64,000 nt of DNA from Tepidiforma bonchosmolovskayae (lineage in GTDB: Bacteria > Chloroflexota > Dehalococcoidia > Tepidiformales > Tepidiformaceae): the NCBI RefSeq assembly GCF_008838325.1, contig NZ_CP042829.1, positions 372,001-436,000 on the forward strand, read 5' to 3'. Below are positions 1 through 64,000 of the stretch, piece by piece. The position numbers were made by a program, and so were the translations under genes. Below the pieces are notes generated by a model that made no database searches, was not told where the DNA came from, and was given only the letters and a program-made list of their open reading frames with translations. Each line of letters starts with the position of its first letter. Position 1 is the stretch's first letter.

Positions 1-1
1 G

Positions 2-994
2 CTGGACGCGCAGGCAGCGACGCTGGCGGCGAACACGTCGTACTACCTCGGGCGCCCGGGCATCGACCGGATCGTGCTGCGGTTCTACCCGGACGAGCCG
101 CAGGCGATCCGCGCGTTTGCAGCCGGCGAGACCGACGGCGTCTACCTGCGCGGCCCGCGGACGCGTGCAGAGCTGGACGACGTCCGCGAGGTGGGCGGCA
201 AGCAGGTGAGCGTCGCGACGAGGCCGGTGCTGGCGATGCTGTACCTGAACAATTCGAACTCGCTGTTCCGCGACGAGCGGGTGCGGCAGGCGCTTTCGCT
301 GGCGGTGGACCGGAAGCAGCTGCTGGACGAGGTCTTCCAGGGCGTGGGGACGGCGACGGCGTCACCAGTGGTGCCGGGGACGTGGGCGTACGATCCCGAC
401 GCCGACGTGATTGCCCCTGACCTGAGCCGGGCACGGGTCCTGCTCCAGGAGGCTGGCTGGACGCCGCACCCGACGACGGGGATCCTGGTGCGGCAGGGGC
501 AGGAGTTCCGCTTCACGATCCGGACGGATAACGCGCCGGAGCGGGTCGCGCTGGCGAACGCGGTCGCGCGCCAGCTCGAGCCGTTGGGCATCCGGGCGTC
601 GGTGGCGAGCACGACCTTCTCGGTGCTGCGGCGCGACTTCCTCCAGGAGCGGAAGTACGAGGCGGCGGTGGTGTTCTGGGACCAGGGGCCGGACCCGGAC
701 CTGTACTTCGGGTGGCACAGCTCGCAGCTGGGGGCCGCGGGGCTGAACCTGGCGAATTTCGAGGATGCGGTCATTGACGACCTGATCGCGCGGGGCCGAA
801 CGTCGACTGACCCGGAGATTCGGCTCGACACCTACCGGCAGATCCAGGACGTTTGGCAGGGGATCCAGCCGAGCCTGGTGCTGGGGGCGACGGGCGCCGT
901 CGTCGTGCACCCGGGCTGGCTGCGCAACGCCGAGCCGGGTGTGCTGTTCACGAGCGCGAGCCGCTTCGTCGACGTGCACCGGTGGGCACGATGA
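2..994 (+). CDS. ABC transporter solute-binding protein, family 5 (5'-truncated)
   Basis: C-terminal part of a peptide/nickel-type (DppA/OppA, SBP_bac_5) extracytoplasmic binding protein that delivers a ligand to an ABC importer. The frame is open from base 2, so signal peptide and lobe I lie upstream of the window. Family hallmarks are visible: an F-x-AGETDG stretch, then L-Y-L-N-N-S with R-V-RQALSLAVDR (about residues 85-105 of the visible part), typical of this family, and a C-terminal YRQIQDVWQ segment. Ligand cannot be deduced. Its stop overlaps the fmt start (ATGA), an odd partner for a transporter subunit but consistent with tight packing here. Confidence 0.85.
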   Translation: MDAQAATLAANTSYYLGRPGIDRIVLRFYPDEPQAIRAFAAGETDGVYLRGPRTRAELDDVREVGGKQVSVATRPVLAMLYLNNSNSLFRDERVRQALSLAVDRKQLLDEVFQGVGTATASPVVPGTWAYDPDADVIAPDLSRARVLLQEAGWTPHPTTGILVRQGQEFRFTIRTDNAPERVALANAVARQLEPLGIRASVASTTFSVLRRDFLQERKYEAAVVFWDQGPDPDLYFGWHSSQLGAAGLNLANFEDAVIDDLIARGRTSTDPEIRLDTYRQIQDVWQGIQPSLVLGATGAVVVHPGWLRNAEPGVLFTSASRFVDVHRWAR

Positions 995-1926
995 GCGCAC
1001 GGCTGGCGTTCTTCGGCTCGCCGGCCTTTGCGGTGCCTTCGCTGCGTGCGCTGGCCTCGGCGGGGTACGAGCTGGTCCTCGTGGTGACGCAGCCCGACCG
1101 GCCGGCGGGGCGCGGGGGGCGGCTGACACCGCCGCCTGTGAAGGTGGCTGCCGAGGAGCTTGGGCTCCGGGTCATCCAGCCGACGTCGGTCCGAGGTGCG
1201 GCGTTCCGGGAGGAGCTGGCGGCGCTCGGGCTGGATGCCGCGGTCGTGGCGGCCTACGGGAAGATTCTGCCGCAGGGGGTGCTCGACACCGCCCGCCGGG
1301 GATTTGTGAACGTGCACGCGTCGCTGCTGCCGCGGTGGCGGGGAGCATCACCGGTGGTGGCGGCCATTCTCGCAGGTGATACGATCACCGGTGTGAGCAT
1401 CATGGAAATGGTCCTCGAGATGGACGCAGGGCCGGTCATTTCACGCGCGGAGGAGCCGATCCTCCCGACGGACACGACGGGTTCGCTCGAGGCGCGGCTG
1501 GCAGAGCTCGGCGCGCGCGAGCTCGTCCGTGTGCTGCCCGACTGGCTCGCCGGGCGGGTGACCGCGGAGCCACAGGACCCGTCGCAGGTGACGACCTGCG
1601 GCCTGATCCGGAAGGAGGATGGACACCTGCGGGCGACGATGACGGCGGCCGAGGCTGAGCGCGCGACGCGCGCCTACGACCCGTGGCCGGGGGCGTACAT
1701 CATCTACCGGGGCCAGCCGCTGAAGTGCTGGCGGGGCAGGGTCGCCGCGGGGCCGGAGGCGGCGCCCGGGGCGATGGCGGTGGTCGACGGCGAGCCTGCG
1801 GTGCGGTTTGCCGACGGGTGGCTGGTGCTCACAGAGGTGCAGCGCCCGGGGGGAAAACGGATGAGCGGGCGCGCGTTCGTGGCCGGGGAGCGCGGCAGAC
1901 TCGCGCCGGATGCGGTGCTGGCATGA
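991..1926 (+). CDS. fmt: methionyl-tRNA formyltransferase
   Basis: Transfers a formyl group from 10-formyl-THF to Met-tRNA(fMet) for translation initiation; cytosolic. 311 aa, normal length. N-terminal formyltransferase fold begins FFGSPAFAVPSL. The catalytic triad is intact: N107 and H109 in NVHASLLPRWRGASP, and D145 in the EMDAGPV segment. The C-terminal tRNA-binding OB-like domain starts near residue 210. The ATG at 991 was chosen because it overlaps the upstream stop (ATGA) and matches the family N-terminus; longer in-frame starts run into the previous gene. Its own stop overlaps rlmN. Confidence 0.96.
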   Translation: MSARLAFFGSPAFAVPSLRALASAGYELVLVVTQPDRPAGRGGRLTPPPVKVAAEELGLRVIQPTSVRGAAFREELAALGLDAAVVAAYGKILPQGVLDTARRGFVNVHASLLPRWRGASPVVAAILAGDTITGVSIMEMVLEMDAGPVISRAEEPILPTDTTGSLEARLAELGARELVRVLPDWLAGRVTAEPQDPSQVTTCGLIRKEDGHLRATMTAAEAERATRAYDPWPGAYIIYRGQPLKCWRGRVAAGPEAAPGAMAVVDGEPAVRFADGWLVLTEVQRPGGKRMSGRAFVAGERGRLAPDAVLA

Positions 1927-3086
1927 GCGGGGGACGGCAATCGCTGTACGGCATGCTCCCGGCGGAGCTCGAAGCGCTGCTCGCGGAGGGCGGCGCGCCG
2001 CGCTACCGGGCCGACCAGGTGCTCCGTGCGGCCTACCGCGGGTTTGCGGAGGAGTTTGCTGCGATTCGGCAGCTGCCGGAAGAGCTGCGGGGCTGGCTGG
2101 CGGAACGGCTGGAGCTTTCGCCGGCGCGGGAAGTGCGCAGGGTGGTGAGCGAGGACGGCCTGACGACGAAGCTGCTGCTCGCGCTGGGCGACGGGACGCT
2201 CATCGAGACGGTGCTGATGCAGTACCCGGCGGCCAGGCCGGGGGCGCATCCGCGCTCGACCGTGTGCGTTTCGACGCAGGCCGGGTGCGCGATGGGGTGT
2301 GTGTTCTGCGCGACCGGGCAGATGGGCTTCGAGCGGAACCTGAAGGCGGCCGAGATTGTTGCGCAGGTCGTCCACGTCGCGCGGCTGCTCCATGAGCGGG
2401 GCCAGCACGTGACGAACATCGTGTTCATGGGGATGGGCGAACCGCTGGCGAATTATGGCGAGACGATCCGGGCGGTGCGGGTGCTGACCGACCCGCGGTG
2501 CTTCGGCATCGGGCAGCGGCACATCACGATTTCGACAGTCGGCGTCATCCGCGGGATCGACCGGCTGGCGGGCGAAGGGCTCCAGGTCGGCCTTGCGATT
2601 TCGCTGCACGCGCCGAACGACGCGCTCCGCAGGCGGCTGGTGCCCACAGCGGGGCCGAACTCGGTGAGCGAGATTGTGGCGGCGGCGAAACGGTACTTGG
2701 CGGCCACGGGGCGGCGCGTGACGTTCGAGTACGCACTCATCGCGGGAGAGAACGACAGCGATGCGACCGCGGCGGAGCTGGCGCGGCTGGTGCGCGGGAC
2801 AGGCGCGCACGTGAACCTCATCCCGGTCAACCCGACGGCCGGCGGATTCCGGCGGCCATCACGGCAGCGGGTGCTCGCGTTCGAGCGGATCCTGCGCGAG
2901 GCGGGCGTGAACTGCACGGTGCGGGTGGAGAAGGGGACGGAGATCTCGGCGGCGTGCGGTCAGCTGCGGACTGACGCAGCGAACGGGGCGGTCATAGCGC
3001 TGGACGAGGTCAGGGAAGCAGTTTCCGGGCAAGCGCCCGTACGGCCGAAACGAACAGCTTCCCCAGCACCATCCCGAAGCCGATAG
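1923..3086 (+). CDS. rlmN: dual-specificity 23S rRNA / tRNA adenine-C2 methyltransferase
   Basis: Radical-SAM enzyme that methylates A2503 of 23S rRNA and A37 of some tRNAs. 387 aa. The [4Fe-4S] motif C122-x3-C126-x2-C129 (GCAMGCVFCATGQMGF) is present. C345 in AACGQL corresponds to the Cys that is methylated during catalysis, and C115 to the second catalytic Cys. The start at 1923 overlaps the fmt stop (ATGA). The last 30 or so residues are a basic, Pro/Ser-rich tail beyond the conserved core. The DNA for this tail overlaps the 3' end of the convergent gene at 3010-3378 by 77 bp. Confidence 0.96.
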   Translation: MSGGRQSLYGMLPAELEALLAEGGAPRYRADQVLRAAYRGFAEEFAAIRQLPEELRGWLAERLELSPAREVRRVVSEDGLTTKLLLALGDGTLIETVLMQYPAARPGAHPRSTVCVSTQAGCAMGCVFCATGQMGFERNLKAAEIVAQVVHVARLLHERGQHVTNIVFMGMGEPLANYGETIRAVRVLTDPRCFGIGQRHITISTVGVIRGIDRLAGEGLQVGLAISLHAPNDALRRRLVPTAGPNSVSEIVAAAKRYLAATGRRVTFEYALIAGENDSDATAAELARLVRGTGAHVNLIPVNPTAGGFRRPSRQRVLAFERILREAGVNCTVRVEKGTEISAACGQLRTDAANGAVIALDEVREAVSGQAPVRPKRTASPAPSRSR

Positions 3087-3378
3087 CGACCGCGGACCGC
3101 ATGTCGAGCAGGGTATGGACTTCGCCGCGGACGACGGGGGAGATGAGCACGCCCACGCGGACCTCGTCGACGGCGACGGAGCGGCCGACGACCATGCCGG
3201 CATCGGACTGGCGGATGGTACCGCGGTCGAAGGTGGCGACAGCCACGGCAGAGCGGGAGATATCGACCTGTTCGGCGGTCACGCGGCGGATCGCGCTCCG
3301 CTCTATGGCGAGGGTAGACTCGGGGATATCGGAGTCTGCGGGGTCGTGCCCGTCGCCGCGGGCGGGGTCGAGCGCCAT
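3010..3378 (-). CDS. conserved hypothetical protein with short strand repeats and C-terminal hydrophobic segment
   Basis: 122 aa, function unknown. After an acidic N-terminus come 15-20-residue units of the type RVTAEQVDISRSAVA / TFDRGTIRQSDAGMVVG / VAVDEVRVGVLISPVV, suggesting a short beta-solenoid or stacked hairpins. A membrane-inserted or amphipathic end (VAIGFGMVLGKLFVSAVRALARK) follows. Similar small proteins with repeated V-x-QGG-type units are, as I recall, common in Chloroflexota genomes, but no function is known to me. The ATG at 3378 lies 48 bp from divergent queA. Its end overlaps the rlmN 3' end. I cannot exclude a GTG/TTG start further upstream. Confidence 0.65.
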   Translation of the reverse strand: MALDPARGDGHDPADSDIPESTLAIERSAIRRVTAEQVDISRSAVAVATFDRGTIRQSDAGMVVGRSVAVDEVRVGVLISPVVRGEVHTLLDMRSAVAIGFGMVLGKLFVSAVRALARKLLP

Positions 3379-3426
3379 GGGGGCACCGTAAATCGCGCGG
3401 CCTGAAGGCGCAATCCCGGGAGGAGC

Positions 3427-4443
3427 ATGCGAACCGACGACTTTGCCTACGACCTGCCGGAGGAGCTGATTGCGCAGGAGCCTGCGGAGCCGCGGGATGC
3501 TGCGCGGCTCATGGTGCTCGACCGGGCAGCCGGGACGATTGCCCACCGGGTGGTTCGCGACCTGCCGGAGCTGCTGCGCCCCGGCGACCTGCTGGTGGTG
3601 AACGACACGCGTGTGATGGCCGCGCGGCTGTTCGGGCGCAGGGCAGACACCGGCGGGGCGGTGGAGGTGCTGCTGGTGCGCCCGTTCACCGATACGCGGT
3701 GGGAGGTGCTGATGAAGCCGGCGCGCCGGGCTGCGGAGGGACGGCGGTTCGTCTTCGATACGCACGAGGGCTCACTGGAGGCGGTGTGCGCCGGGCGCTC
3801 GGGAGAGACGGTTGTGCTGGAGTTCGAGCGGCCGTTCGACCCGGCGCGGGTGGGCGAGGTGCCCCTGCCGCCGTATATCAGGAACTTCCGCGGCGACCCG
3901 GAACGGTACCAGACGGTGTATGCGCGGGAGGCGAGGAGCGCGGCGGCGCCGACGGCGGGGCTGCACTTCACGCCGGAGCTGCTGGAGCGGCTGCGCGAGC
4001 GGGGAATCGAACGGACGGCAGTGACGCTCGAGGTGGGGCCCGGGACGTTCAAGCCGGTGAACGTGGACGACCCGCGGAAGTTCGACCTCCACGCCGAGCA
4101 TGTGACGATCCCGGAGGAGGCGGCTGCCGCAATCCGGCGGGCGCGCGCGGAAGGCCGGCGGGTGGTGGCAATCGGCACGACGGTTGTGCGGACGCTGGAG
4201 CACGTCGCGCGGGAGTGCGGGGAGATCCGGGCGTACGCGGGCTGGACCTCGCTGAAGATTCTGCCGGGCGACGAATTCCTGGCGGTCGACGTGCTGATGA
4301 CGAATTTCCACCTGCCGCGGTCGACCCTGCTCATGCTCGTGTGCGCGTTTGCCGGGTACGACTTCGTGATGGAGGCGTATCGGACCGCGGTGCGGGAGCG
4401 GTACCGGTTCTACAGCTTCGGCGACGCGATGCTCATCCTGTAA
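3427..4443 (+). CDS. queA: S-adenosylmethionine:tRNA ribosyltransferase-isomerase
   Basis: Adds the cyclopentene-diol precursor from SAM to preQ1-tRNA, giving epoxyqueuosine at position 34 of GUN-anticodon tRNAs. 338 aa, standard length. The N-terminus (DDFAYDLPEELIAQEP), the LLVVNDTRVMAARLFG block, the EVGPGTFKPV block and the C-terminal MTNFHLPRSTLLMLVCAFAG block are all family signatures. A GGGAGG ribosome-binding site lies 5 bp before ATG. A homologue of the mannosyltransferase that finishes a Q-derivative lies at 29380. A strong GC hairpin follows the stop. Confidence 0.96.
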   Translation: MRTDDFAYDLPEELIAQEPAEPRDAARLMVLDRAAGTIAHRVVRDLPELLRPGDLLVVNDTRVMAARLFGRRADTGGAVEVLLVRPFTDTRWEVLMKPARRAAEGRRFVFDTHEGSLEAVCAGRSGETVVLEFERPFDPARVGEVPLPPYIRNFRGDPERYQTVYAREARSAAAPTAGLHFTPELLERLRERGIERTAVTLEVGPGTFKPVNVDDPRKFDLHAEHVTIPEEAAAAIRRARAEGRRVVAIGTTVVRTLEHVARECGEIRAYAGWTSLKILPGDEFLAVDVLMTNFHLPRSTLLMLVCAFAGYDFVMEAYRTAVRERYRFYSFGDAMLIL

Positions 4444-4451
4444 ACGGCATA

Positions 4452-4479
4452 CGCCGGGGCCGGCAAGCCGGCCCCGGCG
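4452..4479. terminator. GC-rich hairpin between convergent genes
   Basis: Perfect 13-bp inverted repeat (arms 4452-4464 and 4467-4479, loop AA), placed 8 bp after the queA stop and 28 bp before the end of the minus-strand gene at 4507. No U-tract follows on either strand, so it may act as a bidirectional transcription barrier or RNA 3'-end stabiliser rather than a classical intrinsic terminator. Confidence 0.55.
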
Positions 4480-4506
4480 CAGGGGACCGTTCACCGAGGG
4501 CAGGGG

Positions 4507-5105
4507 TTACTTGAGGGACGCGATGTGCGGCGCGAGGTCATCGTCGGCGGGCGCCGGCTGCGAACCGGTCGACCAGCTCCGCACTTCGACGAGCAGCCCG
4601 CCGGAGGGGACGTAGTAGACTGCGCCGGATTCGGCCCGCTGCACGGCCACCTCCCGTCCACCGATGACCGCGGACCCGGTGCCGGCCGGGACAGCAGCAC
4701 CGGACCGGTAGATGACCTGGGCACGCGGCCCGGCATACCCGGCGAGGTCCGTCAGCTCCTTTGGAGGTTTGGCTCCCGCGTAGTAGTCGAGGACGAGGGT
4801 GCCGGCGGCCGCGCCCGGGGCGCCGGGTTCGAGGGCGACGGCCCAGAGCGAGAGGCCCCGGGAGGCGGCCGGGAGTGCGGCATCGACGCCGGCGCGCTGC
4901 GCAAGTTCGGCGAAGGCCTTCGTCATGTCGTGGGAGCCGGCGAGCGCGTGGTCCGCAACCGGGCGCGACTGGTCGGCTCCGCCTGAGCGGAGCACGCTGA
5001 ACGCGACGCTGCGAGCACAGCGACTGCGAAGGCGGCAGCGAGGACCAGGAGGCCCGCACGGGGAACCCGCGGCGCTGCGGAATGGACGGTAGGCACGTTT
5101 GCCAT
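4507..5105 (-). CDS. membrane-anchored hypothetical protein, apparent frameshift
   Basis: Translation should begin at ATG 5105, preceded by an excellent site (AGGAAGGAG, 7 bp away), giving a basic start and a clean membrane anchor (GLLVLAAAFAVAVLAAS). That frame stops at 4923. The rest of the protein, GC3-rich and protein-like (MTKAFAELAQRAGVDAAL ... VLDYYAGAKPPKELTDL ... VYYVPSGGLLVEVRSW), lies in another frame, open from about 5059 and ending at 4507. A one-base indel between about 4925 and 5040 would join them into about 200 aa with a TM anchor and an extracellular domain of unknown type. Either a decayed gene or a sequencing error. Without repair, only GTG 4995 could start the downstream part. 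Confidence 0.5.
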
Positions 5106-5160
5106 GTGCTTCTCCTTCCTGTTGCGTTACTGCGGGAACAGCCGGTCTGGCGGCGCCGGG

Positions 5161-6417
5161 TCAGCCGATGAGGCCGTTTTCCCTGAAGGCGGCGATTTCG
5201 GCGGGCGAGTAGCCGACCTCTGCGAGGACATCGTCAGTGTGTTCTCCGAGGGCCGGCGAGGCGCGCTTGATGCGGGTGGGGGTTGCGCTCATCTGGACCA
5301 CGGGTGCAGGTCCGCGCATCGGGCCGAGCAGGGAATGGTCGTACTCCTGGATGTAGTTGTTGGCGACAACCTGGGGGTCATCGAACAGCTCTTCGACGAA
5401 CCGCACCGGCCCGCAGGCGATGTCGAACGCGTCGAGGTAGGCGAGCCACTCTTCGTTCGTCTTTTGCAGGAACTTCTCTTCGCAGATTCGGACGAGCTCG
5501 GCGCCGACTTCGGTGAGGCGGGAGGTGTCGAAGCCGGGCTCGTAGCGCGGGTCGGTGATGCCGAGCGCCTCGCGGAAGCGCGCGCGGGGACCAGGGCCGA
5601 GGCAGCCCACGACGATGTAGGAGTCCTTCGTCTTGTAGGGCCGGTAGTAGATGTTGCCGGAAAGCTCAGGCGCGAAGCGGCGGCGTTCGGCGATGATCTC
5701 GGCCATGGAGGCCCCGCGGGCACGCGCCTCGGCGAGGTGGGCGAGCTTTTCGTGGCGGACCGGCTCATCGATGGCTGCGATTTCGCGGGAGCCGGCCTGG
5801 AGGGCGAGGGCTGAGAGGAGGAGACTGGAGCTGATGGCCTGGCCCTCTCCGGTGCGCTGGCGGTGGTAGAGGGCAGCGGTGATTGCCCAGGCGAGGGCGA
5901 AGCCGGTGACGACATCGGCGGGTGCGAAGGCGACCGGCATGGGGAGCCCGTTCTGGAGGTTGGGGTTGGAGGTGCTGAGGCCGCTCATGGCCTGGGCAAC
6001 GATGTCGTAGCCGCGGCGCATGGCGTCGGGGCCGTGTTTGCCGAAGGCGGTGTTCTCGGCGTAGATGATGGCCGGGTTGATGCGGCGTGCGGAATCGTAG
6101 TCGATGCCGAGCGCTTCGGGGACGCCGGGCCGGTAGTTCGTGATGAGGACGTCGGCCCAGGAAATGAGGCGGTCGCGGATGGGGCCGGTGCGGGGATCCT
6201 TGAAATTGAGGGCGATGCCGCGCTTGCCGCGATTTTGAACGAGGAAGTTCTTGCTCTCCTTCGGGATGATTTCGGCCTGGAGGCGCCAGGGTTCGCCTTC
6301 GAGGGGCTCAACCTTGACGACATCGGCGCCCATTTCCGAGAGGAGAGAGGCGGCGAGCGGCCCGGCGATGATCTGGGTGCAATCGAGAACGCGCACGCCT
6401 TCGAGGGCTCCGGCCAT
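5161..6417 (-). CDS. CaiB/BaiF-family (class III) CoA-transferase
   Basis: Transfers CoA between carboxylic acids without a ping-pong acyl-phosphate; cytosolic, usually dimeric interlocked rings. 418 aa. N-terminal VRVLDCTQIIAGP-x-AASLLSEMGADVVKVE is the family signature, and D138 in the RGYDIVAQAMSG block is the expected catalytic aspartate. The C-terminal segment with ERP-like TP-x-R-IKRASPALGEHTDDVL is also typical. ATG 6417 is chosen over longer reads because those run into the low-complexity repeat. GGAG lies 7 bp upstream. Substrate is unknown; the crotonases and ThDP enzyme 30 kb away may or may not be related. Confidence 0.9.
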   Translation of the reverse strand: MAGALEGVRVLDCTQIIAGPLAASLLSEMGADVVKVEPLEGEPWRLQAEIIPKESKNFLVQNRGKRGIALNFKDPRTGPIRDRLISWADVLITNYRPGVPEALGIDYDSARRINPAIIYAENTAFGKHGPDAMRRGYDIVAQAMSGLSTSNPNLQNGLPMPVAFAPADVVTGFALAWAITAALYHRQRTGEGQAISSSLLLSALALQAGSREIAAIDEPVRHEKLAHLAEARARGASMAEIIAERRRFAPELSGNIYYRPYKTKDSYIVVGCLGPGPRARFREALGITDPRYEPGFDTSRLTEVGAELVRICEEKFLQKTNEEWLAYLDAFDIACGPVRFVEELFDDPQVVANNYIQEYDHSLLGPMRGPAPVVQMSATPTRIKRASPALGEHTDDVLAEVGYSPAEIAAFRENGLIG

Positions 6418-6464
6418 AGAAGTGCTCCATGCGTGGGATACAGTGCGCGGATGATATACGAACC

Positions 6465-6609
6465 GGGAGCGGGGAGCGGGGAGCGGGGAGCGGGGAGCGG
6501 GGAGCAGGGAGCGGGGAGCGGGGAGCAGGGAGCGGGGAGCAGGGAGCGGGGAGCGGGGAGCGGGGAGCAGGGCGCGGGGAGCGGGGAGCGGGGAGCGGGG
6601 AGCGGGGAG
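6465..6609. repeat. 7-bp tandem repeat (GGGGAGC)n
   Basis: About 21 head-to-tail copies of GGGGAGC, with scattered AGGGAGC variants and one shorter, altered unit. It lies between the CoA-transferase start and the small gene at 6650. All G-runs are on the plus strand, so the array could form G-quadruplex or triplex structures. It reads open in several frames, producing low-complexity translations (GAGSGERGAGSGE) that I do not treat as genes. Confidence 0.95.
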
Positions 6610-6649
6610 GATGGAGGTTGGGGGGCGGCGGTGCGATGATCCGCGGGCG

Positions 6650-6859
6650 ATGGCAGGCAGCGACCTGACGAGGGTGGGGTTGTGTGCGGCGTGCCGGTGG
6701 AGCCGGCGCGTGGTGAGCGGCAAGGGCTCGGTGTTCTGGATGTGCGAGCGGTCGAAGGTCGACCCGCGGTTCCGGAAGTACCCTTCGCTGCCGGTGCTGG
6801 CCTGCGCCGGGTTCGAGGAGGGGGCGGCTGCCGGTGGAGAAATCGACGACCTGCGATAG
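6650..6859 (+). CDS. small conserved Cys-containing protein
   Basis: 69 aa. Pattern: LCAACRWSR ... SGKGSVFWMCERSKVDPRFRKYPSLPVLACAGF. This matches a widespread uncharacterised bacterial family in which C-x2-C, a later C in an FW-x-C-x-R/Q segment, and a final C in L-x-CAG-F/Y probably bind zinc, followed by the invariant DPRFxKYP. The start ATG 6650 puts the first Cys at residue 12, as usual for the family. It stands alone after the minisatellite and is not obviously in an operon. Function unknown. Confidence 0.75.
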   Translation: MAGSDLTRVGLCAACRWSRRVVSGKGSVFWMCERSKVDPRFRKYPSLPVLACAGFEEGAAAGGEIDDLR

Positions 6860-6915
6860 GCAGAATTGCGGAAACTCTCTGGTCTTTTGCTTGACGGGTG
6901 TGTTACGTTACGCGT

Positions 6916-7078
6916 CCGGCTGAAAGCGGGGCAGCTACCGGCGGGGTAGCCGTCGCGGAAAAAGCCAGGGGCTCGATGCCATCTCCCATTGCACCGAGCC
7001 CCCGCTTCCCGAGAGGGGAGTGTCCTTCCGGGCTTTTTGCGCGTTCGGTTAGGTAGTTGCCTCCTTTCAGCCTCTTTT
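6916..7078 (+). ncRNA. candidate structured small RNA next to ftsZ
   Basis: The 228-bp gap after 6859 folds into a nested rod. Arms 6918-6939 and 7052-7072 pair over about 21 bp with one bulge and two G-U pairs that work only on the plus strand. Inside, 6955-6966 pairs with 7031-7042, enclosing a hairpin at 6968-7002 and a GAGA-capped hairpin at about 7006-7020. An extended -10 (TGTTACGTT, 6901-6909) would start RNA at about 6916, and the outer helix is followed by TCTTTTGTT. I recognise no known family. A 6S-like rod is one possibility, and part of the fold is explained by the ftsZ terminator on the other strand. Confidence 0.35.
6958..7002 (-). terminator. intrinsic terminator of the dcw operon after ftsZ
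   Basis: On the minus strand a 12-bp stem (7002-6991 with 6979-6968, one G-U pair that is A-C on the other strand) is followed directly by TGGCTTTTT. It lies 85 bp beyond the ftsZ stop, so it is the natural end of the mraZ-to-ftsZ transcript. Confidence 0.65.
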
Positions 7079-7086
7079 GTTGCGTG

Positions 7087-8208
7087 CTACTTGAGCCGGG
7101 CGACGCGGCCGAATTCGTCGCGTTCGAGGTTGAGCGAGCGGAGGTTGCGGCGGAGGAAGGCGGGGAGTTCGGCGTCTTCCATGCTGCTGACCCCGGGGAG
7201 GTTGAATTCGCGGAGGCGGGTTGCCGAGGACTCGACGGGGTCGCCGATGGTGGCGACGCGCGGGGTGAAGCCTGTCGCGATGACGGTGATGTGCACCTCG
7301 TCGCCGACGCGGGGGTCGACGACGGTGCCGAAGATGATGTTGGCGGCCGGGTCGACGACTTCGGCGATGGTGCGGGCGGCGGCGTCGAGCTCGCGGAGGC
7401 CGAGGCTGCCGCTGTGGGTGACATTGAAGAGGACGCTGTGCGCCCCTTCGATCGACTGGTCGAGGATGGGGCTCTGGGTGGCAGCGCGGGCCGCCTCGAC
7501 GGCGCGGTTTTCGCCGGAGCCCTTCCCGACGGCGAGGAGGGCGGGGCCGGCCTCGCTCATGATGGTGCGGACGTCGTTGAAGTCGAGGTTGATGGAGCCG
7601 TTCTGGCTGATGATGTTCGAGATCGACTGGATGGCCTGGCGGAGGACGTCGTCAGCGGTTTCGAACGCTTCTTCGACGGTGGCGTTCGGCGGGCAGATTT
7701 CGATGAGGCGGCCGTTCGGGATGGCGATGAGGGTATCGACTTTGTCGCGGAGCCGGGCGATGCCCTCTTCGGCCTGCTTCATGCGGCGGGCCCCCTCCCA
7801 GGGGAAGGGCTTGGTGACCACGCCGATGGTGAGCGCGCCGCAGTCCTTGGCGATTTCGGCGACGATCGGGGCGGCGCCGGTGCCGGTGCCGCCGCCCATG
7901 CCGGCGGTGACGAAGACCATTTCGGTGCCGCGGAGGAGGTCGTAGATTTCGTCGCGGCTTTCGTCGGCGGCGCGCTCGCCGCGGGTGGGGTCGCCGCCGA
8001 CGCCGAGGCCCTTGGTGAGCTTTTCGCCGATGCGGAGGCGGGTCGGCGCTTCGGAGGAGGCGAGCGCCTGGGCGTCGGTATTGCAGGCGATGAACTGGAC
8101 GCCGGGGATCTTGGCGCGAACCATCCGGTTGACGGCGTTGCAGCCGCCTCCGCCAACGCCGATGACTTTGATGTCGGGCAGCAGGTCGGTGTCGTAACGC
8201 ATGCTCAT
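7087..8208 (-). CDS. ftsZ: cell division GTPase FtsZ
   Basis: Tubulin homologue that polymerises into the Z-ring. 373 aa. GTP-binding N-terminus IKVIGVGGGGCNAVNRM, tubulin signature GGGTGTG at residues 105-111, and T7 loop NLDFNDVRTIM are all intact. The linker after the core is very short, and the protein ends soon after a C-terminal motif of the D-x-PAFLRR type (DAELPAFLRRNLR), the site that usually docks FtsA/SepF. Last gene of the dcw operon, 66 bp after ftsA. M3 is an alternative start. Confidence 0.97.
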   Translation of the reverse strand: MSMRYDTDLLPDIKVIGVGGGGCNAVNRMVRAKIPGVQFIACNTDAQALASSEAPTRLRIGEKLTKGLGVGGDPTRGERAADESRDEIYDLLRGTEMVFVTAGMGGGTGTGAAPIVAEIAKDCGALTIGVVTKPFPWEGARRMKQAEEGIARLRDKVDTLIAIPNGRLIEICPPNATVEEAFETADDVLRQAIQSISNIISQNGSINLDFNDVRTIMSEAGPALLAVGKGSGENRAVEAARAATQSPILDQSIEGAHSVLFNVTHSGSLGLRELDAAARTIAEVVDPAANIIFGTVVDPRVGDEVHITVIATGFTPRVATIGDPVESSATRLREFNLPGVSSMEDAELPAFLRRNLRSLNLERDEFGRVARLK

Positions 8209-8274
8209 GTCGGTTGTCCTTCCCTTCTGACGAATGAGGCTGAGGATGGCGCTGGGTGGTGGTTCGGCTGCGGG

Positions 8275-9519
8275 TTACTGGGGAATGAGCGACCTCCCGA
8301 TGCTGAGGATGCGGTCGAGCAGCCCGCGGCCCCGGGTGTCGAAGGCGGGGCCGGGAAGTTCACCGGGCCGTGCGCGGTGGGCGAGGGCGTAGCGGACGAG
8401 CCCGATGGAGGTCGCGAAGGCGGGGGTGCCGATAAGGTCGGAGAGGCCGGTGTAGCCGTGGGGACGGCCGAGGCGGGCGGGGAGGTCGAGCCGGGATTCG
8501 GCGACCTCAGGGAGGCCGCGCAGCTGACTGCTGCCGCCGGTGAGGACCAGGCCGGCGGCGATGCGGTCGAGGTAGCCGACCCTCTTCAATTCGACGCCGA
8601 CCATCTCGAGGATCTCCTCGGTTCGGGCCTGGAGGATGGCGCAGACGTGGTCAAGCGGGACGTGCTTGGTGGCCTGGGTGCCGAAGACCTGGATCTCGAC
8701 GGTTTCGCCGGCCATGGAGGGGTCGGCGTAGGCGGCGCCGACGGTGCACTTCACGGTCTCGGCGCTTTCCCACGGGCAGCGGAGCACGCGGGCGAGGTCG
8801 GCGGTGAGGTGGGAGCCGGCGATGGGGAGGCAGGCGGTATGGGCGACGGCGCCTTCGTCGAAGACGGCGATGGAAGTCGTGCTGCCGCCGATATCGACCA
8901 GGGCGACGCCCTGCTGCTTCTCCTGCTCGGTGAGAACGCTTTCGGCGGAGGCGAGGCTTTCAAGGATGATTTCGTCGACCTGGACGCCGGCGCCTTCGAC
9001 GCACTTGGTGAGGTTCTGGATGGCCGAGACGGCGCCGGTGACGATGTGCACTTCGGCATCGAGGCGGGAGCCATACATGCCGACCGGGTCGCTGACGGGC
9101 TCGGTGCCTTCGACCCAGTAGGCGCGCGGCTCGATGTGGATGACCTGGCGGTTCGTCGGTATGGCGATTTGCCCGGCGGCCTCGAGGACGCGGGCGCGGT
9201 CGTCGGCGGAGATGGGCCTGGTACGGTCGGGGATGGCGACGATGCCGCGGTTGTTCTGGCTGGAGATGTGGCCGCCGGAGATGCCGACGACGGCGGAGAG
9301 GATGCGCATCCCGCAGGCCTGCTCGGCCTTTTCGACGGCGATGGCGATGGCTTCGCGGGCGCTCTGGATGTTGTCGATGACGCCGCGCGAGAGCCCGGCA
9401 GCCGGCGCGACGCCGACGCCGAGGATGCGGGTTTCACCGGTTTCGGAGATGTCGCCGACGACAACGGCGACCTTGGTTGAGCCGACATCGATGGCAGCTA
9501 CGGTGGAGCGTCGACGCAT
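8275..9519 (-). CDS. ftsA: cell division protein FtsA
   Basis: Actin-like ATPase that tethers FtsZ to the membrane. 414 aa. The phosphate-1 loop (AAIDVGSTKVAVVVG) and the phosphate-2 region (GVALVDIGGSTTSIAVF) are clear, as is the adenosine motif GLVLTGGSSQLRGLPE. The inserted 1C domain lies at about residues 85-165. The C-terminus (LLDRILSIGRSLIPQ) is the membrane-targeting amphipathic helix. Between ftsQ (23 bp) and ftsZ in the usual order. Confidence 0.96.
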   Translation of the reverse strand: MRRRSTVAAIDVGSTKVAVVVGDISETGETRILGVGVAPAAGLSRGVIDNIQSAREAIAIAVEKAEQACGMRILSAVVGISGGHISSQNNRGIVAIPDRTRPISADDRARVLEAAGQIAIPTNRQVIHIEPRAYWVEGTEPVSDPVGMYGSRLDAEVHIVTGAVSAIQNLTKCVEGAGVQVDEIILESLASAESVLTEQEKQQGVALVDIGGSTTSIAVFDEGAVAHTACLPIAGSHLTADLARVLRCPWESAETVKCTVGAAYADPSMAGETVEIQVFGTQATKHVPLDHVCAILQARTEEILEMVGVELKRVGYLDRIAAGLVLTGGSSQLRGLPEVAESRLDLPARLGRPHGYTGLSDLIGTPAFATSIGLVRYALAHRARPGELPGPAFDTRGRGLLDRILSIGRSLIPQ

Positions 9520-9542
9520 GGTTCCCCTTTTCCTCGCTTCCT

Positions 9543-10412
9543 CTACTGCAGCACCGGGCGGTTCCCGTAGCGCAGGTCGACGATGGTGTAGGCGATGTGC
9601 CGCTGGCGGGCTTCGGCGGCGAGCGCGGCCCAGACGGCGAGCTTGTAGGCGATGGAGCTGGAGTCGCCGAAAAGGGCGATTTGCCCGTCGGCGGTGGTGA
9701 CCTGGACGCCCTTGCCCTTGATGAAGGCGACTTCGGCGACGGTGGTTCCGAGCTGGCGCGGGAGGCGCTCGTAGATTTCGGCGGCGGCATCGACGGCCTG
9801 GTAGTCGACGCGGTCACCGACGAGCCGGGTGCCGGGCTCGGAGCTGCGGATGGCGGGGGCGCCGGGCTCGAGCCGTTCGCCGACGGCGAGGACGACGCCC
9901 TCGCGGTCGATCAGGTAGTCGACTCCGGCCTGCTCCCAGGTGCCCCAGGGGCGGCGCTCCTCGATGACGATGCGGATGGTGGAAGGCCAGTCGCGCTCAA
10001 CGCGGACGGCGGCAACGAGGGGCAGCTCGTAGATAGATCGCTGGACGGCGGCGAGGTCCGCGGTGAGCATGCTCTCGCCGAGGATGCCGGCGCGGCTGAC
10101 GACCGTGCCCGGGGACATCCGCTGGGTGCCGACGACTTCGACGGTTGAGACGCGGAAGTAGGGCGCCCGGTAGACCCAGATGCCCCCGACGACGAGCCCT
10201 GCCAGGAGGGCGAATGAGGCCGCGAGCACAAGCAGCCGCCGGCCGGGGCGCCAGCGCGGGCAGGCGCGGGGCGCGACGACGCCTTCGCCGATGGAGAACT
10301 GGCTCCTGCGGACGATGGTCCGCGGGCGCGCCTCGCCGACAGCCGGCCGGGTGCGGCGGACGATGCGGCGGACGACGCCGGTCTGTGGGCCGCGGTTGCG
10401 TCGGATGATCAT
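9543..10412 (-). CDS. ftsQ: cell division protein FtsQ/DivIB
   Basis: Bitopic divisome protein linking FtsB/FtsL to later components. 289 aa: a long basic cytoplasmic N-terminus (about 58 residues), one TM helix at about 59-80 (LLVLAASFALLAGLVVGGIWV), then a POTRA domain opening with FRVSTVEVVGTQRMSPG and a beta domain with IRIVIEERRPWGTW. ATG 10412 overlaps the ddl stop (ATGA). The N-terminal tail is longer and more Arg-rich than in most homologues. Confidence 0.9.
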   Translation of the reverse strand: MIIRRNRGPQTGVVRRIVRRTRPAVGEARPRTIVRRSQFSIGEGVVAPRACPRWRPGRRLLVLAASFALLAGLVVGGIWVYRAPYFRVSTVEVVGTQRMSPGTVVSRAGILGESMLTADLAAVQRSIYELPLVAAVRVERDWPSTIRIVIEERRPWGTWEQAGVDYLIDREGVVLAVGERLEPGAPAIRSSEPGTRLVGDRVDYQAVDAAAEIYERLPRQLGTTVAEVAFIKGKGVQVTTADGQIALFGDSSSIAYKLAVWAALAAEARQRHIAYTIVDLRYGNRPVLQ

Positions 10413-11461
10413 GGCCGCGGCCTCCGGGTGTGGCGTTCGAAGGCGAGCTCGAGGATGCGGGTCAGCAGCTGGCGGTAGGGCAGGCCGGAGGCCTCCCAGA
10501 GCTTGGGGTACATGCTGATGCTGGTGAACCCGGGGATGGTGTTGACCTCGTTGGCGATGAGCCGGTCGCCCGGGGTGAGGAAAAAGTCGACACGGGCGTA
10601 GCCCTCGCAGCCCATGACGCGGTACATGCGGAGGGCGAGCTCGCGGGCGTCGTCGGCGACGGCCCGGGGGATGGGGGCGGGAATGTAGAGCTCGGTTTTG
10701 GAGGCGGGGTCGTACTTCGAGTCGTAGTCGTAGAACTCGCGGTCGGGGACGATTTCGCCCACGACGGAGGCTTCGGGGTGTTCGTTGCCGAGAACCGAGC
10801 ATTCGAGTTCGCGGCCGGTGATGGCCTCTTCGACGACGGCCTTGTCGTCGTAGGCGAACGCTGCGGCGAAGGCGCGGGGGAGGTCTTCGCGGGAGCGGAC
10901 TTTGGTGATGCCGACGCTCGAGCCGCCGTTGGCCGGCTTAACAAAGCAGGGGTAGCCGATCGCGTCGTCGATGAGGGCCATAGACGTATTTTGGTGAAGT
11001 GTATACTCCCATGATCGGATGACGGAATAGCGGGCGACGGGAATTCCGGCTTCGCGGAAGATCGATTTCATGAGCGCCTTATCCATGCCGATGGCGGAGG
11101 CGGCGACGCCGGCGCCGGCATAGGGCATGCCGGCCATTTCGAGGAAGCCCTGGAGGGTGCCGTCTTCGCCGAAGGTGCCGTGGACGAGCGGGAAGGCGAC
11201 GTCGCAGGAGGCGAGGGCGGCGAGGGCCTCCGCGGCGTTGAGGAGGGGCCGGCCGAGGCCGTGGAAGGCCCGGGCGCCGGATTCGAGGGCATGGCGCGTT
11301 TCGTCCGGGGTGAGCCAATCGCCGGAGCGGGAGATGCCGATGGGGACGGCCTCCCAGCGGGCGGGGTCGAGGGCGGCCATGACGCTGCGCGCCGAGACGA
11401 TGCTGACTTCGTGCTCGCCGGAGCGGCCACCGAAGATGACGGCGACGCGTTTGCGGGTCAT
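10409..11461 (-). CDS. ddl: D-alanine--D-alanine ligase
   Basis: ATP-grasp ligase making D-Ala-D-Ala for MurF. 350 aa. N-terminal VAVIFGGRSGEHEVSIVSA, glycine-rich and Mg/ATP segments (PCFVKPANGGSSVGITKV) and the C-terminal NEVNTIPGFT motif are all present. The active-site Tyr/Phe that separates D-Ala from D-lactate ligases lies in the omega loop near the FYDYDSKYDP segment, consistent with D-Ala. ATG 11461 overlaps the murB stop (ATGA), and its stop overlaps ftsQ. Confidence 0.95.
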   Translation of the reverse strand: MTRKRVAVIFGGRSGEHEVSIVSARSVMAALDPARWEAVPIGISRSGDWLTPDETRHALESGARAFHGLGRPLLNAAEALAALASCDVAFPLVHGTFGEDGTLQGFLEMAGMPYAGAGVAASAIGMDKALMKSIFREAGIPVARYSVIRSWEYTLHQNTSMALIDDAIGYPCFVKPANGGSSVGITKVRSREDLPRAFAAAFAYDDKAVVEEAITGRELECSVLGNEHPEASVVGEIVPDREFYDYDSKYDPASKTELYIPAPIPRAVADDARELALRMYRVMGCEGYARVDFFLTPGDRLIANEVNTIPGFTSISMYPKLWEASGLPYRQLLTRILELAFERHTRRPRP

Positions 11462-12369
11462 GTCCACGCCCCCACGAACTCGACTTCGGGTTCGAGGGTG
11501 ATGCCGAAGGTCTCGAAGACGCGCCGGCGGGCCTCTTCGATGAGCCAGCGGAGGTCGGCGGCGGTTGCATTGCCCTCGTTGACGAAGAAATTGGCGTGCT
11601 TTTCGGAGATGGCGGCGTCTCCGCGGCGCATCCCCCGCATCCCGACCGCGTCGATCAGCTTCCAGGCCGGGGCCTCGGGCGGGTTTTTGAAGGTGGAGCC
11701 GGCGCTGCGGCCGCGGGGCTGGGCTGCCAGCCGCCTGGCGTCGTAGGCGGCGGCGCGGCGAAGGAGTTCGGCCGGGTCGCCGGGGGCGAGTTCGAGTTCG
11801 CATTCGAGCACGGCGCGGCCCCGGAGTTCGCCGCGAGTGAAGCGGCTGCCCCGGTAGACAAGGTGGAGGTCGGCGGCATCGACCCACTCGGCGCGGCCGC
11901 CGGGAAGCTGGACGCGGACGCGGCGGAGGACATCGGCGAGGCAGCCGCCGTAGGCGCCGGCGTTGTAGACGACCGCTCCGCCGAGCGTCCCGGGGATGCC
12001 GACGGCCCAGGGGAGGCCATCAAGGCCGCGGCGGCACATCCGGCGGGCAAAGGCGGCAAAGCTGGCCCCGCTTTCGATGCGGACGGTGGTGCCATCGAGG
12101 AACTCGGCGCGGGCGCGGTTATCGATGACGAGGCCGCGGATGCCGGCGTCGGCGACGAGGATGTTGCTGCCGGAGCCGAGGATGAAGACCGGCACATCGG
12201 CATCAGCGGCGGCAGCGGAGGCCGCGGCGAGGGCATCGGCCGAGCGGACGGTGAGGAAGAGGTCGGCCGGGCCGCCGACGCCGAAGGTGGTGTGGCGGGC
12301 GAGGGGCTCGGCTGTGCGGAGCTCCCCGAGCCGGGCGACCTCGGCGGCGAGCCGTTCGATGGCGCTCAT
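11458..12369 (-). CDS. murB: UDP-N-acetylenolpyruvoylglucosamine reductase
   Basis: FAD enzyme reducing UDP-GlcNAc-enolpyruvate to UDP-MurNAc. 303 aa, the shorter type II form. FAD-binding LGSGSNILVAD and AVGIPGTLGGAVVYNAGAYGG blocks, the catalytic Ser in GRSAGSTFKNP, and the C-terminal KHANFFVNEGNATAADL block are intact. Coupled to murC upstream and ddl downstream by 4-bp overlaps. Confidence 0.95.
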   Translation of the reverse strand: MSAIERLAAEVARLGELRTAEPLARHTTFGVGGPADLFLTVRSADALAAASAAAADADVPVFILGSGSNILVADAGIRGLVIDNRARAEFLDGTTVRIESGASFAAFARRMCRRGLDGLPWAVGIPGTLGGAVVYNAGAYGGCLADVLRRVRVQLPGGRAEWVDAADLHLVYRGSRFTRGELRGRAVLECELELAPGDPAELLRRAAAYDARRLAAQPRGRSAGSTFKNPPEAPAWKLIDAVGMRGMRRGDAAISEKHANFFVNEGNATAADLRWLIEEARRRVFETFGITLEPEVEFVGAWT

Positions 12370-13745
12370 TGGAGGGCCTCCAGCAGCCGCGGCCCGACTT
12401 CGTTGACGTCGCCGGCGCCGATGGTGAAGACGACATCGCCGGGCCGGGCGGTTTCAAGGGCGAGGCGGACGGCAGCATCGAAATCGGCGGCGTAGCGCGC
12501 GGGCGGCTCCGCGATGGCGGCGGCGAGGTCGGCGGCGGAACGCCCGGCCTCGGGGGACTCGCGGGCGGCGTAGGTTTCGACCACGACCAGCGCATCGAGC
12601 CCGGCGAAGCAGGTCAGCCACTCGTCCCAGAGGTAGGCGATGCGGCTGTAGGTGTGCGGCTGGTAGATGCCGATGAGGCGCCGGCCGGGGAAGGCGGCGC
12701 GCGCGGTGGCGATGAGTGCGCGCACTTCGGTGGGGTGGTGGGCGTAGTCGTCCATCACGGTGATGCCGCTGGCCTCGCCGACGGGTTCGAAGCGGCGGCG
12801 GGCGCCGCGGAACGCGGCCACGGCCTCGCGGACGGCGTCGAAGGGGACGCCGAGGTGGAGGGCGACGGCGGCGGCAGCGGTGGCGTTGCGGACGAAGTGG
12901 ATGCCCGGGACGCGGACCTCGAACGTGCCGATGGGCCTGCCGCCGCGTTCGAGGGTAAAGCGCCCGCCGGCCGGGCCGAGTTCGATAGCGGCCGCGCGCC
13001 AGTAGCGGGTTCCTTCGGTGCCGTAGGTTTCGTGGCGGAGCGGTTCATCGCCCAGGACGTCGCTCACGAGGCGGGCGCCGGGGTCATCGGCACAGGCGAG
13101 GAGGAGGCCGCCCGGCCTGACCCGCCGGCCGAAGGCGAGGAAGGCTTCGACGTAGGCCTCGGGCGTACCGAAGTCGTCGAGATGGTCGGGCTCGACGGTG
13201 GTGACGACGGCGATGTCGGGCGTGTATTCGAGGAAGGCGCGCCGGTACTCGTCGGCTTCGACGACGGCGATGTCGCCGGCGCCCCACGCGGCGTGACCGC
13301 CGAGGTCGGGGCATTCGCCGCCAAGGAGGTACATGGGCTGGCGGCCGGCGCGGGCGAGGATAAAGGCGATGAGCGACGATGTCGTGGTTTTGCCGTGGGA
13401 GCCCGCGACGGCCACGAGCCGCTTGCCTTCGAGCAGCCGGGCGACCATCTCGGCGCGGAGGAAGACCGGGATGCCGCGGCGGTGCGCCTCGACCAGCTCC
13501 GGGTTGTCGGGTTTGGCGGCGGCCGTGGCGACGACCAGGGCGGTACCAGGAGGCAGGTTGCCGGCGGCGTGGCCTTCGAATACACGGGCGCCGCGACGCT
13601 CGAGGTCGTCCGTGAGGTGCGACCGGCGGAGGTCGCTGCCGGTGACCGGGATGCCGCGTTCGAGCAGCAGGATGGCGATGGCGGACATGTGGATGCCGCC
13701 GATGCCGACGAGGTGGACCGGGCCGCGGAGGCCGGGGGCGGTCAC
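12366..13745 (-). CDS. murC: UDP-N-acetylmuramate--L-alanine ligase
   Basis: First amino-acid ligase of the muropeptide pathway. 459 aa. N-terminal Rossmann GIGGIHMSAIA, ATP loop AGSHGKTTTSSLIA, the EADEYRRAFL segment (Mg-binding Glu) and the MDDYAHHPTEVRALI signature of MurC/Mpl are all present. Start ATG overlaps the murG stop region by 4 bp. Confidence 0.96.
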   Translation of the reverse strand: MTAPGLRGPVHLVGIGGIHMSAIAILLLERGIPVTGSDLRRSHLTDDLERRGARVFEGHAAGNLPPGTALVVATAAAKPDNPELVEAHRRGIPVFLRAEMVARLLEGKRLVAVAGSHGKTTTSSLIAFILARAGRQPMYLLGGECPDLGGHAAWGAGDIAVVEADEYRRAFLEYTPDIAVVTTVEPDHLDDFGTPEAYVEAFLAFGRRVRPGGLLLACADDPGARLVSDVLGDEPLRHETYGTEGTRYWRAAAIELGPAGGRFTLERGGRPIGTFEVRVPGIHFVRNATAAAAVALHLGVPFDAVREAVAAFRGARRRFEPVGEASGITVMDDYAHHPTEVRALIATARAAFPGRRLIGIYQPHTYSRIAYLWDEWLTCFAGLDALVVVETYAARESPEAGRSAADLAAAIAEPPARYAADFDAAVRLALETARPGDVVFTIGAGDVNEVGPRLLEALQ

Positions 13746-14830
13746 CGGGCAACCTCCATGACCAGGCGGGCGATATCGGCGGCGGCCGAGGGCCGGGCGA
13801 GGGCGCGGGCTGCGGCACGCATCGCCTCGAGGCGGGCCGGGTCGTCGAGGAGTTCGGCGATGCGGCCGCCGAGGGCGCCGAGGTCCGACTCTTCGAGGAT
13901 GACGGCGGCGCCCTGGTCGGCAAGCCAGCGGGCGTTCTCGCGCTGGTGGGCGCCGGCGAAGGTGCCGGGCACGAGGATGGCCGGGAGGCCGGCCGCGGGG
14001 AGCTCGCCGAGGATTGATGCGCCGGCGCGGACGACCCCGAGGTCGGCGGCGAGCATGACGGCCGGGAGGTCGGGGCGGAAGGCCGCGGGCCGGTACCGGC
14101 CGGCGAGGTGGGGCGGGAGCGCGGCGCGGGCCCGCTCCGCCATTTCGAGGCCGGCCTGGCCGGTGACATGGATGAGGTGGGCGCGGTGCAGCACCGCCTC
14201 GAGCGCGGCGAGGACCGCGTCGTTCAGGACGCGAGAGCCCTGCGACGCGCCGGCGACGACCACGAGGGGCTCGGCGAGGGGGACGTCGACGGCGGAGCGA
14301 GCGGCAGCCCGGTCGAGGATGAAGAACTCGGGCCGGACCGGGTAGCCGGTCACGGCGGTCCTGCCGGCCGGCAGGTGGGACAGGGCGGCGGGCGTGGTGG
14401 TCGCGAGCCGGGTCGCAAAGCGGCGTTCCGCGCGGACCGCGAGGCCGGGCGCGACGTCGGGGAGGAACACCACCAGCGGCCGCCTGAGGAGCCAGGCGGC
14501 GAGGCTGACGGGGAAGCTCCCATAGCCGCCGGTGCTGAAGACGGCATCTGCGCGAAGCCGGCGGAGGCGCTGGAGCGCCGCCAGGGTCCCACGGGTGAGC
14601 GTTGCAAGGCTGCGGACGAGGCCGACGGGGGTTCGCCCGCGGATGGGCGCGGCGGGCACCTCATGGAATTCGAGGCCGGCCGCCTCGACGGTGGCGCGTT
14701 CGCCGCGATTGGCCGGGCCGAGGAAGACGAGGCGGGGCGGGGACTCCATGGCCCGGAGCGCGCCGGCCACCGCGATGGCGGGGTAGAGGTGGCCGCCGGT
14801 GCCACCGCCGGTGAGGACGATCGTCGTCAC
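13742..14830 (-). CDS. murG: UDP-GlcNAc:undecaprenyl-PP-MurNAc-pentapeptide GlcNAc transferase
   Basis: Converts lipid I to lipid II at the inner membrane face; GT28 family, 362 aa. N-terminal GGGTGGHLYPAIAVA loop is diagnostic, followed by GGYGSFPVSLAAWLL. The C-terminal UDP-GlcNAc site reads VVVAGASQGSRVLNDAV and VVRAGASILGELPAAGLPAILVP. Starts with GTG 14830, chosen because GTGA overlaps the ftsW stop exactly as in the neighbouring pairs. Confidence 0.95.
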   Translation of the reverse strand: MTTIVLTGGGTGGHLYPAIAVAGALRAMESPPRLVFLGPANRGERATVEAAGLEFHEVPAAPIRGRTPVGLVRSLATLTRGTLAALQRLRRLRADAVFSTGGYGSFPVSLAAWLLRRPLVVFLPDVAPGLAVRAERRFATRLATTTPAALSHLPAGRTAVTGYPVRPEFFILDRAAARSAVDVPLAEPLVVVAGASQGSRVLNDAVLAALEAVLHRAHLIHVTGQAGLEMAERARAALPPHLAGRYRPAAFRPDLPAVMLAADLGVVRAGASILGELPAAGLPAILVPGTFAGAHQRENARWLADQGAAVILEESDLGALGGRIAELLDDPARLEAMRAAARALARPSAAADIARLVMEVAR

Positions 14831-16011
14831 GGCTCCTGCTCCCTGCGGATGATGGCGCCGCGGGGCCGGCGATCGACGGGGTGCTGGTCGAGGTAGCCGC
14901 CGCGGTCGTTGCCGTAGCGGGAGATGCTGACGAGCACCCCCATGGCGAGAAGAAGGGCGGCGAGCGCGTTGCTCCCGTAGCTGACGAACGGGAGGGGAAC
15001 GCCAGTGAGCGGGATGACGCGGAGGATGCCGCCGATGTTGAGGAAGGCCTGGACCGCGACCCAGGTGGTGATGCCGGTCGCGACGAGCTGGCCGAATTCG
15101 TCGCGGGCGCGGCGGGCCACCTGGTAGCCGCGGATCATCAGGAGGATGTAGAGGAGGAGGAGCGAGAGGCCGGCGAGGAGGCCGAGCTCCTCGCCGATGA
15201 TGGCGAAGATGCCGTCGGTGTGGCTTTCGGGGAGGTAGAAGAACTTGGCACGGCTGGCGCCGAGCCCGAGGCCGGTGACGCCGCCGTTCCCGATGGCGAT
15301 GAGCGCCTGGAGTGTCTGGAAGCCGATGCCGTCGGGGTCTTTTTCGGCGTGGAGGAAGGCGGTTATGCGCTCTGCCCGGTAGCCGGCGCCGAGGGCGAGC
15401 ACGGTGATGGCAACGAGGCCGCTGCCGAAGAGCGAAAGCATCTGGAGGAAGGTCGCGCCAGCGACCCAGAACATGGTGACGGTGATGGCGAGGATGATGA
15501 GGGTGGTGCCGAGGTTCGGCTGGAGGAGGATGAGGGCGCTGACGGTGCCGATGATGAGGACAAACGGCACGAGACCGTGTTCGAAGCTCCGGAGGCTGCC
15601 TCCGCGGGAGGCGAGCCAGGCCGCAAGGTAGATGGTGACCGTCAGCTTGGCGAATTCGGCCGGCTGGAGGGTGAGTTCGCCGACGCCGATCCAGCGGCGC
15701 GCGCCGCCGCCCTCGACGCCCATGACGATAACGACGACGAGGAGGGCGATGGTCACGCCCATGAGCGGCACGGCGAGCGGCCGGAGGCGGCGATAATCGA
15801 GCCGGGCCATGACGAACATGCCGATGGCGCCGCCGAACGCCCAGATCCCCTGGCGGAGCACGAAGGAGTACGGGTCGCCGAAATCGACGAGGCTGCGGAC
15901 GAACGACGCGCTGTAGACAGCGACGAGCCCGAAGGCCGTCAGCAGGGCGACGACGGCGACGAGGAGGTAGTCCGGGCGGCCGGGGTTCCATTCACCAGTG
16001 CGGGCAGCTAT
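14827..16011 (-). CDS. ftsW: lipid II glycosyltransferase FtsW (probable AUA start)
   Basis: SEDS-family septal peptidoglycan polymerase with about 10 TM helices. Signature segments: VEGGGARRWIGVGELTLQPAEFAK, LLQPNLGTT, and GVPLPFVSYGSNAL near the end. The first GTG in this frame (15861) would delete TM1, but the frame stays coding upstream through DYLLVAVVALLTAFG. No ATG/GTG/TTG exists there. The only plausible initiator is ATA at 16011-16009, 7 bp after GGAGG and overlapping the murD stop as ATAG, just like the ATGA junctions elsewhere. That gives 394 aa, a normal FtsW length. Confidence 0.88.
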   Translation of the reverse strand: MAARTGEWNPGRPDYLLVAVVALLTAFGLVAVYSASFVRSLVDFGDPYSFVLRQGIWAFGGAIGMFVMARLDYRRLRPLAVPLMGVTIALLVVVIVMGVEGGGARRWIGVGELTLQPAEFAKLTVTIYLAAWLASRGGSLRSFEHGLVPFVLIIGTVSALILLQPNLGTTLIILAITVTMFWVAGATFLQMLSLFGSGLVAITVLALGAGYRAERITAFLHAEKDPDGIGFQTLQALIAIGNGGVTGLGLGASRAKFFYLPESHTDGIFAIIGEELGLLAGLSLLLLYILLMIRGYQVARRARDEFGQLVATGITTWVAVQAFLNIGGILRVIPLTGVPLPFVSYGSNALAALLLAMGVLVSISRYGNDRGGYLDQHPVDRRPRGAIIRREQEP

Positions 16012-17405
16012 GGCGACACCTCCGGCGTGAAGCCCGGGAGCTGGCGGACCAGCTGGCGGAAGTGTTCGCCCCGGGCTTCGAAGTTGGAGTAGCGGTCGAA
16101 GCTGGTGCCGGCCGGCGAGAGGAGGATGACATCGCCCGGACGGGCGAGCCCGGCCGCCGCCTGGACGGCATCCTCGAGCGCGTCGACCAGGAGGGCCGTT
16201 TCCACCCGGCCGGCGAGGGCGGCGTGGAAGAGGGGCCCTGCCTCGCCGAAGCAGACGACGGCCCGGCAGCGCAGGGCGGCGGCCTCCTGGAGCACGTCGA
16301 GCGGGAGATGCTTGTCGCGCCCGCCGAGGAGGAGGACGACGGGCTCGTCGAAGGCGCGGAGGCCGGCAACGGTCCGCTCGGGGCTCGTGGCGATGGAGTC
16401 GTTAACCCAGGTTGCGCCGCCAGCGCGACCGACGACTTCGAGGCGATGGGGCACGCCGGCGAAGGTGCGGATGGCGCGGGCCATTGCGGTGACGGGCCAG
16501 CCGGCTTCGGCGGCTATTGCGCAGGCCATCACGGCGTTGGCGAGGTTGTGCCGGCCGCGGAGGCGGACCTCGGCGACCGGTACGACCGGCGTGACCCGCG
16601 AGCCACGCCTGAAAACGATTTCGCCGCCCTCGATGAAGGCGCCGTCGAGCTGGAGGGGCGCCTCGATCGAGGTAGCGACGAGCCGGCCGCGGACGGAGGC
16701 CATGAACGCGCGGGTGACGGCGTTGTCCTGGTTGAGCACGGCAATGTCGTCGCGGGACTGGTGGGCGATGTGGTTGCGCTTGAGGCCGACGTACTCGTCC
16801 CAGGAGAACTGGTCGAGGTGGTTGGGGGTGACGTTCGTGACAGCGGCGATGTGCGGCGAACGGTCGGTGTACTGGAGCTGCGTGTGGCTGATCTCGAGGA
16901 TGACCGTGGTGGATGGCCGGATTTCGTCGAGGCGCGCGAGGAGCGGCTCGCCGATGTTGCCACCGAGGACGAACTCGATGCCGGCTTCGCGGGCCATGGC
17001 GCCGACGAGCGCCGTCGTGGTCGACTTACCGCTCGACCCGGTGATGCCGATGGTGCGCCCCGGGCAGAGCTGCAGGAAGAGGCGCATCTGCGAGGTGATG
17101 GGGATGCCGAGTTCGCGCGCCCGGGCGAGCGCCGGGTTGTAGCGGAGGATGGACTGGGAGACGGCGACGAGCCCAAAGCCTGCAGGGTCGAGGAGCGGCT
17201 GCCCGGTGACGACCCGTTCGACGCCCTCTGGCGGAGCAGCACCCGCGGCGGCCAGCTCGGCTTCGCTGCGGGTGTCGGAGATGGTAACCCGTGCGCCGTG
17301 CACGACAAGCCAGCGGGCCAGGTCGCGGCCCTCGATGCCGAGGGAGTAGATGAGGACGGGCAGGCCCTGGAGGGGCGGGAGCGAGGTGCCGGCGGGCGCG
17401 GTCAT
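16008..17405 (-). CDS. murD: UDP-N-acetylmuramoyl-L-alanine--D-glutamate ligase
   Basis: Adds D-Glu to UDP-MurNAc-Ala. 465 aa. N-terminal LIYSLGIEGRDLARWL domain, ATP loop GITGSSGKSTTTALVG, central NVTPNHLDQFSWDEYVGLK and the C-terminal GGRDKHLPL and SPAGTSFDRYSNFEARGEHF blocks identify MurD. ATG 17405 overlaps the mraY stop (ATGA). Confidence 0.95.
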   Translation of the reverse strand: MTAPAGTSLPPLQGLPVLIYSLGIEGRDLARWLVVHGARVTISDTRSEAELAAAGAAPPEGVERVVTGQPLLDPAGFGLVAVSQSILRYNPALARARELGIPITSQMRLFLQLCPGRTIGITGSSGKSTTTALVGAMAREAGIEFVLGGNIGEPLLARLDEIRPSTTVILEISHTQLQYTDRSPHIAAVTNVTPNHLDQFSWDEYVGLKRNHIAHQSRDDIAVLNQDNAVTRAFMASVRGRLVATSIEAPLQLDGAFIEGGEIVFRRGSRVTPVVPVAEVRLRGRHNLANAVMACAIAAEAGWPVTAMARAIRTFAGVPHRLEVVGRAGGATWVNDSIATSPERTVAGLRAFDEPVVLLLGGRDKHLPLDVLQEAAALRCRAVVCFGEAGPLFHAALAGRVETALLVDALEDAVQAAAGLARPGDVILLSPAGTSFDRYSNFEARGEHFRQLVRQLPGFTPEVSP

Positions 17406-18367
17406 CGTTCCGGCACCTCCAGCGCGAGCGCGACGCCGAGCATCGCGGCGGCGATCCCGATGATCCAGAAGCGGGTGACGATTTGGGTTTCTGCCCAGCC
17501 GATGAGTTCGAGGTGATGGTGGAAGGGAGCGCGGCGGAAGATGCGCCGGCCGGTGAGTTTGTAGGAGCCAATCTGGAGGATGTTGGACCCGGCTTCGACC
17601 ACGAAGATGATGCCGATGAGCGGCAGGAGGAGCCACTGGCCGGTCATCAGGGAGACGACGGCGAGGGAGGAGCCGAGCGCGAGGGCCCCGGTATCGCCCA
17701 TGATGACGCGGGCAGGGTGGGCGTTGTACCAGAGGTAGCCAAGGTTCGCGCCGGCGATGATGAAGGCGAAGGTGGCGACGAATTCCTGGCCCTGGATGAA
17801 GCCGATGATGCCGTAGGCGATGAAGGCGATGAGCGTGGTGCCGCCGACGAGGCCGTCGAGGCCATCGCTGACAGCCACGGCGCTGGTGGTGGCGACGATG
17901 ATGGCGGCGGCGAGCGGGATGTAGAAGAGGCCGAGGCCGTAGCTGCCCACGTAGGGGATGTTGATCGATTCGACCTCGATGTAGCGGTAGAGGACGATGG
18001 CCGCGCCGAGGGCGAAGACCGCGGTGAAGCCGAGCTTGAACCGCCAGGAGAGGCCGCCCTGGCGGCGGTCCTGGAGGGTGCCGAGGTCGTCGACGAAACC
18101 GGCGGCGGCGGTGACGGCGATCATGCCGAGCGGCAGGAGGATGGACTGGTGGTTCCACCAATCGACGGCGACGGCAGTAACGACCAGCGTGGGCAGCCAG
18201 ATGATGAAGCCGCCGAAGGTGGGCGTGCCGGCTTTCTTCTGGTGCTCGGGGAGGTATTCGGAGATTTGCTTTCCAATGCGGCGGCGGCGCAGGTAGCGGA
18301 CGATCGGTTCGCCGAGGGCCAGCGCGATGAGGAAGGTGATGAACCCCGAGTAGAGGGCGTGGATCAC
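17402..18367 (-). CDS. mraY: phospho-N-acetylmuramoyl-pentapeptide transferase
   Basis: Integral membrane enzyme forming lipid I. 321 aa, about 10 TM helices. Catalytic landmarks: TPTFGG near residue 50, FVDD in GFVDDLGTLQDRR, the SDGLDGLVGG loop, and the conserved FRRAPFHHHLE histidine loop. Starts with GTG 18367, overlapping the murF stop as GTGA; upstream in-frame sequence belongs to murF. Confidence 0.95.
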   Translation of the reverse strand: MIHALYSGFITFLIALALGEPIVRYLRRRRIGKQISEYLPEHQKKAGTPTFGGFIIWLPTLVVTAVAVDWWNHQSILLPLGMIAVTAAAGFVDDLGTLQDRRQGGLSWRFKLGFTAVFALGAAIVLYRYIEVESINIPYVGSYGLGLFYIPLAAAIIVATTSAVAVSDGLDGLVGGTTLIAFIAYGIIGFIQGQEFVATFAFIIAGANLGYLWYNAHPARVIMGDTGALALGSSLAVVSLMTGQWLLLPLIGIIFVVEAGSNILQIGSYKLTGRRIFRRAPFHHHLELIGWAETQIVTRFWIIGIAAAMLGVALALEVPER

Positions 18368-19746
18368 GGTTCGCCCTCCAGCAGGGGGATAATCGTTTCG
18401 AACTCCTGCGACCGGGACGCCTTGAGGAGGACGGTATCGCCTGGGCCGAGCATCCCGCGCACGAAGCGGGCGGCCTCGGTCTTGTCGGCGAACCAGTGGA
18501 CCTGGGCCATGCCGGCATCGCGGGCGGCCTGCGCCATGGCGCGGCAGGTTTCGCCGACGGCGACGAGGACGTCGGCGCATTCTGCGGCGAGGGTGCCGGC
18601 GGCGCGATGCTCCTGCTCCTCGAAGTCGCCGAGTTCGGCCATCTTGCCGAGGAGGGCGATGCGCCGACCTGTGGCATCACGGAGCAGACGGAGGGCGCCG
18701 GCCAGGGATGCGGGGCTCGAGTTGTAGCGGTCGTCGAGGATGGTCGCGCCGGTGTCGCTGCGGCGGACGGTGATGCGCCGCTCGGGGAGTTCAGCGGCGG
18801 CGATGGACTGGGCGACGGTCTCGAAGTCGAGGCCGAGGGCGATCCCGGCGGCGATCGTGAACAGCGCGGCAGGGATGGTGTGCAGTCCGGGGAGCGGCGA
18901 ATTGACGCGGACGGAGCGGCCCTGCCAGGTGACGGTGAAGGCGGTGCCTTCGAGGCCGCGGGCTTCGGCATCGGTCACGACGAGGTCGGCGCGGGAGCCA
19001 GGCCCGCCGAAGCCGATGACGCGGCAGGGAAGTCGGCGCGCCTCGGGCGCGATGCGCGGGTCATCCATATTGAGGATAGCGGTGCCGTTCGCGGGCAGGG
19101 CCCGGGCGAGTGAGAGCTTCTCCTCGGCGATGGCTTCGATGGAGCCGAGTTTTTCGATATGGGTGAGTCCGATGTTGAGAACACCGCCGATCTCGGGGAG
19201 GGCGATAGAGGCGAGGTAGGCGATTTCGCCGCGGGAGTCCATTGCGACTTCGAGGACGGCGACCTCGTCGTCGCGACGGAGGCCGAGGAGGGCGAGCGGC
19301 AGCCCCTCGCGGGAGTTGTAGTTGCCGCGTCGGCTGTAGACGCGGAGGTGCTGACCGAGGACGGCGGCAGCGAGGTCCTTGGCGGTGGTTTTGCCGACGG
19401 TGCCGGTGACGCCGACGACGCGGGGATTGCAGGCGAGGCGCCAGGCGCGGGCAAGCTCGCCGACGGCCTTCGTGGTATCGGGTGCGACAACGATGGTGCG
19501 GCCGTACGGGACCGAGGTGGGCGGGCGGGAGCAGATGACCGCGACAGCCCCGGCGGCGAGGGCGTCCTCGACGAAGGCGTCGCCGTGGGTCCGCTCACCC
19601 GGGAAGGCGCAGAAGAGTTCGCCGGGACGGACGGTGCGGGAGTCGGCGGAGCCGCCGGTGATCTCCGCGGGCAGGCCGGGAATGACGCGGTAGCCGCGGC
19701 GGGCCATCTCTTCGGCGATGAAGTCCGTGGTGAGGTGGCCGGTCAC
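18364..19746 (-). CDS. murF: UDP-N-acetylmuramoyl-tripeptide--D-alanyl-D-alanine ligase
   Basis: Adds D-Ala-D-Ala to the muropeptide. 460 aa. ATP loop GVTGTVGKTTAKDLAAAVL, the MurF-type EVAMDSRGEIAYLASIALPEIGG motif, NIGLTHIEKLGS, and the DRYNSSPASLAGALRLL segment are present. It follows ftsI directly: the murE gene that usually sits between them is missing. Overlaps ftsI and mraY by 4 bp each. Confidence 0.95.
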   Translation of the reverse strand: MTGHLTTDFIAEEMARRGYRVIPGLPAEITGGSADSRTVRPGELFCAFPGERTHGDAFVEDALAAGAVAVICSRPPTSVPYGRTIVVAPDTTKAVGELARAWRLACNPRVVGVTGTVGKTTAKDLAAAVLGQHLRVYSRRGNYNSREGLPLALLGLRRDDEVAVLEVAMDSRGEIAYLASIALPEIGGVLNIGLTHIEKLGSIEAIAEEKLSLARALPANGTAILNMDDPRIAPEARRLPCRVIGFGGPGSRADLVVTDAEARGLEGTAFTVTWQGRSVRVNSPLPGLHTIPAALFTIAAGIALGLDFETVAQSIAAAELPERRITVRRSDTGATILDDRYNSSPASLAGALRLLRDATGRRIALLGKMAELGDFEEQEHRAAGTLAAECADVLVAVGETCRAMAQAARDAGMAQVHWFADKTEAARFVRGMLGPGDTVLLKASRSQEFETIIPLLEGEP

Positions 19747-21488
19747 CTGGCAACGCTCCCTGTGCCCTTCTCGGGGGGCACGCCAAGGTAGCGGAGCGCT
19801 TCGTCGACGAAGCGGGCGAAGATGGGGCCGGCGGCCTGGGTGCCGGTCAGGAGGTTGCGGTTCTGGTCGAGGCGGACGAGGACGAGGAGACGGGGCTGCT
19901 CGAGCGGGGCGAATCCCATAAAGGAGACGATTTGCTGGTCGTCGGTATAGGTGCCCCAGACGGGGATGTTGGCGGTGCCGGACTTGCCGCCGGCGGTGTA
20001 GTGGACGGGGTTGCGGCCCCAGCCGTCGGGGTCCTGGGCGACGACTTCGCCGAGCATGCGGCGGACGGCGTCGCTGGCTGCGGGGGAGATGACGCGGCGG
20101 ACGATGGTGGGCTGGAGGTCGATGCGGGTGCCATCGGGGCGAATGCGGCCCTTGACGACGCGCGGGGTGACCAGGTTCCCGCCGTTAATGCAGGCGGCGA
20201 TCGCCTGCATCATCTGGATCGGGGTGACGCTGATGGACTGGCCGAACGACTGGGTTGCGACGTCGACCGGGGAGTAACCGGGGTCCTCGGGGCGGCGGAA
20301 GAAGCCGGCCGCCTCGCCGGGGAGGTCGATGCCGGTGGGCTTTCCGAAGCCGAAGGCCTCGAGGTACGACTGGAAGAGGCGGGTGCCGAGCTTCTGCTGC
20401 ATGAAGACGGCGCCGGAGTTGATGGAGTGCTGGAGCACGCCGGTCATGGTCTGCGTGCCGTAGACGCCATCGTCCCAGTTTTTGAGGCGCACCCCCTCCA
20501 CATCCACGACCCCATTATCCACGTAGGTGGTTTCCGGGGTGACGACGCCGGCATCGATGGCGGCCGCGGCGGTCACGACCTTCATGACGGACCCTGGTTC
20601 GTAGGTATCGGTGACGGCGATGTTCTTGAAGGCGCTCTTCTGCTCGGTGGATGCCTCCAGGTCGGCCTCGAGGGTGGAGTAGCGGACGGAGGGGAGCGTG
20701 GCGAGGGCGTAGATATCGCCGGTGTAGGGGTCCATCACGATGATGGTGCCGCCGGAGGCGCGGTGCTCTTTGACCGCGGCGGCGAGGGTATCTTCGGCGA
20801 GGCGCTGGAGATAGCGGTCGATAGTGAGGATGAGGTCGTCGCCGGGCACGGGCTCGGTGGCGATGTACTGGCCGTAGGGGATCGGGTCGCCGAGGGTGTC
20901 ACGTTCGTAGACGGCCTTACCGGCGCGGCCCTGGAGGAGGTCGTTGTAGCGGTCCTCGATGCCGGCGAGGCCGGTATTGTCGACACCGGTGAAACCGAGG
21001 ACGGCGGCTGCGAGGTCGCCTTCGGGGTGAATGCGGGCGGTGTTGGGGAGGAGGACGACGCCGGGGAGGTCGGCATCGATGAGCGGGAGGCCGAGTTCGT
21101 AGTCGAGGTCGATGGCGATGCGAACCTCGACGGCATCAGCTGCGGCCAGCCTGGCTTCGATTGCAGCTTTCGGGATGCGGGTGATGGCGGCGACCTTTTC
21201 GATGACCCGGGCGCGGTCGGCGGGCTGGCGCCAGGCCCGGGTATTGAGGTAGACGTCCCAGGTATCGACGGAGACGGCGAGAACGCCGCCGTTGCGGTCG
21301 AGGATGGCGCCGCGGCGGGCGTAGACGGTGGAGCTGCCGAGGAGTTCGCTGCGGGCCTGTGCGGCGTAGGTATCGTGCTGGAGGACCTGGAGCTGGACGA
21401 GGCGCGCGGCGAGGAGGGCCCCGAAGAGGCCGAGGAACACCGCCGGGAGCCACACGCGGCGGGTGGGCCGCGCCTTTTGGATGGTCAT
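19743..21488 (-). CDS. ftsI: septal penicillin-binding protein (transpeptidase)
   Basis: Monofunctional class B PBP cross-linking septal peptidoglycan. 581 aa: cytoplasmic start, TM at about 12-32, dimerisation domain (RRGAILDRNGGVLA), then the transpeptidase domain with S300-x-x-K303 (EPGSVMK), S355-I-N and K502-S-G (AGGKSGTANI, Ser replacing the common Thr). No PASTA repeats. Lies between the FtsL-like gene (46 bp) and murF (4-bp overlap), so FtsI/PBP2x rather than PBP2/MrdA. Confidence 0.94.
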   Translation of the reverse strand: MTIQKARPTRRVWLPAVFLGLFGALLAARLVQLQVLQHDTYAAQARSELLGSSTVYARRGAILDRNGGVLAVSVDTWDVYLNTRAWRQPADRARVIEKVAAITRIPKAAIEARLAAADAVEVRIAIDLDYELGLPLIDADLPGVVLLPNTARIHPEGDLAAAVLGFTGVDNTGLAGIEDRYNDLLQGRAGKAVYERDTLGDPIPYGQYIATEPVPGDDLILTIDRYLQRLAEDTLAAAVKEHRASGGTIIVMDPYTGDIYALATLPSVRYSTLEADLEASTEQKSAFKNIAVTDTYEPGSVMKVVTAAAAIDAGVVTPETTYVDNGVVDVEGVRLKNWDDGVYGTQTMTGVLQHSINSGAVFMQQKLGTRLFQSYLEAFGFGKPTGIDLPGEAAGFFRRPEDPGYSPVDVATQSFGQSISVTPIQMMQAIAACINGGNLVTPRVVKGRIRPDGTRIDLQPTIVRRVISPAASDAVRRMLGEVVAQDPDGWGRNPVHYTAGGKSGTANIPVWGTYTDDQQIVSFMGFAPLEQPRLLVLVRLDQNRNLLTGTQAAGPIFARFVDEALRYLGVPPEKGTGSVAR

Positions 21489-21534
21489 CCGAACGCGCCT
21501 CCGGCCGCCGGTTGCGACGGCGGTTTGGTGCTGG

Positions 21535-21969
21535 CTACCAGGGCCGCCAGCTCAGCAGGGACTTCCACCAGGGTTCGGCCGGAGCGGGTTTGGGCTCCGG
21601 CGCGGGGAGATACTCTGCTGGAAGTTTCGCCGGCGCCGGGCCGGGTTCCTGGACGGTGACGTAAATGGGGTCGGATGCCCGGACCATGCCGATCTCCTGG
21701 GCGCGGCGCTCGATGCGAGCCTGGGAGGTGAGGCGGGCAACATCGGCTTCGAGCAGGGAGATTTCGGCGCGGAGCCTGGCCTGCTGGCGCTGCGAGGCCT
21801 GGATATCGAAGCCCTGGGACGTGACGAAGCTGTTCTGGAGGACCGGGAGAAGGGCTGCGAAGAGCAGGAAGGCGAGGGCGGCGATGAGGCCCCAGTTGAT
21901 GCGGAGGCCGCGGACCGGAACGCCGAGGGGACGGCCGATGCCGCCGAGGGGATGGTTGATGGCGGCCAT
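21535..21969 (-). CDS. ftsL: FtsL/DivIC-like septum protein
   Basis: 144 aa bitopic protein: cytoplasmic N-terminus, TM at about 25-46 (INWGLIAALAFLLFAALLPVLQ), then a coiled coil (QRQQARLRAEISLLEADVARLTSQARIERRAQEIGM) and a Pro-rich tail ending WWKSLLSWRPW. Position between rsmH and ftsI, length and topology are those of FtsL. Sequence is poorly conserved in the family, so the symbol rests mainly on context. Confidence 0.78.
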   Translation of the reverse strand: MAAINHPLGGIGRPLGVPVRGLRINWGLIAALAFLLFAALLPVLQNSFVTSQGFDIQASQRQQARLRAEISLLEADVARLTSQARIERRAQEIGMVRASDPIYVTVQEPGPAPAKLPAEYLPAPEPKPAPAEPWWKSLLSWRPW

Positions 21970-21971
21970 GG

Positions 21972-22940
21972 TCAGCTCCTCCGTTCGGCCGCCCGGAGGA
22001 CGGCGCTGCGGGCGCGCGGGTTGCGGGCGACCTCAGCAGGGGAGGGCCGAACGGCCCGGCGCGTGAGGATGCGGAGGGTCGGGCGGTGGCCGCAGCGGCA
22101 TTCCGGGAGGCCGGGCGGACAGATGCAGGCCGCGGCCTCGCGCTGGAAGTACCGCTTGACGATGCGGTCTTCGAGAGAGTGGAAACTGATGACCACCAGC
22201 CTGCCGGGGTGGCGGTCGGCGTTTCCAGGGTCGAGCAGGCCGTGGGCGAGCGGAAGTACCATGTGAAGGCTGTCGAGTTCACCGTTCACCTGGATCCGGA
22301 GCGCCTGGAAGACTTTGGTGGCGGGGTGATTTGGGGTGCGTCTCCCCGGGCCCCCCACGGCCTGCCCGACGACACTGGCGAGCTGGGTGGTCGTCCGCAG
22401 CGGCTGGCGGGCACGCGCGGCCACGATGGCCCGCGCGATGCGCCGCGCCCGGGGCTCTTCTCCGTATTCGAAGAAGAGCGCTGCGAGCGACGCTTCATCC
22501 CAGGTGTTCACGATGTCGGCGGCTGTTGGGCCGCCGGCCGATGGGTCCATGCGCATGTCGAGGGGGCCTTCGAGGGAGAAGGCGAATCCCCGGTGGGCGC
22601 TCTCGACCTGGAACGAGGAGAAGCCCAAGTCGAGGAGGATGCCATCGGCGGACGTGACACCTGCTTCCGCGGCGACCCTGTCGAGTTCGCGGAAGTTCGC
22701 GTGGACGAAGCTGACCCGCCTCCCAAACGGTGCCAGCCTCGCGCGCGCGAACTCCAGCGCCTCGGCGTCGTGGTCGATGCAGAGGAGTCTTCCGCCTGGT
22801 CCGAGCCGGCGGGCGATGGCCTCGGCGTGGCCGCCGAGCCCGGCGGTGCAGTCGATGTAGGTGCCGTCCTCGCGGACGTCGAGCCAGTGGAGGGCTTCGT
22901 CGAGGAGGACCGGCTGGTGGATGGGGAGCGAGGATGTCAT
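21972..22940 (-). CDS. rsmH: 16S rRNA (cytosine1402-N4)-methyltransferase
   Basis: Methylates N4 of C1402 in the 30S P-site. 322 aa. HQPVLLDEALHWL start, SAM site CTAGLGGHAEAIARRL, DLGFSSFQVE, and the VISFHSLEDRIVKRYF signature, ending with RNPRARSAVLRAAERR. Second gene of the dcw operon. The GTG at 22946, two codons earlier, is equally well placed after GGAGG, so the start is uncertain by 6 bp. Confidence 0.95.
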   Translation of the reverse strand: MTSSLPIHQPVLLDEALHWLDVREDGTYIDCTAGLGGHAEAIARRLGPGGRLLCIDHDAEALEFARARLAPFGRRVSFVHANFRELDRVAAEAGVTSADGILLDLGFSSFQVESAHRGFAFSLEGPLDMRMDPSAGGPTAADIVNTWDEASLAALFFEYGEEPRARRIARAIVAARARQPLRTTTQLASVVGQAVGGPGRRTPNHPATKVFQALRIQVNGELDSLHMVLPLAHGLLDPGNADRHPGRLVVISFHSLEDRIVKRYFQREAAACICPPGLPECRCGHRPTLRILTRRAVRPSPAEVARNPRARSAVLRAAERRS

Positions 22941-22950
22941 GACGACCACG

Positions 22951-23421
22951 TTACGCTCCTCCCCCTGAGCTGGCGGCAGCTGCGGCAAAGCCGGAGGCTG
23001 CGATTTCGGCGCGAGCACGCTTGCGGGATGCCTCCCGCTCCTCGTAGGCCGCCGCGTTCCAGATTTCGATGCGGCGCCCGACGCCGACGACTTTGACTTC
23101 GCGCGCGGACTGGCTGATGCCGGCGCGGGCCGCGAGGTCGTCGCGGAGGTTGACACGTCCCTGTCCGTCGAGCTGGACGGGCCAGAAGGTGGAGTAGAAA
23201 TCGCGACGGGCATCTTCGGCGATGGGGTCGCCCTCGGGGAGGGCGTCGAAGATGGCGGCCTGCCGTTCAAATTCTTCGAGGGTGTAGACGTGGATGCACT
23301 CGTCGGCGCCGGCGCCGATGTAGGCGCCGGCTTTGAGGGCATCGCGGAAGGCCGGGGGGATGGGCACCCGTCCCCGGTCGTCCAGCGTGTAGTCGTAGGC
23401 GCCTGAGAAGCGCGTGAGCAT
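22951..23421 (-). CDS. mraZ: transcriptional regulator MraZ
   Basis: AbrB-fold ring-forming repressor of the dcw cluster. 156 aa. Two DxxxR-type repeats: LDDRGRVPIPPAFRDAL (about 15-31) and LDGQGRVNLRDDLAARAG (about 83-100). First gene of the operon, with its own probable binding boxes between promoter and start. The C-terminal Ala/Ser/Gly tail is longer than usual. Confidence 0.95.
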   Translation of the reverse strand: MLTRFSGAYDYTLDDRGRVPIPPAFRDALKAGAYIGAGADECIHVYTLEEFERQAAIFDALPEGDPIAEDARRDFYSTFWPVQLDGQGRVNLRDDLAARAGISQSAREVKVVGVGRRIEIWNAAAYEEREASRKRARAEIAASGFAAAAASSGGGA

Positions 23422-23486
23422 GCCCTCATTGCCTTTCCGGGGGCTGCGGGGCGGGTAACCCCTGTGCAGGGCGGGAGCTGTTCAAG

Positions 23487-23503
23487 CTCCCCATTTCTCC
23501 CCA
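23487..23503 (-). promoter_or_regulatory. probable MraZ operator
   Basis: Two direct copies of TGGGGAG (minus strand, 23503-23497 and 23493-23487) with 10-bp periodicity, matching the TGGG repeats bound by MraZ in other bacteria. They lie just downstream of the predicted +1 of the dcw promoter, a position suited to autorepression. Confidence 0.65.
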
Positions 23504-23519
23504 CCTGACCCCCGCGAGC

Positions 23520-23548
23520 ATGGTAGGTTCCCCCCGGGAGGCTGTCAA
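23520..23548 (-). promoter_or_regulatory. sigma-70-type promoter of the dcw operon
   Basis: TTGACA (23548-23543), a 17-bp spacer and TACCAT (23525-23520) on the minus strand. Start of transcription is expected near 23512, giving a leader of about 90 nt that contains the MraZ boxes. Confidence 0.75.
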
Positions 23549-23596
23549 TACGTTTTTTCGGCCCGCGGCGCGCGGCGAAGGGATAGGATCAGGGGG

Positions 23597-24082
23597 ATGG
23601 CGCGCGTGGCAGTGCTGACGGTTTCGGACCGGGGGGCGGCTGGAGAGCGGGAGGACCTCGGCGGGCCGCTCATCGCGGAGCTGGCGCTGGCGGCGGGGCA
23701 CGAGGTGGTGGCTCGGGCGATCGTGCCGGATGAGCGGGAGCAGATCGCGGCCACGCTGCGGGCGTGGGCGGACGGGGGCGCGGCGGACGTCATTCTTACG
23801 ACGGGCGGGACGGGGCTGACGCCGCGGGATGTGACGCCGGAGGCGACGCTGACGGTGGCGGAGCGGGAAGTGCCGGGGATCGTCGTGGCGCTGGTGGTGA
23901 ACGGGCTGCGGCACACGCCGTTTGCGGCTCTGACGCGGGGCGTCGCGGTGACGCGGGGCAGGACGCTGATCGTGAATTTGCCGGGGAACCCGAAGGCGGT
24001 GCGGCAGGGGATGGACGTGCTGCTGCCGCTGCTGGGGCACGTGACGGAGCTGCTGCAGGGGCCGGTGGAGCACAGCGGCTGA
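23597..24082 (+). CDS. molybdenum cofactor biosynthesis protein, MogA/MoaB family
   Basis: 161 aa MoCF-domain protein; family members adenylylate molybdopterin before metal insertion. [17 protein letters not shown] at residues 68-84 is the nucleotide/MPT-binding signature, and [19 protein letters not shown] the C-terminal one. Divergent from the dcw promoter. No other Moco gene is nearby, so MogA versus MoaB cannot be decided. An AGGGGG site precedes the ATG. Confidence 0.88.
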
Positions 24083-24140
24083 TGGGGCGCGGCGAGCTCC
24101 CGCTTGCCAGCCGGGCCGCGCTGGCGGAATGTTGAACGGG

Positions 24141-24887
24141 ATGCGCATCGATGTGCTGACCCTGTTCCCGGAGGCGTTCCGCGGCCCGCTGGATGTTTCG
24201 ATTGTGAAGCGGGCGCGGGAAGACGGGCTGCTCGACCTCCACATCCACGACATCCGGGAGCATGCGACGGACCGGCACCGGACGGTTGACGATTACCCGT
24301 TCGGCGGGGGCCAGGGCATGGTGATGCGGGTGGATGTGCTCGACCGGGCACTGGAGCACGTGCGGGCGCAGGCGCCGGAGCGCGGGCTGGTGGTGTACCT
24401 GACCCCCGCAGGCGAGCGCCTGAACGACCGGATTGTGCGGGAGCTGGCGGCAGAGCCGCGGCTGATACTCGTCTGCGGCCGGTACGAAGGGGTGGATGAG
24501 CGGTTCGTAGAGCACTGCGTAGACAGGGAGATTTCGATCGGGGACTACGTGCTGACGGGCGGCGAGCTGCCGGCGATGGTGCTGATCGACGCGGTGACGC
24601 GCCACATCCCGGGGGCGCTGGGAGATGCGGCATCGCCGGAGGAGGAGTCGTTCGCGGATGGGCTGCTGGAACACCCGCAGTACACGCGGCCGGCGGAATA
24701 CCGGGGCTGGAAGGTGCCGGAGGTACTGCTGAGCGGGCACCACGCGAAGATCGCAGCGTGGCGGCGGGAGCAGCGGCTGGCGCGGACGCGGGAGCGGCGG
24801 CCGGACCTGCTGGAGGGCGCGGAGGGGGAGCGGGCGCCGGGGCCTGGCTCAGGCGCGGCGGATGAGGTCGACGAACGAATCGTTTGA
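24141..24887 (+). CDS. trmD: tRNA (guanine37-N1)-methyltransferase
   Basis: SPOUT enzyme making m1G37, preventing +1 frameshifting. 248 aa. [13 protein letters not shown] start, [13 protein letters not shown], and the trefoil-knot segment [22 protein letters not shown] are diagnostic. ATG 24141 gives the family N-terminus; ATG 24129 would add four residues. It is not in the usual rpsP-rimM-rplS operon. The last 39 bp overlap the convergent phosphatase gene. Confidence 0.95.
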
Positions 24888-25352
24888 GAGGGCGCCCCGC
24901 CGGGCTGCGCGGATGCGGGCGATTGCTTCGTCGGCGCCGAAGCCGAGGCGGCGGAGGAGGAGGCCGGTCACGAGCCCGCTGCGGTTCATGCCGTGGGAGC
25001 ACATGATGTAGACGGCAGGAGGGGCCGCGCCGGGGTTAATGACGGCCTCGGCGAGGCGGTCGACGACGGGGAGGATGTGGCGGGAGGGGAGGAAGCGGGC
25101 TTCGAGGTCGGCGAAGACGCAGGGGAGGTGGGCTGCGGCGGCGGCCCGGTAGGGGCCGGGCATTTCACCCGCGCAGTCGACGAGCCAGGAGGCGCTGATG
25201 GCGGCGGGGTGAATGGTTTCGCCCTGGAGGGTGTGGGCGCCGCCCATCCAGATGGAGGTGTGGATGTAGGGGATGGCTCCGCCGGGCAGGACGAGACTGG
25301 CGCGCGGGCGAAGCGGCGGAGGCAGTCGTTCGATGGACGGGTCTTCGAGCAC
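24849..25352 (-). CDS. dual-specificity protein phosphatase-like protein
   Basis: About 167 aa. The cysteine phosphatase loop is present as CSHGMNRSG (C-x5-R-S/T) preceded by VYIMC, with an upstream Asp-containing loop as general-acid candidate. The N-terminal part ([10 protein letters not shown]) resembles DSP folds. Substrate unknown. Start uncertain: GTG 25352 is the most upstream plausible codon before the divergent tetR promoter, and no good SD is seen. The 3' end overlaps trmD. Confidence 0.75.
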
Positions 25353-25389
25353 GGGCCCATGGTACGCGGGCGGTGCGGTGGAGGCACGC

Positions 25390-25405
25390 GCAAGCAAGTG
25401 CTTGC
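25390..25405. promoter_or_regulatory. palindromic operator of the TetR-family gene
   Basis: Perfect inverted repeat GCAAGCA-AG-TGCTTGC, 24 bp before the TetR-family start and just upstream of a TACGAT -10-like hexamer (25415-25420). Size and position fit autoregulation by the encoded repressor. Confidence 0.65.
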
Positions 25406-25428
25406 ACGAGGTGCTACGATCGAGGGCG

Positions 25429-26028
25429 ATGGATGCGACGGCCGAACGGCTGCTCACGGCGGCGCGCGAAGTGTTCGAGGAGGAGGGGTTCCGCGGGGCG
25501 ACCACGCGGAAGATCGCGGCGCGGGCCGGAGTGAACGAAGTGACCCTCTTCCGGCACTTCGCGAGCAAGGAGGAGCTGATCGGCGCGGCGCTGGAGCACG
25601 GCCACCGCGCGGCGATGGCGCGGCTGGATGCAGCGGCGCTGCCGGCCGAGCCGCACGACCTCGATGCCGAGCTGCGGCCGTACCTGCATTACGTGCTTGC
25701 CGCCTTTGCGGCGGCTGGGCGCGGCGTGCGGACGGCGCTGGCTGAGTGGGAGCACCTGCCGGCCTACCACGCCTGGCTGCTCGGCCCGAGCGAGCGGGTG
25801 ATGGCCGACCTGGAGCAGTACCTCGAGGCGGCGGCCGCGCGCGGACTGGTCCGGGCGGGCGTGGCCCCGGAATCAGCGGCCCACCTGCTTGTCGCAACCC
25901 TGTTCATGCACGGGCTGCTGCCCCCGCTGATGCCGGCGCACTTTCCGCAGGGCGCGGGGGCAGGCGCCGACGGGTGCATCGACCTCGTACTCGCGGCTCT
26001 TCGACCACTGGAGGAGAACGAACGATGA
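25429..26028 (+). CDS. TetR-family transcriptional regulator
   Basis: 199 aa. N-terminal HTH: RLLTAAREVFEEEGFRGATTRKIAARAGVNEVTLFRHFASKEEL (about residues 7-50), the classical TetR domain; the C-terminal ligand domain is divergent. Overlaps the permease gene start (ATGA), so it almost certainly controls the exporter that follows, using the palindrome at 25390-25405. ATG 25429 is the first in-frame start giving a standard N-terminus. Confidence 0.92.
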   Translation: MDATAERLLTAAREVFEEEGFRGATTRKIAARAGVNEVTLFRHFASKEELIGAALEHGHRAAMARLDAAALPAEPHDLDAELRPYLHYVLAAFAAAGRGVRTALAEWEHLPAYHAWLLGPSERVMADLEQYLEAAAARGLVRAGVAPESAAHLLVATLFMHGLLPPLMPAHFPQGAGAGADGCIDLVLAALRPLEENER

Positions 26029-27128
26029 TCGGGTTCCTGGAGATTCGGCGGCGGAAGCTTCAATTCGCGCTGGTCGGCCTGATTGTGACGCTCATCAGCT
26101 ACCTGGTGCTGATGATCAACGGGCTGGGCGTGGGCCTGAACGAGAAGGCGGGGCGTGCGCTCCTGAACTTCAATGCGGACGCCATCGCCTACTCTGACCG
26201 GGCGGGCCTCAGCGTGATCCGGTCGGAGCTGAGCGCGGAGACCGTCGCACGGATCACGGCGGAGTCGGGTGCGCGGGAGGCTGCGCCGCTGGGCTACATG
26301 GCCGTGAACTACCGCCGCGAAGATGGCAAGGTGAAGTCGGCGGCGGTGCTGGGGTATGACCCGGGCACCATCGGCGAGCCGCCGGTGGAGTCCGGCCGGC
26401 CGCTCACGCCGGCCGATGCGAACGGGCTCCTGGCCGACCGTGAGTTCCTGAAGGCGTCGGGACTGAAGGTCGGGGATACGGTCCGGCTTGCGGTCCGGCT
26501 GGAGGAGCGGGAGTTCACCATCGTGGGCGAGCTGAACGAGGGGTCGTTCTTCTTCCAGCCCGCGGTCTATATCCTGCGGAGCACCTGGCAGGAGATGAAG
26601 TACGGCAGCGCGAACCCTTCGGCGCCGGCCGCCTCCATCGTCCTGCTGAAGGGCGACGGACTGGCTGGAAAGCGTGGCCAGGGCTGGGAGGCCGTTTCGA
26701 AGCGTACGGCCTTTGCGAACATCGAGGGCGTGGCGGGCCAGCAGTCGACGGTGCAGGCCCTGCAGGTGTTCGGCTACCTGATCGGCGGGCTCGTGATCGG
26801 TGTCTTCTTCTACGTCCTGACGCTGCAGAAGACGCCACAGATCGGCGTGCTGAAGGCGGTCGGGGCGACCACCGGGTTCATCTTCCGGCAGCTGCTCATC
26901 CAGGCGCTGCTGGTTGCGCTCGGCGGGCTCGTGATTGCGGTGCCGCTGGCGTGGCTGACGAACCGGGCGCTGCAGCAGGCGCCGGACGCGGTGCCGATTG
27001 CGTTCACCACGCAGACCTTCGTGGTGACGAGTGCGCTGCTGCTCGTGATGGCGATTGTCGGGGTGCTCTTCTCAGGCCGGCAGGTGGCGAAGGTGGACCC
27101 GATCATCGCGCTCGGCCAGCAGCAGTAG
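26025..27128 (+). CDS. ABC transporter permease, FtsX/MacB type
   Basis: 367 aa: N-terminal TM (FALVGLIVTLISYLVLMINGLG), a large extracytoplasmic MacB-like periplasmic-core domain (about 45-235), then three TM helices at the C-terminus (YLIGGLVIGVFFYVL..., LLIQALLVALGGLVIAVPLAWL, VVTSALLLVMAIVGVLFSG) and the closing G-x-QVAKVDPIIALG motif. Works with the ATPase at 27163, likely as a mechanotransmission exporter of small compounds or lipids. GAGGAG lies upstream of ATG. Confidence 0.9.
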   Translation: MIGFLEIRRRKLQFALVGLIVTLISYLVLMINGLGVGLNEKAGRALLNFNADAIAYSDRAGLSVIRSELSAETVARITAESGAREAAPLGYMAVNYRREDGKVKSAAVLGYDPGTIGEPPVESGRPLTPADANGLLADREFLKASGLKVGDTVRLAVRLEEREFTIVGELNEGSFFFQPAVYILRSTWQEMKYGSANPSAPAASIVLLKGDGLAGKRGQGWEAVSKRTAFANIEGVAGQQSTVQALQVFGYLIGGLVIGVFFYVLTLQKTPQIGVLKAVGATTGFIFRQLLIQALLVALGGLVIAVPLAWLTNRALQQAPDAVPIAFTTQTFVVTSALLLVMAIVGVLFSGRQVAKVDPIIALGQQQ

Positions 27129-27162
27129 CCGCGGGCAACAGGCGGAAGGAAAGGAGCAGGCA

Positions 27163-27858
27163 GTGAGCATCCGGCTGAAGGTGCAGGACCTCGAGAAGGT
27201 GTACGGCGAGGGCGAGCGGGCGGTCCACGCGGTGCGGGGCGTGAGCTTCGCGACCGAGCCCGGCGAGTTCGTGGCCATCGTGGGGCCGAGCGGCTCAGGG
27301 AAGACAACGATGCTGGCGATGATCGGCGGGCTGCTGACGCCGACGCGCGGGAGCATCGAGGTGAACGGGCAGGATATCGCCCGGCTGAAGGGGAAGGAGC
27401 TTGCCGAGTACCGGCGGCGAAAGGTGGGGTTCGTTTTCCAGGCGAACAACCTGCTCCCGTACCTGACGGCGCGGGAGAACCTGCTGGTGATGGCGCGGAT
27501 CAACGGCACCGACCTGAAGTCGGCCGGGGCGCGCGCGGACCAGCTGCTGGAGGAGCTGGGCCTGACGGCCCGCCGCAACGCGCTGGCGACGGAGCTGAGC
27601 GGCGGCGAACGGCAGCGGGTAGCGATTGCGCGGGCGCTGATGAACGACCCGGAGCTGGTGCTGGTGGATGAGCCGACAGCGAGCCTCGACTCGGCGCGGG
27701 GCCGGCAGGTGGTGGAATCGCTGATCGCGGAAGTCAAGGGGCGGGACAAGCTGGGGCTGATGGTGACCCACGACATGGCGATGGCGGAGCTGGCGGACCG
27801 GGTGCTGGAGATGCACGACGGCCTGCTGGTGGGCCAGACGGTGGGCGCGCGGGGCTGA
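27163..27858 (+). CDS. ABC transporter ATP-binding protein, MacB/LolD type
   Basis: 231 aa. Walker A GPSGSGKTT, Q-loop FVFQANNLLPYLTARENL, signature LSGGERQRVAIARAL, Walker B LVLVDEPTASLD and the switch His in MVTHDM are intact. Starts with GTG 27163 after an AAAGGAG site. Partner of the upstream permease and regulated with it by the TetR protein. Confidence 0.93.
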   Translation: MSIRLKVQDLEKVYGEGERAVHAVRGVSFATEPGEFVAIVGPSGSGKTTMLAMIGGLLTPTRGSIEVNGQDIARLKGKELAEYRRRKVGFVFQANNLLPYLTARENLLVMARINGTDLKSAGARADQLLEELGLTARRNALATELSGGERQRVAIARALMNDPELVLVDEPTASLDSARGRQVVESLIAEVKGRDKLGLMVTHDMAMAELADRVLEMHDGLLVGQTVGARG

Positions 27859-27918
27859 CCTTCGGCCGCCGGCGGCGTACCATGCGCTCCATGCCGCGGG
27901 CGATGCCGGTGATGACGC

Positions 27919-29004
27919 GTGTGGCTTGAGGCCGGGACGGCACTGGCCGCGTTTGCGGTGGCGCTGCCGCTGACAGGGGCGCTGCGGCTGCCGACGAAGC
28001 GGGGCCGCCGGGGGGAGGTGATGCCGCGGATCGGCGGCATCAGCATCCTCGCCGGGTTTTTGGCGGCGCCGTTCATCATGGCGGCCTTTTCCGGGCAGGC
28101 GCGGGAGTTCGTGAGCGAAGACCGGCAGCAGTTCCTGATGCTCGGCGTGTGCGGCGGCATCGTCTGTGCGATGGGCGCGCGGGATGACTTCCGCGACCTC
28201 GACTGGCGGTTCAAGCTTGGGACGCACGTGCTGGCGGCGCTGGCGCTCTACCTGTCGGGGTTCCATGTCGAGAAGATGACGCTGCCGGGCGGGGATGCGG
28301 TGGAGCTGGGGCTGCTCGACCCGGCCGTGACGGTGGCGTGGATTGTGCTGGTGACGAACGCCGTGAACCTTGTGGACGGGCGTGACGGGGTCGCGGCGGG
28401 GATGGCGGCGATGGTCTCGGGGACGATGTCGTACATCGCGTGGGACCTCGGCCACGACCTCATCGCGATGCTCTTCGCGGCGCTGTTCGGGGCATCCCTC
28501 GGGTTCCTCCCGTTCAATCTCGGAAAGGCGCGGCGGTTCCTCGGCGATTCGGGGGCGTATTTCCTCGGGTTCACCCTGGCCGGCCTGAGCGTGGCGGGGG
28601 CGCTCGACGAGACGGGGCGGGTGCCGCTCTACATCCCGCTGGTGGCGCTCGGGCTGCCGGTGCTCGATACCGCGGTGGCGTTCCTCCGCCGGTTCCTCGA
28701 CGGGCGGAATCCGATGCATGCCGACTTCGACCATTTCCACGACCGGATTGAGCGGCTGCTCGGGTTCACCGGGCTGCGGGTGACGCTGGCGGTATACGCA
28801 CTGACGGCAGTGTTCTGCGCGGCGGCGCTGCTGGCCCACACGTGGTACAAGAGCGTGGGTTCGGCGGTGGTGAGCGCGGGGGTGCTCGCATTCGGGATTG
28901 GGCTGGTACTGGCGCTGGGGTACGGGCGCACGATGTGGAATTCGGCGCGGATGCTGGCGTGGCGGGGCCGGGCGCCGGCGCCGCGGGAGGGCGACACCGG
29001 GTGA
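27919..29004 (+). CDS. MraY/WecA-family glycosyl-1-phosphate transferase
   Basis: 361 aa, about 10-11 TM helices. Motifs of the polyprenyl-phosphate HexNAc-1-P transferases: GEVMPRIGGISI near the N-terminus, DDF-R-DLDWRFKL, VNLVDGRDGVAAG, GDSGAYFLGF and the histidine loop HADFDHFHDRIERLLG. WecA/TagO-like, so likely starts a surface polysaccharide or teichoic-acid-like glycan by moving GlcNAc-1-P to undecaprenyl-P; the substrate is inferred. GTG start; GTGA overlap with the HAD gene. Confidence 0.88.
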   Translation: MWLEAGTALAAFAVALPLTGALRLPTKRGRRGEVMPRIGGISILAGFLAAPFIMAAFSGQAREFVSEDRQQFLMLGVCGGIVCAMGARDDFRDLDWRFKLGTHVLAALALYLSGFHVEKMTLPGGDAVELGLLDPAVTVAWIVLVTNAVNLVDGRDGVAAGMAAMVSGTMSYIAWDLGHDLIAMLFAALFGASLGFLPFNLGKARRFLGDSGAYFLGFTLAGLSVAGALDETGRVPLYIPLVALGLPVLDTAVAFLRRFLDGRNPMHADFDHFHDRIERLLGFTGLRVTLAVYALTAVFCAAALLAHTWYKSVGSAVVSAGVLAFGIGLVLALGYGRTMWNSARMLAWRGRAPAPREGDTG

Positions 29005-29369
29005 ACATCTTCTTCGATGTCGACCAGACGCTGGTGCACATCGACCAGCACACGAACGCTCTCCGCCCGGGCGCGCGGGAGGCGATGCAGCGGCTGAAGG
29101 CGGCCGGCCACCGGGTGTACGTCTGGAGCGCGGCCGGGCTGGCGCATGTCGAGCGGGTGGTGCACCTCCACGGGCTTTCCGAGTGGGTGGACGGGATGTT
29201 CGACAAGGACCCCCGGGTCGAGCCGCGGCCGGATTTCATCATCGACGACGACTGGTACCTCGTGGAGAAGTACGGGGGCCACTGCGTGCGCCAGTACCGG
29301 TCGGTGGACCCGGAGGACCGGGAACTCGAGGCGGCGCTCCAGCGGCTGGCCGAGCTGGGCCACCTGTAG
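29001..29369 (+). CDS. small HAD-superfamily hydrolase
   Basis: 122 aa. HAD motif I is FFDVDQTLVHID (DxDxT), motif II is the Ser in VWSAAG, and the acidic motif IV is FIIDDDW. The cap domain is minimal, as in short phosphatases. Starts at GTG 29001, overlapping the preceding stop. Substrate unknown; polynucleotide or sugar-phosphate are both possible. Confidence 0.82.
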   Translation: MNIFFDVDQTLVHIDQHTNALRPGAREAMQRLKAAGHRVYVWSAAGLAHVERVVHLHGLSEWVDGMFDKDPRVEPRPDFIIDDDWYLVEKYGGHCVRQYRSVDPEDRELEAALQRLAELGHL

Positions 29370-29379
29370 GTTGCGAGGG

Positions 29380-30492
29380 ATGCGGGGGCTGTTTCTCCAG
29401 CCGTTCGATGGCGGGAGCCACCGGGCGTTTCTTTCCGGGCTGCTGGCCAACACCCGGGCAGACTGGGAGGTGCTGGCGCTGCCGGCGGGCGGATGGCGGC
29501 GGCGGATGCGGCGGGGCGCGGAGGAGCTGGCGCGGCAGTTCGAGCGGGTGCGCGGGGCGTTCGACGTGGTGGTTGCGACGGATATGGTCGACCTCGCGGA
29601 GTTCCTCGCACTGACGCGGCGGCGGCTGGGCGGGACGCCGGCGATGGTGTACTTCCACGAGAACCAGGTGACCTATCCACGGCTGCGGGGGACGAAGTTC
29701 AACTCGTGGTTCGGGCAGATCAACTACCGGAGTGCGCTGGCGGCCGATGCAGCGGCGTTCAATTCGGAGTTCCACCGGGCGGACCTGCTGGGGGCGTTCA
29801 GGCAGCTTGAGCGGGAGCCGAACAACTGGCTCACGGCGGAGGGGATCGCCGCGATCGCGGCGAAGAGCCTGGTGCTGCCGGTCGGGGTTGAACTCGACTG
29901 GCTCGAGGGCCCGGAAGAGCGCGGGGAGCCGCGTACGCTCCTGTGGAACCACCGGTGGGAGTTCGACAAGGCGCCGGAGCTGTTCGAGCGGGCCGTGCGG
30001 CGGCTGGCGGAGGAGGGGGTGCCATTCCAGCTCATCATCGCGGGCGAGCCGGGGGAGAACCCGAGCCCGGCGATGTGGCGCATCCGCGAGACGCTGGCCG
30101 ACCGCTTGCTGCACTTCGGGTTCGCGGCCTCGCGGGAGGAGTACGCGCGGCTGCTGCGGATGGCCGATATCGCGGTGAGCACGACGCGGCACGAGTTCTT
30201 CGGCATTGGGATGGTGGAGGCGATGGCGGCGGGGTGCATTCCGTGTGCGCCGCGGCGGTATGCCTACCCGGAGCTGGTGCCGGCGGAGCACCACGACCTG
30301 CTCTGGGAGGATGAAGCGGGGCTGATGGCGCGGCTCCGGGCGCTGCTCACGGGGCCGCTGCCGCCGCGCGAGCCGTTCCGGGCGGCTGCACGGCGGTTCG
30401 GGTGGGAGCGGGTCGGGCCGATGTGGCAGGAGGCGCTGGAGGCGCTGGCGGCTGGCGCGGTTCCCGGGAGCGCGGCCCTGCGCCTAAGATGA
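29380..30492 (+). CDS. tRNA-queuosine alpha-mannosyltransferase homologue (DUF3524/GT-B)
   Basis: 370 aa. N-terminal DUF3524 block: LFLQPFDGGSHRAFLSGLL, VVVATDMVDLAEFLALTRR, YFHENQVTYP and INYRSALAADAAAFNSEFHRADLL. This is the pattern of GTDC1/QTMAN, which adds mannose to queuosine in tRNA-Asp. The C-terminal GT4-like half has EFFGIGMVEAMAAGCIPCAPRRYAYPEL as nucleotide-sugar site. queA in the same window shows the host makes Q, so the role is plausible. ATG 29380 chosen; TTG 29371 is possible. Confidence 0.85.
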   Translation: MRGLFLQPFDGGSHRAFLSGLLANTRADWEVLALPAGGWRRRMRRGAEELARQFERVRGAFDVVVATDMVDLAEFLALTRRRLGGTPAMVYFHENQVTYPRLRGTKFNSWFGQINYRSALAADAAAFNSEFHRADLLGAFRQLEREPNNWLTAEGIAAIAAKSLVLPVGVELDWLEGPEERGEPRTLLWNHRWEFDKAPELFERAVRRLAEEGVPFQLIIAGEPGENPSPAMWRIRETLADRLLHFGFAASREEYARLLRMADIAVSTTRHEFFGIGMVEAMAAGCIPCAPRRYAYPELVPAEHHDLLWEDEAGLMARLRALLTGPLPPREPFRAAARRFGWERVGPMWQEALEALAAGAVPGSAALRLR

Positions 30493-30496
30493 GGCG

Positions 30497-31450
30497 ATGA
30501 GAACGCGCGCCGGGCGCTCTTGGAGGGCGGTCCCGGGGCCGGTCCGGGCGCCGGTCGATGTCGTCGCGGCGGCGGTACGCGGCTACCTGGACGACAACTG
30601 CACGACCTATGCGGCGGCGATCGCGTATTACGCAATCTTCTCCATTATCCCGCTGGGGCTGATCACGCTCTCTGTCTTCGGCCTGTTTGCTGACCGGCAG
30701 GCGATCGTGGACTGGGTGTTCGAGCAGGTTCCGCTGCGGGAGACGGAGGACGTGCGGGCGAATGTTGAGGAGATTGTGCGGAGGGCGCAGCAGTTCAGCC
30801 CGGCGAGCCTGGGGTTCGGCCTGGTGTTCCTGGTCTGGGCATCGAGCGGGATTTTCGGGGCCGTGCGGAACGGGCTGAACGCGACGGCGCATGCGAAGGT
30901 GAGCCGGCCGTTCTGGCGGGGAAAGCTGATCGACATCCTGCTGGTCATGGTGGTGGGTGCGCTGGTTGCGCTTTCGGTGGCGGCGACCGCGATGGCGCGG
31001 GTGGTGGTGGCGCGGGTGGACGGGGCTGCGCCGTTCCCCATGGACCGTGCGCTGATGACTGAGATTGTGGGGCTCGTGCTGGCGCCGGTCGTCACCTTCA
31101 CGATGTTCGTGGTGCTGTACCGGGTGACGCCGGCGGCGCGGCCTGCGTGGCGGGATGCGCTGGCGGGGGCGGCCCTTGCGACGGTGCTGTTCGAGCTTGC
31201 CAAGAACCTCGTGGCCCTGGTGATTGCCCAGTCGAGCTTTTCGCGCGACACGGCCATCTATGCGGGCTTCGGGACGGCGCTCGCGTTTTTGCTCTGGATG
31301 TACGTCAACGGGTCGATCCTGCTGTTCGGGGCGGAGTTCGGGCGGGCGCTGCGGATGCGGCGCGAGGCGCGGCGGGCTGAGCGGCTGCCGGGGCCGGAGC
31401 TGCTGGCTGCGTGGAGCGGGCGCGGGGGATCGGAACTTTCGCAACATTGA
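30497..31450 (+). CDS. YihY/BrkB-family integral membrane protein
   Basis: 317 aa, about 6 TM helices. Family signatures TTYAAAIAYYAIFSIIPLGLI, FLVWASSGIFGAVRNGLN, and the closing YAGFGTALAFLLWMYVNGSILLFGAEF. Once called RNase BN by mistake; real function (transport or envelope integrity) is unknown. The stop codon lies inside the SufR operator of the next operon. Confidence 0.9.
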   Translation: MRTRAGRSWRAVPGPVRAPVDVVAAAVRGYLDDNCTTYAAAIAYYAIFSIIPLGLITLSVFGLFADRQAIVDWVFEQVPLRETEDVRANVEEIVRRAQQFSPASLGFGLVFLVWASSGIFGAVRNGLNATAHAKVSRPFWRGKLIDILLVMVVGALVALSVAATAMARVVVARVDGAAPFPMDRALMTEIVGLVLAPVVTFTMFVVLYRVTPAARPAWRDALAGAALATVLFELAKNLVALVIAQSSFSRDTAIYAGFGTALAFLLWMYVNGSILLFGAEFGRALRMRREARRAERLPGPELLAAWSGRGGSELSQH

Positions 31451-31462
31451 AGTTGCGAAAGT
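31435..31462. promoter_or_regulatory. SufR-type operator and sufR promoter
   Basis: Perfect inverted repeat with arms ACTTTCGCAAC (31435-31445) and GTTGCGAAAGT (31452-31462) around a 6-bp spacer. Within and beyond it, TTGCGA (31453-31458), 17 bp and TACCGT (31476-31481) make a candidate promoter whose +1 falls at the sufR ATG. Binding would block RNA polymerase, as expected for Fe-S-dependent autorepression. Confidence 0.75.
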
Positions 31463-31487
31463 CCCGGAAGTGGGCTACCGTGGAGGC

Positions 31488-32135
31488 ATGCAGGGAACGC
31501 GCGACCGCATCCTCGCCTACATCGTGGAGCACCGCGGCGCCCGCGCCGAGACGCTGGCCGAGGTGTTCGACATCAGCCCGGCGGCCGTGCGGCGGCACCT
31601 CGATAACCTGCGGGCCGATGGGCTGGTGGAAGCGCGGGCCGTGAAGCAGGCGACGGGCCGGCCCTATTACGCCTTCTTCCCGACGGAGAAGGCGTTCGGG
31701 ACGATTCCGCCGGCGTACGCCGACCTGATGGCGCGAATGCTCCGTGGGCTGGAGCAGCGCCCGGACGTTGTGGCCGAGGTGCTGGCGAATGTGGCCGAGT
31801 CGCTCGCATCGCGCCACCGGGACGAGATTCCGGACGGGGCGGCGGTCGAGGAGATTGTTGCGCGGGTGACCGAGGTGCTGCGGCGCGAGGGGATTCTCGA
31901 GGAGTGGCGCCTGGAGCCGGACGGCATCCACCTGGTGAACACCTCGTGCCCGTACCACGCTGCTGCGCAAATTTCGGACCTGCCCTGCGAAGCTGACCGG
32001 AAGGCGATCGAGCTGCTGGTCGGCCGCGACGTTGAGCAGCTGAACCGGATTGTGGATGGCGCGCCCTGCTGTGAGTACCTGGTCCGGGGGACGCCGGGCC
32101 AGCGGCAGATCATCGAAACCGTCGACCTGCGATAG
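31488..32135 (+). CDS. sufR: Fe-S cluster-sensing repressor SufR
   Basis: 215 aa. N-terminal wHTH of the DeoR/ArsR kind (RDRILAYIVEHRGARAETLAEVFDISPAAVRRHLDNL). C-terminal Cys C154, C167 (x12 spacing), C194 and C195 match the SufR cluster-binding region. It would repress the suf operon when its [4Fe-4S] cluster is intact. ATG 31488 is at the predicted +1; GGAGG immediately before it is too close to be a useful SD, so leaderless initiation is likely. 21 bp separate it from sufC. Confidence 0.92.
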   Translation: MQGTRDRILAYIVEHRGARAETLAEVFDISPAAVRRHLDNLRADGLVEARAVKQATGRPYYAFFPTEKAFGTIPPAYADLMARMLRGLEQRPDVVAEVLANVAESLASRHRDEIPDGAAVEEIVARVTEVLRREGILEEWRLEPDGIHLVNTSCPYHAAAQISDLPCEADRKAIELLVGRDVEQLNRIVDGAPCCEYLVRGTPGQRQIIETVDLR

Positions 32136-32156
32136 GCGACAAAGGAGAAGAAGCTG

Positions 32157-32909
<753 letters not shown>

Positions 32910-32916
32910 CCCTCGC

Positions 32917-32936
32917 CGGGGTGCAGCTGCGCCCCG
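32917..32936 (+). other. intergenic hairpin between sufC and sufB
   Basis: Self-complementary CGGGGTGCAG/CTGCGCCCCG with one T-G pair, followed by the sufB ribosome-binding site (AGAGGAG). No U-tract follows, so a processing or stability element is more likely than a terminator. A similar 7-bp hairpin precedes sufD. Confidence 0.4.
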
Positions 32937-32963
32937 CGCGTCATCGAGAGGAGAAGAGGGGAA

Positions 32964-34367
32964 ATGACGACGGCACCTGAAGCGATCGTTGGCGAATACA
33001 AGTGGGGGTTCTACGACCCGGAGGAGGCGCTGTTCAAGGCGAACAAGGGCCTGAGCCGGGAGATCGTGAACATCATCTCGGACATGAAGGGCGAGCCGCA
33101 GTGGATGCGCGAGTTCCGGCTGCGGGCGCTCGAGATCTTCTGGCAGAAGCAGGACCCGCCCTGGGGCAGCCCGCAGCTGAAGGAGATCAACTTCGACGAC
33201 ATCCACTACTACGTGAAGGCGACCGACCGGGACGAGCGCTCGTGGGATGACGTGCCGGAGTACATCCGGCGGACGTTCGACCGGCTCGGCATTCCGGAGG
33301 CGGAGCGGAAGTACCTCGCGGGCGTCGGGGCGCAGTACGACTCCGAGGTGGTGTACCACAACATCCGCGAGGATCTGGAGAAGCAGGGCGTCATCTTCCT
33401 CGGCACCGACCAGGCGCTGAAGGAGCACGAGGACATCTTCAAGGAGTACTTCGGGACGGTGGTGCCGCCGGCTGATAACCGGTACGCGGCGCTGAACAGC
33501 GCGGTGTGGAGCGGCGGCTCGTTCATCTACGTGCCGAAGGGCGTGAAGGTGGAGATTCCGCTCCAGGCGTACTTCCGCATCAACACCCAGAACATGGGGC
33601 AGTTCGAGCGGACGCTGATCATCGCGGACGAGGGGAGCCAGGTGCACTACGTCGAGGGGTGCACGGCGCCGATCTACCGGAGCGACTCGCTGCACAGCGC
33701 GGTGGTGGAGATCATCGTGAAGCGGGGCGCGCGGGTGCGGTACACGACCATCCAGAACTGGTCGAACAACGTGTACAACCTGGTGACGAAGCGCGCGGTG
33801 GCGTACCAGGACGCGGTAATGGAGTGGGTGGACGGCAACCTCGGCTCGAAGCTCACGATGAAGTACCCGAGCGTGTACCTGATGGAGCCGGGCGCGCACG
33901 GCGAGATCCTCTCGCTGGCGTTTGCCGGGAAGGGGCAGCACCAGGACGCGGGCGGGAAGATTGTGCACGCGGCCTCGAACACGACGTCGACCATCATTTC
34001 GAAGTCGCTCAGCAAGGACGGCGGCCGGACGAGCTACCGGGGCCTGCTGAAGGTGTACGAAGGGTGCGAGAACGTGAAGTCGACGGTGCGGTGCGACGCG
34101 CTGCTGCTCGATGAGGAGTCGCGCTCGGACACGTACCCGACGATGGAGATCGACGCGCCGGACGTGCACATCCAGCATGAGGCGTACGTTTCGAAGCTTG
34201 GCGAGGACCAGCTGTTCTACCTGATGAGCCGCGGGCTTTCGGAAGAGGCGGCGGCCAAGATGATCGTGAACGGCTTCGTGGAGCCGATTGTGAAGGAGCT
34301 CCCGATGGAGTACGCCGTGGAGCTGAACCGGCTGATCGAGCTGCAGATGGAGGGCGCGGTCGGCTGA
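32964..34367 (+). CDS. sufB: Fe-S cluster assembly scaffold SufB
   Basis: 467 aa. Forms the SufBC2D complex and receives sulfur from SufSU. Family landmarks: [43 protein letters not shown], the beta-helix core with [12 protein letters not shown] (the conserved Cys that accepts sulfur), and [25 protein letters not shown]. Strong RBS before ATG. Confidence 0.97.
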
Positions 34368-34400
34368 GGCCGGCCCGACCGCCGAACCCGCAATGCGAGC

Positions 34401-34419
34401 CCGGCACGATGCGTGCCGG
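34401..34419 (+). other. intergenic hairpin before sufD
   Basis: Perfect 7-bp stem CCGGCAC/GTGCCGG with loop GATGC, immediately upstream of the sufD GGAGGAG site. Probably modulates stability or translation between sufB and sufD. Confidence 0.4.
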
Positions 34420-34431
34420 CGGAGGAGCTGT

Positions 34432-35646
34432 ATGACATCAACAACCGAGGAACGGGTCCGAATTACGGCGGCCGCGCGGGCGCTGGGCGAACAGCTCGGC
34501 GACCCCGCCTGGCTGGCCCGCCTGCGCGCCGAGGCTGCAGCGCTGGCTGATGAACTCGAGTGGCCCGACAGCTACCAGTCGCGGCCGTGGAAGTACTACG
34601 ACGCGCGGTCGATCGACCTGGCGCGCTACCCGGTCGAACAGGATGAATCGATTGCAGTCGAGGCCGACGACGCCGTCACGGTGACGACGCACGGGTTCGC
34701 GGAGGGCGCGACCGCGGAGCGGCTGGCCCAGCGGCTCGGGTCGGCGGTAGCGGCGGGGACGGACCGGTTCACCGCGCTGCACTACGCGTTTTTGCGGGAA
34801 GCGGTCATCGTCGATGTGCCGGCGAATGCCGAGCCGGCGGCGCCCGTGCGTATCCGGCGGTCGGTGAGCGGCGCGCAGCTGACGACGCCGCACACGGTCA
34901 TCGTGACGGGTCCGAACAGCCGGGTGACGGTGGTCGAGGAGTACACCTCGGACGAGGCGGAGATCCTCGCGGTGCCGGTCGCCGAAATCTTTCCCGGGCC
35001 GGGCTCCGAGGTTCGCTACTACGTTGTGCATCGCTGGGGGCCGGCGACGCGGTCGTTTGGGTACCAGCGGATGCTGGGGGCGGAGCGGGATGCCGCCTTC
35101 CAGAACCTCCAGCTCGTGCTGAGCGGGAGGGTCGTGAAAGGGCAGCTGGAGTCGTCGCTCATTGGCCGGGGCACAGCGAGCGAACTGCTCGGCCTGGCGT
35201 ACGGCCGCGGCGAGGAGTACGTCGATTTCTACACGCTGCAGGACCACATCGGGCCGGATACGCGAAGCGACCTGCTCTACAAGGCGGCGCTGCGCGATTC
35301 GGCGCGGTCGGTGTACTACGGCCTGACGCGCGTGGGGCTGGAAGCGAAGAACGCTGACGCGAACCAGGAGAACCGGAATCTGCTCCTGAGCAAGACGGCG
35401 CGGGCGGACAGCGACCCGGTGCTGGAGATCCTGACGAGCAACGTCATCCGTGCGTCGCACGGTGCGACGGCGGGGCCGGTGGACGAGGAGCAGCTCTTTT
35501 ACCTGCAGACGCGCGGCATTCCGCTCCCTGTCGCCGAGGGGATGCTCGTGTGGGCGTTCCTCGAAGACGTAGTGGCCCGGGTGCCTGATGCGGGCCTGCG
35601 GGAGGAGCTCCTTGGGCTGCTCGAGGCGAAGGTGAGGGGCAGCTGA
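34432..35646 (+). CDS. sufD: Fe-S cluster assembly protein SufD
   Basis: 404 aa partner of SufB with the same beta-helix. N-terminal WPDSYQSRPWKYYDARSIDL resembles the SufD start. The core has VDFYTLQDHIGPDTRSDLLYKAAL, where the His is part of the cluster site, and the C-terminal HGATAGPVDEEQLFYLQTRGIP is conserved in SufB/D. ATG 34432 follows GGAGGAG. The stop overlaps the Rieske gene (TGATG). Confidence 0.95.
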   Translation: MTSTTEERVRITAAARALGEQLGDPAWLARLRAEAAALADELEWPDSYQSRPWKYYDARSIDLARYPVEQDESIAVEADDAVTVTTHGFAEGATAERLAQRLGSAVAAGTDRFTALHYAFLREAVIVDVPANAEPAAPVRIRRSVSGAQLTTPHTVIVTGPNSRVTVVEEYTSDEAEILAVPVAEIFPGPGSEVRYYVVHRWGPATRSFGYQRMLGAERDAAFQNLQLVLSGRVVKGQLESSLIGRGTASELLGLAYGRGEEYVDFYTLQDHIGPDTRSDLLYKAALRDSARSVYYGLTRVGLEAKNADANQENRNLLLSKTARADSDPVLEILTSNVIRASHGATAGPVDEEQLFYLQTRGIPLPVAEGMLVWAFLEDVVARVPDAGLREELLGLLEAKVRGS

Positions 35647-35957
35647 TGGGGTGGACCGCCACCATGGCAGCAGATGCGGTGGCGCCGGGCACGGCGAAGG
35701 TGTTCGAGGCCGGCGGACGGCGGATCGCAATCTGCAACACCGGCGACGGGTATTACGCAATTGACGACGTTTGTACCCATGACGGCGGACCGCTCGACCA
35801 GGGGCAGCTGAGCGGGAAGGAGATAGAGTGCCCAAGGCACGGTGCGCGCTTCGACGTGACGACCGGCCGGGCGCTCTGCCTCCCTGCTGTGCGCCCGGTG
35901 CGCACCTACCCGGTGCGCGTCCAGGACGGCGTTATCGAGGTCGATCTGCCAGCCTGA
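35646..35957 (+). CDS. Rieske [2Fe-2S] ferredoxin-like protein
   Basis: 103 aa, cytosolic. Cluster ligands C43-x-H45 (CTHDGGPLDQG) and C62-x2-H65 (CPRHGARFD), as in bacterial NirD/BphF-type ferredoxins. In suf operons of Chloroflexota and Actinobacteria such proteins often sit between sufD and sufS; a role as electron donor or client-carrier in assembly is inferred. Overlaps sufD by one base-sharing TGATG. Confidence 0.92.
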   Translation: MGWTATMAADAVAPGTAKVFEAGGRRIAICNTGDGYYAIDDVCTHDGGPLDQGQLSGKEIECPRHGARFDVTTGRALCLPAVRPVRTYPVRVQDGVIEVDLPA

Positions 35958-35969
35958 AGGAGGTGGCCG

Positions 35970-37220
35970 GTGCTTGACGTACGGCGCATTCGGCAGGACT
36001 TCCCTATCCTGCGGCAGCAGGTCAACGGGCGGCCGCTTGTCTACCTCGATAACGCGGCGACGACGCAGAAGCCGCGGCAGGTGATCGAGGCGCTCGTGCG
36101 TTACTACGAGACGTCGAACGCCAACATCCACCGGGGTATCCACACGCTCGCGACCCGGGCTACCGAGCAGTACGAGGATGCCCGCCGGAAGGTGGCGCGG
36201 TTCATCGGGGCGCGCGGCCCGGAGGAAGTGGTGTTCACCCGGAACGCGACCGAGGCGATCAACCTGGTGGCGCGGGCGTGGGGCGACGAGCACATCGGCG
36301 AGGGCGACGAGATCGTCCTCACGCTGATGGAGCACCACTCAAACATCGTGCCGTGGCAGCTGCTGGCGCGACGGAAGGGCGCGACGCTGCGGTACGCGGG
36401 CATCACGGACGACGGGAAGCTCGACCTTGACGAGCTTCGGCGGCTCATCGGGCCGCAGACAAAGCTCGTGGCCGTGACCCACATGTCGAACGTGCTGGGC
36501 ACCATCAACCCGGTCGCCGACATCGCGGAGATGGCGCACCGGGCCGGCGCGCTGCTGCTGGTCGACGGCGCGCAGAGCGTGCCCCACCTGCCTGTCGACG
36601 TCCAGGCGCTGGGGGCGGACTTCCTCGCGTTCTCGGCGCACAAGATGCTGGGGCCAACCGGCGTCGGCGTCCTGTGGGCGCGGGCGGAGCTGCTGGAAGC
36701 GATGCCGCCGTTCCTTGGCGGGGGCGACATGATTGCGGTGGTGCGCCCGGAAAGTTCGACGTGGGCGGAGCTGCCGCATAAGTTCGAAGCCGGGACACCG
36801 AACATCGCGGACGTCATCGCCTTCGGGGCGGCGGTCGACTACCTGGAAGGCATCGGGATGGCGAACGCCCGGCGGCACGAGGAGGAGCTGACGGAGTTCG
36901 CCCTCGAGCGGCTGCGCCGGGTGGCCGGGGTTCGGATTTTCGGGCCGTCCTCGGCGAGCGAGCGGGGCGGCGTGGTGAGCTTTGCGATGGAGGCCGCCCA
37001 CCCGCACGACGTCGCGACCATCGCCGACGGGTACGGGGTGGCGATCCGGGCCGGGCACCACTGCGCGCAGCTGCTGATGCGCGCACTCGGGGTGCCGGCC
37101 ACGAGCCGGGCAAGCTTCAGCATCTACAACGACGTGGACGACATCGAGGCACTGGTCGAGGCGCTCGAGGGCGTGAACCGCGTGTTCGGAGAAGGACGTG
37201 AGCGAACCGCCGTTCGATGA
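35970..37220 (+). CDS. sufS: cysteine desulfurase SufS
   Basis: 416 aa class II desulfurase, PLP-dependent, supplying sulfane sulfur to SufU. YLDNAATTQKP, NIHRGIHTLA, VDGAQSVPHL, the PLP lysine in FSAHKMLGPTGVG, and the catalytic Cys loop RAGHHCAQLLM are present. GTG start 12 bp after the Rieske stop with AGGAGG. The 3' end overlaps sufU by 23 bp. Confidence 0.96.
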   Translation: MLDVRRIRQDFPILRQQVNGRPLVYLDNAATTQKPRQVIEALVRYYETSNANIHRGIHTLATRATEQYEDARRKVARFIGARGPEEVVFTRNATEAINLVARAWGDEHIGEGDEIVLTLMEHHSNIVPWQLLARRKGATLRYAGITDDGKLDLDELRRLIGPQTKLVAVTHMSNVLGTINPVADIAEMAHRAGALLLVDGAQSVPHLPVDVQALGADFLAFSAHKMLGPTGVGVLWARAELLEAMPPFLGGGDMIAVVRPESSTWAELPHKFEAGTPNIADVIAFGAAVDYLEGIGMANARRHEEELTEFALERLRRVAGVRIFGPSSASERGGVVSFAMEAAHPHDVATIADGYGVAIRAGHHCAQLLMRALGVPATSRASFSIYNDVDDIEALVEALEGVNRVFGEGRERTAVR

Positions 37221-37656
37221 CCTTTACCGGGAGCTGATCCTGGACCACTACCGGAGGCCGCGGAACCACGGCCCGCTGGCCGCCCCGACGGTACAGGCAG
37301 AAGGGGTGAACCCGGTGTGCGGCGACGAGATTCACCTTGACCTGGCCATCGATAATGGAGTCATCGCGGACCTTGGCTTCTGGGGGCAGGGGTGTTCGAT
37401 TTCGCAGTCGAGCGCCTCGATGCTGACGGAACGGCTCAAGGGGCGCCCGCTGGCCGAGGCCGAGGAGGTTGCGGGAAAGGTACGATCGATGCTGGTGGAG
37501 GGCGCGTCGCCGGACCCATCGCTCGGCGACCTCGAGGCGCTCGAGGGCGTCGCGAAGCTGCCGGTGCGGGTGAAGTGCGCGCTCCTCGCGTGGAACGTTT
37601 TGCTTGAAGCGCTGCGGCAGGCGAAGGCCGCCGCACAGGAGGAACACCATGGCTGA
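37198..37656 (+). CDS. sufU: zinc-dependent sulfurtransferase SufU
   Basis: 152 aa IscU-like protein. Ligands C41 and D43 (NPVCGDE), C66 (GQGCSISQSSASM) and C127 (RVKCALLAW). The insertion between the last two, with the GRPLAEAEEV region, is typical of SufU rather than IscU, pairing it with SufS. Starts at GTG 37198 inside sufS with a GAAGGA site. Overlaps sufT. Confidence 0.95.
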   Translation: MSEPPFDDLYRELILDHYRRPRNHGPLAAPTVQAEGVNPVCGDEIHLDLAIDNGVIADLGFWGQGCSISQSSASMLTERLKGRPLAEAEEVAGKVRSMLVEGASPDPSLGDLEALEGVAKLPVRVKCALLAWNVLLEALRQAKAAAQEEHHG

Positions 37657-37975
37657 TACCGAAACTCCGCAGGCCCCGACGTATGAACAGCTCCGCGAGA
37701 AGCTCCGGGAAGTGAAAGACCCGGAGATCAACATGAGCATCGTGGACCTTGGGCTGGTGTACGACATCCAGTACGACAACGGCGACGTGCTGGTGACGAT
37801 GACGCTGACGAGCCCGGGGTGCCCGCTCGGCCCAATTATCCGGGGCGAAGCGTATGCGAAGCTGCGGGAGCTGCCGGGCGTGAAGGACGTCGACGTGCAG
37901 ATTGTCTGGAACCCGCCGTGGGACCCGCGGACGATGGCGAGCGAAGACGTGAAGATGGCGCTCGGGATCTGGTGA
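37649..37975 (+). CDS. sufT: MIP18/DUF59-family Fe-S maturation factor SufT
   Basis: 108 aa. LREVKDPEINMSIVDLGLVYDI and VTMTLTSPGCPLGPIIRGEA (hyper-reactive Cys) are the DUF59 signatures; SufT helps load clusters on target proteins. ATG 37649 overlaps the sufU stop and has AGGAGG upstream. End of the operon; only 10 bp to the convergent crotonase gene, with no terminator seen. Confidence 0.93.
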   Translation: MADTETPQAPTYEQLREKLREVKDPEINMSIVDLGLVYDIQYDNGDVLVTMTLTSPGCPLGPIIRGEAYAKLRELPGVKDVDVQIVWNPPWDPRTMASEDVKMALGIW

Positions 37976-37985
37976 GGGGGAGGGG

Positions 37986-38777
37986 TCAGCGCCCCTTCCA
38001 CTGCGGGTCGCGGTGTTCGAGGAAGGCGCGGACGCCTTCTTTGAAGTCTTCGCTCGCGAAGAGGCGGGTGATGGTGGCCGTGCTGTCGGCCAGGTGGTCC
38101 ATCGGGTCGCGGGTGAGGGACTGGTAGAGGAGCCGCTTGGTTTCGGCGGTAGCGAGCGGCGAGCCGCGGGATACCTCGTGGGCGAAGGCGAGCGACCGCT
38201 CCATCAGCTCGGCGTCAGGAACGACCTCGTGGACGTAGCCGATATCGCGGGCCCGGGTCGCGGAGATGATTTCGCCTGAGTAGAGCAGGTAGGCGGCGTT
38301 CTGCAGGCCGACGATGCGGGAGAGGAGCCAGGTGCCGGCGGCGGTATCGGGCACGAGGCCGCGGTGGGCGAAGACCCAGCCGAAGCGGGCGGATTCGGCG
38401 GCGATGCGGAAATCGCACTGCGAGGTGAATTCGACACCGACGCCGACTGCGACGCCATTGACGGCGGCGATGGTGGGTTTCGGGATTGAGGCGAAGGTCC
38501 ACGGGGCGGGGCGGTTTTCGCTGTAGGCACGGCCGTAGGTTTCGGCGCGGCCGGCGCTCGGCGGCTGGCCGGCGAGCTGCTGGAGGTCGGTGCCGGCGCT
38601 GAAGGCGCGGCCGGTGCCGGTGAGCACGAGGGCGCGGACGCGGTCGTCGGAGCCGGCCTGGCGGACGGCGTCTTCGATGGCCCCCAGCATCTCGTAGGTG
38701 ATGGCGTTCATCTTCTCGGGGCGGTTGAGGCGCAGGATGGCGATTGCGCCTTCGCGGGTGTATTCGACGTCGGGCAC
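37986..38777 (-). CDS. enoyl-CoA hydratase/isomerase-family (crotonase) protein
   Basis: 263 aa crotonase fold. Oxyanion-hole segments RAFSAGTDLQQL and AAVNGVAVGVGVEF are intact. However, both catalytic glutamates of classical hydratase are missing: FGQPEI reads FGWVFA here, and the ME of the second motif reads AA (LQNAAYLLYSGE). So hydration is doubtful, and an isomerase, hydrolase or other crotonase reaction is likelier. DTAAG near residue 145 could provide an Asp. Ends 10 bp from sufT. Confidence 0.85.
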   Translation of the reverse strand: MPDVEYTREGAIAILRLNRPEKMNAITYEMLGAIEDAVRQAGSDDRVRALVLTGTGRAFSAGTDLQQLAGQPPSAGRAETYGRAYSENRPAPWTFASIPKPTIAAVNGVAVGVGVEFTSQCDFRIAAESARFGWVFAHRGLVPDTAAGTWLLSRIVGLQNAAYLLYSGEIISATRARDIGYVHEVVPDAELMERSLAFAHEVSRGSPLATAETKRLLYQSLTRDPMDHLADSTATITRLFASEDFKEGVRAFLEHRDPQWKGR

Positions 38778-38861
38778 GGGCAGGGGCCTCCGCGGGGTAG
38801 TGCGGCTGGAACACTACGGGATTGGGAGCGGGTTTGCGACCTGGAGGGCCGGCGGCAGTGC

Positions 38862-40610
38862 CTACTTGCCGCCGACGACCGCGACGGCTTCGCCGGGCTC
38901 GGGCTCGTGGGCGACGGCGCCCCGGGCGGGCAGGGCGCGGCTGCCCTTTTCCGCGACGCGGTAGACGAGGCTCTTCCCGGAGGCGAGCTTCCACTGGGCA
39001 TGGAGGGCTGGCAGGCTGGCGAAGAAGAAGGTAATCACGGCCATGAGCGGCCACATCAGCAGGCCGGTGAGGTAGACCCAGCGGGACACGTAGGCGGGAC
39101 GCGGGCCGCGGGTCCGCAGCTCGAAGACGATCATGACGAGGAGGGGGAAGAGGCAGAGGGCCACGAGGATGCCCGGGAGGTTGAGCCACATGGTCGGCTC
39201 GAAGATGCCCTCGGGCCCGATGCGGAACCAGCGCGAGGGCTCGAGGAGGTGCTCGGGGTGCCAGCCGGTGCCGGGCACCTCGTAGCGGCGCACCCACCAG
39301 CCCGGCAGCGGCGCGCTGAACCGGGTGGCGAAGCGAGAGGGAAGGAAGATGCCGAGGGTGACGATGTACCACTGGGCGGCCCAGAGCACGTGGACCTTGG
39401 TGACGGCGCCGGCGAGGAGGAGGCGGCGGCGCCAGGAGAGCGGGGAGCGGGGGTGCATGGCGGCGCGCCAGGCGTAGGGGACGTCGCTGGCGCCCCAGGC
39501 GTGGCGGACCGACTGGGCGTAATGGGCTTTCAGCGTCTTCCAGTAGCCATCGGCGAGGACGCAGTCGTTGCCGAGCGGGAGAAAGAGCGGCTCGACGTTG
39601 ACGTCATCGCCGAGGGTGTAGGAGCACTTGAGGTAGAGGTGCCAGTCCTCGGGGATGACCTCTTCGTCCCAGTAGTCGACTTCGTGGAGCATCTGCCAGG
39701 AGAGGGAGTAGCAGCTCGTGGGGAAGCGGACGCTGCCGGGGATGAGGAGGTTGGAGGTGCGGTTGATGCCGGAGAGGCCGTCGGGGATGCGGAGGGGCGC
39801 GGGGATTTCCCAGATGTTGTTGGAGTTGAAGATGGTCGGCTGCCAGAAGGTGCGGTAGGGCTTCCTGGCCGTCAGGAAGAGGTAGTTGAGGGCGGCAAAG
39901 TGGGAGGGATGGAAGACGGCATCGGCGTCGCAGCTCGTGACGGTGTAGCGGAGGATATCGTCCCCGCCGTTTTCGATGAGGCGGATGTGGGCTTCGCGGG
40001 CGGCCCAGGCCTCGTTCGAACCCTTGCCAGGGGTTTCCCCGGGGAGGCCGGCCGGGTGGTAGGTGGCAAAGAAGTCGGCAAAGACGCCGGGGTAGCGGGC
40101 GAGAAGCCGGGCAGCCTTTTCGCGGGACCCGGGTTCGCGGTCCTCCATGGCGAGGACGACGACCAGCTGGCTGGCGACGGACTGGGCCGCGAGGGAATCG
40201 ATGGTCCGGGCGAGCCCTTCTTCGGATTCGCGGTAGTTGGGGATAATGACGAGGTGGCGGGGCCACGACCAGCGGTCGGGCCGGCCTGCGCGGGCAGTCT
40301 CGGCGGCGTATTTGGCGCGCCAGTCGGTCGCCTTCCAGCGTTCGATGCGGCGGAGGCCGACGGAGCAGGCGATGGCGACCGAGTAGCTGCGGAGGAGCCA
40401 GTAGACGAAGAAGGCGACGCTCAGGACGGCGAAGAGGAGGGGCGCCTTGAAGGGGCCCCAGAAGATGAAGCTGATGAGGAGGAGGGAGAGGGCAAGGGGG
40501 ATGGTGTTGCCGATACGCTCCCGGAGCGGGGAGCTGGCGTAGACGGAGAGGACCGGCTTTTCGCCGCGAGATTGCGCCGGAACGGCGGAAACGGAAGGCC
40601 TGGAGACCAT
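38862..40610 (-). CDS. membrane glycosyltransferase, GT2 family (cellulose-synthase-like)
   Basis: 582 aa. Two N-terminal TM helices, then a GT-A domain: LVIIPNYRESEEGLARTIDSL, the SCDADAVFHPSHF D-x-D, and PEDWHLYLKCSYTLGDD (general-base ED). Then come four or more C-terminal TM helices. A processive or mono-glycosyl transferase making a surface polysaccharide is likely; there is no QxxRW, so not cellulose synthase proper. A TTG at 40631 is an alternative start, but ATG 40610 fits better. Its leader carries a cyclic-di-AMP riboswitch. Confidence 0.85.
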   Translation of the reverse strand: MVSRPSVSAVPAQSRGEKPVLSVYASSPLRERIGNTIPLALSLLLISFIFWGPFKAPLLFAVLSVAFFVYWLLRSYSVAIACSVGLRRIERWKATDWRAKYAAETARAGRPDRWSWPRHLVIIPNYRESEEGLARTIDSLAAQSVASQLVVVLAMEDREPGSREKAARLLARYPGVFADFFATYHPAGLPGETPGKGSNEAWAAREAHIRLIENGGDDILRYTVTSCDADAVFHPSHFAALNYLFLTARKPYRTFWQPTIFNSNNIWEIPAPLRIPDGLSGINRTSNLLIPGSVRFPTSCYSLSWQMLHEVDYWDEEVIPEDWHLYLKCSYTLGDDVNVEPLFLPLGNDCVLADGYWKTLKAHYAQSVRHAWGASDVPYAWRAAMHPRSPLSWRRRLLLAGAVTKVHVLWAAQWYIVTLGIFLPSRFATRFSAPLPGWWVRRYEVPGTGWHPEHLLEPSRWFRIGPEGIFEPTMWLNLPGILVALCLFPLLVMIVFELRTRGPRPAYVSRWVYLTGLLMWPLMAVITFFFASLPALHAQWKLASGKSLVYRVAEKGSRALPARGAVAHEPEPGEAVAVVGGK

Positions 40611-40639
40611 ATGCGGGGTGGCCTCGAACAAGGTCTTCC

Positions 40640-40775
40640 TACGCCGCCGAGGTTAGCTGCCGGGCTGCGACCGGAGATAGCCGCTCCGCCGTCACCGGGT
40701 TTCGAGCCGGTCCGGGCGGATTCGCCCCGAGAACTGGTTCCCCCGTTCTGCCCGGAGGGGCAGACTAGGCGCTGC
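40640..40775 (-). promoter_or_regulatory. cyclic-di-AMP riboswitch (ydaO-yuaA class)
   Basis: Minus-strand leader of the glycosyltransferase. In order: P1 5' side (GCGCC, 40772-40768); hairpin CTGCCC-CTCC-GGGCAG (40763-40748); GGGGGAACC (40744-40736); GGGGCGAATCC (40728-40718); CCCGGCAGCTAACCTCG (40664-40648); GGCGGC closing P1; then GGAAG (40639-40635). These are the invariant blocks of the ydaO aptamer in the right order and spacing, about 135 nt. No terminator is seen between it and the ATG, so control may be translational or by readthrough. Confidence 0.9.
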
Positions 40776-40797
40776 GGACACGGGGTCCGCATGCTGC

Positions 40798-40826
40798 ATC
40801 GTTCGCCCGGTACGCGTAAGCGTCAA
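40798..40826 (-). promoter_or_regulatory. promoter of the riboswitch-glycosyltransferase transcript
   Basis: TTGACG (40826-40821), 17-bp spacer, AACGAT (40803-40798) on the minus strand. It would start RNA about 15-20 nt before the riboswitch P1 helix, supporting both assignments. Confidence 0.55.
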
Positions 40827-40860
40827 GACCCCGGGCGGCAACCCATGGACGGAGGAGAGC

Positions 40861-41580
40861 ATGGCAAACGAGCTGCAGGTTCGGGAATCGCTCATCGGCG
40901 ACATCCGGGAAGTCAGTTTCTGGTTCAGGTGCGGCGGCGAGCTGGTGCCCGGCGTGGCCTACCTGCCTGCCGGGGCCGACGAGCCGATGCCGATGGTGCA
41001 GATTCAGCACCCGGGCATGGGTGGGAAGGACGATTACTGGGTGAGCGACGTCGGGATGCGGTGGGCGAAGCGCGGATGGGTTTGCGTGGGCCTCGACGCG
41101 CCGCTGCACGGCGAGCGGCAGACGCACGATCCGATGGCGCTGTTTCGTCAGCCGGAGCGGTACGAGTCGTTCCGCGCGCAGTTCGCTGCGGAAGTTGCGC
41201 GGATGCTCGAGCTGCTGCCGGGGGTGCTTCCGATCGACACCGCGCGGCTGGGGTACGTGGGCTACTCCCTTGGGAGCATGATCGGGATTGCCGCTGTGGC
41301 CCGGAGCGGCAGGTTCCGCGCAGCGGCATTCTGCCTGGTCGGCGAAGGGGGACTTGCGGGGAGCGCCGCCGGGCCGGACTCCGATGCGGTGCAGCTCGGC
41401 GGCGTGGCGGTCCGGATTGTTGGGAAGACCGACGACGAGCTGATTCCGCGGGAGCGGACCGAGGCGCTCTATGCGGCGCTGCCGGGGGAGAAGGACCTGC
41501 AGTGGCTCCCGGGCGGGCACTTCGAAATCGGCCCCGACGTGGTGCGACTGGCCGAGGAGTGGATGCTGGCGAAGCTCTGA
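40861..41580 (+). CDS. alpha/beta hydrolase (dienelactone-hydrolase-like)
   Basis: 239 aa. Core strand VQIQHPGMGGKDDYW, helix-strand GWVCVGLDAPLHGER, nucleophile elbow GYVGYSLGSMIG (Ser), acid near GKTDDELIP, and His in LPGGHFEI, so the triad is complete. No signal peptide. RBS GGAGGAG before ATG. Substrate unknown. Divergent from the riboswitch gene and 69 bp before the ThDP enzyme. Confidence 0.85.
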   Translation: MANELQVRESLIGDIREVSFWFRCGGELVPGVAYLPAGADEPMPMVQIQHPGMGGKDDYWVSDVGMRWAKRGWVCVGLDAPLHGERQTHDPMALFRQPERYESFRAQFAAEVARMLELLPGVLPIDTARLGYVGYSLGSMIGIAAVARSGRFRAAAFCLVGEGGLAGSAAGPDSDAVQLGGVAVRIVGKTDDELIPRERTEALYAALPGEKDLQWLPGGHFEIGPDVVRLAEEWMLAKL

Positions 41581-41649
41581 GGCGCGGAAGCGGCCTGCGG
41601 TGCCGATGCGTATACTCGCGAGCACTGCATATCTGCGCCGGAGTTTGCC

Positions 41650-43296
41650 ATGGGGAACATGATCGACGGGGGCGAAATCATCGCCCGGATGATCAGGCAG
41701 GAGGGCGTCAGCCACATCTTCACGCTCTCCGGGGGGCATATCCAGAACATTTACGAGGGGTGCCTGAACAACGACATCGGCATCATCGACACGCGGCATG
41801 AGCAGTCGGCCGGGCACGCGGCCGACGGGTACTCGCGGATCACGTTCAAGCCGGGCGTTGCGGTGGTGACGGCCGGGCCGGGCGTCACCGATGTCGTGAC
41901 GGCTGTTGCCAACGCTTACCAGGCCTCGAGCCCGATGGTGGTGATCGGGGGGCGCTCGCCGTTGCGGCAGTACGACATGGGCTCGCTGCAGGACATTGAG
42001 CTGCTCGATGTGATGAAGCCGATCACGAAGTGGGCGCAGACGGTCTATGAGACGCGGCGGCTGCCGTACTACATGGCGATGGCGTTCCGCGAGGCGATGA
42101 CGGGCAGGTACGGGCCGACGTTCCTGCAGGTGCCCTCGGACGTGCTGTTCGGGAGGGTGGATGAAGATTCGCTCGAGTGGCCGCGCAACTACCGGGTGAC
42201 GGGCGAAATCATGGGCGACCCGGAGCTGATCAAGCAGGCGGCGAAGCTGATCCGGGAGGCGGAGAAGCCGATGGTCATGGCGGGGTCGGGGGTGTTCTGG
42301 CACCGGGCGCACCGTGAGCTGGCGGAGTTCGCGCGGGCGGCGGATGTCCCGGTCTACACGAACGCGATGGGGCGCGGGACGCTGCGCCAGGACAACCCGA
42401 ACTTCTTCTCGCTGTCGCGGAAGCCGGCCTTCGCGCAGGCGGATGTCATCGTTGTCCTCGGGACGCCGATCGACTTCCGGCTGAAGTACGGGCGGCCCCC
42501 GGCGTGGAACCCTGCGGCGAAGGTTATCCAGATTGACATCGACCCGCGGGATATCGGGCGGAACCGGGACTTCACGATCGGCATCGAAGCGAACATCCGG
42601 CAGGCGCTGCTCCAGCTCACGTCGGAGATTGGGAAGGCGGAGCACCGGGAGTGGATGACGTACCTGCGCGGGCTCGAGAACCAGGCCGATGAGCAGCGGT
42701 CGTACTACATGAACTCCGATGCGGTGCCGATTCACCCGCTCCGGCTGTGCAAGGAGATTGCGGAGTTCGTGGATGATGACACGATCGTCATCGGCGATGG
42801 CGGCGACATCGTGGCGCTGGCGGCGAGCGTGCTGCCGATCAACAACCCGGGCCAGTGGATGGACCCGGGCCCGTTCGGGACGCTCGGGGTCGGGACAGGG
42901 TTCTGCATGGCGGCGGCAGTTGCGGCGCCGGACAAAAAGGTGCTGATGGTGAACGGCGACGGCACCTTCGGGCTGAACGGGTTCGACTTCGACACGTTTG
43001 TGCGGTTCAAGATGCCGATCGTGTCGGTGGTCGGGAACGACCGGTGCTGGCATCAGATTTATGTCGGGCAGAAGGCGCAGTACGGGGAGGGCCGCACCCC
43101 TGCGACGGTGCTCGGCGACAATGCGCGCTACGACAAGGTTGTGGAGGGCCTCGGGGGCCACGGGGAGTTTGTGGAGCACCCGGAGCAGATTAAGGCCGCG
43201 ATCGAGCGGGCATTCGCCAGCGGCAAGCCGGCGTGCGTGAACGTCATCATGGACCCGGAGCCCGAGGGCGTGAAGGGCGGGTACGAATTCAAGTAG
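41650..43296 (+). CDS. thiamine-diphosphate-dependent enzyme (acetolactate synthase/2-hydroxyacyl-CoA lyase superfamily)
   Basis: 548 aa with the usual Pyr, central and PP domains. Catalytic E51 (RHEQSAGHAADGYSR) has the canonical number, and the ThDP/Mg motif is NGDGTFGLNGFDF to VVGND. The loop GTLGVGTGFCMAAAVA is present. It is not ILVB proper: no regulatory partner and divergent substrate-site residues; oxalyl-CoA or 2-hydroxyacyl-CoA lyase-like or another C-C lyase is possible. TATACT (41611-41616) may be its -10; no good -35. Confidence 0.85.
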   Translation: MGNMIDGGEIIARMIRQEGVSHIFTLSGGHIQNIYEGCLNNDIGIIDTRHEQSAGHAADGYSRITFKPGVAVVTAGPGVTDVVTAVANAYQASSPMVVIGGRSPLRQYDMGSLQDIELLDVMKPITKWAQTVYETRRLPYYMAMAFREAMTGRYGPTFLQVPSDVLFGRVDEDSLEWPRNYRVTGEIMGDPELIKQAAKLIREAEKPMVMAGSGVFWHRAHRELAEFARAADVPVYTNAMGRGTLRQDNPNFFSLSRKPAFAQADVIVVLGTPIDFRLKYGRPPAWNPAAKVIQIDIDPRDIGRNRDFTIGIEANIRQALLQLTSEIGKAEHREWMTYLRGLENQADEQRSYYMNSDAVPIHPLRLCKEIAEFVDDDTIVIGDGGDIVALAASVLPINNPGQWMDPGPFGTLGVGTGFCMAAAVAAPDKKVLMVNGDGTFGLNGFDFDTFVRFKMPIVSVVGNDRCWHQIYVGQKAQYGEGRTPATVLGDNARYDKVVEGLGGHGEFVEHPEQIKAAIERAFASGKPACVNVIMDPEPEGVKGGYEFK

Positions 43297-43328
43297 GCCT
43301 GCCGGGCGCCGGCGGGGAGGTGGGCAGC

Positions 43329-44117
43329 ATGGAGCACATCGTGGTGGAACGGGACGGCCGGGTCGCGGTAGTGACGCTGAACCGGCCGGAGGTGATGAAC
43401 GCGCTCAACCGGCAGATGTACGCCGAGCTGGAGCAGACGTTCCGGGAGCTGCACCGCGACCCGGACGCCTGGTGCATCGTGCTGACGGGCGCAGGGCGGG
43501 CGTTCTGCTCGGGCGACGATGTGAAGCAGATCATGCTCGGGGAGCAGCGGGATGAGACCGTCACCCGCCTGCGGGAGGTCAAGCCCCGGCCCACGCCGGC
43601 GGCCGCGGCCATCCTCGAGTGCGACAAGCCGGTGATCGCGGCCGTGAACGGCCATGCAGTCGGCTGGGGGATGGACCTGGCCCTCTTCGCGGATATCCGC
43701 ATTGCGTCGGAGCAGGCGAAGTTCGGGGAGCTGTTCATCAAGCGCGGCCTGGTGGCCGACCTCGGCGGGCTGTGGCGGTTGCCGCAGATTGTCGGGCCGT
43801 CGAAGGCGGCGGAGCTGCTGTTCACCGGCGATGTCATCAGCGCCCAGGAGGCGCTGGCGATCGGGCTGGTGTCGCGGGTGGTTCCCCACGAGGAGCTCCT
43901 GCCGGCGGCGATGGGACTGGCGAAGAAGATTGCGGCGAACCCGCCGATCGCGATGCGCTACATGAAAGAAGGGCTGCGCCGCTCGCGCCACGCCACGATG
44001 GCCGGGATGGGCGAGTTCATCGGCAACGCCCTCGCCTACCTCTTCACCACCGAGGACCACCGGGAGGGCGCGCTGAGCTTCGTTGAACGGCGGGAGCCCG
44101 TCTTCAAGGGGCGGTGA
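43329..44117 (+). CDS. enoyl-CoA hydratase/isomerase-family (crotonase) protein
   Basis: 262 aa. Oxyanion segments RAFCSGDDVKQIM and AAVNGHAVGWGMDLALFADIRIA. The second catalytic Glu is kept (SKAAELLFTGD), while the first is replaced (FGELFIKRGL instead of FGQPEI). One-Glu crotonases often act as isomerases or on unusual acyl-CoAs. It follows the ThDP enzyme by 32 bp on the same strand, probably co-transcribed. The ATG follows GGGGAGG. Confidence 0.88.
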   Translation: MEHIVVERDGRVAVVTLNRPEVMNALNRQMYAELEQTFRELHRDPDAWCIVLTGAGRAFCSGDDVKQIMLGEQRDETVTRLREVKPRPTPAAAAILECDKPVIAAVNGHAVGWGMDLALFADIRIASEQAKFGELFIKRGLVADLGGLWRLPQIVGPSKAAELLFTGDVISAQEALAIGLVSRVVPHEELLPAAMGLAKKIAANPPIAMRYMKEGLRRSRHATMAGMGEFIGNALAYLFTTEDHREGALSFVERREPVFKGR

Positions 44118-44134
44118 CCGGCGGGCCTGGCCGA

Positions 44135-44575
44135 TCAGCTGAGACGGCCGGTGATGTAGTCGGTCATCGCCCGGATGTGGTCTTCCTGGTGGATGGTGAC
44201 CCAGCGGAGGAGGTCGCCGATCGAGATCATGCCGACGAGGCGGCCATCTTCGATGACGGGCAGATGGCGGAAGCGGCGGCTGGTCATGAGCTGCATCGCC
44301 TCCTCCACGTGCCACTCCGGAGAGATGGTGACGGGGTCGCGGGTCATAACCTCGGCGACGCGGGTGAGGGCAGGGTCGCGGTCGGCATCGACGACCCTGC
44401 GGAGGACGTCGCGTTCGGTAAAGATGCCGATGGGGCGGTCGCCTTCGACGACGAGGAGGGCGCCGATGCCTTTTTCGTTCATCTGGCGGACGGCCTCAGC
44501 GACGGTGGCGGTCCGTTCGATCGTGTAGACGTGGCGGCCTTTTTCGGCGAGGACGCTGCTGACGAAGCCGTACAT
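44135..44575 (-). CDS. tandem CBS-domain protein
   Basis: 146 aa: two CBS motifs (VYTIERTATVAEAVRQMNEKGIGALLVVE ... IGIFTERDVLRR, then VAEVMTRDPVTISPEWHVEEAMQLM ... LPVIEDGRLVGMISIGDLLR). Free-standing CBS pairs bind adenine nucleotides and modulate partners; the partner here is unknown. Perfect AAGGAGG before ATG, and TTGACA at 44619-44614 upstream as -35. Convergent with the crotonase. Confidence 0.93.
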   Translation of the reverse strand: MYGFVSSVLAEKGRHVYTIERTATVAEAVRQMNEKGIGALLVVEGDRPIGIFTERDVLRRVVDADRDPALTRVAEVMTRDPVTISPEWHVEEAMQLMTSRRFRHLPVIEDGRLVGMISIGDLLRWVTIHQEDHIRAMTDYITGRLS

Positions 44576-44615
44576 GGGAACCTCCTTGCCGGTAGATTCC
44601 CAGTATACGTGCCTG

Positions 44616-45116
44616 TCAAGCGCCCGTTTGGCGGCTGCGCCGCAGGCTGGGCAGTTTGAAGTTGTCCCAGGTGACGATGCGCTCAGGGGTGACGACGACC
44701 CACCGCCAGTTCCGGCCGCGGGCGGTGGCGTCGTTGCGGCGGGGCTCGGTGGGCTCGCCGTGGCCGCCGGCGTACTTCTTGCCCATCTGCCAGCGGACCT
44801 CTTCAAGGTGGGGGTCGGCAGCTTCGGCGACGGCGTCTTCGAGGACGCGGCCCGTGCCCTGGAACATCGCGCCCTGGAGCTCGGGGAACCGCTCGTTGCG
44901 GTCGACGAGGACGGTGCAGACTGGGTTGCGGCGGAGATTTTCGACCTTCTGGCCGCGGCAGTAGGTGTAGATTTTGCCGCCGGCCCAGCCGAACCAGAGC
45001 GGGGTAAGGTTGATGCGGGTGCCCGGGCCGATGGTGGCGATGCGCATGTTCCAGGTGGTGAGCATGAGCTCGTCGAGCTCGTCGGGGGTGAGTGCGAGTT
45101 CCTTAGGGATGGGCAT
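44616..45116 (-). CDS. pyridoxamine-phosphate-oxidase-like split-barrel flavoprotein
   Basis: 166 aa. Split-barrel FMN/F420-binding family: WNMRIATIGPGTRINLTPLWFGWAGGKIYTYCRGQKVENLRRNPVCTVLVD, then GAMFQGTGRVLED, and the C-terminal WRWVVVTPERIVTWDNFKL. Likely a PPOX-class F420- or FMN-dependent reductase of unknown substrate. Last host protein gene before the tRNA and prophage. Confidence 0.85.
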   Translation of the reverse strand: MPIPKELALTPDELDELMLTTWNMRIATIGPGTRINLTPLWFGWAGGKIYTYCRGQKVENLRRNPVCTVLVDRNERFPELQGAMFQGTGRVLEDAVAEAADPHLEEVRWQMGKKYAGGHGEPTEPRRNDATARGRNWRWVVVTPERIVTWDNFKLPSLRRSRQTGA

Positions 45117-45167
45117 CGAGGGACCTCGTCTGGAGTGGTGCGAGGTGCTATCCTACAGGCGAAGCGG

Positions 45168-45241
45168 GCGGGTGTGGTTCAATGGCAGAACGCGACCTTC
45201 CCAAGGTTGAGGTGCGGGTTCGATTCCCGCCGCCCGCTCCA
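45168..45241 (+). tRNA. tRNA-Gly(CCC)
   Basis: 74 nt with encoded CCA (45239-45241). Acceptor GCGGGTG/CGCCCGC (one G-U), D-arm GTTC-AATGGCA-GAAC, anticodon stem CGACC/GGTTG with loop TTCCCAA (anticodon CCC at 45200-45202), T-arm GCGGG-TTCGATT-CCCGC. The 3' half is the presumed attachment site of the adjacent integrase. Confidence 0.95.
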
Positions 45242-45300
45242 GTTTTCCGAATCTATAATTGACGCCTTGAGCCCCCAGAATTGCTTAGCCGCCTCAACAG

Positions 45301-45319
45301 TTGGCTACCGTTTGGCTAC
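45301..45319. repeat. direct repeats, possible integrase arm sites
   Basis: Two copies of TTGGCTAC (45301-45308 and 45312-45319), 11 bp apart, in the non-coding strip between tRNA-Gly and the end of int. Spacing of about one helical turn and position suggest arm-type binding sites for the integrase N-terminal domain. Confidence 0.4.
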
Positions 45320-45387
45320 GGGCTGGATCGCAGGGATGGAGGGGATGACGCGGTGCTGTCTGATGGGCGCCGGCGCCGGGGGACTGT

Positions 45388-46512
45388 TCAGCCCTCGCGG
45401 AGCGCCCTCGCGAGGGTCTCGACTGCCGCGCGGCGGGAGGTCATGTCTGGGGTCCCGGCGTAGACGTCGAGCGTGAAGCTGGCCCGGCTGTGGCCGAGCA
45501 CCTCGGCGATGACCCGCGGTGGGACGCCGCGCTCAGCCATCAGCGTCGCGGCGGCGTGGCGCAGGTCGTGCAGCCGCAGGCGCAGCCCGTGCCGCTGTGC
45601 GTGCCTGCCCCACCAGGCGGTGATCGCATCGGGCCGCACCGCCTCCATGCCGGCGGTGAACACCCACTCGTCCCCGGCCCAGCCGGCGCCCGCTGCCATG
45701 CGGAGCGCGAGCTGCTCCCGGCGCCATGCGCGCAGCTCACGCACGGCGTCGGCGGCCAACGGCACGACCCGCTCGCCCGCTGCGGATTTCGTCGGGCCCT
45801 CGACGATGGTGCCGCGGTGGGTGATGGTGCGCGACCGGCGGATGGCGACCGTCGCAGCATCGAGGTCGACGTCGCCCCACTGCAGCCCGGCCAGCTCGCC
45901 GCGGCGCATCCCGGTGTGCAGCGCCAGCACGACGAGCGCGCGCCACGGGTGTCCCACGTCCGCGAGGGATGCCAGCACCGCGGACGGACGCACTGCCTGC
46001 AGGTCGGGCAGCCGGCGCCCCGGGGCCGGCGCCTCGACGGCATCGGTGACGTTGCGCGGCAGCAGCTGCAGGCGGACGGCATCCTCGAGCGCCCGGTGCA
46101 GCACGCGGTGCAGACTGGCCACAGTCGTCGGTGACAGGCCGGCGCCCAGCCACCCGGCATAGGCCGCCTGGACGTGCAGCGGCCGCAGCTCCTGCAGGCG
46201 ATGCCGGCCCAGCGATGGGATGAGGTGCACGCGCACTGCCGTGCGATAGCGCTCGAGCGTCGTCTCGCGCAGGTGCGGCCTGCGCATCTCGAGCCACTGG
46301 CGCAGCCAGTCGGCGACCGTCAGCCGGCTCGGCTCGGCGGCGATGCCGGTCTCGACCTCGCGGACGAGCTCGGCGAGGCGGGCCTCAGCGTCGCGTTTGG
46401 TGCCCGCGACAGTCTCCCAGATGCGCCGCCGGCGCCCCGTCTCCGGGTCGCGGTCGAGCTCGACGCTGATGCGCCAGGTGCGGTCACCCCGGCGCTGGAT
46501 GCTGCCGCGCAT
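45388..46512 (-). CDS. tyrosine-type phage integrase
   Basis: 374 aa. N-terminal arm-binding domain with a three-strand start (GSIQRRGDRTWRISVELD), SAM-like core-binding domain (VADWLRQWLEMRRPHLRETTLERYRTAV), and a catalytic domain with R203 (TGMRRGEL), K242, H315 and R318 (HDLRHAAATL), H341 (LGHS) and nucleophile Y351. All catalytic residues are intact. Transcribed toward tRNA-Gly(CCC). RBS GAGGGCA. Confidence 0.95.
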   Translation of the reverse strand: MRGSIQRRGDRTWRISVELDRDPETGRRRRIWETVAGTKRDAEARLAELVREVETGIAAEPSRLTVADWLRQWLEMRRPHLRETTLERYRTAVRVHLIPSLGRHRLQELRPLHVQAAYAGWLGAGLSPTTVASLHRVLHRALEDAVRLQLLPRNVTDAVEAPAPGRRLPDLQAVRPSAVLASLADVGHPWRALVVLALHTGMRRGELAGLQWGDVDLDAATVAIRRSRTITHRGTIVEGPTKSAAGERVVPLAADAVRELRAWRREQLALRMAAGAGWAGDEWVFTAGMEAVRPDAITAWWGRHAQRHGLRLRLHDLRHAAATLMAERGVPPRVIAEVLGHSRASFTLDVYAGTPDMTSRRAAVETLARALREG

Positions 46513-46545
46513 CGCCTGCCCTCACAGTCTCAGTTGGCCGGAGCG

Positions 46546-47760
46546 TTAGTTGACAATGGTGATCGGTGCTGTAGCCGTGATGCCATCACAGGCGACCGTA
46601 ACCGATCCCGTGCCGGGGCTCGTGTTGGACCCAATGGTCCAGCTCCATGACACGGCGCCATCAGGCCCCGCCGTCTTCGGAATGAGACCCTGCGCGGTGG
46701 ATGTGCGCCCAGACGGAGTGATGTAGGTGATGGTGCAGCCGGCGCCCGCCCATGCCTGAGCAGTCAGCCTTGCAGTCGCACCTGCCTTGACGGGCGATGT
46801 GAGGCTCACAATTGTCAGCTGCCGAGGCTGCGGCGGCGGCGGAGGTGGCGGCGTGGGAGTCGGTTGCGACGGTGGTGGAGGTGGAGGAGATGCTGGGGTC
46901 GGCTGGGGAGCCGGTGCTGCGCTGCCGCTGCCCCATAGCCCTCGCCCGGCCTCCCGCGCCTCCCTCTGGGCGGATAGGAACGTTTCTGCGCACGCGACAT
47001 CTGGCGGGAACGTCGCCACCTGGGCAAATCCTTGCTGCACCAGTGCCAGGTTGACGAATGTGCCGTCGCTCGCAACCACGAATCTCAGCAGTCGGTCATA
47101 GCGGTCTCGCTCGGAGACATCCCGATAGAGCTTCAGGCGCCCATCACCTAGCAGCCGGCGGTTAGCCTCGGTCGCCTCGCTGTAGAACAGATCGCCACGC
47201 TCCGGTGTGTCGACTCCGATGTAGCGCACACGTGCGGTCGTGGAGCCAATGGTTACGTCGATGGTGTCACCGTCGATGACGCGCACGAGCGTTGCATCCT
47301 CGGGCTGGCGTGACGGAATGCAGGCGGCAGGAAAGCCGCTGGGCGCTCCAGGGCTGCCAGCCGGCGCGCCGGGCGTGGTAGGCGGAGCGGCTGCTGCAGC
47401 GCTGGTCGGGCTGGGCGCCTGCGTTGGGGTCGCTGTCACCGTGGGTGTCGCCTTGGGCGTTGCCGTCGCTGTTGGGGTCCGCGAGGGCTTGGGTGTACGC
47501 GTCGGTGTCGGGGTAGAAATCTCGCTGTCCGGCGATGCCTGCTGCCTCGGCTCATCATCGGCGGCTGAGCCGATCGCCCCGAGCAGCAGCAGGCCGACGA
47601 TCACGCCAATGATGACCTGCGCCCTCGTGCTGCGCCCTCGATACCAGCGCCAGGTGCGCATCGCTGCCACAGCGGACCACCGCGCACCAGCTCGTGCTGC
47701 CGCCACGGACGCTCTCCCCGTGGCTCTTATTGCCGACCGCATCACGCCCCTGGGATCCAT
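46546..47760 (-). CDS. membrane-anchored thermonuclease (SNase domain) with C-terminal Ig-like domain
   Basis: 404 aa: basic cytosolic start, TM at about 47-66, Thr/Pro-rich stalk (about 83-145), SNase domain at about 157-277 with the full Staphylococcus nuclease active site (D163, R179, D184-T-P-E187, R223), a poly-Pro linker, and an Ig-like beta domain (about 314-404). Would be exposed outside the cell. Sits between int and the repressor on their strand, typical of a lysogenic-conversion gene. ATG 47760 preferred; M7 and a longer start at 47871 are possible. Confidence 0.85.
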   Translation of the reverse strand: MDPRGVMRSAIRATGRASVAAARAGARWSAVAAMRTWRWYRGRSTRAQVIIGVIVGLLLLGAIGSAADDEPRQQASPDSEISTPTPTRTPKPSRTPTATATPKATPTVTATPTQAPSPTSAAAAAPPTTPGAPAGSPGAPSGFPAACIPSRQPEDATLVRVIDGDTIDVTIGSTTARVRYIGVDTPERGDLFYSEATEANRRLLGDGRLKLYRDVSERDRYDRLLRFVVASDGTFVNLALVQQGFAQVATFPPDVACAETFLSAQREAREAGRGLWGSGSAAPAPQPTPASPPPPPPSQPTPTPPPPPPPQPRQLTIVSLTSPVKAGATARLTAQAWAGAGCTITYITPSGRTSTAQGLIPKTAGPDGAVSWSWTIGSNTSPGTGSVTVACDGITATAPITIVN

Positions 47761-47831
47761 CACTCTCTGGCTCCGATCATCGGTGATCGCCGATTCTAGC
47801 GAGTCCGACCTGCCGTGTGGTAACGACTTTC

Positions 47832-47852
47832 TGTCGCGTCTCCATCGCGACA
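47832..47852. promoter_or_regulatory. inverted repeat upstream of the thermonuclease gene
   Basis: Perfect 7-7-7 repeat TGTCGCG / CGCGACA, followed at 47862-47869 by the palindrome GACATGTC. Possible operators in the 185-bp control strip of the nuclease gene. No convincing -35/-10 pair is seen. Confidence 0.4.
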
Positions 47853-47918
47853 TCTGGCGACGACATGTCACATGGCATGGCCATGGTCGCTTCCCCGTCT
47901 GCTAGCATGGGCACCGCG

Positions 47919-47934
47919 TAGAACATTAGTTCTA
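47919..47934. promoter_or_regulatory. SOS-box-like palindrome
   Basis: TAGAAC-ATTA-GTTCTA, a perfect palindrome with the GAAC-N4-GTTC core of the LexA box used by Gram-positive and related bacteria. It lies 12 bp before the plus-strand small ORF at 47946, which runs antisense to the repressor, and 160 bp before the nuclease gene on the other strand. LexA-controlled transcription at this point is plausible. Confidence 0.5.
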
Positions 47935-47945
47935 AGGGTGGGGTC

Positions 47946-48230
47946 ATGCAGGTCGTGCTCATTGTCGACGTCGAGGGCGCCCAGGCTGCGGAGCGGCTGG
48001 CTCGGCAGCTGGAGGCGGCTGGGGTGCGGGTGGTTGCTGGGCCTCGGCTTGTGCCCTCTCCTCTCGAAGCCGAAGGAGTCCTCGCGCTGTCAGTCCAACA
48101 ATCTCAAGTTCGCGATCGTTCAGCTGAGCCAGAAGATCGGCCAACCAGGGAGGAATCGGCGGTGCTTGGACATCATCCGGCGCCGCGTAACCGGCGGCTT
48201 CGAGAACCTGCCGGGCCGGGAGACCGGTGA
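47946..48230 (+). CDS. possible small ORF antisense to the phage repressor
   Basis: 94 codons. The first 37 or so look coding: high GC3 and a strand-helix-strand start (MQVVLIVDVEGAQAAERL, VRVVAGPRL), preceded by GGTGGGG and the SOS-box-like site. After that GC3 drops and the frame runs antisense to the conserved HTH of the repressor. It may be a real short antirepressor-like gene, a truncated one, or chance. Not recognised. Confidence 0.3.
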   Translation: MQVVLIVDVEGAQAAERLARQLEAAGVRVVAGPRLVPSPLEAEGVLALSVQQSQVRDRSAEPEDRPTREESAVLGHHPAPRNRRLREPAGPGDR

Positions 48231-48408
48231 CTCGAGCGATGGCTAGCGCATTTTCGAGGGACGGATTCGCCTTGCCGCTGAGCCAGTTGCTGACCTGCGA
48301 CGGGTTTACCTGCAGCCTGACGGCCAGTTGGCCTTGGGTCATTCGCTCGCGGTCTAAAAATTCGCGCAGGATAACAGGGATGGAGACGGCCCGGCGAGTT
48401 TCGGTCAC
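47959..48408 (-). CDS. phage repressor, XRE family
   Basis: 149 aa. HTH_3 domain at about residues 20-70 (MTQGQLAVRLQVNPSQVSNWLSGKANPSLENALAIARV), then a linker and a low-complexity Gln/Pro/Ala tail. No S24 autoprotease domain, so induction cannot work by RecA-stimulated self-cleavage. Starts with GTG 48408, exactly 7 bp after a TAGACT -10 (48420-48415), giving a leaderless message like lambda cI from PRM. Divergent from cro. Confidence 0.85.
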   Translation of the reverse strand: MTETRRAVSIPVILREFLDRERMTQGQLAVRLQVNPSQVSNWLSGKANPSLENALAIARVTGLPARQVLEAAGYAAPDDVQAPPIPPWLADLLAQLNDRELEIVGLTARGLLRLREERAQAEAQQPPAPQPPPAAEPAAPQPGRPRRRQ

Positions 48409-48414
48409 GGCCCG

Positions 48415-48480
48415 AGTCTAGCAGTCACGTAGGCAGCTGCGCCGAACTCAATTGACTTTCTCGCCAAGATTTGGCATTGT
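48415..48480. promoter_or_regulatory. divergent repressor/cro promoters and operator
   Basis: Rightward: TTGACT (48452-48457), 17 bp, CATTGT (48475-48480); +1 about 48487, three bases from the cro ATG. Between the boxes lies the palindrome GCCAA-GAT-TTGGC (48463-48475), a likely operator, with a further TTGGC half-site inside the cro start. Leftward: TAGACT (48420-48415) for the leaderless repressor, no clear -35, which suggests activation by a bound repressor. Confidence 0.6.
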
Positions 48481-48489
48481 GTCCCAGCA

Positions 48490-48717
48490 ATGAATGTTGG
48501 CACCAAACACCGCACCTCTCCAAGCAACGTCCGCCTGCGCCAGCTGGTCGAGGCATCGGGCCTCAGGCACATGGTGATTGCCGAACGATCCGGGATTCGC
48601 AGAGACGTCCTGAGCAAGCTTCTCACTGGCCGGCGACCACTTTCTTGGGAGTACGTGGCCCGCCTTGCGCCGGTGCTCGGCGTTCCCATGGAGGCATTTG
48701 CGGAGGGCGAGAGATGA
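48490..48717 (+). CDS. Cro-like XRE-family regulator
   Basis: 75 aa, a single HTH domain (RLRQLVEASGLRHMVIAERSGIRRDVLSKLLTGRRPLSWEYVARLAPVLGV). Opposite the repressor, sharing the operator strip, so a Cro analogue. No ribosome-binding site and predicted +1 three bases upstream, hence nearly leaderless. The stop overlaps the next gene (ATGA). Confidence 0.8.
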   Translation: MNVGTKHRTSPSNVRLRQLVEASGLRHMVIAERSGIRRDVLSKLLTGRRPLSWEYVARLAPVLGVPMEAFAEGER

Positions 48718-48947
48718 GCGGCTGGATGCCCGACAGCCCGCTGCTCACAGTCGCCGAGACGGCACGCGTGCTGCGGGTGAGCGAGTCCGCTCTGCGCGAG
48801 TGGATGCGGCATCACCGCGACGGCCGGCCGCGGGTGCCGCACATCCGCCTGGGGCGGCGGGTGCTCATCCCGCGCGCGTGGGTGGATGGCGTGATTGCGA
48901 GCGCCGGAAATGCGCAGCCCCCGGGTGGGGGCCCGAGGGCTGCTTAG
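48714..48947 (+). CDS. excisionase-like MerR-type HTH protein
   Basis: 77 aa. LLTVAETARVLRVSESALREWMRHHRDGRPRVPHIRLGRRVLIPRAWVDGVI is the HTH_17/excisionase domain (wing RLGRRVLIP). Could be Xis for the nearby integrase or a second early regulator. ATGA overlap with cro. Confidence 0.78.
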   Translation: MSGWMPDSPLLTVAETARVLRVSESALREWMRHHRDGRPRVPHIRLGRRVLIPRAWVDGVIASAGNAQPPGGGPRAA

Positions 48948-48973
48948 ACCAACCACTAGGAGGTTGCACACAG

Positions 48974-49228
48974 ATGGTAGCACGTCCAGGTCGACCAATT
49001 AGCACGCAGGGCCTCCTCGAGGAGGCCAAAGTACAGGCGCTCGCGCTCCGGCACGAGCTCGAGCCCCATGACCAGTGGGAGGCCGCCGCCCTGGAGGTGG
49101 CGGAGATTCTCATCGCCGAGGAGCGGCTCGTCGAGGCGCAACGGCTCATCCGGAGGCTCCGCGAGCGGGACCGCTGGGAGAACCAGCGGCACGCCGAGAT
49201 CGATGCAGTGTGGAGGGAGCGGGCATGA
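48974..49228 (+). CDS. hypothetical phage early protein
   Basis: 84 aa, largely helical and charged (EEAKVQALALRHELEPHDQWEAAALEVAEILIAEERLVEAQRLIRRL). Not recognised. AGGAGG upstream is partly enclosed in a small CAACC/GGTTG stem. The stop overlaps the next start (ATGA). Confidence 0.65.
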   Translation: MVARPGRPISTQGLLEEAKVQALALRHELEPHDQWEAAALEVAEILIAEERLVEAQRLIRRLRERDRWENQRHAEIDAVWRERA

Positions 49229-49335
49229 GCGGTGCTGCCATCGCGACCATCCTCATCCAGTCCGTCCTCGTGGGCTCGGCGCTCGTCCTCGGCGCCGTCG
49301 TCGTCCGCGACTTCCTCGGGGAGGTGCGGCGATGA
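49225..49335 (+). CDS. tiny membrane protein
   Basis: 36 aa with one TM segment (AIATILIQSVLVGSALVLGAVVV) and a basic end. Overlaps both neighbours by 4 bp, which together with the RBS GGAGGGAG supports translation. Function unknown. Confidence 0.55.
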   Translation: MSGAAIATILIQSVLVGSALVLGAVVVRDFLGEVRR

Positions 49336-49664
49336 CGGCTCGCAGCGGACAGCAGGTGCAGGACGCCCTGCTGGGGCTGCTCGATCTGCACGACGCAGTG
49401 AGCAGATGGGACGTCGAGCGCGCGTCCACGGTGCTCGAGCGCCTCGACCCCGAGCCACTGGTCGATTTCGACGTGCCCCCTGATACCCCGGATGCGTGGC
49501 GGGACAGCGACCCGTACCCCGACGTCATCACATGGAGACTCGTGCGGGAGGGCGTGATCGCAGCGCTCGGCGGCCCGCGCATCAACGGCTGGACATGGCT
49601 GATGGCGATGTCGCGCATCGGCGACTGGGTCGTCAGGCATGCAGCCCGGGAGGTGCGACGATGA
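49332..49664 (+). CDS. hypothetical phage early protein
   Basis: 110 aa, acidic, with helices (VQDALLGLLDLHDAVSRWDVERASTVLERL) and a Trp-rich end (INGWTWLMAMSRIGDWVV). Not recognised. Coupled by ATGA on both sides. Confidence 0.6.
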   Translation: MTARSGQQVQDALLGLLDLHDAVSRWDVERASTVLERLDPEPLVDFDVPPDTPDAWRDSDPYPDVITWRLVREGVIAALGGPRINGWTWLMAMSRIGDWVVRHAAREVRR

Positions 49665-49984
49665 GCGGGGCCGCCATCGTCCGCGCCCGCTACCGGGCCC
49701 TCGACCCCGGGACGTCGAGGCAGGCCGCCAGCGAGCTCAACGCATCGGGTGCGGCCCGGACGCAGGCGGCGTGGTTCCTCGCCGCGGTGCGCGACCATCC
49801 CGGGCTGACGGCATCCGAGCTCGCGCAGCTGTCTGGCGGCCGGTTCGACCGTTACGCCGCCAACCGCCGTTTGGCCGACCTCGAGCGCGCCGGGCTTGTG
49901 CGGAAGGGTGAGCCACGCCGGGCGCCGTCTGGCCGGCCGGAGGTCACGTGGTGGCCGGCCGAGCGCCAGGGGGTGCTGCTGTGA
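49661..49984 (+). CDS. winged-helix hypothetical protein
   Basis: 107 aa. FLAAVRDHPGLTASELAQLSGGRFDRYAANRRLADLERAGLVRKGEPR has the wHTH pattern (recognition helix then wing), followed by a W-W strand. Probably DNA-binding; target unknown. Overlaps the next gene (GTGA). Confidence 0.65.
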   Translation: MSGAAIVRARYRALDPGTSRQAASELNASGAARTQAAWFLAAVRDHPGLTASELAQLSGGRFDRYAANRRLADLERAGLVRKGEPRRAPSGRPEVTWWPAERQGVLL

Positions 49985-50241
49985 GGCCGCTTGTCTCCGA
50001 CCTCGAGCTCCTCCGGGCGATCGCCGCCCACATCGAGGAGCATGGCGTGCCGCCGACCTACCGGGAGCTCGCCCAGCGGGTCGGCATCCGGCACGTGTCG
50101 GTGGCGTTCTACGGCACATGCAGGCTCATCGACCGCGGCTGGGTACGGATGGCGTGGTTCGCCCGCTCGCGGGCCATCCGCATCACCGACGCCGGGCGAG
50201 CAGCCCTCGACTCAGCAACTCCAGCGGAGGTGACCGCATGA
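49981..50241 (+). CDS. LexA-N-like winged-helix protein
   Basis: 86 aa. LLRAIAAHIEEHGVPPTYRELAQRVGIRHVSVAFYGTCRLIDRGWVRMAW resembles the LexA DNA-binding domain (ExGxPPTxRELA pattern) but lacks any protease part. It could compete at SOS-type sites or act as a phage regulator; this is inference from the fold. GTG start overlapping the previous stop. Confidence 0.68.
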   Translation: MRPLVSDLELLRAIAAHIEEHGVPPTYRELAQRVGIRHVSVAFYGTCRLIDRGWVRMAWFARSRAIRITDAGRAALDSATPAEVTA

Positions 50242-51107
50242 CAACTCAGCCAACCCTTGCCGAGCCGCCGGCTCCAGCTGCCGACGTCCCGGCCCAGCCA
50301 GACGCCGGCGCCCTGCTCGAGCAGGTGGTCATCGCCGGCGACCTAGCCCGCCTGACCCCGGCGCAGCGGGTGGCCTACTACCGGTCGGTCTGCGACAGCC
50401 TGGGCCTCAACCCGCTGACGAAGCCGTTCGACTACCTCACCCTGAACGGCCGCCTCGTCCTCTACGCGACCCGCACCGCCACCGACCAGCTCCGCGCCAG
50501 CCGCGGCATCTCCGTCGAGATCACGAGCCGCGAGATGCTCGCCGAGGCGGGCCTGTACGTGGTGACGGCCCGCGCGACCTCGCGCGACGGGCGGACGGAC
50601 GAGGCCGTCGGCGCGGTGTCGGTAGCAGGCCTCAAGGGCGAGCCCCTCGCCAATGCCATCATGAAGGCCGAGACGAAGGCGAAGCGCCGGGCGACCCTGT
50701 CGCTCGTCGGTCTCGGCTGGCTCGACGAGAGCGAGGCCGAGAGCGTGCCAGGCGCCCGGCCGGCGGTTGTCGACCGGGAGACCGGGGAGATCACCGGGGA
50801 GGTCATCGAGCACACGGAGCGGCCGCAGCCTGGGCGCCGCGCTGCAGCGCCGGCGCCGGCGGACAGCCAGGACGAGCTCACGCCGGAGCGGTGGCAGGCG
50901 CTGGCAACGACGCTGAAGGCCAACGGGCTCACCAAGCCGCAGCTGCTGGCATTCCTGGAGGAATCGCTGGGCGATGAGGCGCATGGGCTGACCGCGTCGC
51001 AGCGCGTGGCGCGGTGGTTCCGTCACAACCCGGACGCCGACCACGTGGTGCTGGTCGCAGAGGTTCAGCGGTGGGTGCGCCGCAACGCCGCGGAGCTGCT
51101 CGAGTGA
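50238..51107 (+). CDS. phage recombination protein, RecT-like annealing candidate
   Basis: 289 aa. The conserved block YYRSVCDSLGLNPLTKPFDYLTLNGRLVLYATRTATDQLRASRG ... VVTARATSRDGRTDEAVGAV ... NAIMKAETKAKRRATLSLVGLGWLDESE is one I associate with phage single-strand annealing proteins in early recombination modules. The C-terminal part is a separate helical domain after an Ala/Pro linker. Assignment by pattern and by position before the replication genes, not by any search. Confidence 0.65.
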   Translation: MTTQPTLAEPPAPAADVPAQPDAGALLEQVVIAGDLARLTPAQRVAYYRSVCDSLGLNPLTKPFDYLTLNGRLVLYATRTATDQLRASRGISVEITSREMLAEAGLYVVTARATSRDGRTDEAVGAVSVAGLKGEPLANAIMKAETKAKRRATLSLVGLGWLDESEAESVPGARPAVVDRETGEITGEVIEHTERPQPGRRAAAPAPADSQDELTPERWQALATTLKANGLTKPQLLAFLEESLGDEAHGLTASQRVARWFRHNPDADHVVLVAEVQRWVRRNAAELLE

Positions 51108-51310
51108 GCCGGCGCATCCCGTTCTGGTACGTGTGCCGGCCGGGTGTCGTCATGGCCGACGTGCGGCGGTTCATGGTGGTCTACGAGGCTCGATTCGGCG
51201 TGCTGAGCCCGGACGAAGCTCGTGTGTTTCCGCCTGGCGCGTGCCCGGCTGCGCTGTGGCATCGCGGGTTGCTGCACCCTCTTGGAATCGCCTGGCTGGG
51301 GAGGAACTGA
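51104..51310 (+). CDS. hypothetical phage protein
   Basis: 68 aa, starts at GTG 51104 (GTGA overlap). Aromatic-rich (RRIPFWYVCRPG, RRFMVVYEARFGVL). Not recognised; 2 bp before the replisome organizer. Confidence 0.5.
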   Translation: MSRRIPFWYVCRPGVVMADVRRFMVVYEARFGVLSPDEARVFPPGACPAALWHRGLLHPLGIAWLGRN

Positions 51311-51312
51311 CG

Positions 51313-52230
51313 ATGACGTGGGCGAAGCTCTCCGATGACTTCTGGTGCCACCCAAAGATCGCCGGGCTCTCTGACAGGGCTTTCCGCCTGCATGTCAATG
51401 CGATCTGCTGGTCAGCTGCGCTGGAGACGGACGGCGTCATCGAGCCTGGCATCCTGCCGTCCCTGCGCGGGACGCAGGCAGCTGTGAGGGAGCTCGAACG
51501 TGCCGGACTCTGGGAGCGCGTGGATGGCGGCTGGGCCATCCACGACTTCCTGTGCTACAACCCATCGCGCTCCTCGCTCGAGGAGCGCCGCTCCAGGCGG
51601 GCGCAGGCTGGACGCATGGGCGCCGCTCGGCGATGGCAGGAGACACCGTCAGACCATGGCACCAGCCATTCCTTATCTATAGGCAGTGACACGTCCACGG
51701 CGATGGCAACCGGGATGGCAAATGCCATGGCAAATGCCATACCAGATGCCACAGCTGGTGCCATGCCGGGTGCCATGACCAATGACCGTGACATGTCCAT
51801 GCACCCGTACCCGATCCCGATCCCGTACCCGGAATGTGACTCCTCCTCGCTTCGCTCGTCGTCGTCACATTCGGCGCGCGCGTCGCGCGCTGCTGACGAC
51901 GACGACCGGTCTCCGCCCTCGAGCGACGACTGGCTGGATGCGCCGGATGAGCCGCCCGAGGTGCGCGAAATCCGCGACCTCGTGCTCACTGCAATGCCGC
52001 GGAAATACGCCGCGGACCCGCTGACGTTCGACGAGGCTGCGCAGCTCGGGCGCGACTACGCCGGCGCCCACGAGCTGGTCGCCCAGGCAATCGCCGAGTG
52101 CCGGCGCCGGCGCCAGCTCCCATTCCCGCGGAATCTCCGCGGCATTCTCCAGGAGGCTCGACGCGATGACTCACCTCGGGACGATCCTGTCCTCGCTCAG
52201 CTCCGGGCAATCGGCGCGCTCGTGGAGTGA
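51313..52230 (+). CDS. phage replisome organizer / replication initiation protein
   Basis: 305 aa. N-terminal domain MTWAKLSDDFWCHPKIAGLSDRAFRLHVNAICWSA ... ELERAGLWERVDGGWAIHDFLCYN is the wHTH start common to phage replisome organizers. The middle is unusual: four-residue units (MATG MANA MANA IPDA TAGA MPGA) encoded by 12-bp iterons, then a PYPIPIPYP patch and a Ser/Asp-rich linker. The C-terminal helical domain (VREIRDLVLTAMP ... AIAECRRRRQLPFPRNLRGIL) resembles DnaD/loader-contact domains. The 3' end overlaps the DnaC-like gene by 65 bp. Confidence 0.75.
   Translation: MTWAKLSDDFWCHPKIAGLSDRAFRLHVNAICWSAALETDGVIEPGILPSLRGTQAAVRELERAGLWERVDGGWAIHDFLCYNPSRSSLEERRSRRAQAGRMGAARRWQETPSDHGTSHSLSIGSDTSTAMATGMANAMANAIPDATAGAMPGAMTNDRDMSMHPYPIPIPYPECDSSSLRSSSSHSARASRAADDDDRSPPSSDDWLDAPDEPPEVREIRDLVLTAMPRKYAADPLTFDEAAQLGRDYAGAHELVAQAIAECRRRRQLPFPRNLRGILQEARRDDSPRDDPVLAQLRAIGALVE
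51703..51786 (+). repeat. 12-bp iterons, candidate phage replication origin
   Basis: Seven head-to-tail 12-bp units inside the replisome organizer: ATGGCAACCGGG, two exact ATGGCAAATGCC (51715-51738), then degenerate ATACCAGATGCC, ACAGCTGGTGCC, ATGCCGGGTGCC, ATGACCAATGAC. An A/T-rich stretch (51668-51683, TTCCTTATCTATAGG) lies just upstream and could be the unwinding element. In-gene iterons in the initiator are the arrangement of lambda O and many siphovirus origins. Confidence 0.6.
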
Positions 52231-52981
52231 CCCGGTCGTCTGCCCCGGCTGCGGCTCTGACGACGTCGAGCCTCCGGAGCTGCGGCACCGGTGCTGCGTC
52301 TGCCGCGACGCCGGGCGCATCCGCCGGAGCTGGCCAGTCGGGCATGCGCAGTTCGGTCGCTCTGAGCTCTGCCCGGCGTGCAGCGGCGTGAGCGCACGCG
52401 GCAGCTCTCCTCCGCCGCCGCCCGAGGCGCGGCTTCGCATCCCGGCGCGCTACGCCCAGGCCCGCATCGCCAACTGGGAGCCGCCGGATGGTGGACCGCG
52501 CCGCGCAGCCGAGGCCTACGTCGCATCGTGGCCGCCGCCGAAACCGGTGCTGCTCCTCGCGGGCGACCGCGGCGTCGGCAAGACGCACCTTGCCTGCGGC
52601 ATCCTCCGCGAGGTGCTGGCCCGCCACGGTGTGCAGGGTCAGTTCTGGCCGGTGGTCGACCTGCTCGACCGCCTGCGCCGCACGGCCGACCCCGACCGAG
52701 CGACCGAGTCGCTCGACGACGTGCAGGAGCAGATGCTGCGCGTGCCGCTGCTGGTGCTGGATGACCTCGGCGCCCACCGCGGCACCGAGTGGGCAGAGGA
52801 GCGCCTGTTCGGGCTCATCGACGCCCGCTACCGGGACTCGCTGCCCATGGTGGTGACAACGAACCTGACGCTGCAGGAGCTGGCGCCGCGGGTCAGGTCG
52901 CGGCTGGTCGACACCGCGTCGTCGGTCGTGGTGCAGGTCTCAGGGCCAGACCGGCGGATGACGCCGCGAGGTGCCGCATGA
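52166..52981 (+). CDS. DnaC-like helicase loader ATPase
   Basis: 271 aa. N-terminal zinc ribbon (CPGCGSDD ... CCVCRDAG ... CPAC), then an AAA+ domain: Walker A AGDRGVGKTHLACGIL, Walker B LLVLDDLGAHRGTEWAEERLF, sensor TTNLTLQEL, arginine finger region RVRSRLVDTAS. Loads the host helicase at the phage origin next to it. ATG 52166 lies inside the previous gene; the next gene overlaps the stop. Confidence 0.88.
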   Translation: MTHLGTILSSLSSGQSARSWSDPVVCPGCGSDDVEPPELRHRCCVCRDAGRIRRSWPVGHAQFGRSELCPACSGVSARGSSPPPPPEARLRIPARYAQARIANWEPPDGGPRRAAEAYVASWPPPKPVLLLAGDRGVGKTHLACGILREVLARHGVQGQFWPVVDLLDRLRRTADPDRATESLDDVQEQMLRVPLLVLDDLGAHRGTEWAEERLFGLIDARYRDSLPMVVTTNLTLQELAPRVRSRLVDTASSVVVQVSGPDRRMTPRGAA

Positions 52982-53067
52982 AAGGCTGTTGCCATGCCTG
53001 CCGGCGGGATGAAAGGTTCGGGCCGCAACCTTGCAGCGTGCGGCGCGTCTCGGGAGGTGCCGCATGA
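52978..53067 (+). CDS. tiny Cys-rich protein
   Basis: 29 aa: MKGCCHACRRDERFGPQPC, with C-C-x2-C and a later C, a possible mini zinc site. It exactly fills the space between loader and next gene with ATGA overlaps on both sides, which is the argument for translation. No known family. Confidence 0.4.
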   Translation: MKGCCHACRRDERFGPQPCSVRRVSGGAA

Positions 53068-53306
53068 GTGCCGCGCCTGTGACGGTGCCGGTCGAGGAGG
53101 TGCGGCTCGAGGGAGGCGCCGTCCTCCGCTGCGAGCCGGTCAGGGACGAGGTTGGCCGCCTGCGGCTGGTGCTGCGGCTCTATCCGGCGCCGGCGGCCAA
53201 GCGGTTCGGGCCGCTGAGCATCACGGTCGCGTGGCTGACTGCGCGCCAGGCCCGCGCGCTCGTCGATGCGCTCGACAACCTGCTCGTGGAGCACATGGAT
53301 GGCTGA
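53064..53306 (+). CDS. hypothetical phage protein
   Basis: 80 aa, beta-rich first half (VEEVRLEGGAVLRCEPVRDEVGRLRLVLRLYP) and a helix with RQARALVDALDNLL. Not recognised. Overlaps RusA by 8 bp. Confidence 0.6.
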   Translation: MSAAPVTVPVEEVRLEGGAVLRCEPVRDEVGRLRLVLRLYPAPAAKRFGPLSITVAWLTARQARALVDALDNLLVEHMDG

Positions 53307-53688
53307 CGTGCTGGAGCTGCAGTTGCCGCTGCCGCCGCGTGAGGCGAGCCCGAACAACCACGCCTCTCGGCTGGCGAGGATGCGCGCCATCGGCGGCTAC
53401 CGGGCGGCCGTCGGCGTCATCGCACGCCAGGCTGCCGCGCGATGCGGCTGGCGTGGTGACCGCCCGGTGCGGCTGTCGCTGACGTTTGGCCTGCGCGGGG
53501 GCGCAGATGGGCACTACCGTCCCGGCGACCCCGACAACGCGCTGGCGTCATGCAAGCCGCTGCTCGACGGGCTCGTCGACGCAGGGGTCATCGTCGACGA
53601 CTCGTGGCGGTGGCTCGAGATCGGATCCATCCGGTGCGACCGGGATGCTGGCCCGGGCGTGCTGGTGCAGCTGGAGGTGATCGAGTGA
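53299..53688 (+). CDS. RusA-family Holliday junction resolvase
   Basis: 129 aa. LQLPLPPREASPNNH start, and the acidic core HYRPGDPDNALASCKPLLDGLVDAGVIVDDSWRWLEI with the DxDN-x4-K-x3-D-x11-DD pattern that coordinates Mg. Resolves branched DNA from phage recombination/replication. Coupled to neighbours. Confidence 0.88.
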   Translation: MADVLELQLPLPPREASPNNHASRLARMRAIGGYRAAVGVIARQAAARCGWRGDRPVRLSLTFGLRGGADGHYRPGDPDNALASCKPLLDGLVDAGVIVDDSWRWLEIGSIRCDRDAGPGVLVQLEVIE

Positions 53689-53900
53689 GCATCGACTGGG
53701 GCTGGCTGGCAGCGACCTACGCCGGCTGGCGCATCGCTGGGCTGCGGGCCAGCGGCACCCGCGACCGGCAGGAGCTGGTGCTGACGCTCGAGCGCGAGGT
53801 GCCGGTGGGGCTGCCGGCGCTGCGGCTCGACGCCGACCCGGCAGACTGGGAGGGGCTGGAGGACGAGCTCGCCATCTGGAGGGGGCGAGATGTGGATTGA
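53685..53900 (+). CDS. hypothetical phage protein
   Basis: 71 aa, GTG start overlapping the rusA stop. WGWLAATYAGWRIAGLRASGTRD then an acidic end. Not recognised. Confidence 0.55.
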   Translation: MSIDWGWLAATYAGWRIAGLRASGTRDRQELVLTLEREVPVGLPALRLDADPADWEGLEDELAIWRGRDVD

Positions 53901-54423
53901 CGTCGGCCGACGGGATGTGCACCTGGTGGACGGCTGGGACACGCTCGGCCCGCGCCGCGTCGAGCCGGCTCACGCTGGTCCGTGCTCGATGCCGGGGTGC
54001 CAGCGGCAGGGAGAGCATGAGGGGCTCTGCGGCCGGCATTTCTGGCGGGCCACGTCTCGCGAGCAGGTAACGCCGCTTCAGGCGGTCGGCGAGATCCAGA
54101 CGCCGTGGATGCGCCACACGGCTGGGCGGCTGGCGGACGCCTACCTCGCCGCCGTCGAGCTCGTGCAGGGTGTGCCGCTCAACCGGTGGGTGCTGCTCAG
54201 CCGCGTGTTCGACCAGCCGGAGCCGGTGCGGAGACGTGTGCGGACCATCCTGTCGCTGGCGGCCGGCAGGGACGGTCTGCAGGTCGAGACCGGGCACCAG
54301 TACCGGCTGCGCGTCACCGATCGGCAGGCCGCCGTCGACTCGCTCGAGGAGACGGCGCTGGCGACTCACTACTGGCGGCAGGCGGTGGCGGAGCTGGCCG
54401 CCCGGCGCGGGGGCCGATGCTGA
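53890..54423 (+). CDS. hypothetical phage protein with Cys/His cluster
   Basis: 177 aa. Near residues 30-50, CSMPGCQRQGEHEGLCGRHFWRA looks like a small zinc-binding CxxxC-x8-C-x2-H motif seen in phage HNH-associated proteins. The rest is helical. Function unknown. Overlaps both neighbours. Confidence 0.62.
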   Translation: MWIDVGRRDVHLVDGWDTLGPRRVEPAHAGPCSMPGCQRQGEHEGLCGRHFWRATSREQVTPLQAVGEIQTPWMRHTAGRLADAYLAAVELVQGVPLNRWVLLSRVFDQPEPVRRRVRTILSLAAGRDGLQVETGHQYRLRVTDRQAAVDSLEETALATHYWRQAVAELAARRGGRC

Positions 54424-54797
54424 CGCAGATGCTGACGCCGATGCAGGAGTGGGTGCTCGCGATTCTCCGGCAGTCGCCGTGCGTCCCGGTACGTGCGGAG
54501 GACATCGCTGCCGAGACCGGGCTGAGCGTGGCCGGGGTCAGGCACTGCGTCCGGGCGCTGCAGACGTGGGGGGAGGACATCAGGTCGACCCCGGGCCCAT
54601 GGGGGGGGTATGCGTGGTTTCCGGGGGAGGGGGGGGTCGAGGCGACCCCAGGGGGGGAGTATGTCTGCGTCGAGTGCGGGACTGTGTTCTCGGCCGCGGC
54701 GGGCGGTAGGGCGCGGGCTGCCCACCGGTTCTGCTCGTTCAGCTGCGCGGCATCGTGGCGCTGGCGTCAGTGTCGGCGCCGGCAGGGGTTGCGGTGA
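54417..54797 (+). CDS. hypothetical protein: winged helix plus zinc ribbon
   Basis: 126 aa. MQEWVLAILRQSPCVPVRAEDIAAETGLSVAGVRHCVRAL is a wHTH-like start. The C-terminus YVCVECGTVFS ... HRFCSFSCAASWRWRQC is a C-x2-C ... C-x3-C treble-clef-like finger. Two in-frame ATGs at the start (54417, 54429). TGATG junction with the HNH gene. DNA-binding is inferred. Confidence 0.6.
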   Translation: MLTQMLTPMQEWVLAILRQSPCVPVRAEDIAAETGLSVAGVRHCVRALQTWGEDIRSTPGPWGGYAWFPGEGGVEATPGGEYVCVECGTVFSAAAGGRARAAHRFCSFSCAASWRWRQCRRRQGLR

Positions 54798-55117
54798 TGC
54801 CGGCGCGGCTGTGTCTCCGGTGCGGTCAGCGGACGCAGTCGGGATCGCTCTGCGCGAGGTGCGCCGCCCTCGAGGTGACGTCTGGTTCGCCGGCGGCTGT
54901 GCCGACCGGATCCGGCTGGCGCTGGCAACGGCTGCGCGAGCAGGTGCTGGCGCGCGACGGCGGGCGATGCCAGCTGTGCGGCCAGCCGGCGCAGCAGGTC
55001 GACCACATCGTCCCGCGGGCGGACGGTGGGAGCGACGCGCTCGACAACCTCCGCGCGGTATGCGGCAGGTGCCATCGCATCGTGACGAGAGCTTGGCGAA
55101 GACGGAGGGGGAGTTGA
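54797..55117 (+). CDS. HNH endonuclease
   Basis: 106 aa. N-terminal CLRCGQRTQSGSLCARC finger, then the HNH core CQLCGQPAQQVDHIVPRADGGSDALDNLRAVCGRCH: first His-containing VDH, Asn in DNLRA, and CxxCH at the end. HNH proteins next to terminase are part of the packaging machinery in many cos-type HK97-like phages. ATG 54797 chosen by TGATG overlap; an upstream start at 54755 is in the previous gene. Confidence 0.88.
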   Translation: MPARLCLRCGQRTQSGSLCARCAALEVTSGSPAAVPTGSGWRWQRLREQVLARDGGRCQLCGQPAQQVDHIVPRADGGSDALDNLRAVCGRCHRIVTRAWRRRRGS

Positions 55118-55232
55118 GAAGTTTGGAAGCTTTGGCGGAAGCGCGGCCCCCAACCCAAAATCGCGCGCGTCCACCTTCGCCCTTCCCCCGGCCAGCGAGG
55201 TGCTTGCGGCCCGGGGAGCCGAGGCGGTAGCG
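55118..55232. other. non-coding gap between HNH and terminase genes, possible cos region
   Basis: Largest gap of the otherwise overlapping late region. Contains TTTGG-AAGC-TTTGG direct repeats at its left end and a C-rich/G-rich right part. In related phages cos lies near HNH/small terminase, so this is the best candidate here, but no nick sites can be told from sequence. Confidence 0.25.
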
Positions 55233-55820
55233 ATGCCGGCACGGCGCCAGAAGCCTGTCGAGCTGCTCGCCAACAAGCGGGGCGGTCGTGCGAGGGCCTT
55301 GCAGGTCGTCGATGACGGCGACCGGACCGTGCCGTCCCTCCCCCGGCAGCTGCGGCATGTCGGCCCTGCCGGCCGGCAGGCCTGGCGGGAGTTCTGGGGC
55401 TCGGCCGTGCGGGCCGCGGTCGAGCTCCCGGCTGATGCTGCCCTTCTGCGGGACTACGTTCTGCTCGTCGATGAGCAGGAACGGCTGCGGGCGCGGATGG
55501 CGGCCGGCGAGATGACCCCGCCGGTGGTCTCGCGGATGGCCCAGGTCGAGCGGCACCTGCACCGGATCCGCGAGCACCTCGGGCTGACGCCGCTCGCGCG
55601 GTTCCGACTCCAGCTGCAGGTGCTCTCCGGCCGCGAGCGCGAGCAGCGGCTGGCCGCCCAGTCGGAGCAGGCGGAGCCGCCGGCGGTGGTGGTGCTCGAT
55701 GAGCCGGCGCCGGAGCCGTGGCGGCCGGGTGGGGTGCAGGCCATCGCCGATGATGACGGCGATGGCAACAGCGACACTGCCGACAGCCAGGCCGCGCCCG
55801 GCGCTGGTGCAGGAGCGTGA
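55233..55820 (+). CDS. terminase small subunit, P27 family
   Basis: 195 aa. RKPVELLANKRGGRARALQVVDDGDRTVPSLPRQLRHVGPAGRQAWREFW, a central helical oligomerisation part (ALLRDYVLLVDEQERLRARM), and a helix pair before LGLTPLARFRLQ, all typical of phage P27-type small terminases. Recognises packaging sites and recruits TerL. Overlaps the large-subunit start. Confidence 0.85.
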   Translation: MPARRQKPVELLANKRGGRARALQVVDDGDRTVPSLPRQLRHVGPAGRQAWREFWGSAVRAAVELPADAALLRDYVLLVDEQERLRARMAAGEMTPPVVSRMAQVERHLHRIREHLGLTPLARFRLQLQVLSGREREQRLAAQSEQAEPPAVVVLDEPAPEPWRPGGVQAIADDDGDGNSDTADSQAAPGAGAGA

Positions 55821-57297
55821 CCGCGAGTACTGGTCGCTCGGCTGGCACGTCATCGACTGGATCGAGCGGCACTGTGTGCTGACCAACGGCGAGTGGACCG
55901 GCCAGCCATTCCGTCTGCTGCCATGGCAGCGCAGGACCATTCAGCGGCTGTTCGAGGTCGACCCGGCGACCGGGCTGCGGAGATACAGGCGGGCGCTGAT
56001 TGGCATCCCACGGAAAAACGGCAAAACCCAGCTCGCCGCGGCGCTCGCACTGTACCTGATGCTGGCCGACGGCGAGCCGTCGGCGGAGGTCTACGCGGCC
56101 GCGTCGAGCGAGGACCAGGCCGGGCTCGTGTTCGAGGCGGCGCGGCGCATCGTCACGATGGGCCCGCTGGCGGCGGCGTGCCAGGTCGGCGCCTCGCGCA
56201 TCACGTCGAGCGCCGACCCGTATAGCTACCTTCAGCGCCTGACAAGCCGCGGGTCGAGCTGGCACGGGCTCAACATCCACGGGGTCATCCTCGACGAGCT
56301 GCACACGTGGACGACTGACGAGCAATCCGAGCTGTGGGCAGCGCTCACGACCGGCTCGGCTGCCCGGCGCCAACCGCTCCAGATCGCCATCACGACCGCC
56401 GGCGTCGACCTGCGGCGGTCGCGCTGCGGGCGCCTCTACCAGCTCGGCCGAGCGATCGAGCGCGGCGAGCAGAAGGACGACTCGTTCTACTTCGAGTGGT
56501 GGGAAGCGCCCGGTGAGCTGGACTACCGCGACCCGGCCGCGTGGAGGGCGGCCAACCCGTCGCTGGGCGTGACGGTCACCGAGTCCTACCTCCGCAGCGA
56601 GCTGGGAGTGGTGCCCGAGGCGGATTTCCGTCGCCTGTACCTCGACCAGTGGGTGTTGGCCGCGCAGCGGTGGCTGCCTCCGGGGGCGTGGGACGCCTGC
56701 ACCGGTGATGCGTCGCTCGTCGACGGTGCCCCGACGTGGGTGGGCTGGGACGCGTCGACGCGCTACGACTCGTCGGCCATCGTCGCGGCGCAGGTGCGCG
56801 AGGACGGGACGGTGGCGGTGCAGGCGCGGGTGTGGTCGCGGCCGCTGGACATGGCCGGCGCCCCGGCTGCCGACTGGCGGATGCCGCTGGACGAGATGGC
56901 CGAGCACCTCCGCGCGCTGGCCGCACGCTACCGGGTCGTCGGGATCGCCTACGACCCGGCGTTTGTGACCTGGGCCGCGAGCGACCTGGAGGCGCAGGGC
57001 CTGCCGATGGTCGAGTGGCCACAGACGGACGCCCGGATGGTCCCGGCCACCCGCGCGGTCTACGAGCTGGTGGTGCAGCGCAGGCTCGTGCACTCGGGCG
57101 ACCAGGTCCTCGCCGCCCACGTCGCCGACGCCGCCCCCTACTACACGCGCTCCGGCGGCACGCGGCTCCGGAAAGCCGGCGGGACGGCGCAGATCGACGC
57201 GGCCATCGCGATGCTGATGGCCGTCAGCATGGCACTCATCGAGGGCGGACAGCACGGGGCGCCGGAGGCTCCGCAGCTGTTCGTGTTCGAGGTCTAG
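55750..57297 (+). CDS. terminase large subunit
   Basis: About 515 aa packaging motor. ATPase: PWQ adenine motif (LLPWQRRTIQRLF), Walker A IGIPRKNGKT (residues 85-93), Walker B GVILDELHTW, coupling motif ITTAG. Nuclease: GWDASTRYDSSAIV (first Asp), DPAFVTWAA, and the final Asp in GGTAQIDAAIAMLMA. Start uncertain: ATG 55750, 55753 and 55762 are all within the small-subunit end. Confidence 0.93.
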   Translation: MMTAMATATLPTARPRPALVQERDREYWSLGWHVIDWIERHCVLTNGEWTGQPFRLLPWQRRTIQRLFEVDPATGLRRYRRALIGIPRKNGKTQLAAALALYLMLADGEPSAEVYAAASSEDQAGLVFEAARRIVTMGPLAAACQVGASRITSSADPYSYLQRLTSRGSSWHGLNIHGVILDELHTWTTDEQSELWAALTTGSAARRQPLQIAITTAGVDLRRSRCGRLYQLGRAIERGEQKDDSFYFEWWEAPGELDYRDPAAWRAANPSLGVTVTESYLRSELGVVPEADFRRLYLDQWVLAAQRWLPPGAWDACTGDASLVDGAPTWVGWDASTRYDSSAIVAAQVREDGTVAVQARVWSRPLDMAGAPAADWRMPLDEMAEHLRALAARYRVVGIAYDPAFVTWAASDLEAQGLPMVEWPQTDARMVPATRAVYELVVQRRLVHSGDQVLAAHVADAAPYYTRSGGTRLRKAGGTAQIDAAIAMLMAVSMALIEGGQHGAPEAPQLFVFEV

Positions 57298-57306
57298 GGG
57301 GAGCCC

Positions 57307-58545
57307 ATGGCCTGGTGGGGACGCATGTTCCGGTGGGTCGGCGGGAGCCCGGACCGTACGGAGGAGACGCCGGCGTCAGCGGTCGTCGGCCTGCACTCGC
57401 AGGCAGGCGTCTGGATGGACGAGCAGGCGGCGCTCGCGATGGCGCCCGTCTACCGTGCGGTCACGCTCATCAGCCAGTCGATCGCCGCCATGCCGCTGCG
57501 CATCATGGAGCCGATGCCGGACGGCAGCCGCCGTGTGGCCAACCCGGAGGAGATGGCCGTCCTGTGGAGCCGCCCCAACCCGGAGGAGACCCGGGTGGAG
57601 TTCATCGGCCGCCTGCTCGCGCACCTGCTCATCTGGGGCGATGCGTTCGTGTTCGTCGCCGAGCCGGGCCCGCTCGGCGAGGCGCGCAGGCTCGCGCTCA
57701 TCGAGCCTCCGCGGGTCGACGTCGGCCGCGACGCGCGGGGCGAACGGCTGTACGTGGTCGACGGCCGGTCGTGGCTCGAGTGGCGCGACTGGGTGCGGGG
57801 CAGCCCGCGCCCCGGGTTTGTGCACCTGCGCATCGGCTCACTCGACGGGCTGCGCGGCCGCGGCCCGGTCATGGCCGTGCTGGAGTCCCTCGGCGTCGGC
57901 CGCGCCGCCGAGCTCTACGCGGCGCGGTATTTTGCGTCGGCCGGCGTGCCGGGCGGCATCATCTACGTCTCCGGGCGGCTGTCGCCGGAGGATGCGCGGC
58001 GTCTGGCCGAGCAGTTTGCGGCCGCCCACAGCGGACCCAACGTCCACCGGGTGGCGGTGCTCGACCAGGGGGCGAAATTCGAGTCGCCGGGGGCGGACCC
58101 GGCCTCGTTGCAGCTGCTCGACGTGCGCCGGTTCACCGTCACCGAGGTCGCGCGCGTGTTTGGCATCCCGCCCCACCTGCTCGGCGACGCGTCCCAGTCG
58201 ACCAGCTGGGGCAGCGGGCTGGAGGAGCAGAACCGGGCGTTCATCACGCTCACGCTCCGGCCCTACATCGCATTGCTGGAGTCGGCTCTGACCGACGCGT
58301 TCTGCGCCGGCACCGACTACCTCATCCGCATCGACCCGTCGGCGCTGCTGCAGGGCAACCTCCAGAGCCGATTCGCCGCCTACAACGCCGCGCGGCAGGC
58401 CGGCCTGATGACGATCAACGAGATCCGAGACCTCGAGGATTTGCCCGGCATCGGCGAGGCCGGGGACAACGTCCTCACGCCGCTGAACATGCAGGTCACG
58501 CAGGTGCCGCCGCGCGCCGGCGCCGAGTACATCCCGGAGCAGTGA
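57307..58545 (+). CDS. portal protein, HK97 type
   Basis: 412 aa. MAPVYRAVTLISQSIAAMPLRIME start of the HK97 portal domain, LLIWGDAFVFVA wing, GRGPVMAVLESLGVGRAAELYAARYFASAG, and the stem/crown VARVFGIPPHLLGDASQSTSWGSGLEEQNRAFI block. Forms the dodecameric head vertex. 9 bp after the terminase. Confidence 0.93.
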   Translation: MAWWGRMFRWVGGSPDRTEETPASAVVGLHSQAGVWMDEQAALAMAPVYRAVTLISQSIAAMPLRIMEPMPDGSRRVANPEEMAVLWSRPNPEETRVEFIGRLLAHLLIWGDAFVFVAEPGPLGEARRLALIEPPRVDVGRDARGERLYVVDGRSWLEWRDWVRGSPRPGFVHLRIGSLDGLRGRGPVMAVLESLGVGRAAELYAARYFASAGVPGGIIYVSGRLSPEDARRLAEQFAAAHSGPNVHRVAVLDQGAKFESPGADPASLQLLDVRRFTVTEVARVFGIPPHLLGDASQSTSWGSGLEEQNRAFITLTLRPYIALLESALTDAFCAGTDYLIRIDPSALLQGNLQSRFAAYNAARQAGLMTINEIRDLEDLPGIGEAGDNVLTPLNMQVTQVPPRAGAEYIPEQ

Positions 58546-58546
58546 G

Positions 58547-59353
58547 ATGGGTGACATGCCAGGTCGGACAATCCCAGCGATGGAGATGGAGCAGAAGCTG
58601 TTCTCGGCGGCGGCGCCGCCGGCCGAGGCGACCGGCGAGATCGAGGTCACATGGGCCACGCTGGGCGTGGTCGACCGTGACGGCGACATCATCCTGCCCG
58701 AGGCCGTCCCGGCGGGCAAAACCGTGCCGATCATGCAGTGGGGGCATCGCCTCAGCGACCTGCCGATCGGCGAGGCGACGCTCTCGGTCGAGGGCGAACG
58801 GGCGGTTGCACGCGGGCGCCTGTATCTCGGGACGACGGCTGGCCGCGACCACTACGAGGTGCTCAGGGAGAGGGGCGCCTCCCAGGAGTGGTCGTTCTCC
58901 TACTACGTGACGCGCTCATCGGATGACATCGTCGACGGCAGGGCCGTCAGGGTCATCCAGGCGATGGATGTGCTCGAGGTGTCCCCGGTGCTGGTTGGCG
59001 CCGGTATCGCGACGCGGACCGACTCGCTCAAATCCGCTGGTCGGCCGCTCCGCGATCATGCCGCCGGGTTGCGGGCCGACCTGGCGGACATGGTCGAGCG
59101 CGCAGAGGCGCTGGCTGCCCTGCGCGCCAAGGAGGGGCGCATGCTCTCCGCCGCCAACCGTGCCCTGCTGTCCGACCTGCTCGGCGCACTCCGCGAGGCT
59201 GCTGGCCGGCTCGAGGAGCTGCTGCAGGCGGCGGACCCGCAGGCACCGGGGGACGCCGGCAAGGCCGCAGATGCGCGCGGCATCGTGGTTCCCGCTGCGA
59301 TGCTGGACCGCTACGCGGCGCTCAAATCACTCGCAGAGGAGGTGCTCAGGTGA
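58547..59353 (+). CDS. prohead protease, S78 family
   Basis: 268 aa. GEIEVTWATLGVVDRDGDIILPEAV start, catalytic His H67 in MQWGHRLSDLPIGEA, and catalytic Ser in SQEWSFSYYV (S116 likely). The C-terminal half (about 165-268) is helical and may be a scaffold-like delta domain, since no separate scaffold gene is present. Overlaps the capsid gene (GTGA). Confidence 0.92.
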   Translation: MGDMPGRTIPAMEMEQKLFSAAAPPAEATGEIEVTWATLGVVDRDGDIILPEAVPAGKTVPIMQWGHRLSDLPIGEATLSVEGERAVARGRLYLGTTAGRDHYEVLRERGASQEWSFSYYVTRSSDDIVDGRAVRVIQAMDVLEVSPVLVGAGIATRTDSLKSAGRPLRDHAAGLRADLADMVERAEALAALRAKEGRMLSAANRALLSDLLGALREAAGRLEELLQAADPQAPGDAGKAADARGIVVPAAMLDRYAALKSLAEEVLR

Positions 59354-60555
59354 GCATCGAAACCATCAACCGGGAGCTGCTCACGCTGCAGGAGCGGCTC
59401 GACCATGTGGCCGCCAAGGCGGTCAAGACCGACGCCGGCGACATCGACTTCTCCGGCGTCACCGTCTACGGCGACATCTCGAACTCGGCCAAGGCGGAAC
59501 GGTTCATCGCCGACCAGAAGCAGTTCGCCGAGCTCCTCAACCGGCGCGCCGTGCTCGGCGCGATGGCCGAGGTGGAGAGCTGGCGCGAGCTCGCCGAGGA
59601 GAGCAAGGCGCTCATCTCCGGCTCTGGTTCGCCCCGCGGCGACCTGGCCACGCGGCTGGCAGTCGCCCTCAAGGGCGCGCCGGCCGGCTCGGTCCAGGGC
59701 GTGTCGTTCGCCCCGCTCGAGCTCAAGGCGCTCATGACCACGAGCGCTGGTTACCCGCCCGAGACGCTCCGGTCCGGCAGAGTCGAGGTCACCCCGACCC
59801 GGCCGACGCTCGTCATGGACCTGCCGCCGATGATCCGCACGGTCCAGAACGCCTTCAAGTACGTCCGCGAATCGACGTTCACCAACGCGGCGGCTGAGGT
59901 GGCTGAGGGCGGCGCCTACCCGGAGGCCAGCCTCGCCTACACAGAGGTCAGCGAGCCGGTCCAGAAGGTCGCTGTCAACATCCCCGTCACCGAGGAGCAG
60001 CTCGAGGATGACCCGGCCGTCGAGGACCTCATCCGGGCCCGCCTGTCGGAGATGATCCGGCAGCGGCTGGACAGCCAGCTGCTCAACGGCAACGGGACGG
60101 CGCCCAATCTCCGCGGCGTCCGCAACGTGAGCGGCATCAACGCCGTGTCGCAGGGCACGGACACGGTCCTCGATGCGATCTACAAGGGCATCGTGGCCTG
60201 CCGCACGACCGGCTATGCGCAGCCCGACGCCATCGTCATCCACCCGACCAACCTCCAGGCGGTGCGGCTGGCGAAGAGCACGGACGGCCAGTACCTCTTC
60301 GGGCCGCCGTCCAGCTCCCTCACCATGCCGATCTGGGGCCTGCGGGTCGTCGAGACGTCGGCCATCCCGGCCGGCAAGGTCGTGGTTGGCGACTGGGCCA
60401 ACTACTCGGCCCTCGCCATGCGCTCCAACATCGACATCCAGGTGGGCTACTCGGGCACGGGGTTCACGGCCGGCATCAAGACCATCCGGATGGACCTGCG
60501 GGCCGCGTTCGCCGTGTTCCGGCCGAGCGCGTTCGCTGAGGTGACCCTCGCCTAG
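59350..60555 (+). CDS. major capsid protein, HK97 fold
   Basis: 401 aa. N-terminal coiled delta-like region (INRELLTLQERLDHVAAKAVK, to about 115), then the HK97 core: GYPPETLRSGRVEVTPTRPTLVMDLPPMI, E-loop, VAVNIPVTEEQLEDDPAVEDLIRARLSEMIRQRLDSQLLNGNG spine helix, AIVIHPTNLQAVRLAKSTDGQYLFG and WGLRVVETSAIPAGKVVVGDW. Maturation cleavage is expected near the end of the N-terminal domain. Confidence 0.94.
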   Translation: MSIETINRELLTLQERLDHVAAKAVKTDAGDIDFSGVTVYGDISNSAKAERFIADQKQFAELLNRRAVLGAMAEVESWRELAEESKALISGSGSPRGDLATRLAVALKGAPAGSVQGVSFAPLELKALMTTSAGYPPETLRSGRVEVTPTRPTLVMDLPPMIRTVQNAFKYVRESTFTNAAAEVAEGGAYPEASLAYTEVSEPVQKVAVNIPVTEEQLEDDPAVEDLIRARLSEMIRQRLDSQLLNGNGTAPNLRGVRNVSGINAVSQGTDTVLDAIYKGIVACRTTGYAQPDAIVIHPTNLQAVRLAKSTDGQYLFGPPSSSLTMPIWGLRVVETSAIPAGKVVVGDWANYSALAMRSNIDIQVGYSGTGFTAGIKTIRMDLRAAFAVFRPSAFAEVTLA

Positions 60556-60565
60556 GGGGGATAGC

Positions 60566-60745
60566 ATGACCGACCCCACCCGGATCTACGTCGACGAGGA
60601 GGGGCGTCCGGTTGCTGAGGGGGACCCGCGCGCTGCGCGGGTCCTCGTCGGCGCCGACGCCGAGGAGGTGCTCCGCCGCGCAGGGACCGGCGGAGCTGAG
60701 ACCGAGCGCCGCGGCAGCCGCCAGGCGCGCAGGGGCGACAGCTGA
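60566..60745 (+). CDS. small hypothetical protein after the capsid gene
   Basis: 59 aa, ATG 60566 after GGGGGGAT. RIYVDEEGRPVAEGDPRAARVLVGADAEEVLRR then a basic tail. Its stop overlaps the next start (TGATG), supporting translation. Similar short acidic proteins often follow capsid genes; possibly a head accessory protein. Confidence 0.6.
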   Translation: MTDPTRIYVDEEGRPVAEGDPRAARVLVGADAEEVLRRAGTGGAETERRGSRQARRGDS

Positions 60746-61518
60746 TGGTGCTGCCGGAGCCGGTCGACTGGTACGTGCGCCCCAGCGAGGTGCGCGCCCG
60801 CGGCCGGCTCACGACTGCCGGCACCCCCGACGAGGTGCTGCACCCGCTCATCGCCCACACGTCCCGCCGCATCGACGACTGGTGCAACCGGCGGTTCGGC
60901 GCCGTCCGGGGCACGCTCATCGTGGCGGCCGGGCGGACGTCGACCATCGTGCCCGACTGCATCTCGGTCGAGCTGGCCGAGTGCGGCGACGGGCAGACCT
61001 GGACGCCGCTCACCGGCTGGACGCTGCTCGCGGACGGCACGGCACCGCACCACGCCCGCCTGATGGCGTACTGCACCGGCCCGTACCTGCGGCTGACCGG
61101 CCTCTGGGGCTATAGCTGGACGGTCGCTCCGGCCGGCACGCTGACCGCGCCGATGGACGCGACGCAGAATTCTGCCAGTTTCAGCCAGTCGGACCTCGAC
61201 ATTGGCGATGTGCTCGCCATCGGCGACGAGCAGGTGCAGGTGGTGGCTGCATCCGGCTCGACGGCGACCGTCACCCGCGGCGTCAACGGGACGGTGGCGG
61301 CTCCGCATCCGGCCGGAACGCCGGTCTACCGCCGCGTCTACCCCGGCGCCATCACCGAGGCGGCGCTCATGCAGGTCATCCGGCGGCTGACCGACCAGGT
61401 GGCCGGGTTCGCCGGCGTGCTCGCGAGCTCGGAGGTCGGTGCCGGCCAGCCGTGGCAGGGGGTCTATCCCGACATCCGCGACGCGGTCGAGCGGTTCCGG
61501 CTGCCGGGGGTGGCGTGA
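60745..61518 (+). CDS. head-tail connector protein (gp6-like)
   Basis: 257 aa. Helical flanks resemble phage head-tail adaptors: LTTAGTPDEVLHPLIAHTSRRIDDWCNRRFG at the start and GAITEAALMQVIRRLTDQVAGFAG at the end, interrupted by a beta-rich insertion (DIGDVLAIGDEQVQVVAASGSTATVTRGVNG). The position after the capsid fits a connector ring. Confidence 0.75.
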   Translation: MVLPEPVDWYVRPSEVRARGRLTTAGTPDEVLHPLIAHTSRRIDDWCNRRFGAVRGTLIVAAGRTSTIVPDCISVELAECGDGQTWTPLTGWTLLADGTAPHHARLMAYCTGPYLRLTGLWGYSWTVAPAGTLTAPMDATQNSASFSQSDLDIGDVLAIGDEQVQVVAASGSTATVTRGVNGTVAAPHPAGTPVYRRVYPGAITEAALMQVIRRLTDQVAGFAGVLASSEVGAGQPWQGVYPDIRDAVERFRLPGVA

Positions 61519-62054
61519 TGGGCAGGCCAGTCGGCGGTGAGTCGCTCGCGAAACGTAAGCAGTCCGGCAAGATCTACATCAAGCTGCAGATCGAGGAGGG
61601 CGAGCTGAAGCGCGTGCGGAAGCAGCTCCGGGCGCTGGGAACCGACAGCCCGGAGATCCGTGGGGCGTTTGAGCGCGCGGTCGACGAGGTACTCATTCCC
61701 GCCCTCAAGTCGGCGGCCCCGGGGTCGATGGGCCGCAAGATCAAGCGAGGCGCGGTCAGCCGCGCCTCGGGCGGGACGTCGCCGCGCGTAACCCTGAACA
61801 TCAGACACCCCGGCGCGGCCTCCTACGAGTTCGGACGCCAGATCTGGTATCGCGGCTGGAAGGGCCGGGCCAGGGGCAAGGGCTCGGTCCGCGCCCTCGG
61901 CGGCCGCCCGTTCAGGTCCCGCCGCGGGCAACCTGAGCGCCCGTGGATCGGCATCAAGGGCGGAGGCGCCCTTGCCGCCGCCCGCCCGGCGCTCATCGAG
62001 GCCGTCGAGCGCGGCATCGAGCAGACGTGGGAGCGGCTGGGAGGCGAGCAGTGA
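61518..62054 (+). CDS. tail completion / HK97 gp10-like protein
   Basis: 178 aa, very basic. ELKRVRKQLRALGTDSPEIRGAFERAVDEVLIPALKSAAPGS and RVTLNIRHPGAASYEFGRQIWYRGWKGR, ending RPALIEAVERGIEQTWERLGG: the layout of HK97-gp10/minor tail completion proteins. TGATG and GTGA junctions. Confidence 0.75.
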   Translation: MGRPVGGESLAKRKQSGKIYIKLQIEEGELKRVRKQLRALGTDSPEIRGAFERAVDEVLIPALKSAAPGSMGRKIKRGAVSRASGGTSPRVTLNIRHPGAASYEFGRQIWYRGWKGRARGKGSVRALGGRPFRSRRGQPERPWIGIKGGGALAAARPALIEAVERGIEQTWERLGGEQ

Positions 62055-62491
62055 CGTGGGACATGCCGGGCGTCGTGACCGCGGTGGCCGACACGGTCCA
62101 GTCGGCAGTGGGTATCACCCGCGTCTACCACGCCGCTGGCGTTGGGGCGCAGGCCATCCCTCCGGCTGTTGCCGAGTTCCCGGCGGTGCTCGTCTACCCG
62201 GAGACGAGCGACCCGGTGACGGCGTATGCCGGCCAGCTGCGGACCACGCCGATCTACATCGATGTCCTCACCGGCCGGTGGGACGTCGGGCTCAACGTGG
62301 CTACGGCACTGCAGGCGATGGAGGCCATCATCGAGCGGCTGCACGCCGACGTGGTGCTGTCGCCGTCTGCGCGCTGGGTGAGCTACACGGTCTCGTGGAC
62401 TCTGCCCCTCGACTGGGGCGGCATCATCTACGTCGGAGGGCGCATCGTGGTGGACGTCGTCGAGGACCAGCAGGGGGTGCTGCAGCCATGA
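62051..62491 (+). CDS. tail terminator-like protein
   Basis: 146 aa, GTG start. MPGVVTAVADTVQSAVGITRVY ... EFPAVLVYPE ... TTPIYIDVLTGRWDVGLNVATALQAMEAIIERL matches the size and alpha/beta pattern of gpU-like tail terminators, and the position before the tail tube gene agrees. Confidence 0.68.
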   Translation: MTWDMPGVVTAVADTVQSAVGITRVYHAAGVGAQAIPPAVAEFPAVLVYPETSDPVTAYAGQLRTTPIYIDVLTGRWDVGLNVATALQAMEAIIERLHADVVLSPSARWVSYTVSWTLPLDWGGIIYVGGRIVVDVVEDQQGVLQP

Positions 62492-62685
62492 GGCTGATCT
62501 ACACCGGCCCGACAGGGCCCGACACCACGCTGCCGCTGCCCGAGGGCTGGGTGGCCGCAGACCACGACGAGCCCGACGAGACCGCCGCGGCCGCCAAACT
62601 GGCCAGCGGCCTCTACCGCGAGGCGCCGGCTCGCGGGCGCCAGGTAAAGACGAGCAAGCAGGAGGACGCCAATGCCGGCGATTGA
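62488..62685 (+). CDS. small hypothetical phage protein
   Basis: 65 aa. YTGPTGPDTTLPLPEGWVAADHDEPDE ... ASGLYREAP. Comparable short proteins precede tail tube genes in many siphoviruses. Overlaps both neighbours. Confidence 0.6.
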   Translation: MRLIYTGPTGPDTTLPLPEGWVAADHDEPDETAAAAKLASGLYREAPARGRQVKTSKQEDANAGD

Positions 62686-63664
62686 GCAACTGCGACGATT
62701 CCAGGTCGGGAAAGAAACGACCGCTGGCACGGCGGTCGCGGCGACCCGGCTGCTGCGCGGTGGGGCCAAGCTCAGCGAGCAGCGCACCACCTACCGCAGC
62801 GAATACCCCCACGGGGTACGCGGCACGGCCGGCGGTGTCGGCGTCGTTGTGCAGCGGGCCACCACGTGGGAGATCGAGACCGAGGCGTCGACTGAGGAGA
62901 TCCTCTGGCCGCTCCTCACCGGCCTGCGGTCGGTCACCCCGACGGGGAGCGGGCCGTACACGTGGGCGTTCGAGCCAGACCTCGGCTCCGCCGACCCCGG
63001 CACCATCGCCACCATGAGCATCGAGCTCGCGGAGTCCGACGGTGCGACGAACCATTACGTCGCGGGCGCGGCCTACTGCGTGACCCAGAAACTCGGGCTC
63101 TCGGTCAGCCCGACAGAGATCGCCAAACTGAAGTACTCGGGGTTCGGCAGGGCCCGGCAGTCCATCACGCCGGCGAACGCTACGCCCTACTCCCAGCGCA
63201 CGCTCATTCCCGGCGGCCTGTTCCGCGTCTACTGGGACGCGACCTGGGCCGCGCTGGGCACGACGTTGCTGACCACGACGGTGAAGGGCGCCGAGTTCGA
63301 GATCGAGACCGGCTGGGAGCCGGACTACACGCTGGAGAACCGCGCCGACCTCGATTTCAGCCTGCTCAAGCCCGGGCCGGTCAAGGCCAGCCTCAAGCTC
63401 GACATGCTGCTCGACGCCGTCGGCGCCGCGCGCATTGCCAGCTGGCGAGCCAACAGCCCCGCGTTCGTACGCCTGCATGGTGTCGTCGACGCCAACAACT
63501 CGATCCAGGTCGACCTGTCGGCCAGGCTCGGGGATGACCTGTCGCTCGGGTCGGATGGCGGCGTCGTCACCGTGAGCCTCTCGCTGGAGGGCGTCTACGA
63601 CCCGACTGCGCAGAAACTGGTGCTTGTGACGGTCAAAAACAACATCGCCGGGGGTGGGCTGTGA
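62672..63664 (+). CDS. major tail (tube) protein
   Basis: 330 aa, beta-rich. FQVGKETTAGTAVAATRLLRGGAKLSEQRTTYRSEYP start, then VVVQRATTWEIETEASTEEILWPLLTGL, typical of long tail-tube proteins that begin with a GKETTxGTAVAAT segment. Late part has repeated Ig-like strands. Two residues overlap the next gene (GTGA). Confidence 0.82.
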   Translation: MPAIEQLRRFQVGKETTAGTAVAATRLLRGGAKLSEQRTTYRSEYPHGVRGTAGGVGVVVQRATTWEIETEASTEEILWPLLTGLRSVTPTGSGPYTWAFEPDLGSADPGTIATMSIELAESDGATNHYVAGAAYCVTQKLGLSVSPTEIAKLKYSGFGRARQSITPANATPYSQRTLIPGGLFRVYWDATWAALGTTLLTTTVKGAEFEIETGWEPDYTLENRADLDFSLLKPGPVKASLKLDMLLDAVGAARIASWRANSPAFVRLHGVVDANNSIQVDLSARLGDDLSLGSDGGVVTVSLSLEGVYDPTAQKLVLVTVKNNIAGGGL

Positions 63665-64000
63665 GGCGGTTTGCTACACCGGGCGAGACGGTTCGGATCT
63701 CCCTCCGCGAGTTCGACGGCAGCGACGACTGGGTCGAGGTGCGCGCCGCGCTCAGCTATCGCGACCACATCGAGCTGCGCGCGATGGCCGTCTCGGGCGC
63801 CATCCAGACGCCGGACGGCGTGCAGCTCCAGATCGACACCGGCCGGGCTCAGCTGGAGCTGCTTTGTCGCTCCATCGTCGGGTGGTCCCTTCGGGCGGCC
63901 GATGGCGACCCATCCCCTGTCCCGGTTACGCGGGAGCTGATCGAACGGCTCGACCCGGCGCTGGGGGACTGGCTGGCCGAGCGCATCGACAAGCTGTATG
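63661..64000 (+). CDS. probable tail assembly protein (3'-truncated by window end)
   Basis: 113 codons visible. RRFATPGETVRISLREFDGSDDWVEVRAALSYRDHIELRAMAV ... ELIERLDPALGDWLAERIDKLY. Position after the tube gene suits the gpG-type tail chaperone; the frameshift that would make gpGT, if any, lies beyond the window. Confidence 0.6.
   Translation, partial: MRRFATPGETVRISLREFDGSDDWVEVRAALSYRDHIELRAMAVSGAIQTPDGVQLQIDTGRAQLELLCRSIVGWSLRAADGDPSPVPVTRELIERLDPALGDWLAERIDKLY

Follow-up and report, generated by a model that had tools for sequence, protein, structure and literature searches.

Does a c-di-AMP riboswitch in Tepidiforma bonchosmolovskayae control a membrane glycosyltransferase, and if so, how? 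The question is raised by a leader sequence in a 64,000-nucleotide stretch of this genome (hereafter the window), which lies directly in front of a gene for a GT2-like membrane protein. The recognized roles of c-di-AMP are in K+ and osmolyte transport and, in Actinobacteria, in connection with cell-wall hydrolases; to our knowledge, its biology has been little studied in the Chloroflexota. The reading that we favor, with a probability of about 0.75, is that a switch of the ydaO/yuaA family with its own promoter forms the 5' end of the GT2 mRNA and regulates translation through a hairpin, most likely as an OFF switch, with surface-glycan synthesis as its probable target. The genome is a single contig of 2.75 Mb, and the close relatives available for comparison are Tepidiforma flava and other Tepidiforma (Dehalococcoidia, Chloroflexota).

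The RF00379 covariance model matches the leader over its full length (model positions 1-134, E = 2.4e-10; Table 1), which bears out the identification of a ydaO (c-di-AMP) riboswitch in the initial annotation. The sequence blocks named there, GGGGGAACC, GGGGCGAATCC, CGGCAGCTAACCTCG, GGCGGC and GGAAG, are all found on the minus strand in the order given, and the alignment to RF00379 contains P1 and the conserved core (GGGGGA.CC, GGGG.GAAUC and CAGCUAACC), with differences at some consensus positions. Searched against every Rfam family at its gathering score, the window as a whole gave just two matches, a tRNA and this single RF00379 element. The promoter proposed upstream of the aptamer also stands: a TTGAC box with a spacing of 16-18 nt, similarly far from the aptamer core, recurs in 31 of 45 related leaders, and transcription therefore probably starts just before the aptamer. 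The element, which would be transcribed from this sigma-70-type promoter as the leader of the glycosyltransferase mRNA, is one of seven RF00379 copies above the gathering score in the genome, and the lowest-scoring and most divergent among them. The genome also encodes one diadenylate cyclase domain (PF02457, E = 2.4e-43). Among the genes downstream of the other six copies (L001-L006) are those for an MFS transporter (L001) and for a SulP transporter (L005); others encode small proteins, and neither of the two that were scanned had a Pfam match.

Table 1. Features of the riboswitch-glycosyltransferase locus, in window coordinates.
Feature	Position	Strand	Evidence
Promoter: TTGACG (40826-40821), 17-nt spacer, AACGAT (40803-40798)	40798..40826	-	Sequence and recurrence in relatives
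c-di-AMP (ydaO/yuaA) riboswitch aptamer, RF00379	40627..40781	-	56.2 bits against a gathering score of 38 bits
Aptamer loop strand of pseudoknot (UCUCC), partner of GGAAG	40673..40677	-	Comparison of 55 leaders
GGAAG: pseudoknot 3' strand and 5' arm of platform hairpin	40635..40639	-	Leader comparison, fold
Expression-platform hairpin	40593..40639	-	Fold of -17.7 kcal/mol; homologue covaries; invariant ORF start
Hairpin outer helix: GGAAG.CC / GG.CUUCC, 3' arm in codons 4-6	within 40593..40639	-	
Hairpin inner helix: GAGGCCA / UGGUCUC	40625-40619 / 40609-40603	-	
GAGG, probable Shine-Dalgarno, paired in hairpin	40622..40625	-	Sequence, fold; GAGG in most relatives
Membrane glycosyltransferase, GT2 fold, 582 aa, ATG start	38862..40610	-	Start conserved in genus; PF13632 below cut-off; AlphaFold model

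Elsewhere in the window, a tRNA gene (45168-45238) is followed by a tyrosine integrase gene (45388-46512, minus strand) and, further right, by genes for a large terminase (55699), a portal protein (57307), a head protease (58547), a major head protein (59350) and a tail protein (62672); a prophage appears to lie within 45168-64000, integrated next to the tRNA gene. A SUF iron-sulfur operon (32964-37975) encodes two SufBD-core proteins (SufB and SufD), a Rieske protein, a SufS-like class-V aminotransferase, a NifU-like SufU and an FeS assembly P protein.

The open reading frame downstream of the aptamer can be read from an upstream, in-frame TTG at 40631 or from the ATG at 40610, 16 nt past the end of the RF00379 match. 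Other Tepidiforma genomes have the ATG and the 15 nt after it unchanged whereas the TTG is not conserved across the genus, and we therefore assign the start to the ATG and reject the TTG. GGAAG was likewise discarded as a candidate ribosome-binding site, being the 3' strand of the aptamer pseudoknot and the 5' arm of the hairpin that follows. Five related loci (L085, L088, L089, L093 and L118) lack an ATG where the platform hairpin ends; their frames would need a CTG or other unusual start directly after it.

With a score of 23.4 bits, the encoded protein falls just below the Pfam GT2 cut-off of 27 bits; PF13632 is matched by 12 of 18 aligned relatives at E-values of 0.001 or better (best 1.5e-11). 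Three motifs, DAD (228-230), PEDW (320-323) and QSVRHAWG (366-373), are essentially invariant among the aligned relatives, and a search by sequence found no relative of solved structure. An AlphaFold model built from 18 sequences (mean pLDDT 75.6) matches known structures in Foldseek at E = 1e-8; in VIA-align it superimposes on E. coli BcsA with Z = 19.4 over 376 residues, on hyaluronan synthases (HAS) with Z = 16.6-18.4 over 370-414 residues and on the Pyrobaculum mannosyltransferase PcManGT with Z = 19.4 over 326 residues. From these fold matches, together with the GT-A fold, membrane helices and DxD and (E)ED motifs, the protein is placed, on its predicted structure, among BcsA/HAS-type membrane enzymes with a GT2 fold. 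The description of the riboswitch's direct target as cellulose-synthase-like thus holds for the fold and fails for membership of the BcsA family: no PilZ domain is detected by Pfam in the window protein or its aligned relatives, where BcsA has one at its C-terminus, and QSVRHAW replaces the QxxRW motif.

Conservation of the pairing between the aptamer and the glycosyltransferase gene was examined in two collections of loci. In the first, 61 genomes of the class were searched with the protein and the loci then scanned with Rfam. The covariance model places RF00379 directly upstream of the glycosyltransferase in 20/20 loci (L038-L057), and likewise in four of nine more distant or fragmentary ones (L058, L059, L060 and L065). 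The second, drawn from genome contigs, comprises 79 loci, among which 54 form a closer Chloroflexota group (L071-L120, L122, L123, L128 and L140). Here 49 of the 54 have the aptamer core motif immediately in front of the orthologous gene, a figure that is not a count of independent events, since the loci share descent and the two collections overlap; RF00379 matches lie at the corresponding places on the contigs of the genomes searched. Among the loci outside the 49, a contig end cuts off the leader region of L090, and L120 is without the core motif. In three loci the aptamer heads an operon with the same glycosyltransferase as its last gene, the order being riboswitch, PMT_2-type GT-C gene and GT2 in L119 and L122, and riboswitch, glycosidase-like gene, GT-C and GT2 in L112.

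The synteny that the initial annotation had proposed checking is therefore extensive. A pairing that persists where the proteins are only about 40% identical, and that survives rearrangement of the operon, would be difficult to account for if it had no function, and we conclude that it is evolutionarily conserved and not a product of chance. A vestigial or accidental aptamer is in substance refuted by this conserved synteny, with a promoter and a covarying hairpin in attendance, and we give that explanation next to no weight, for all that the window copy scores lowest in its genome. No other neighbor is conserved as widely in the Chloroflexota set, where no conserved operon partner was found beyond close relatives; no riboswitch leader was found in the scanned relatives of 31-36% identity from Patescibacteria, Spirochaetia and Anaerolineae, and a search for relatives on plasmids found none. 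Two further observations concern individual loci. The Tepidiforma KatS3mg062 MAG has two glycosyltransferase copies with a leader on separate contigs (L071 and L072; 99% and 87% identical to the window protein), which are either paralogues or the result of a mixed bin, and one relative has a ZMP/ZTP riboswitch (RF01750; L052:13-98) near its glycosyltransferase locus.

Every leader examined has, directly after P1, a hairpin that opens with GGAAG or its equivalent. Outside Tepidiforma this platform hairpin mostly ends at the foot of the start codon, with GAGG in its 3' arm or loop. When the 3' halves of 29 hairpins were swapped, the native combinations gave a total of -346.0 kcal/mol against a mean of -265.7 kcal/mol (sd 12.3), with 0 of 2000 permutations as low; the swapped halves fold worse, and hence the two arms covary. 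A U-tract follows the homologous hairpin in those orthologous leaders that are most distant (L110, L113, L115 and L116), so that it would act there as an intrinsic terminator. The hairpin in the genus of the window has no U-tract, and appears to have been rebuilt around the start codon, UGGUCUC of the inner helix being nucleotides 2-8 of the open reading frame. The Tepidiforma form has a folding z-score of -2.42, with 1 of 200 shuffles as good. The 18 nt that begin the frame (ATGGTCTCCAGGCCTTCC) are identical in all seven Tepidiforma sequences; this invariant six-codon run is the joint longest in the gene, and includes two rare codons, AGG (used for 2 of the gene's 46 Arg residues) and CCT (for 2 of its 46 Pro residues). 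A fold test on synonymous-codon versions of the Tepidiforma hairpin was not significant, 36% of the versions folding as well or better, so that the case for this form rests on conservation and the shuffle test. Because the probable Shine-Dalgarno GAGG is paired with the start of the frame, the Tepidiforma platform probably works at the level of translation. We propose that the GAGG/AUG region is held in the hairpin or released from it according to whether c-di-AMP occupies the aptamer, and that translation of the glycosyltransferase would be regulated in this way.

The direction of switching depends on how the aptamer and the hairpin divide the strand that they have in common, GGAAG being part of the pseudoknot as well as of the hairpin. 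The crystallized ydaO sequence has the loop ACUCCUUCG and the tail CGAAGGAG in the corresponding places (PMC5393176). Among the 55 leaders compared, those of the Tepidiformaceae, including the window, set CUCC against GGAAG, which pair only with a bulged A. Orthologous leaders outside the family have compensated pseudoknots (CUUCC/GGAAG, CCUCC/GGAGG and ACCUUC/GAAGGU), and a contiguous pseudoknot of 5-8 bp is found in distant orthologous leaders and, unlike in the window copy, in 6/6 of the other copies in the genome. Swapping loops and tails among the leaders gave a mean of 12.8 for native pairs against 12.1, a weak test because the family with the bulged pseudoknot dominates the set.

Sharing of GGAAG makes an ON switch possible, in which a ligand-stabilized pseudoknot would take this strand from the hairpin and free GAGG and the AUG, so that high c-di-AMP would raise glycosyltransferase synthesis. 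The terminator-type relatives have the same anatomy, their pseudoknot strand GAAGGU being also part of the 5' arm of the terminator. We nevertheless regard an ON switch as unlikely. The weak pseudoknot of the Tepidiformaceae leaders may not compete with the hairpin, and those members of the class that have been tested switch expression OFF, acting by termination (PMC9337991) or, in the case of Corynebacterium glutamicum nlpC, by translation (PMC9960051). OFF at high c-di-AMP is thus the likelier direction by precedent, in an anatomy that would allow ON, and we expect translation of the glycosyltransferase to be most probably off when c-di-AMP is high, as in those members.

The core of the window aptamer departs from the consensus at several positions, GCCGAA being replaced by GCCUAG and UA by AG. 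GCCUAG, AG or AA in place of UA, and the bulged pseudoknot are consistent across most glycosyltransferase leaders of the Tepidiformaceae. Reported contacts of c-di-AMP at site 1 include G8, U71 and A72 (PMC7288161), and in our own alignment some of the altered positions map to these residues. The other departures from consensus also vary in high-scoring copies. These family-wide changes, and bit scores that are low beside those of other copies in the same genomes, might indicate a drifted or variant aptamer that binds c-di-AMP weakly or in one pocket, or binds another ligand. We consider this improbable: the score of the window copy remains well clear of the gathering threshold, higher-scoring copies in this genome also have changes at UA, GCCUAG recurs in L006, a copy unlinked to this gene, and some distant leaders of the same gene are near consensus (L059, 96.2 bits). 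The fuller version of this idea, to which we give a similarly small share of belief, is that the Tepidiformaceae leaders are a ydaO variant with an altered first pocket and a rebuilt, start-covering platform, which would read c-di-AMP differently (single-site or ON), or another nucleotide, in setting surface glycan synthesis. The window leader is likely to bind c-di-AMP.

The product of the enzyme is a separate matter. We think that it probably builds or decorates a surface polysaccharide, whose synthesis would then be coupled to turgor through the switch; such coupling is in keeping with a membrane GT2 placed under c-di-AMP control. The conserved pairing thus predicts that a signal for turgor and the cell wall acts on a surface sugar polymer. 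A competing assignment, which leaves the riboswitch part unchanged, makes the enzyme a non-processive GT2 in a polyprenyl-phosphate pathway, with a GT-C partner and a glycoprotein or teichoic-acid-like glycan as product. PcManGT, understood to be non-processive, is among the top fold matches, and the motif is QSVRHAW, not QxxRW. A PMT_2-type GT-C gene precedes the glycosyltransferase gene in the riboswitch-led operons of L112, L119 and L122, and the distant relatives in Patescibacteria adjoin GT-C and WecA/MraY-like genes. No GT-C homologue of the kind in these operons was found in Tepidiforma, however, and over about 370-414 residues the enzyme follows BcsA/HAS in its transmembrane layout and C-terminal part. 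A non-processive role is therefore a credible minority view, and we retain surface-polysaccharide synthesis as the working assignment. The Patescibacteria loci (L124-L146) form a conserved cluster that is without a riboswitch.

A GT2 target is seemingly unusual for this riboswitch family, as the initial annotation had remarked: none of the open papers searched, outside which the main survey of c-di-AMP riboswitch genes (Nelson 2013) lies, reports this target. With a conserved switch on a polymer-synthase-like enzyme, the c-di-AMP program would extend to the synthesis of an envelope glycan, and orthologous genes that carry a terminator or a start-covering hairpin according to lineage are a natural series in which to compare the mechanism and direction of switching.

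Among known systems, the enzyme resembles BcsA and hyaluronan synthase in its GT-A domain with flanking transmembrane helices, its DAD and PED motifs and its fold (Z about 16-19), and differs from them in sequence (10-16% identity), in being without a PilZ domain and in its QSVRHAW motif; no Bcs partner genes were seen adjoining it. PcManGT is equally close in fold, with a shorter chain of 345 residues and 14% identity. The leader has the aptamer fold, core blocks and pseudoknot position of Bacillus subtilis ydaO/kimA (RF00379), and like it lies as a separate leader upstream of the regulated gene, whereas the target is a GT2-fold glycosyltransferase and not a K+ transporter, a translational-type hairpin takes the place of the terminator and core residues are derived. 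The C. glutamicum nlpC switch also has no canonical terminator and acts on translation as an OFF switch, as we predict for the window (PMC9960051). Its first target is a peptidoglycan peptidase where the window has a glycosyltransferase, and its proposed blocking interaction pairs the loop CTCC with the RBS where a local hairpin would cover GAGG and the AUG in the window; the seven-gene nlpC operon also includes a glycosyltransferase, as a downstream member (PMC9960051).
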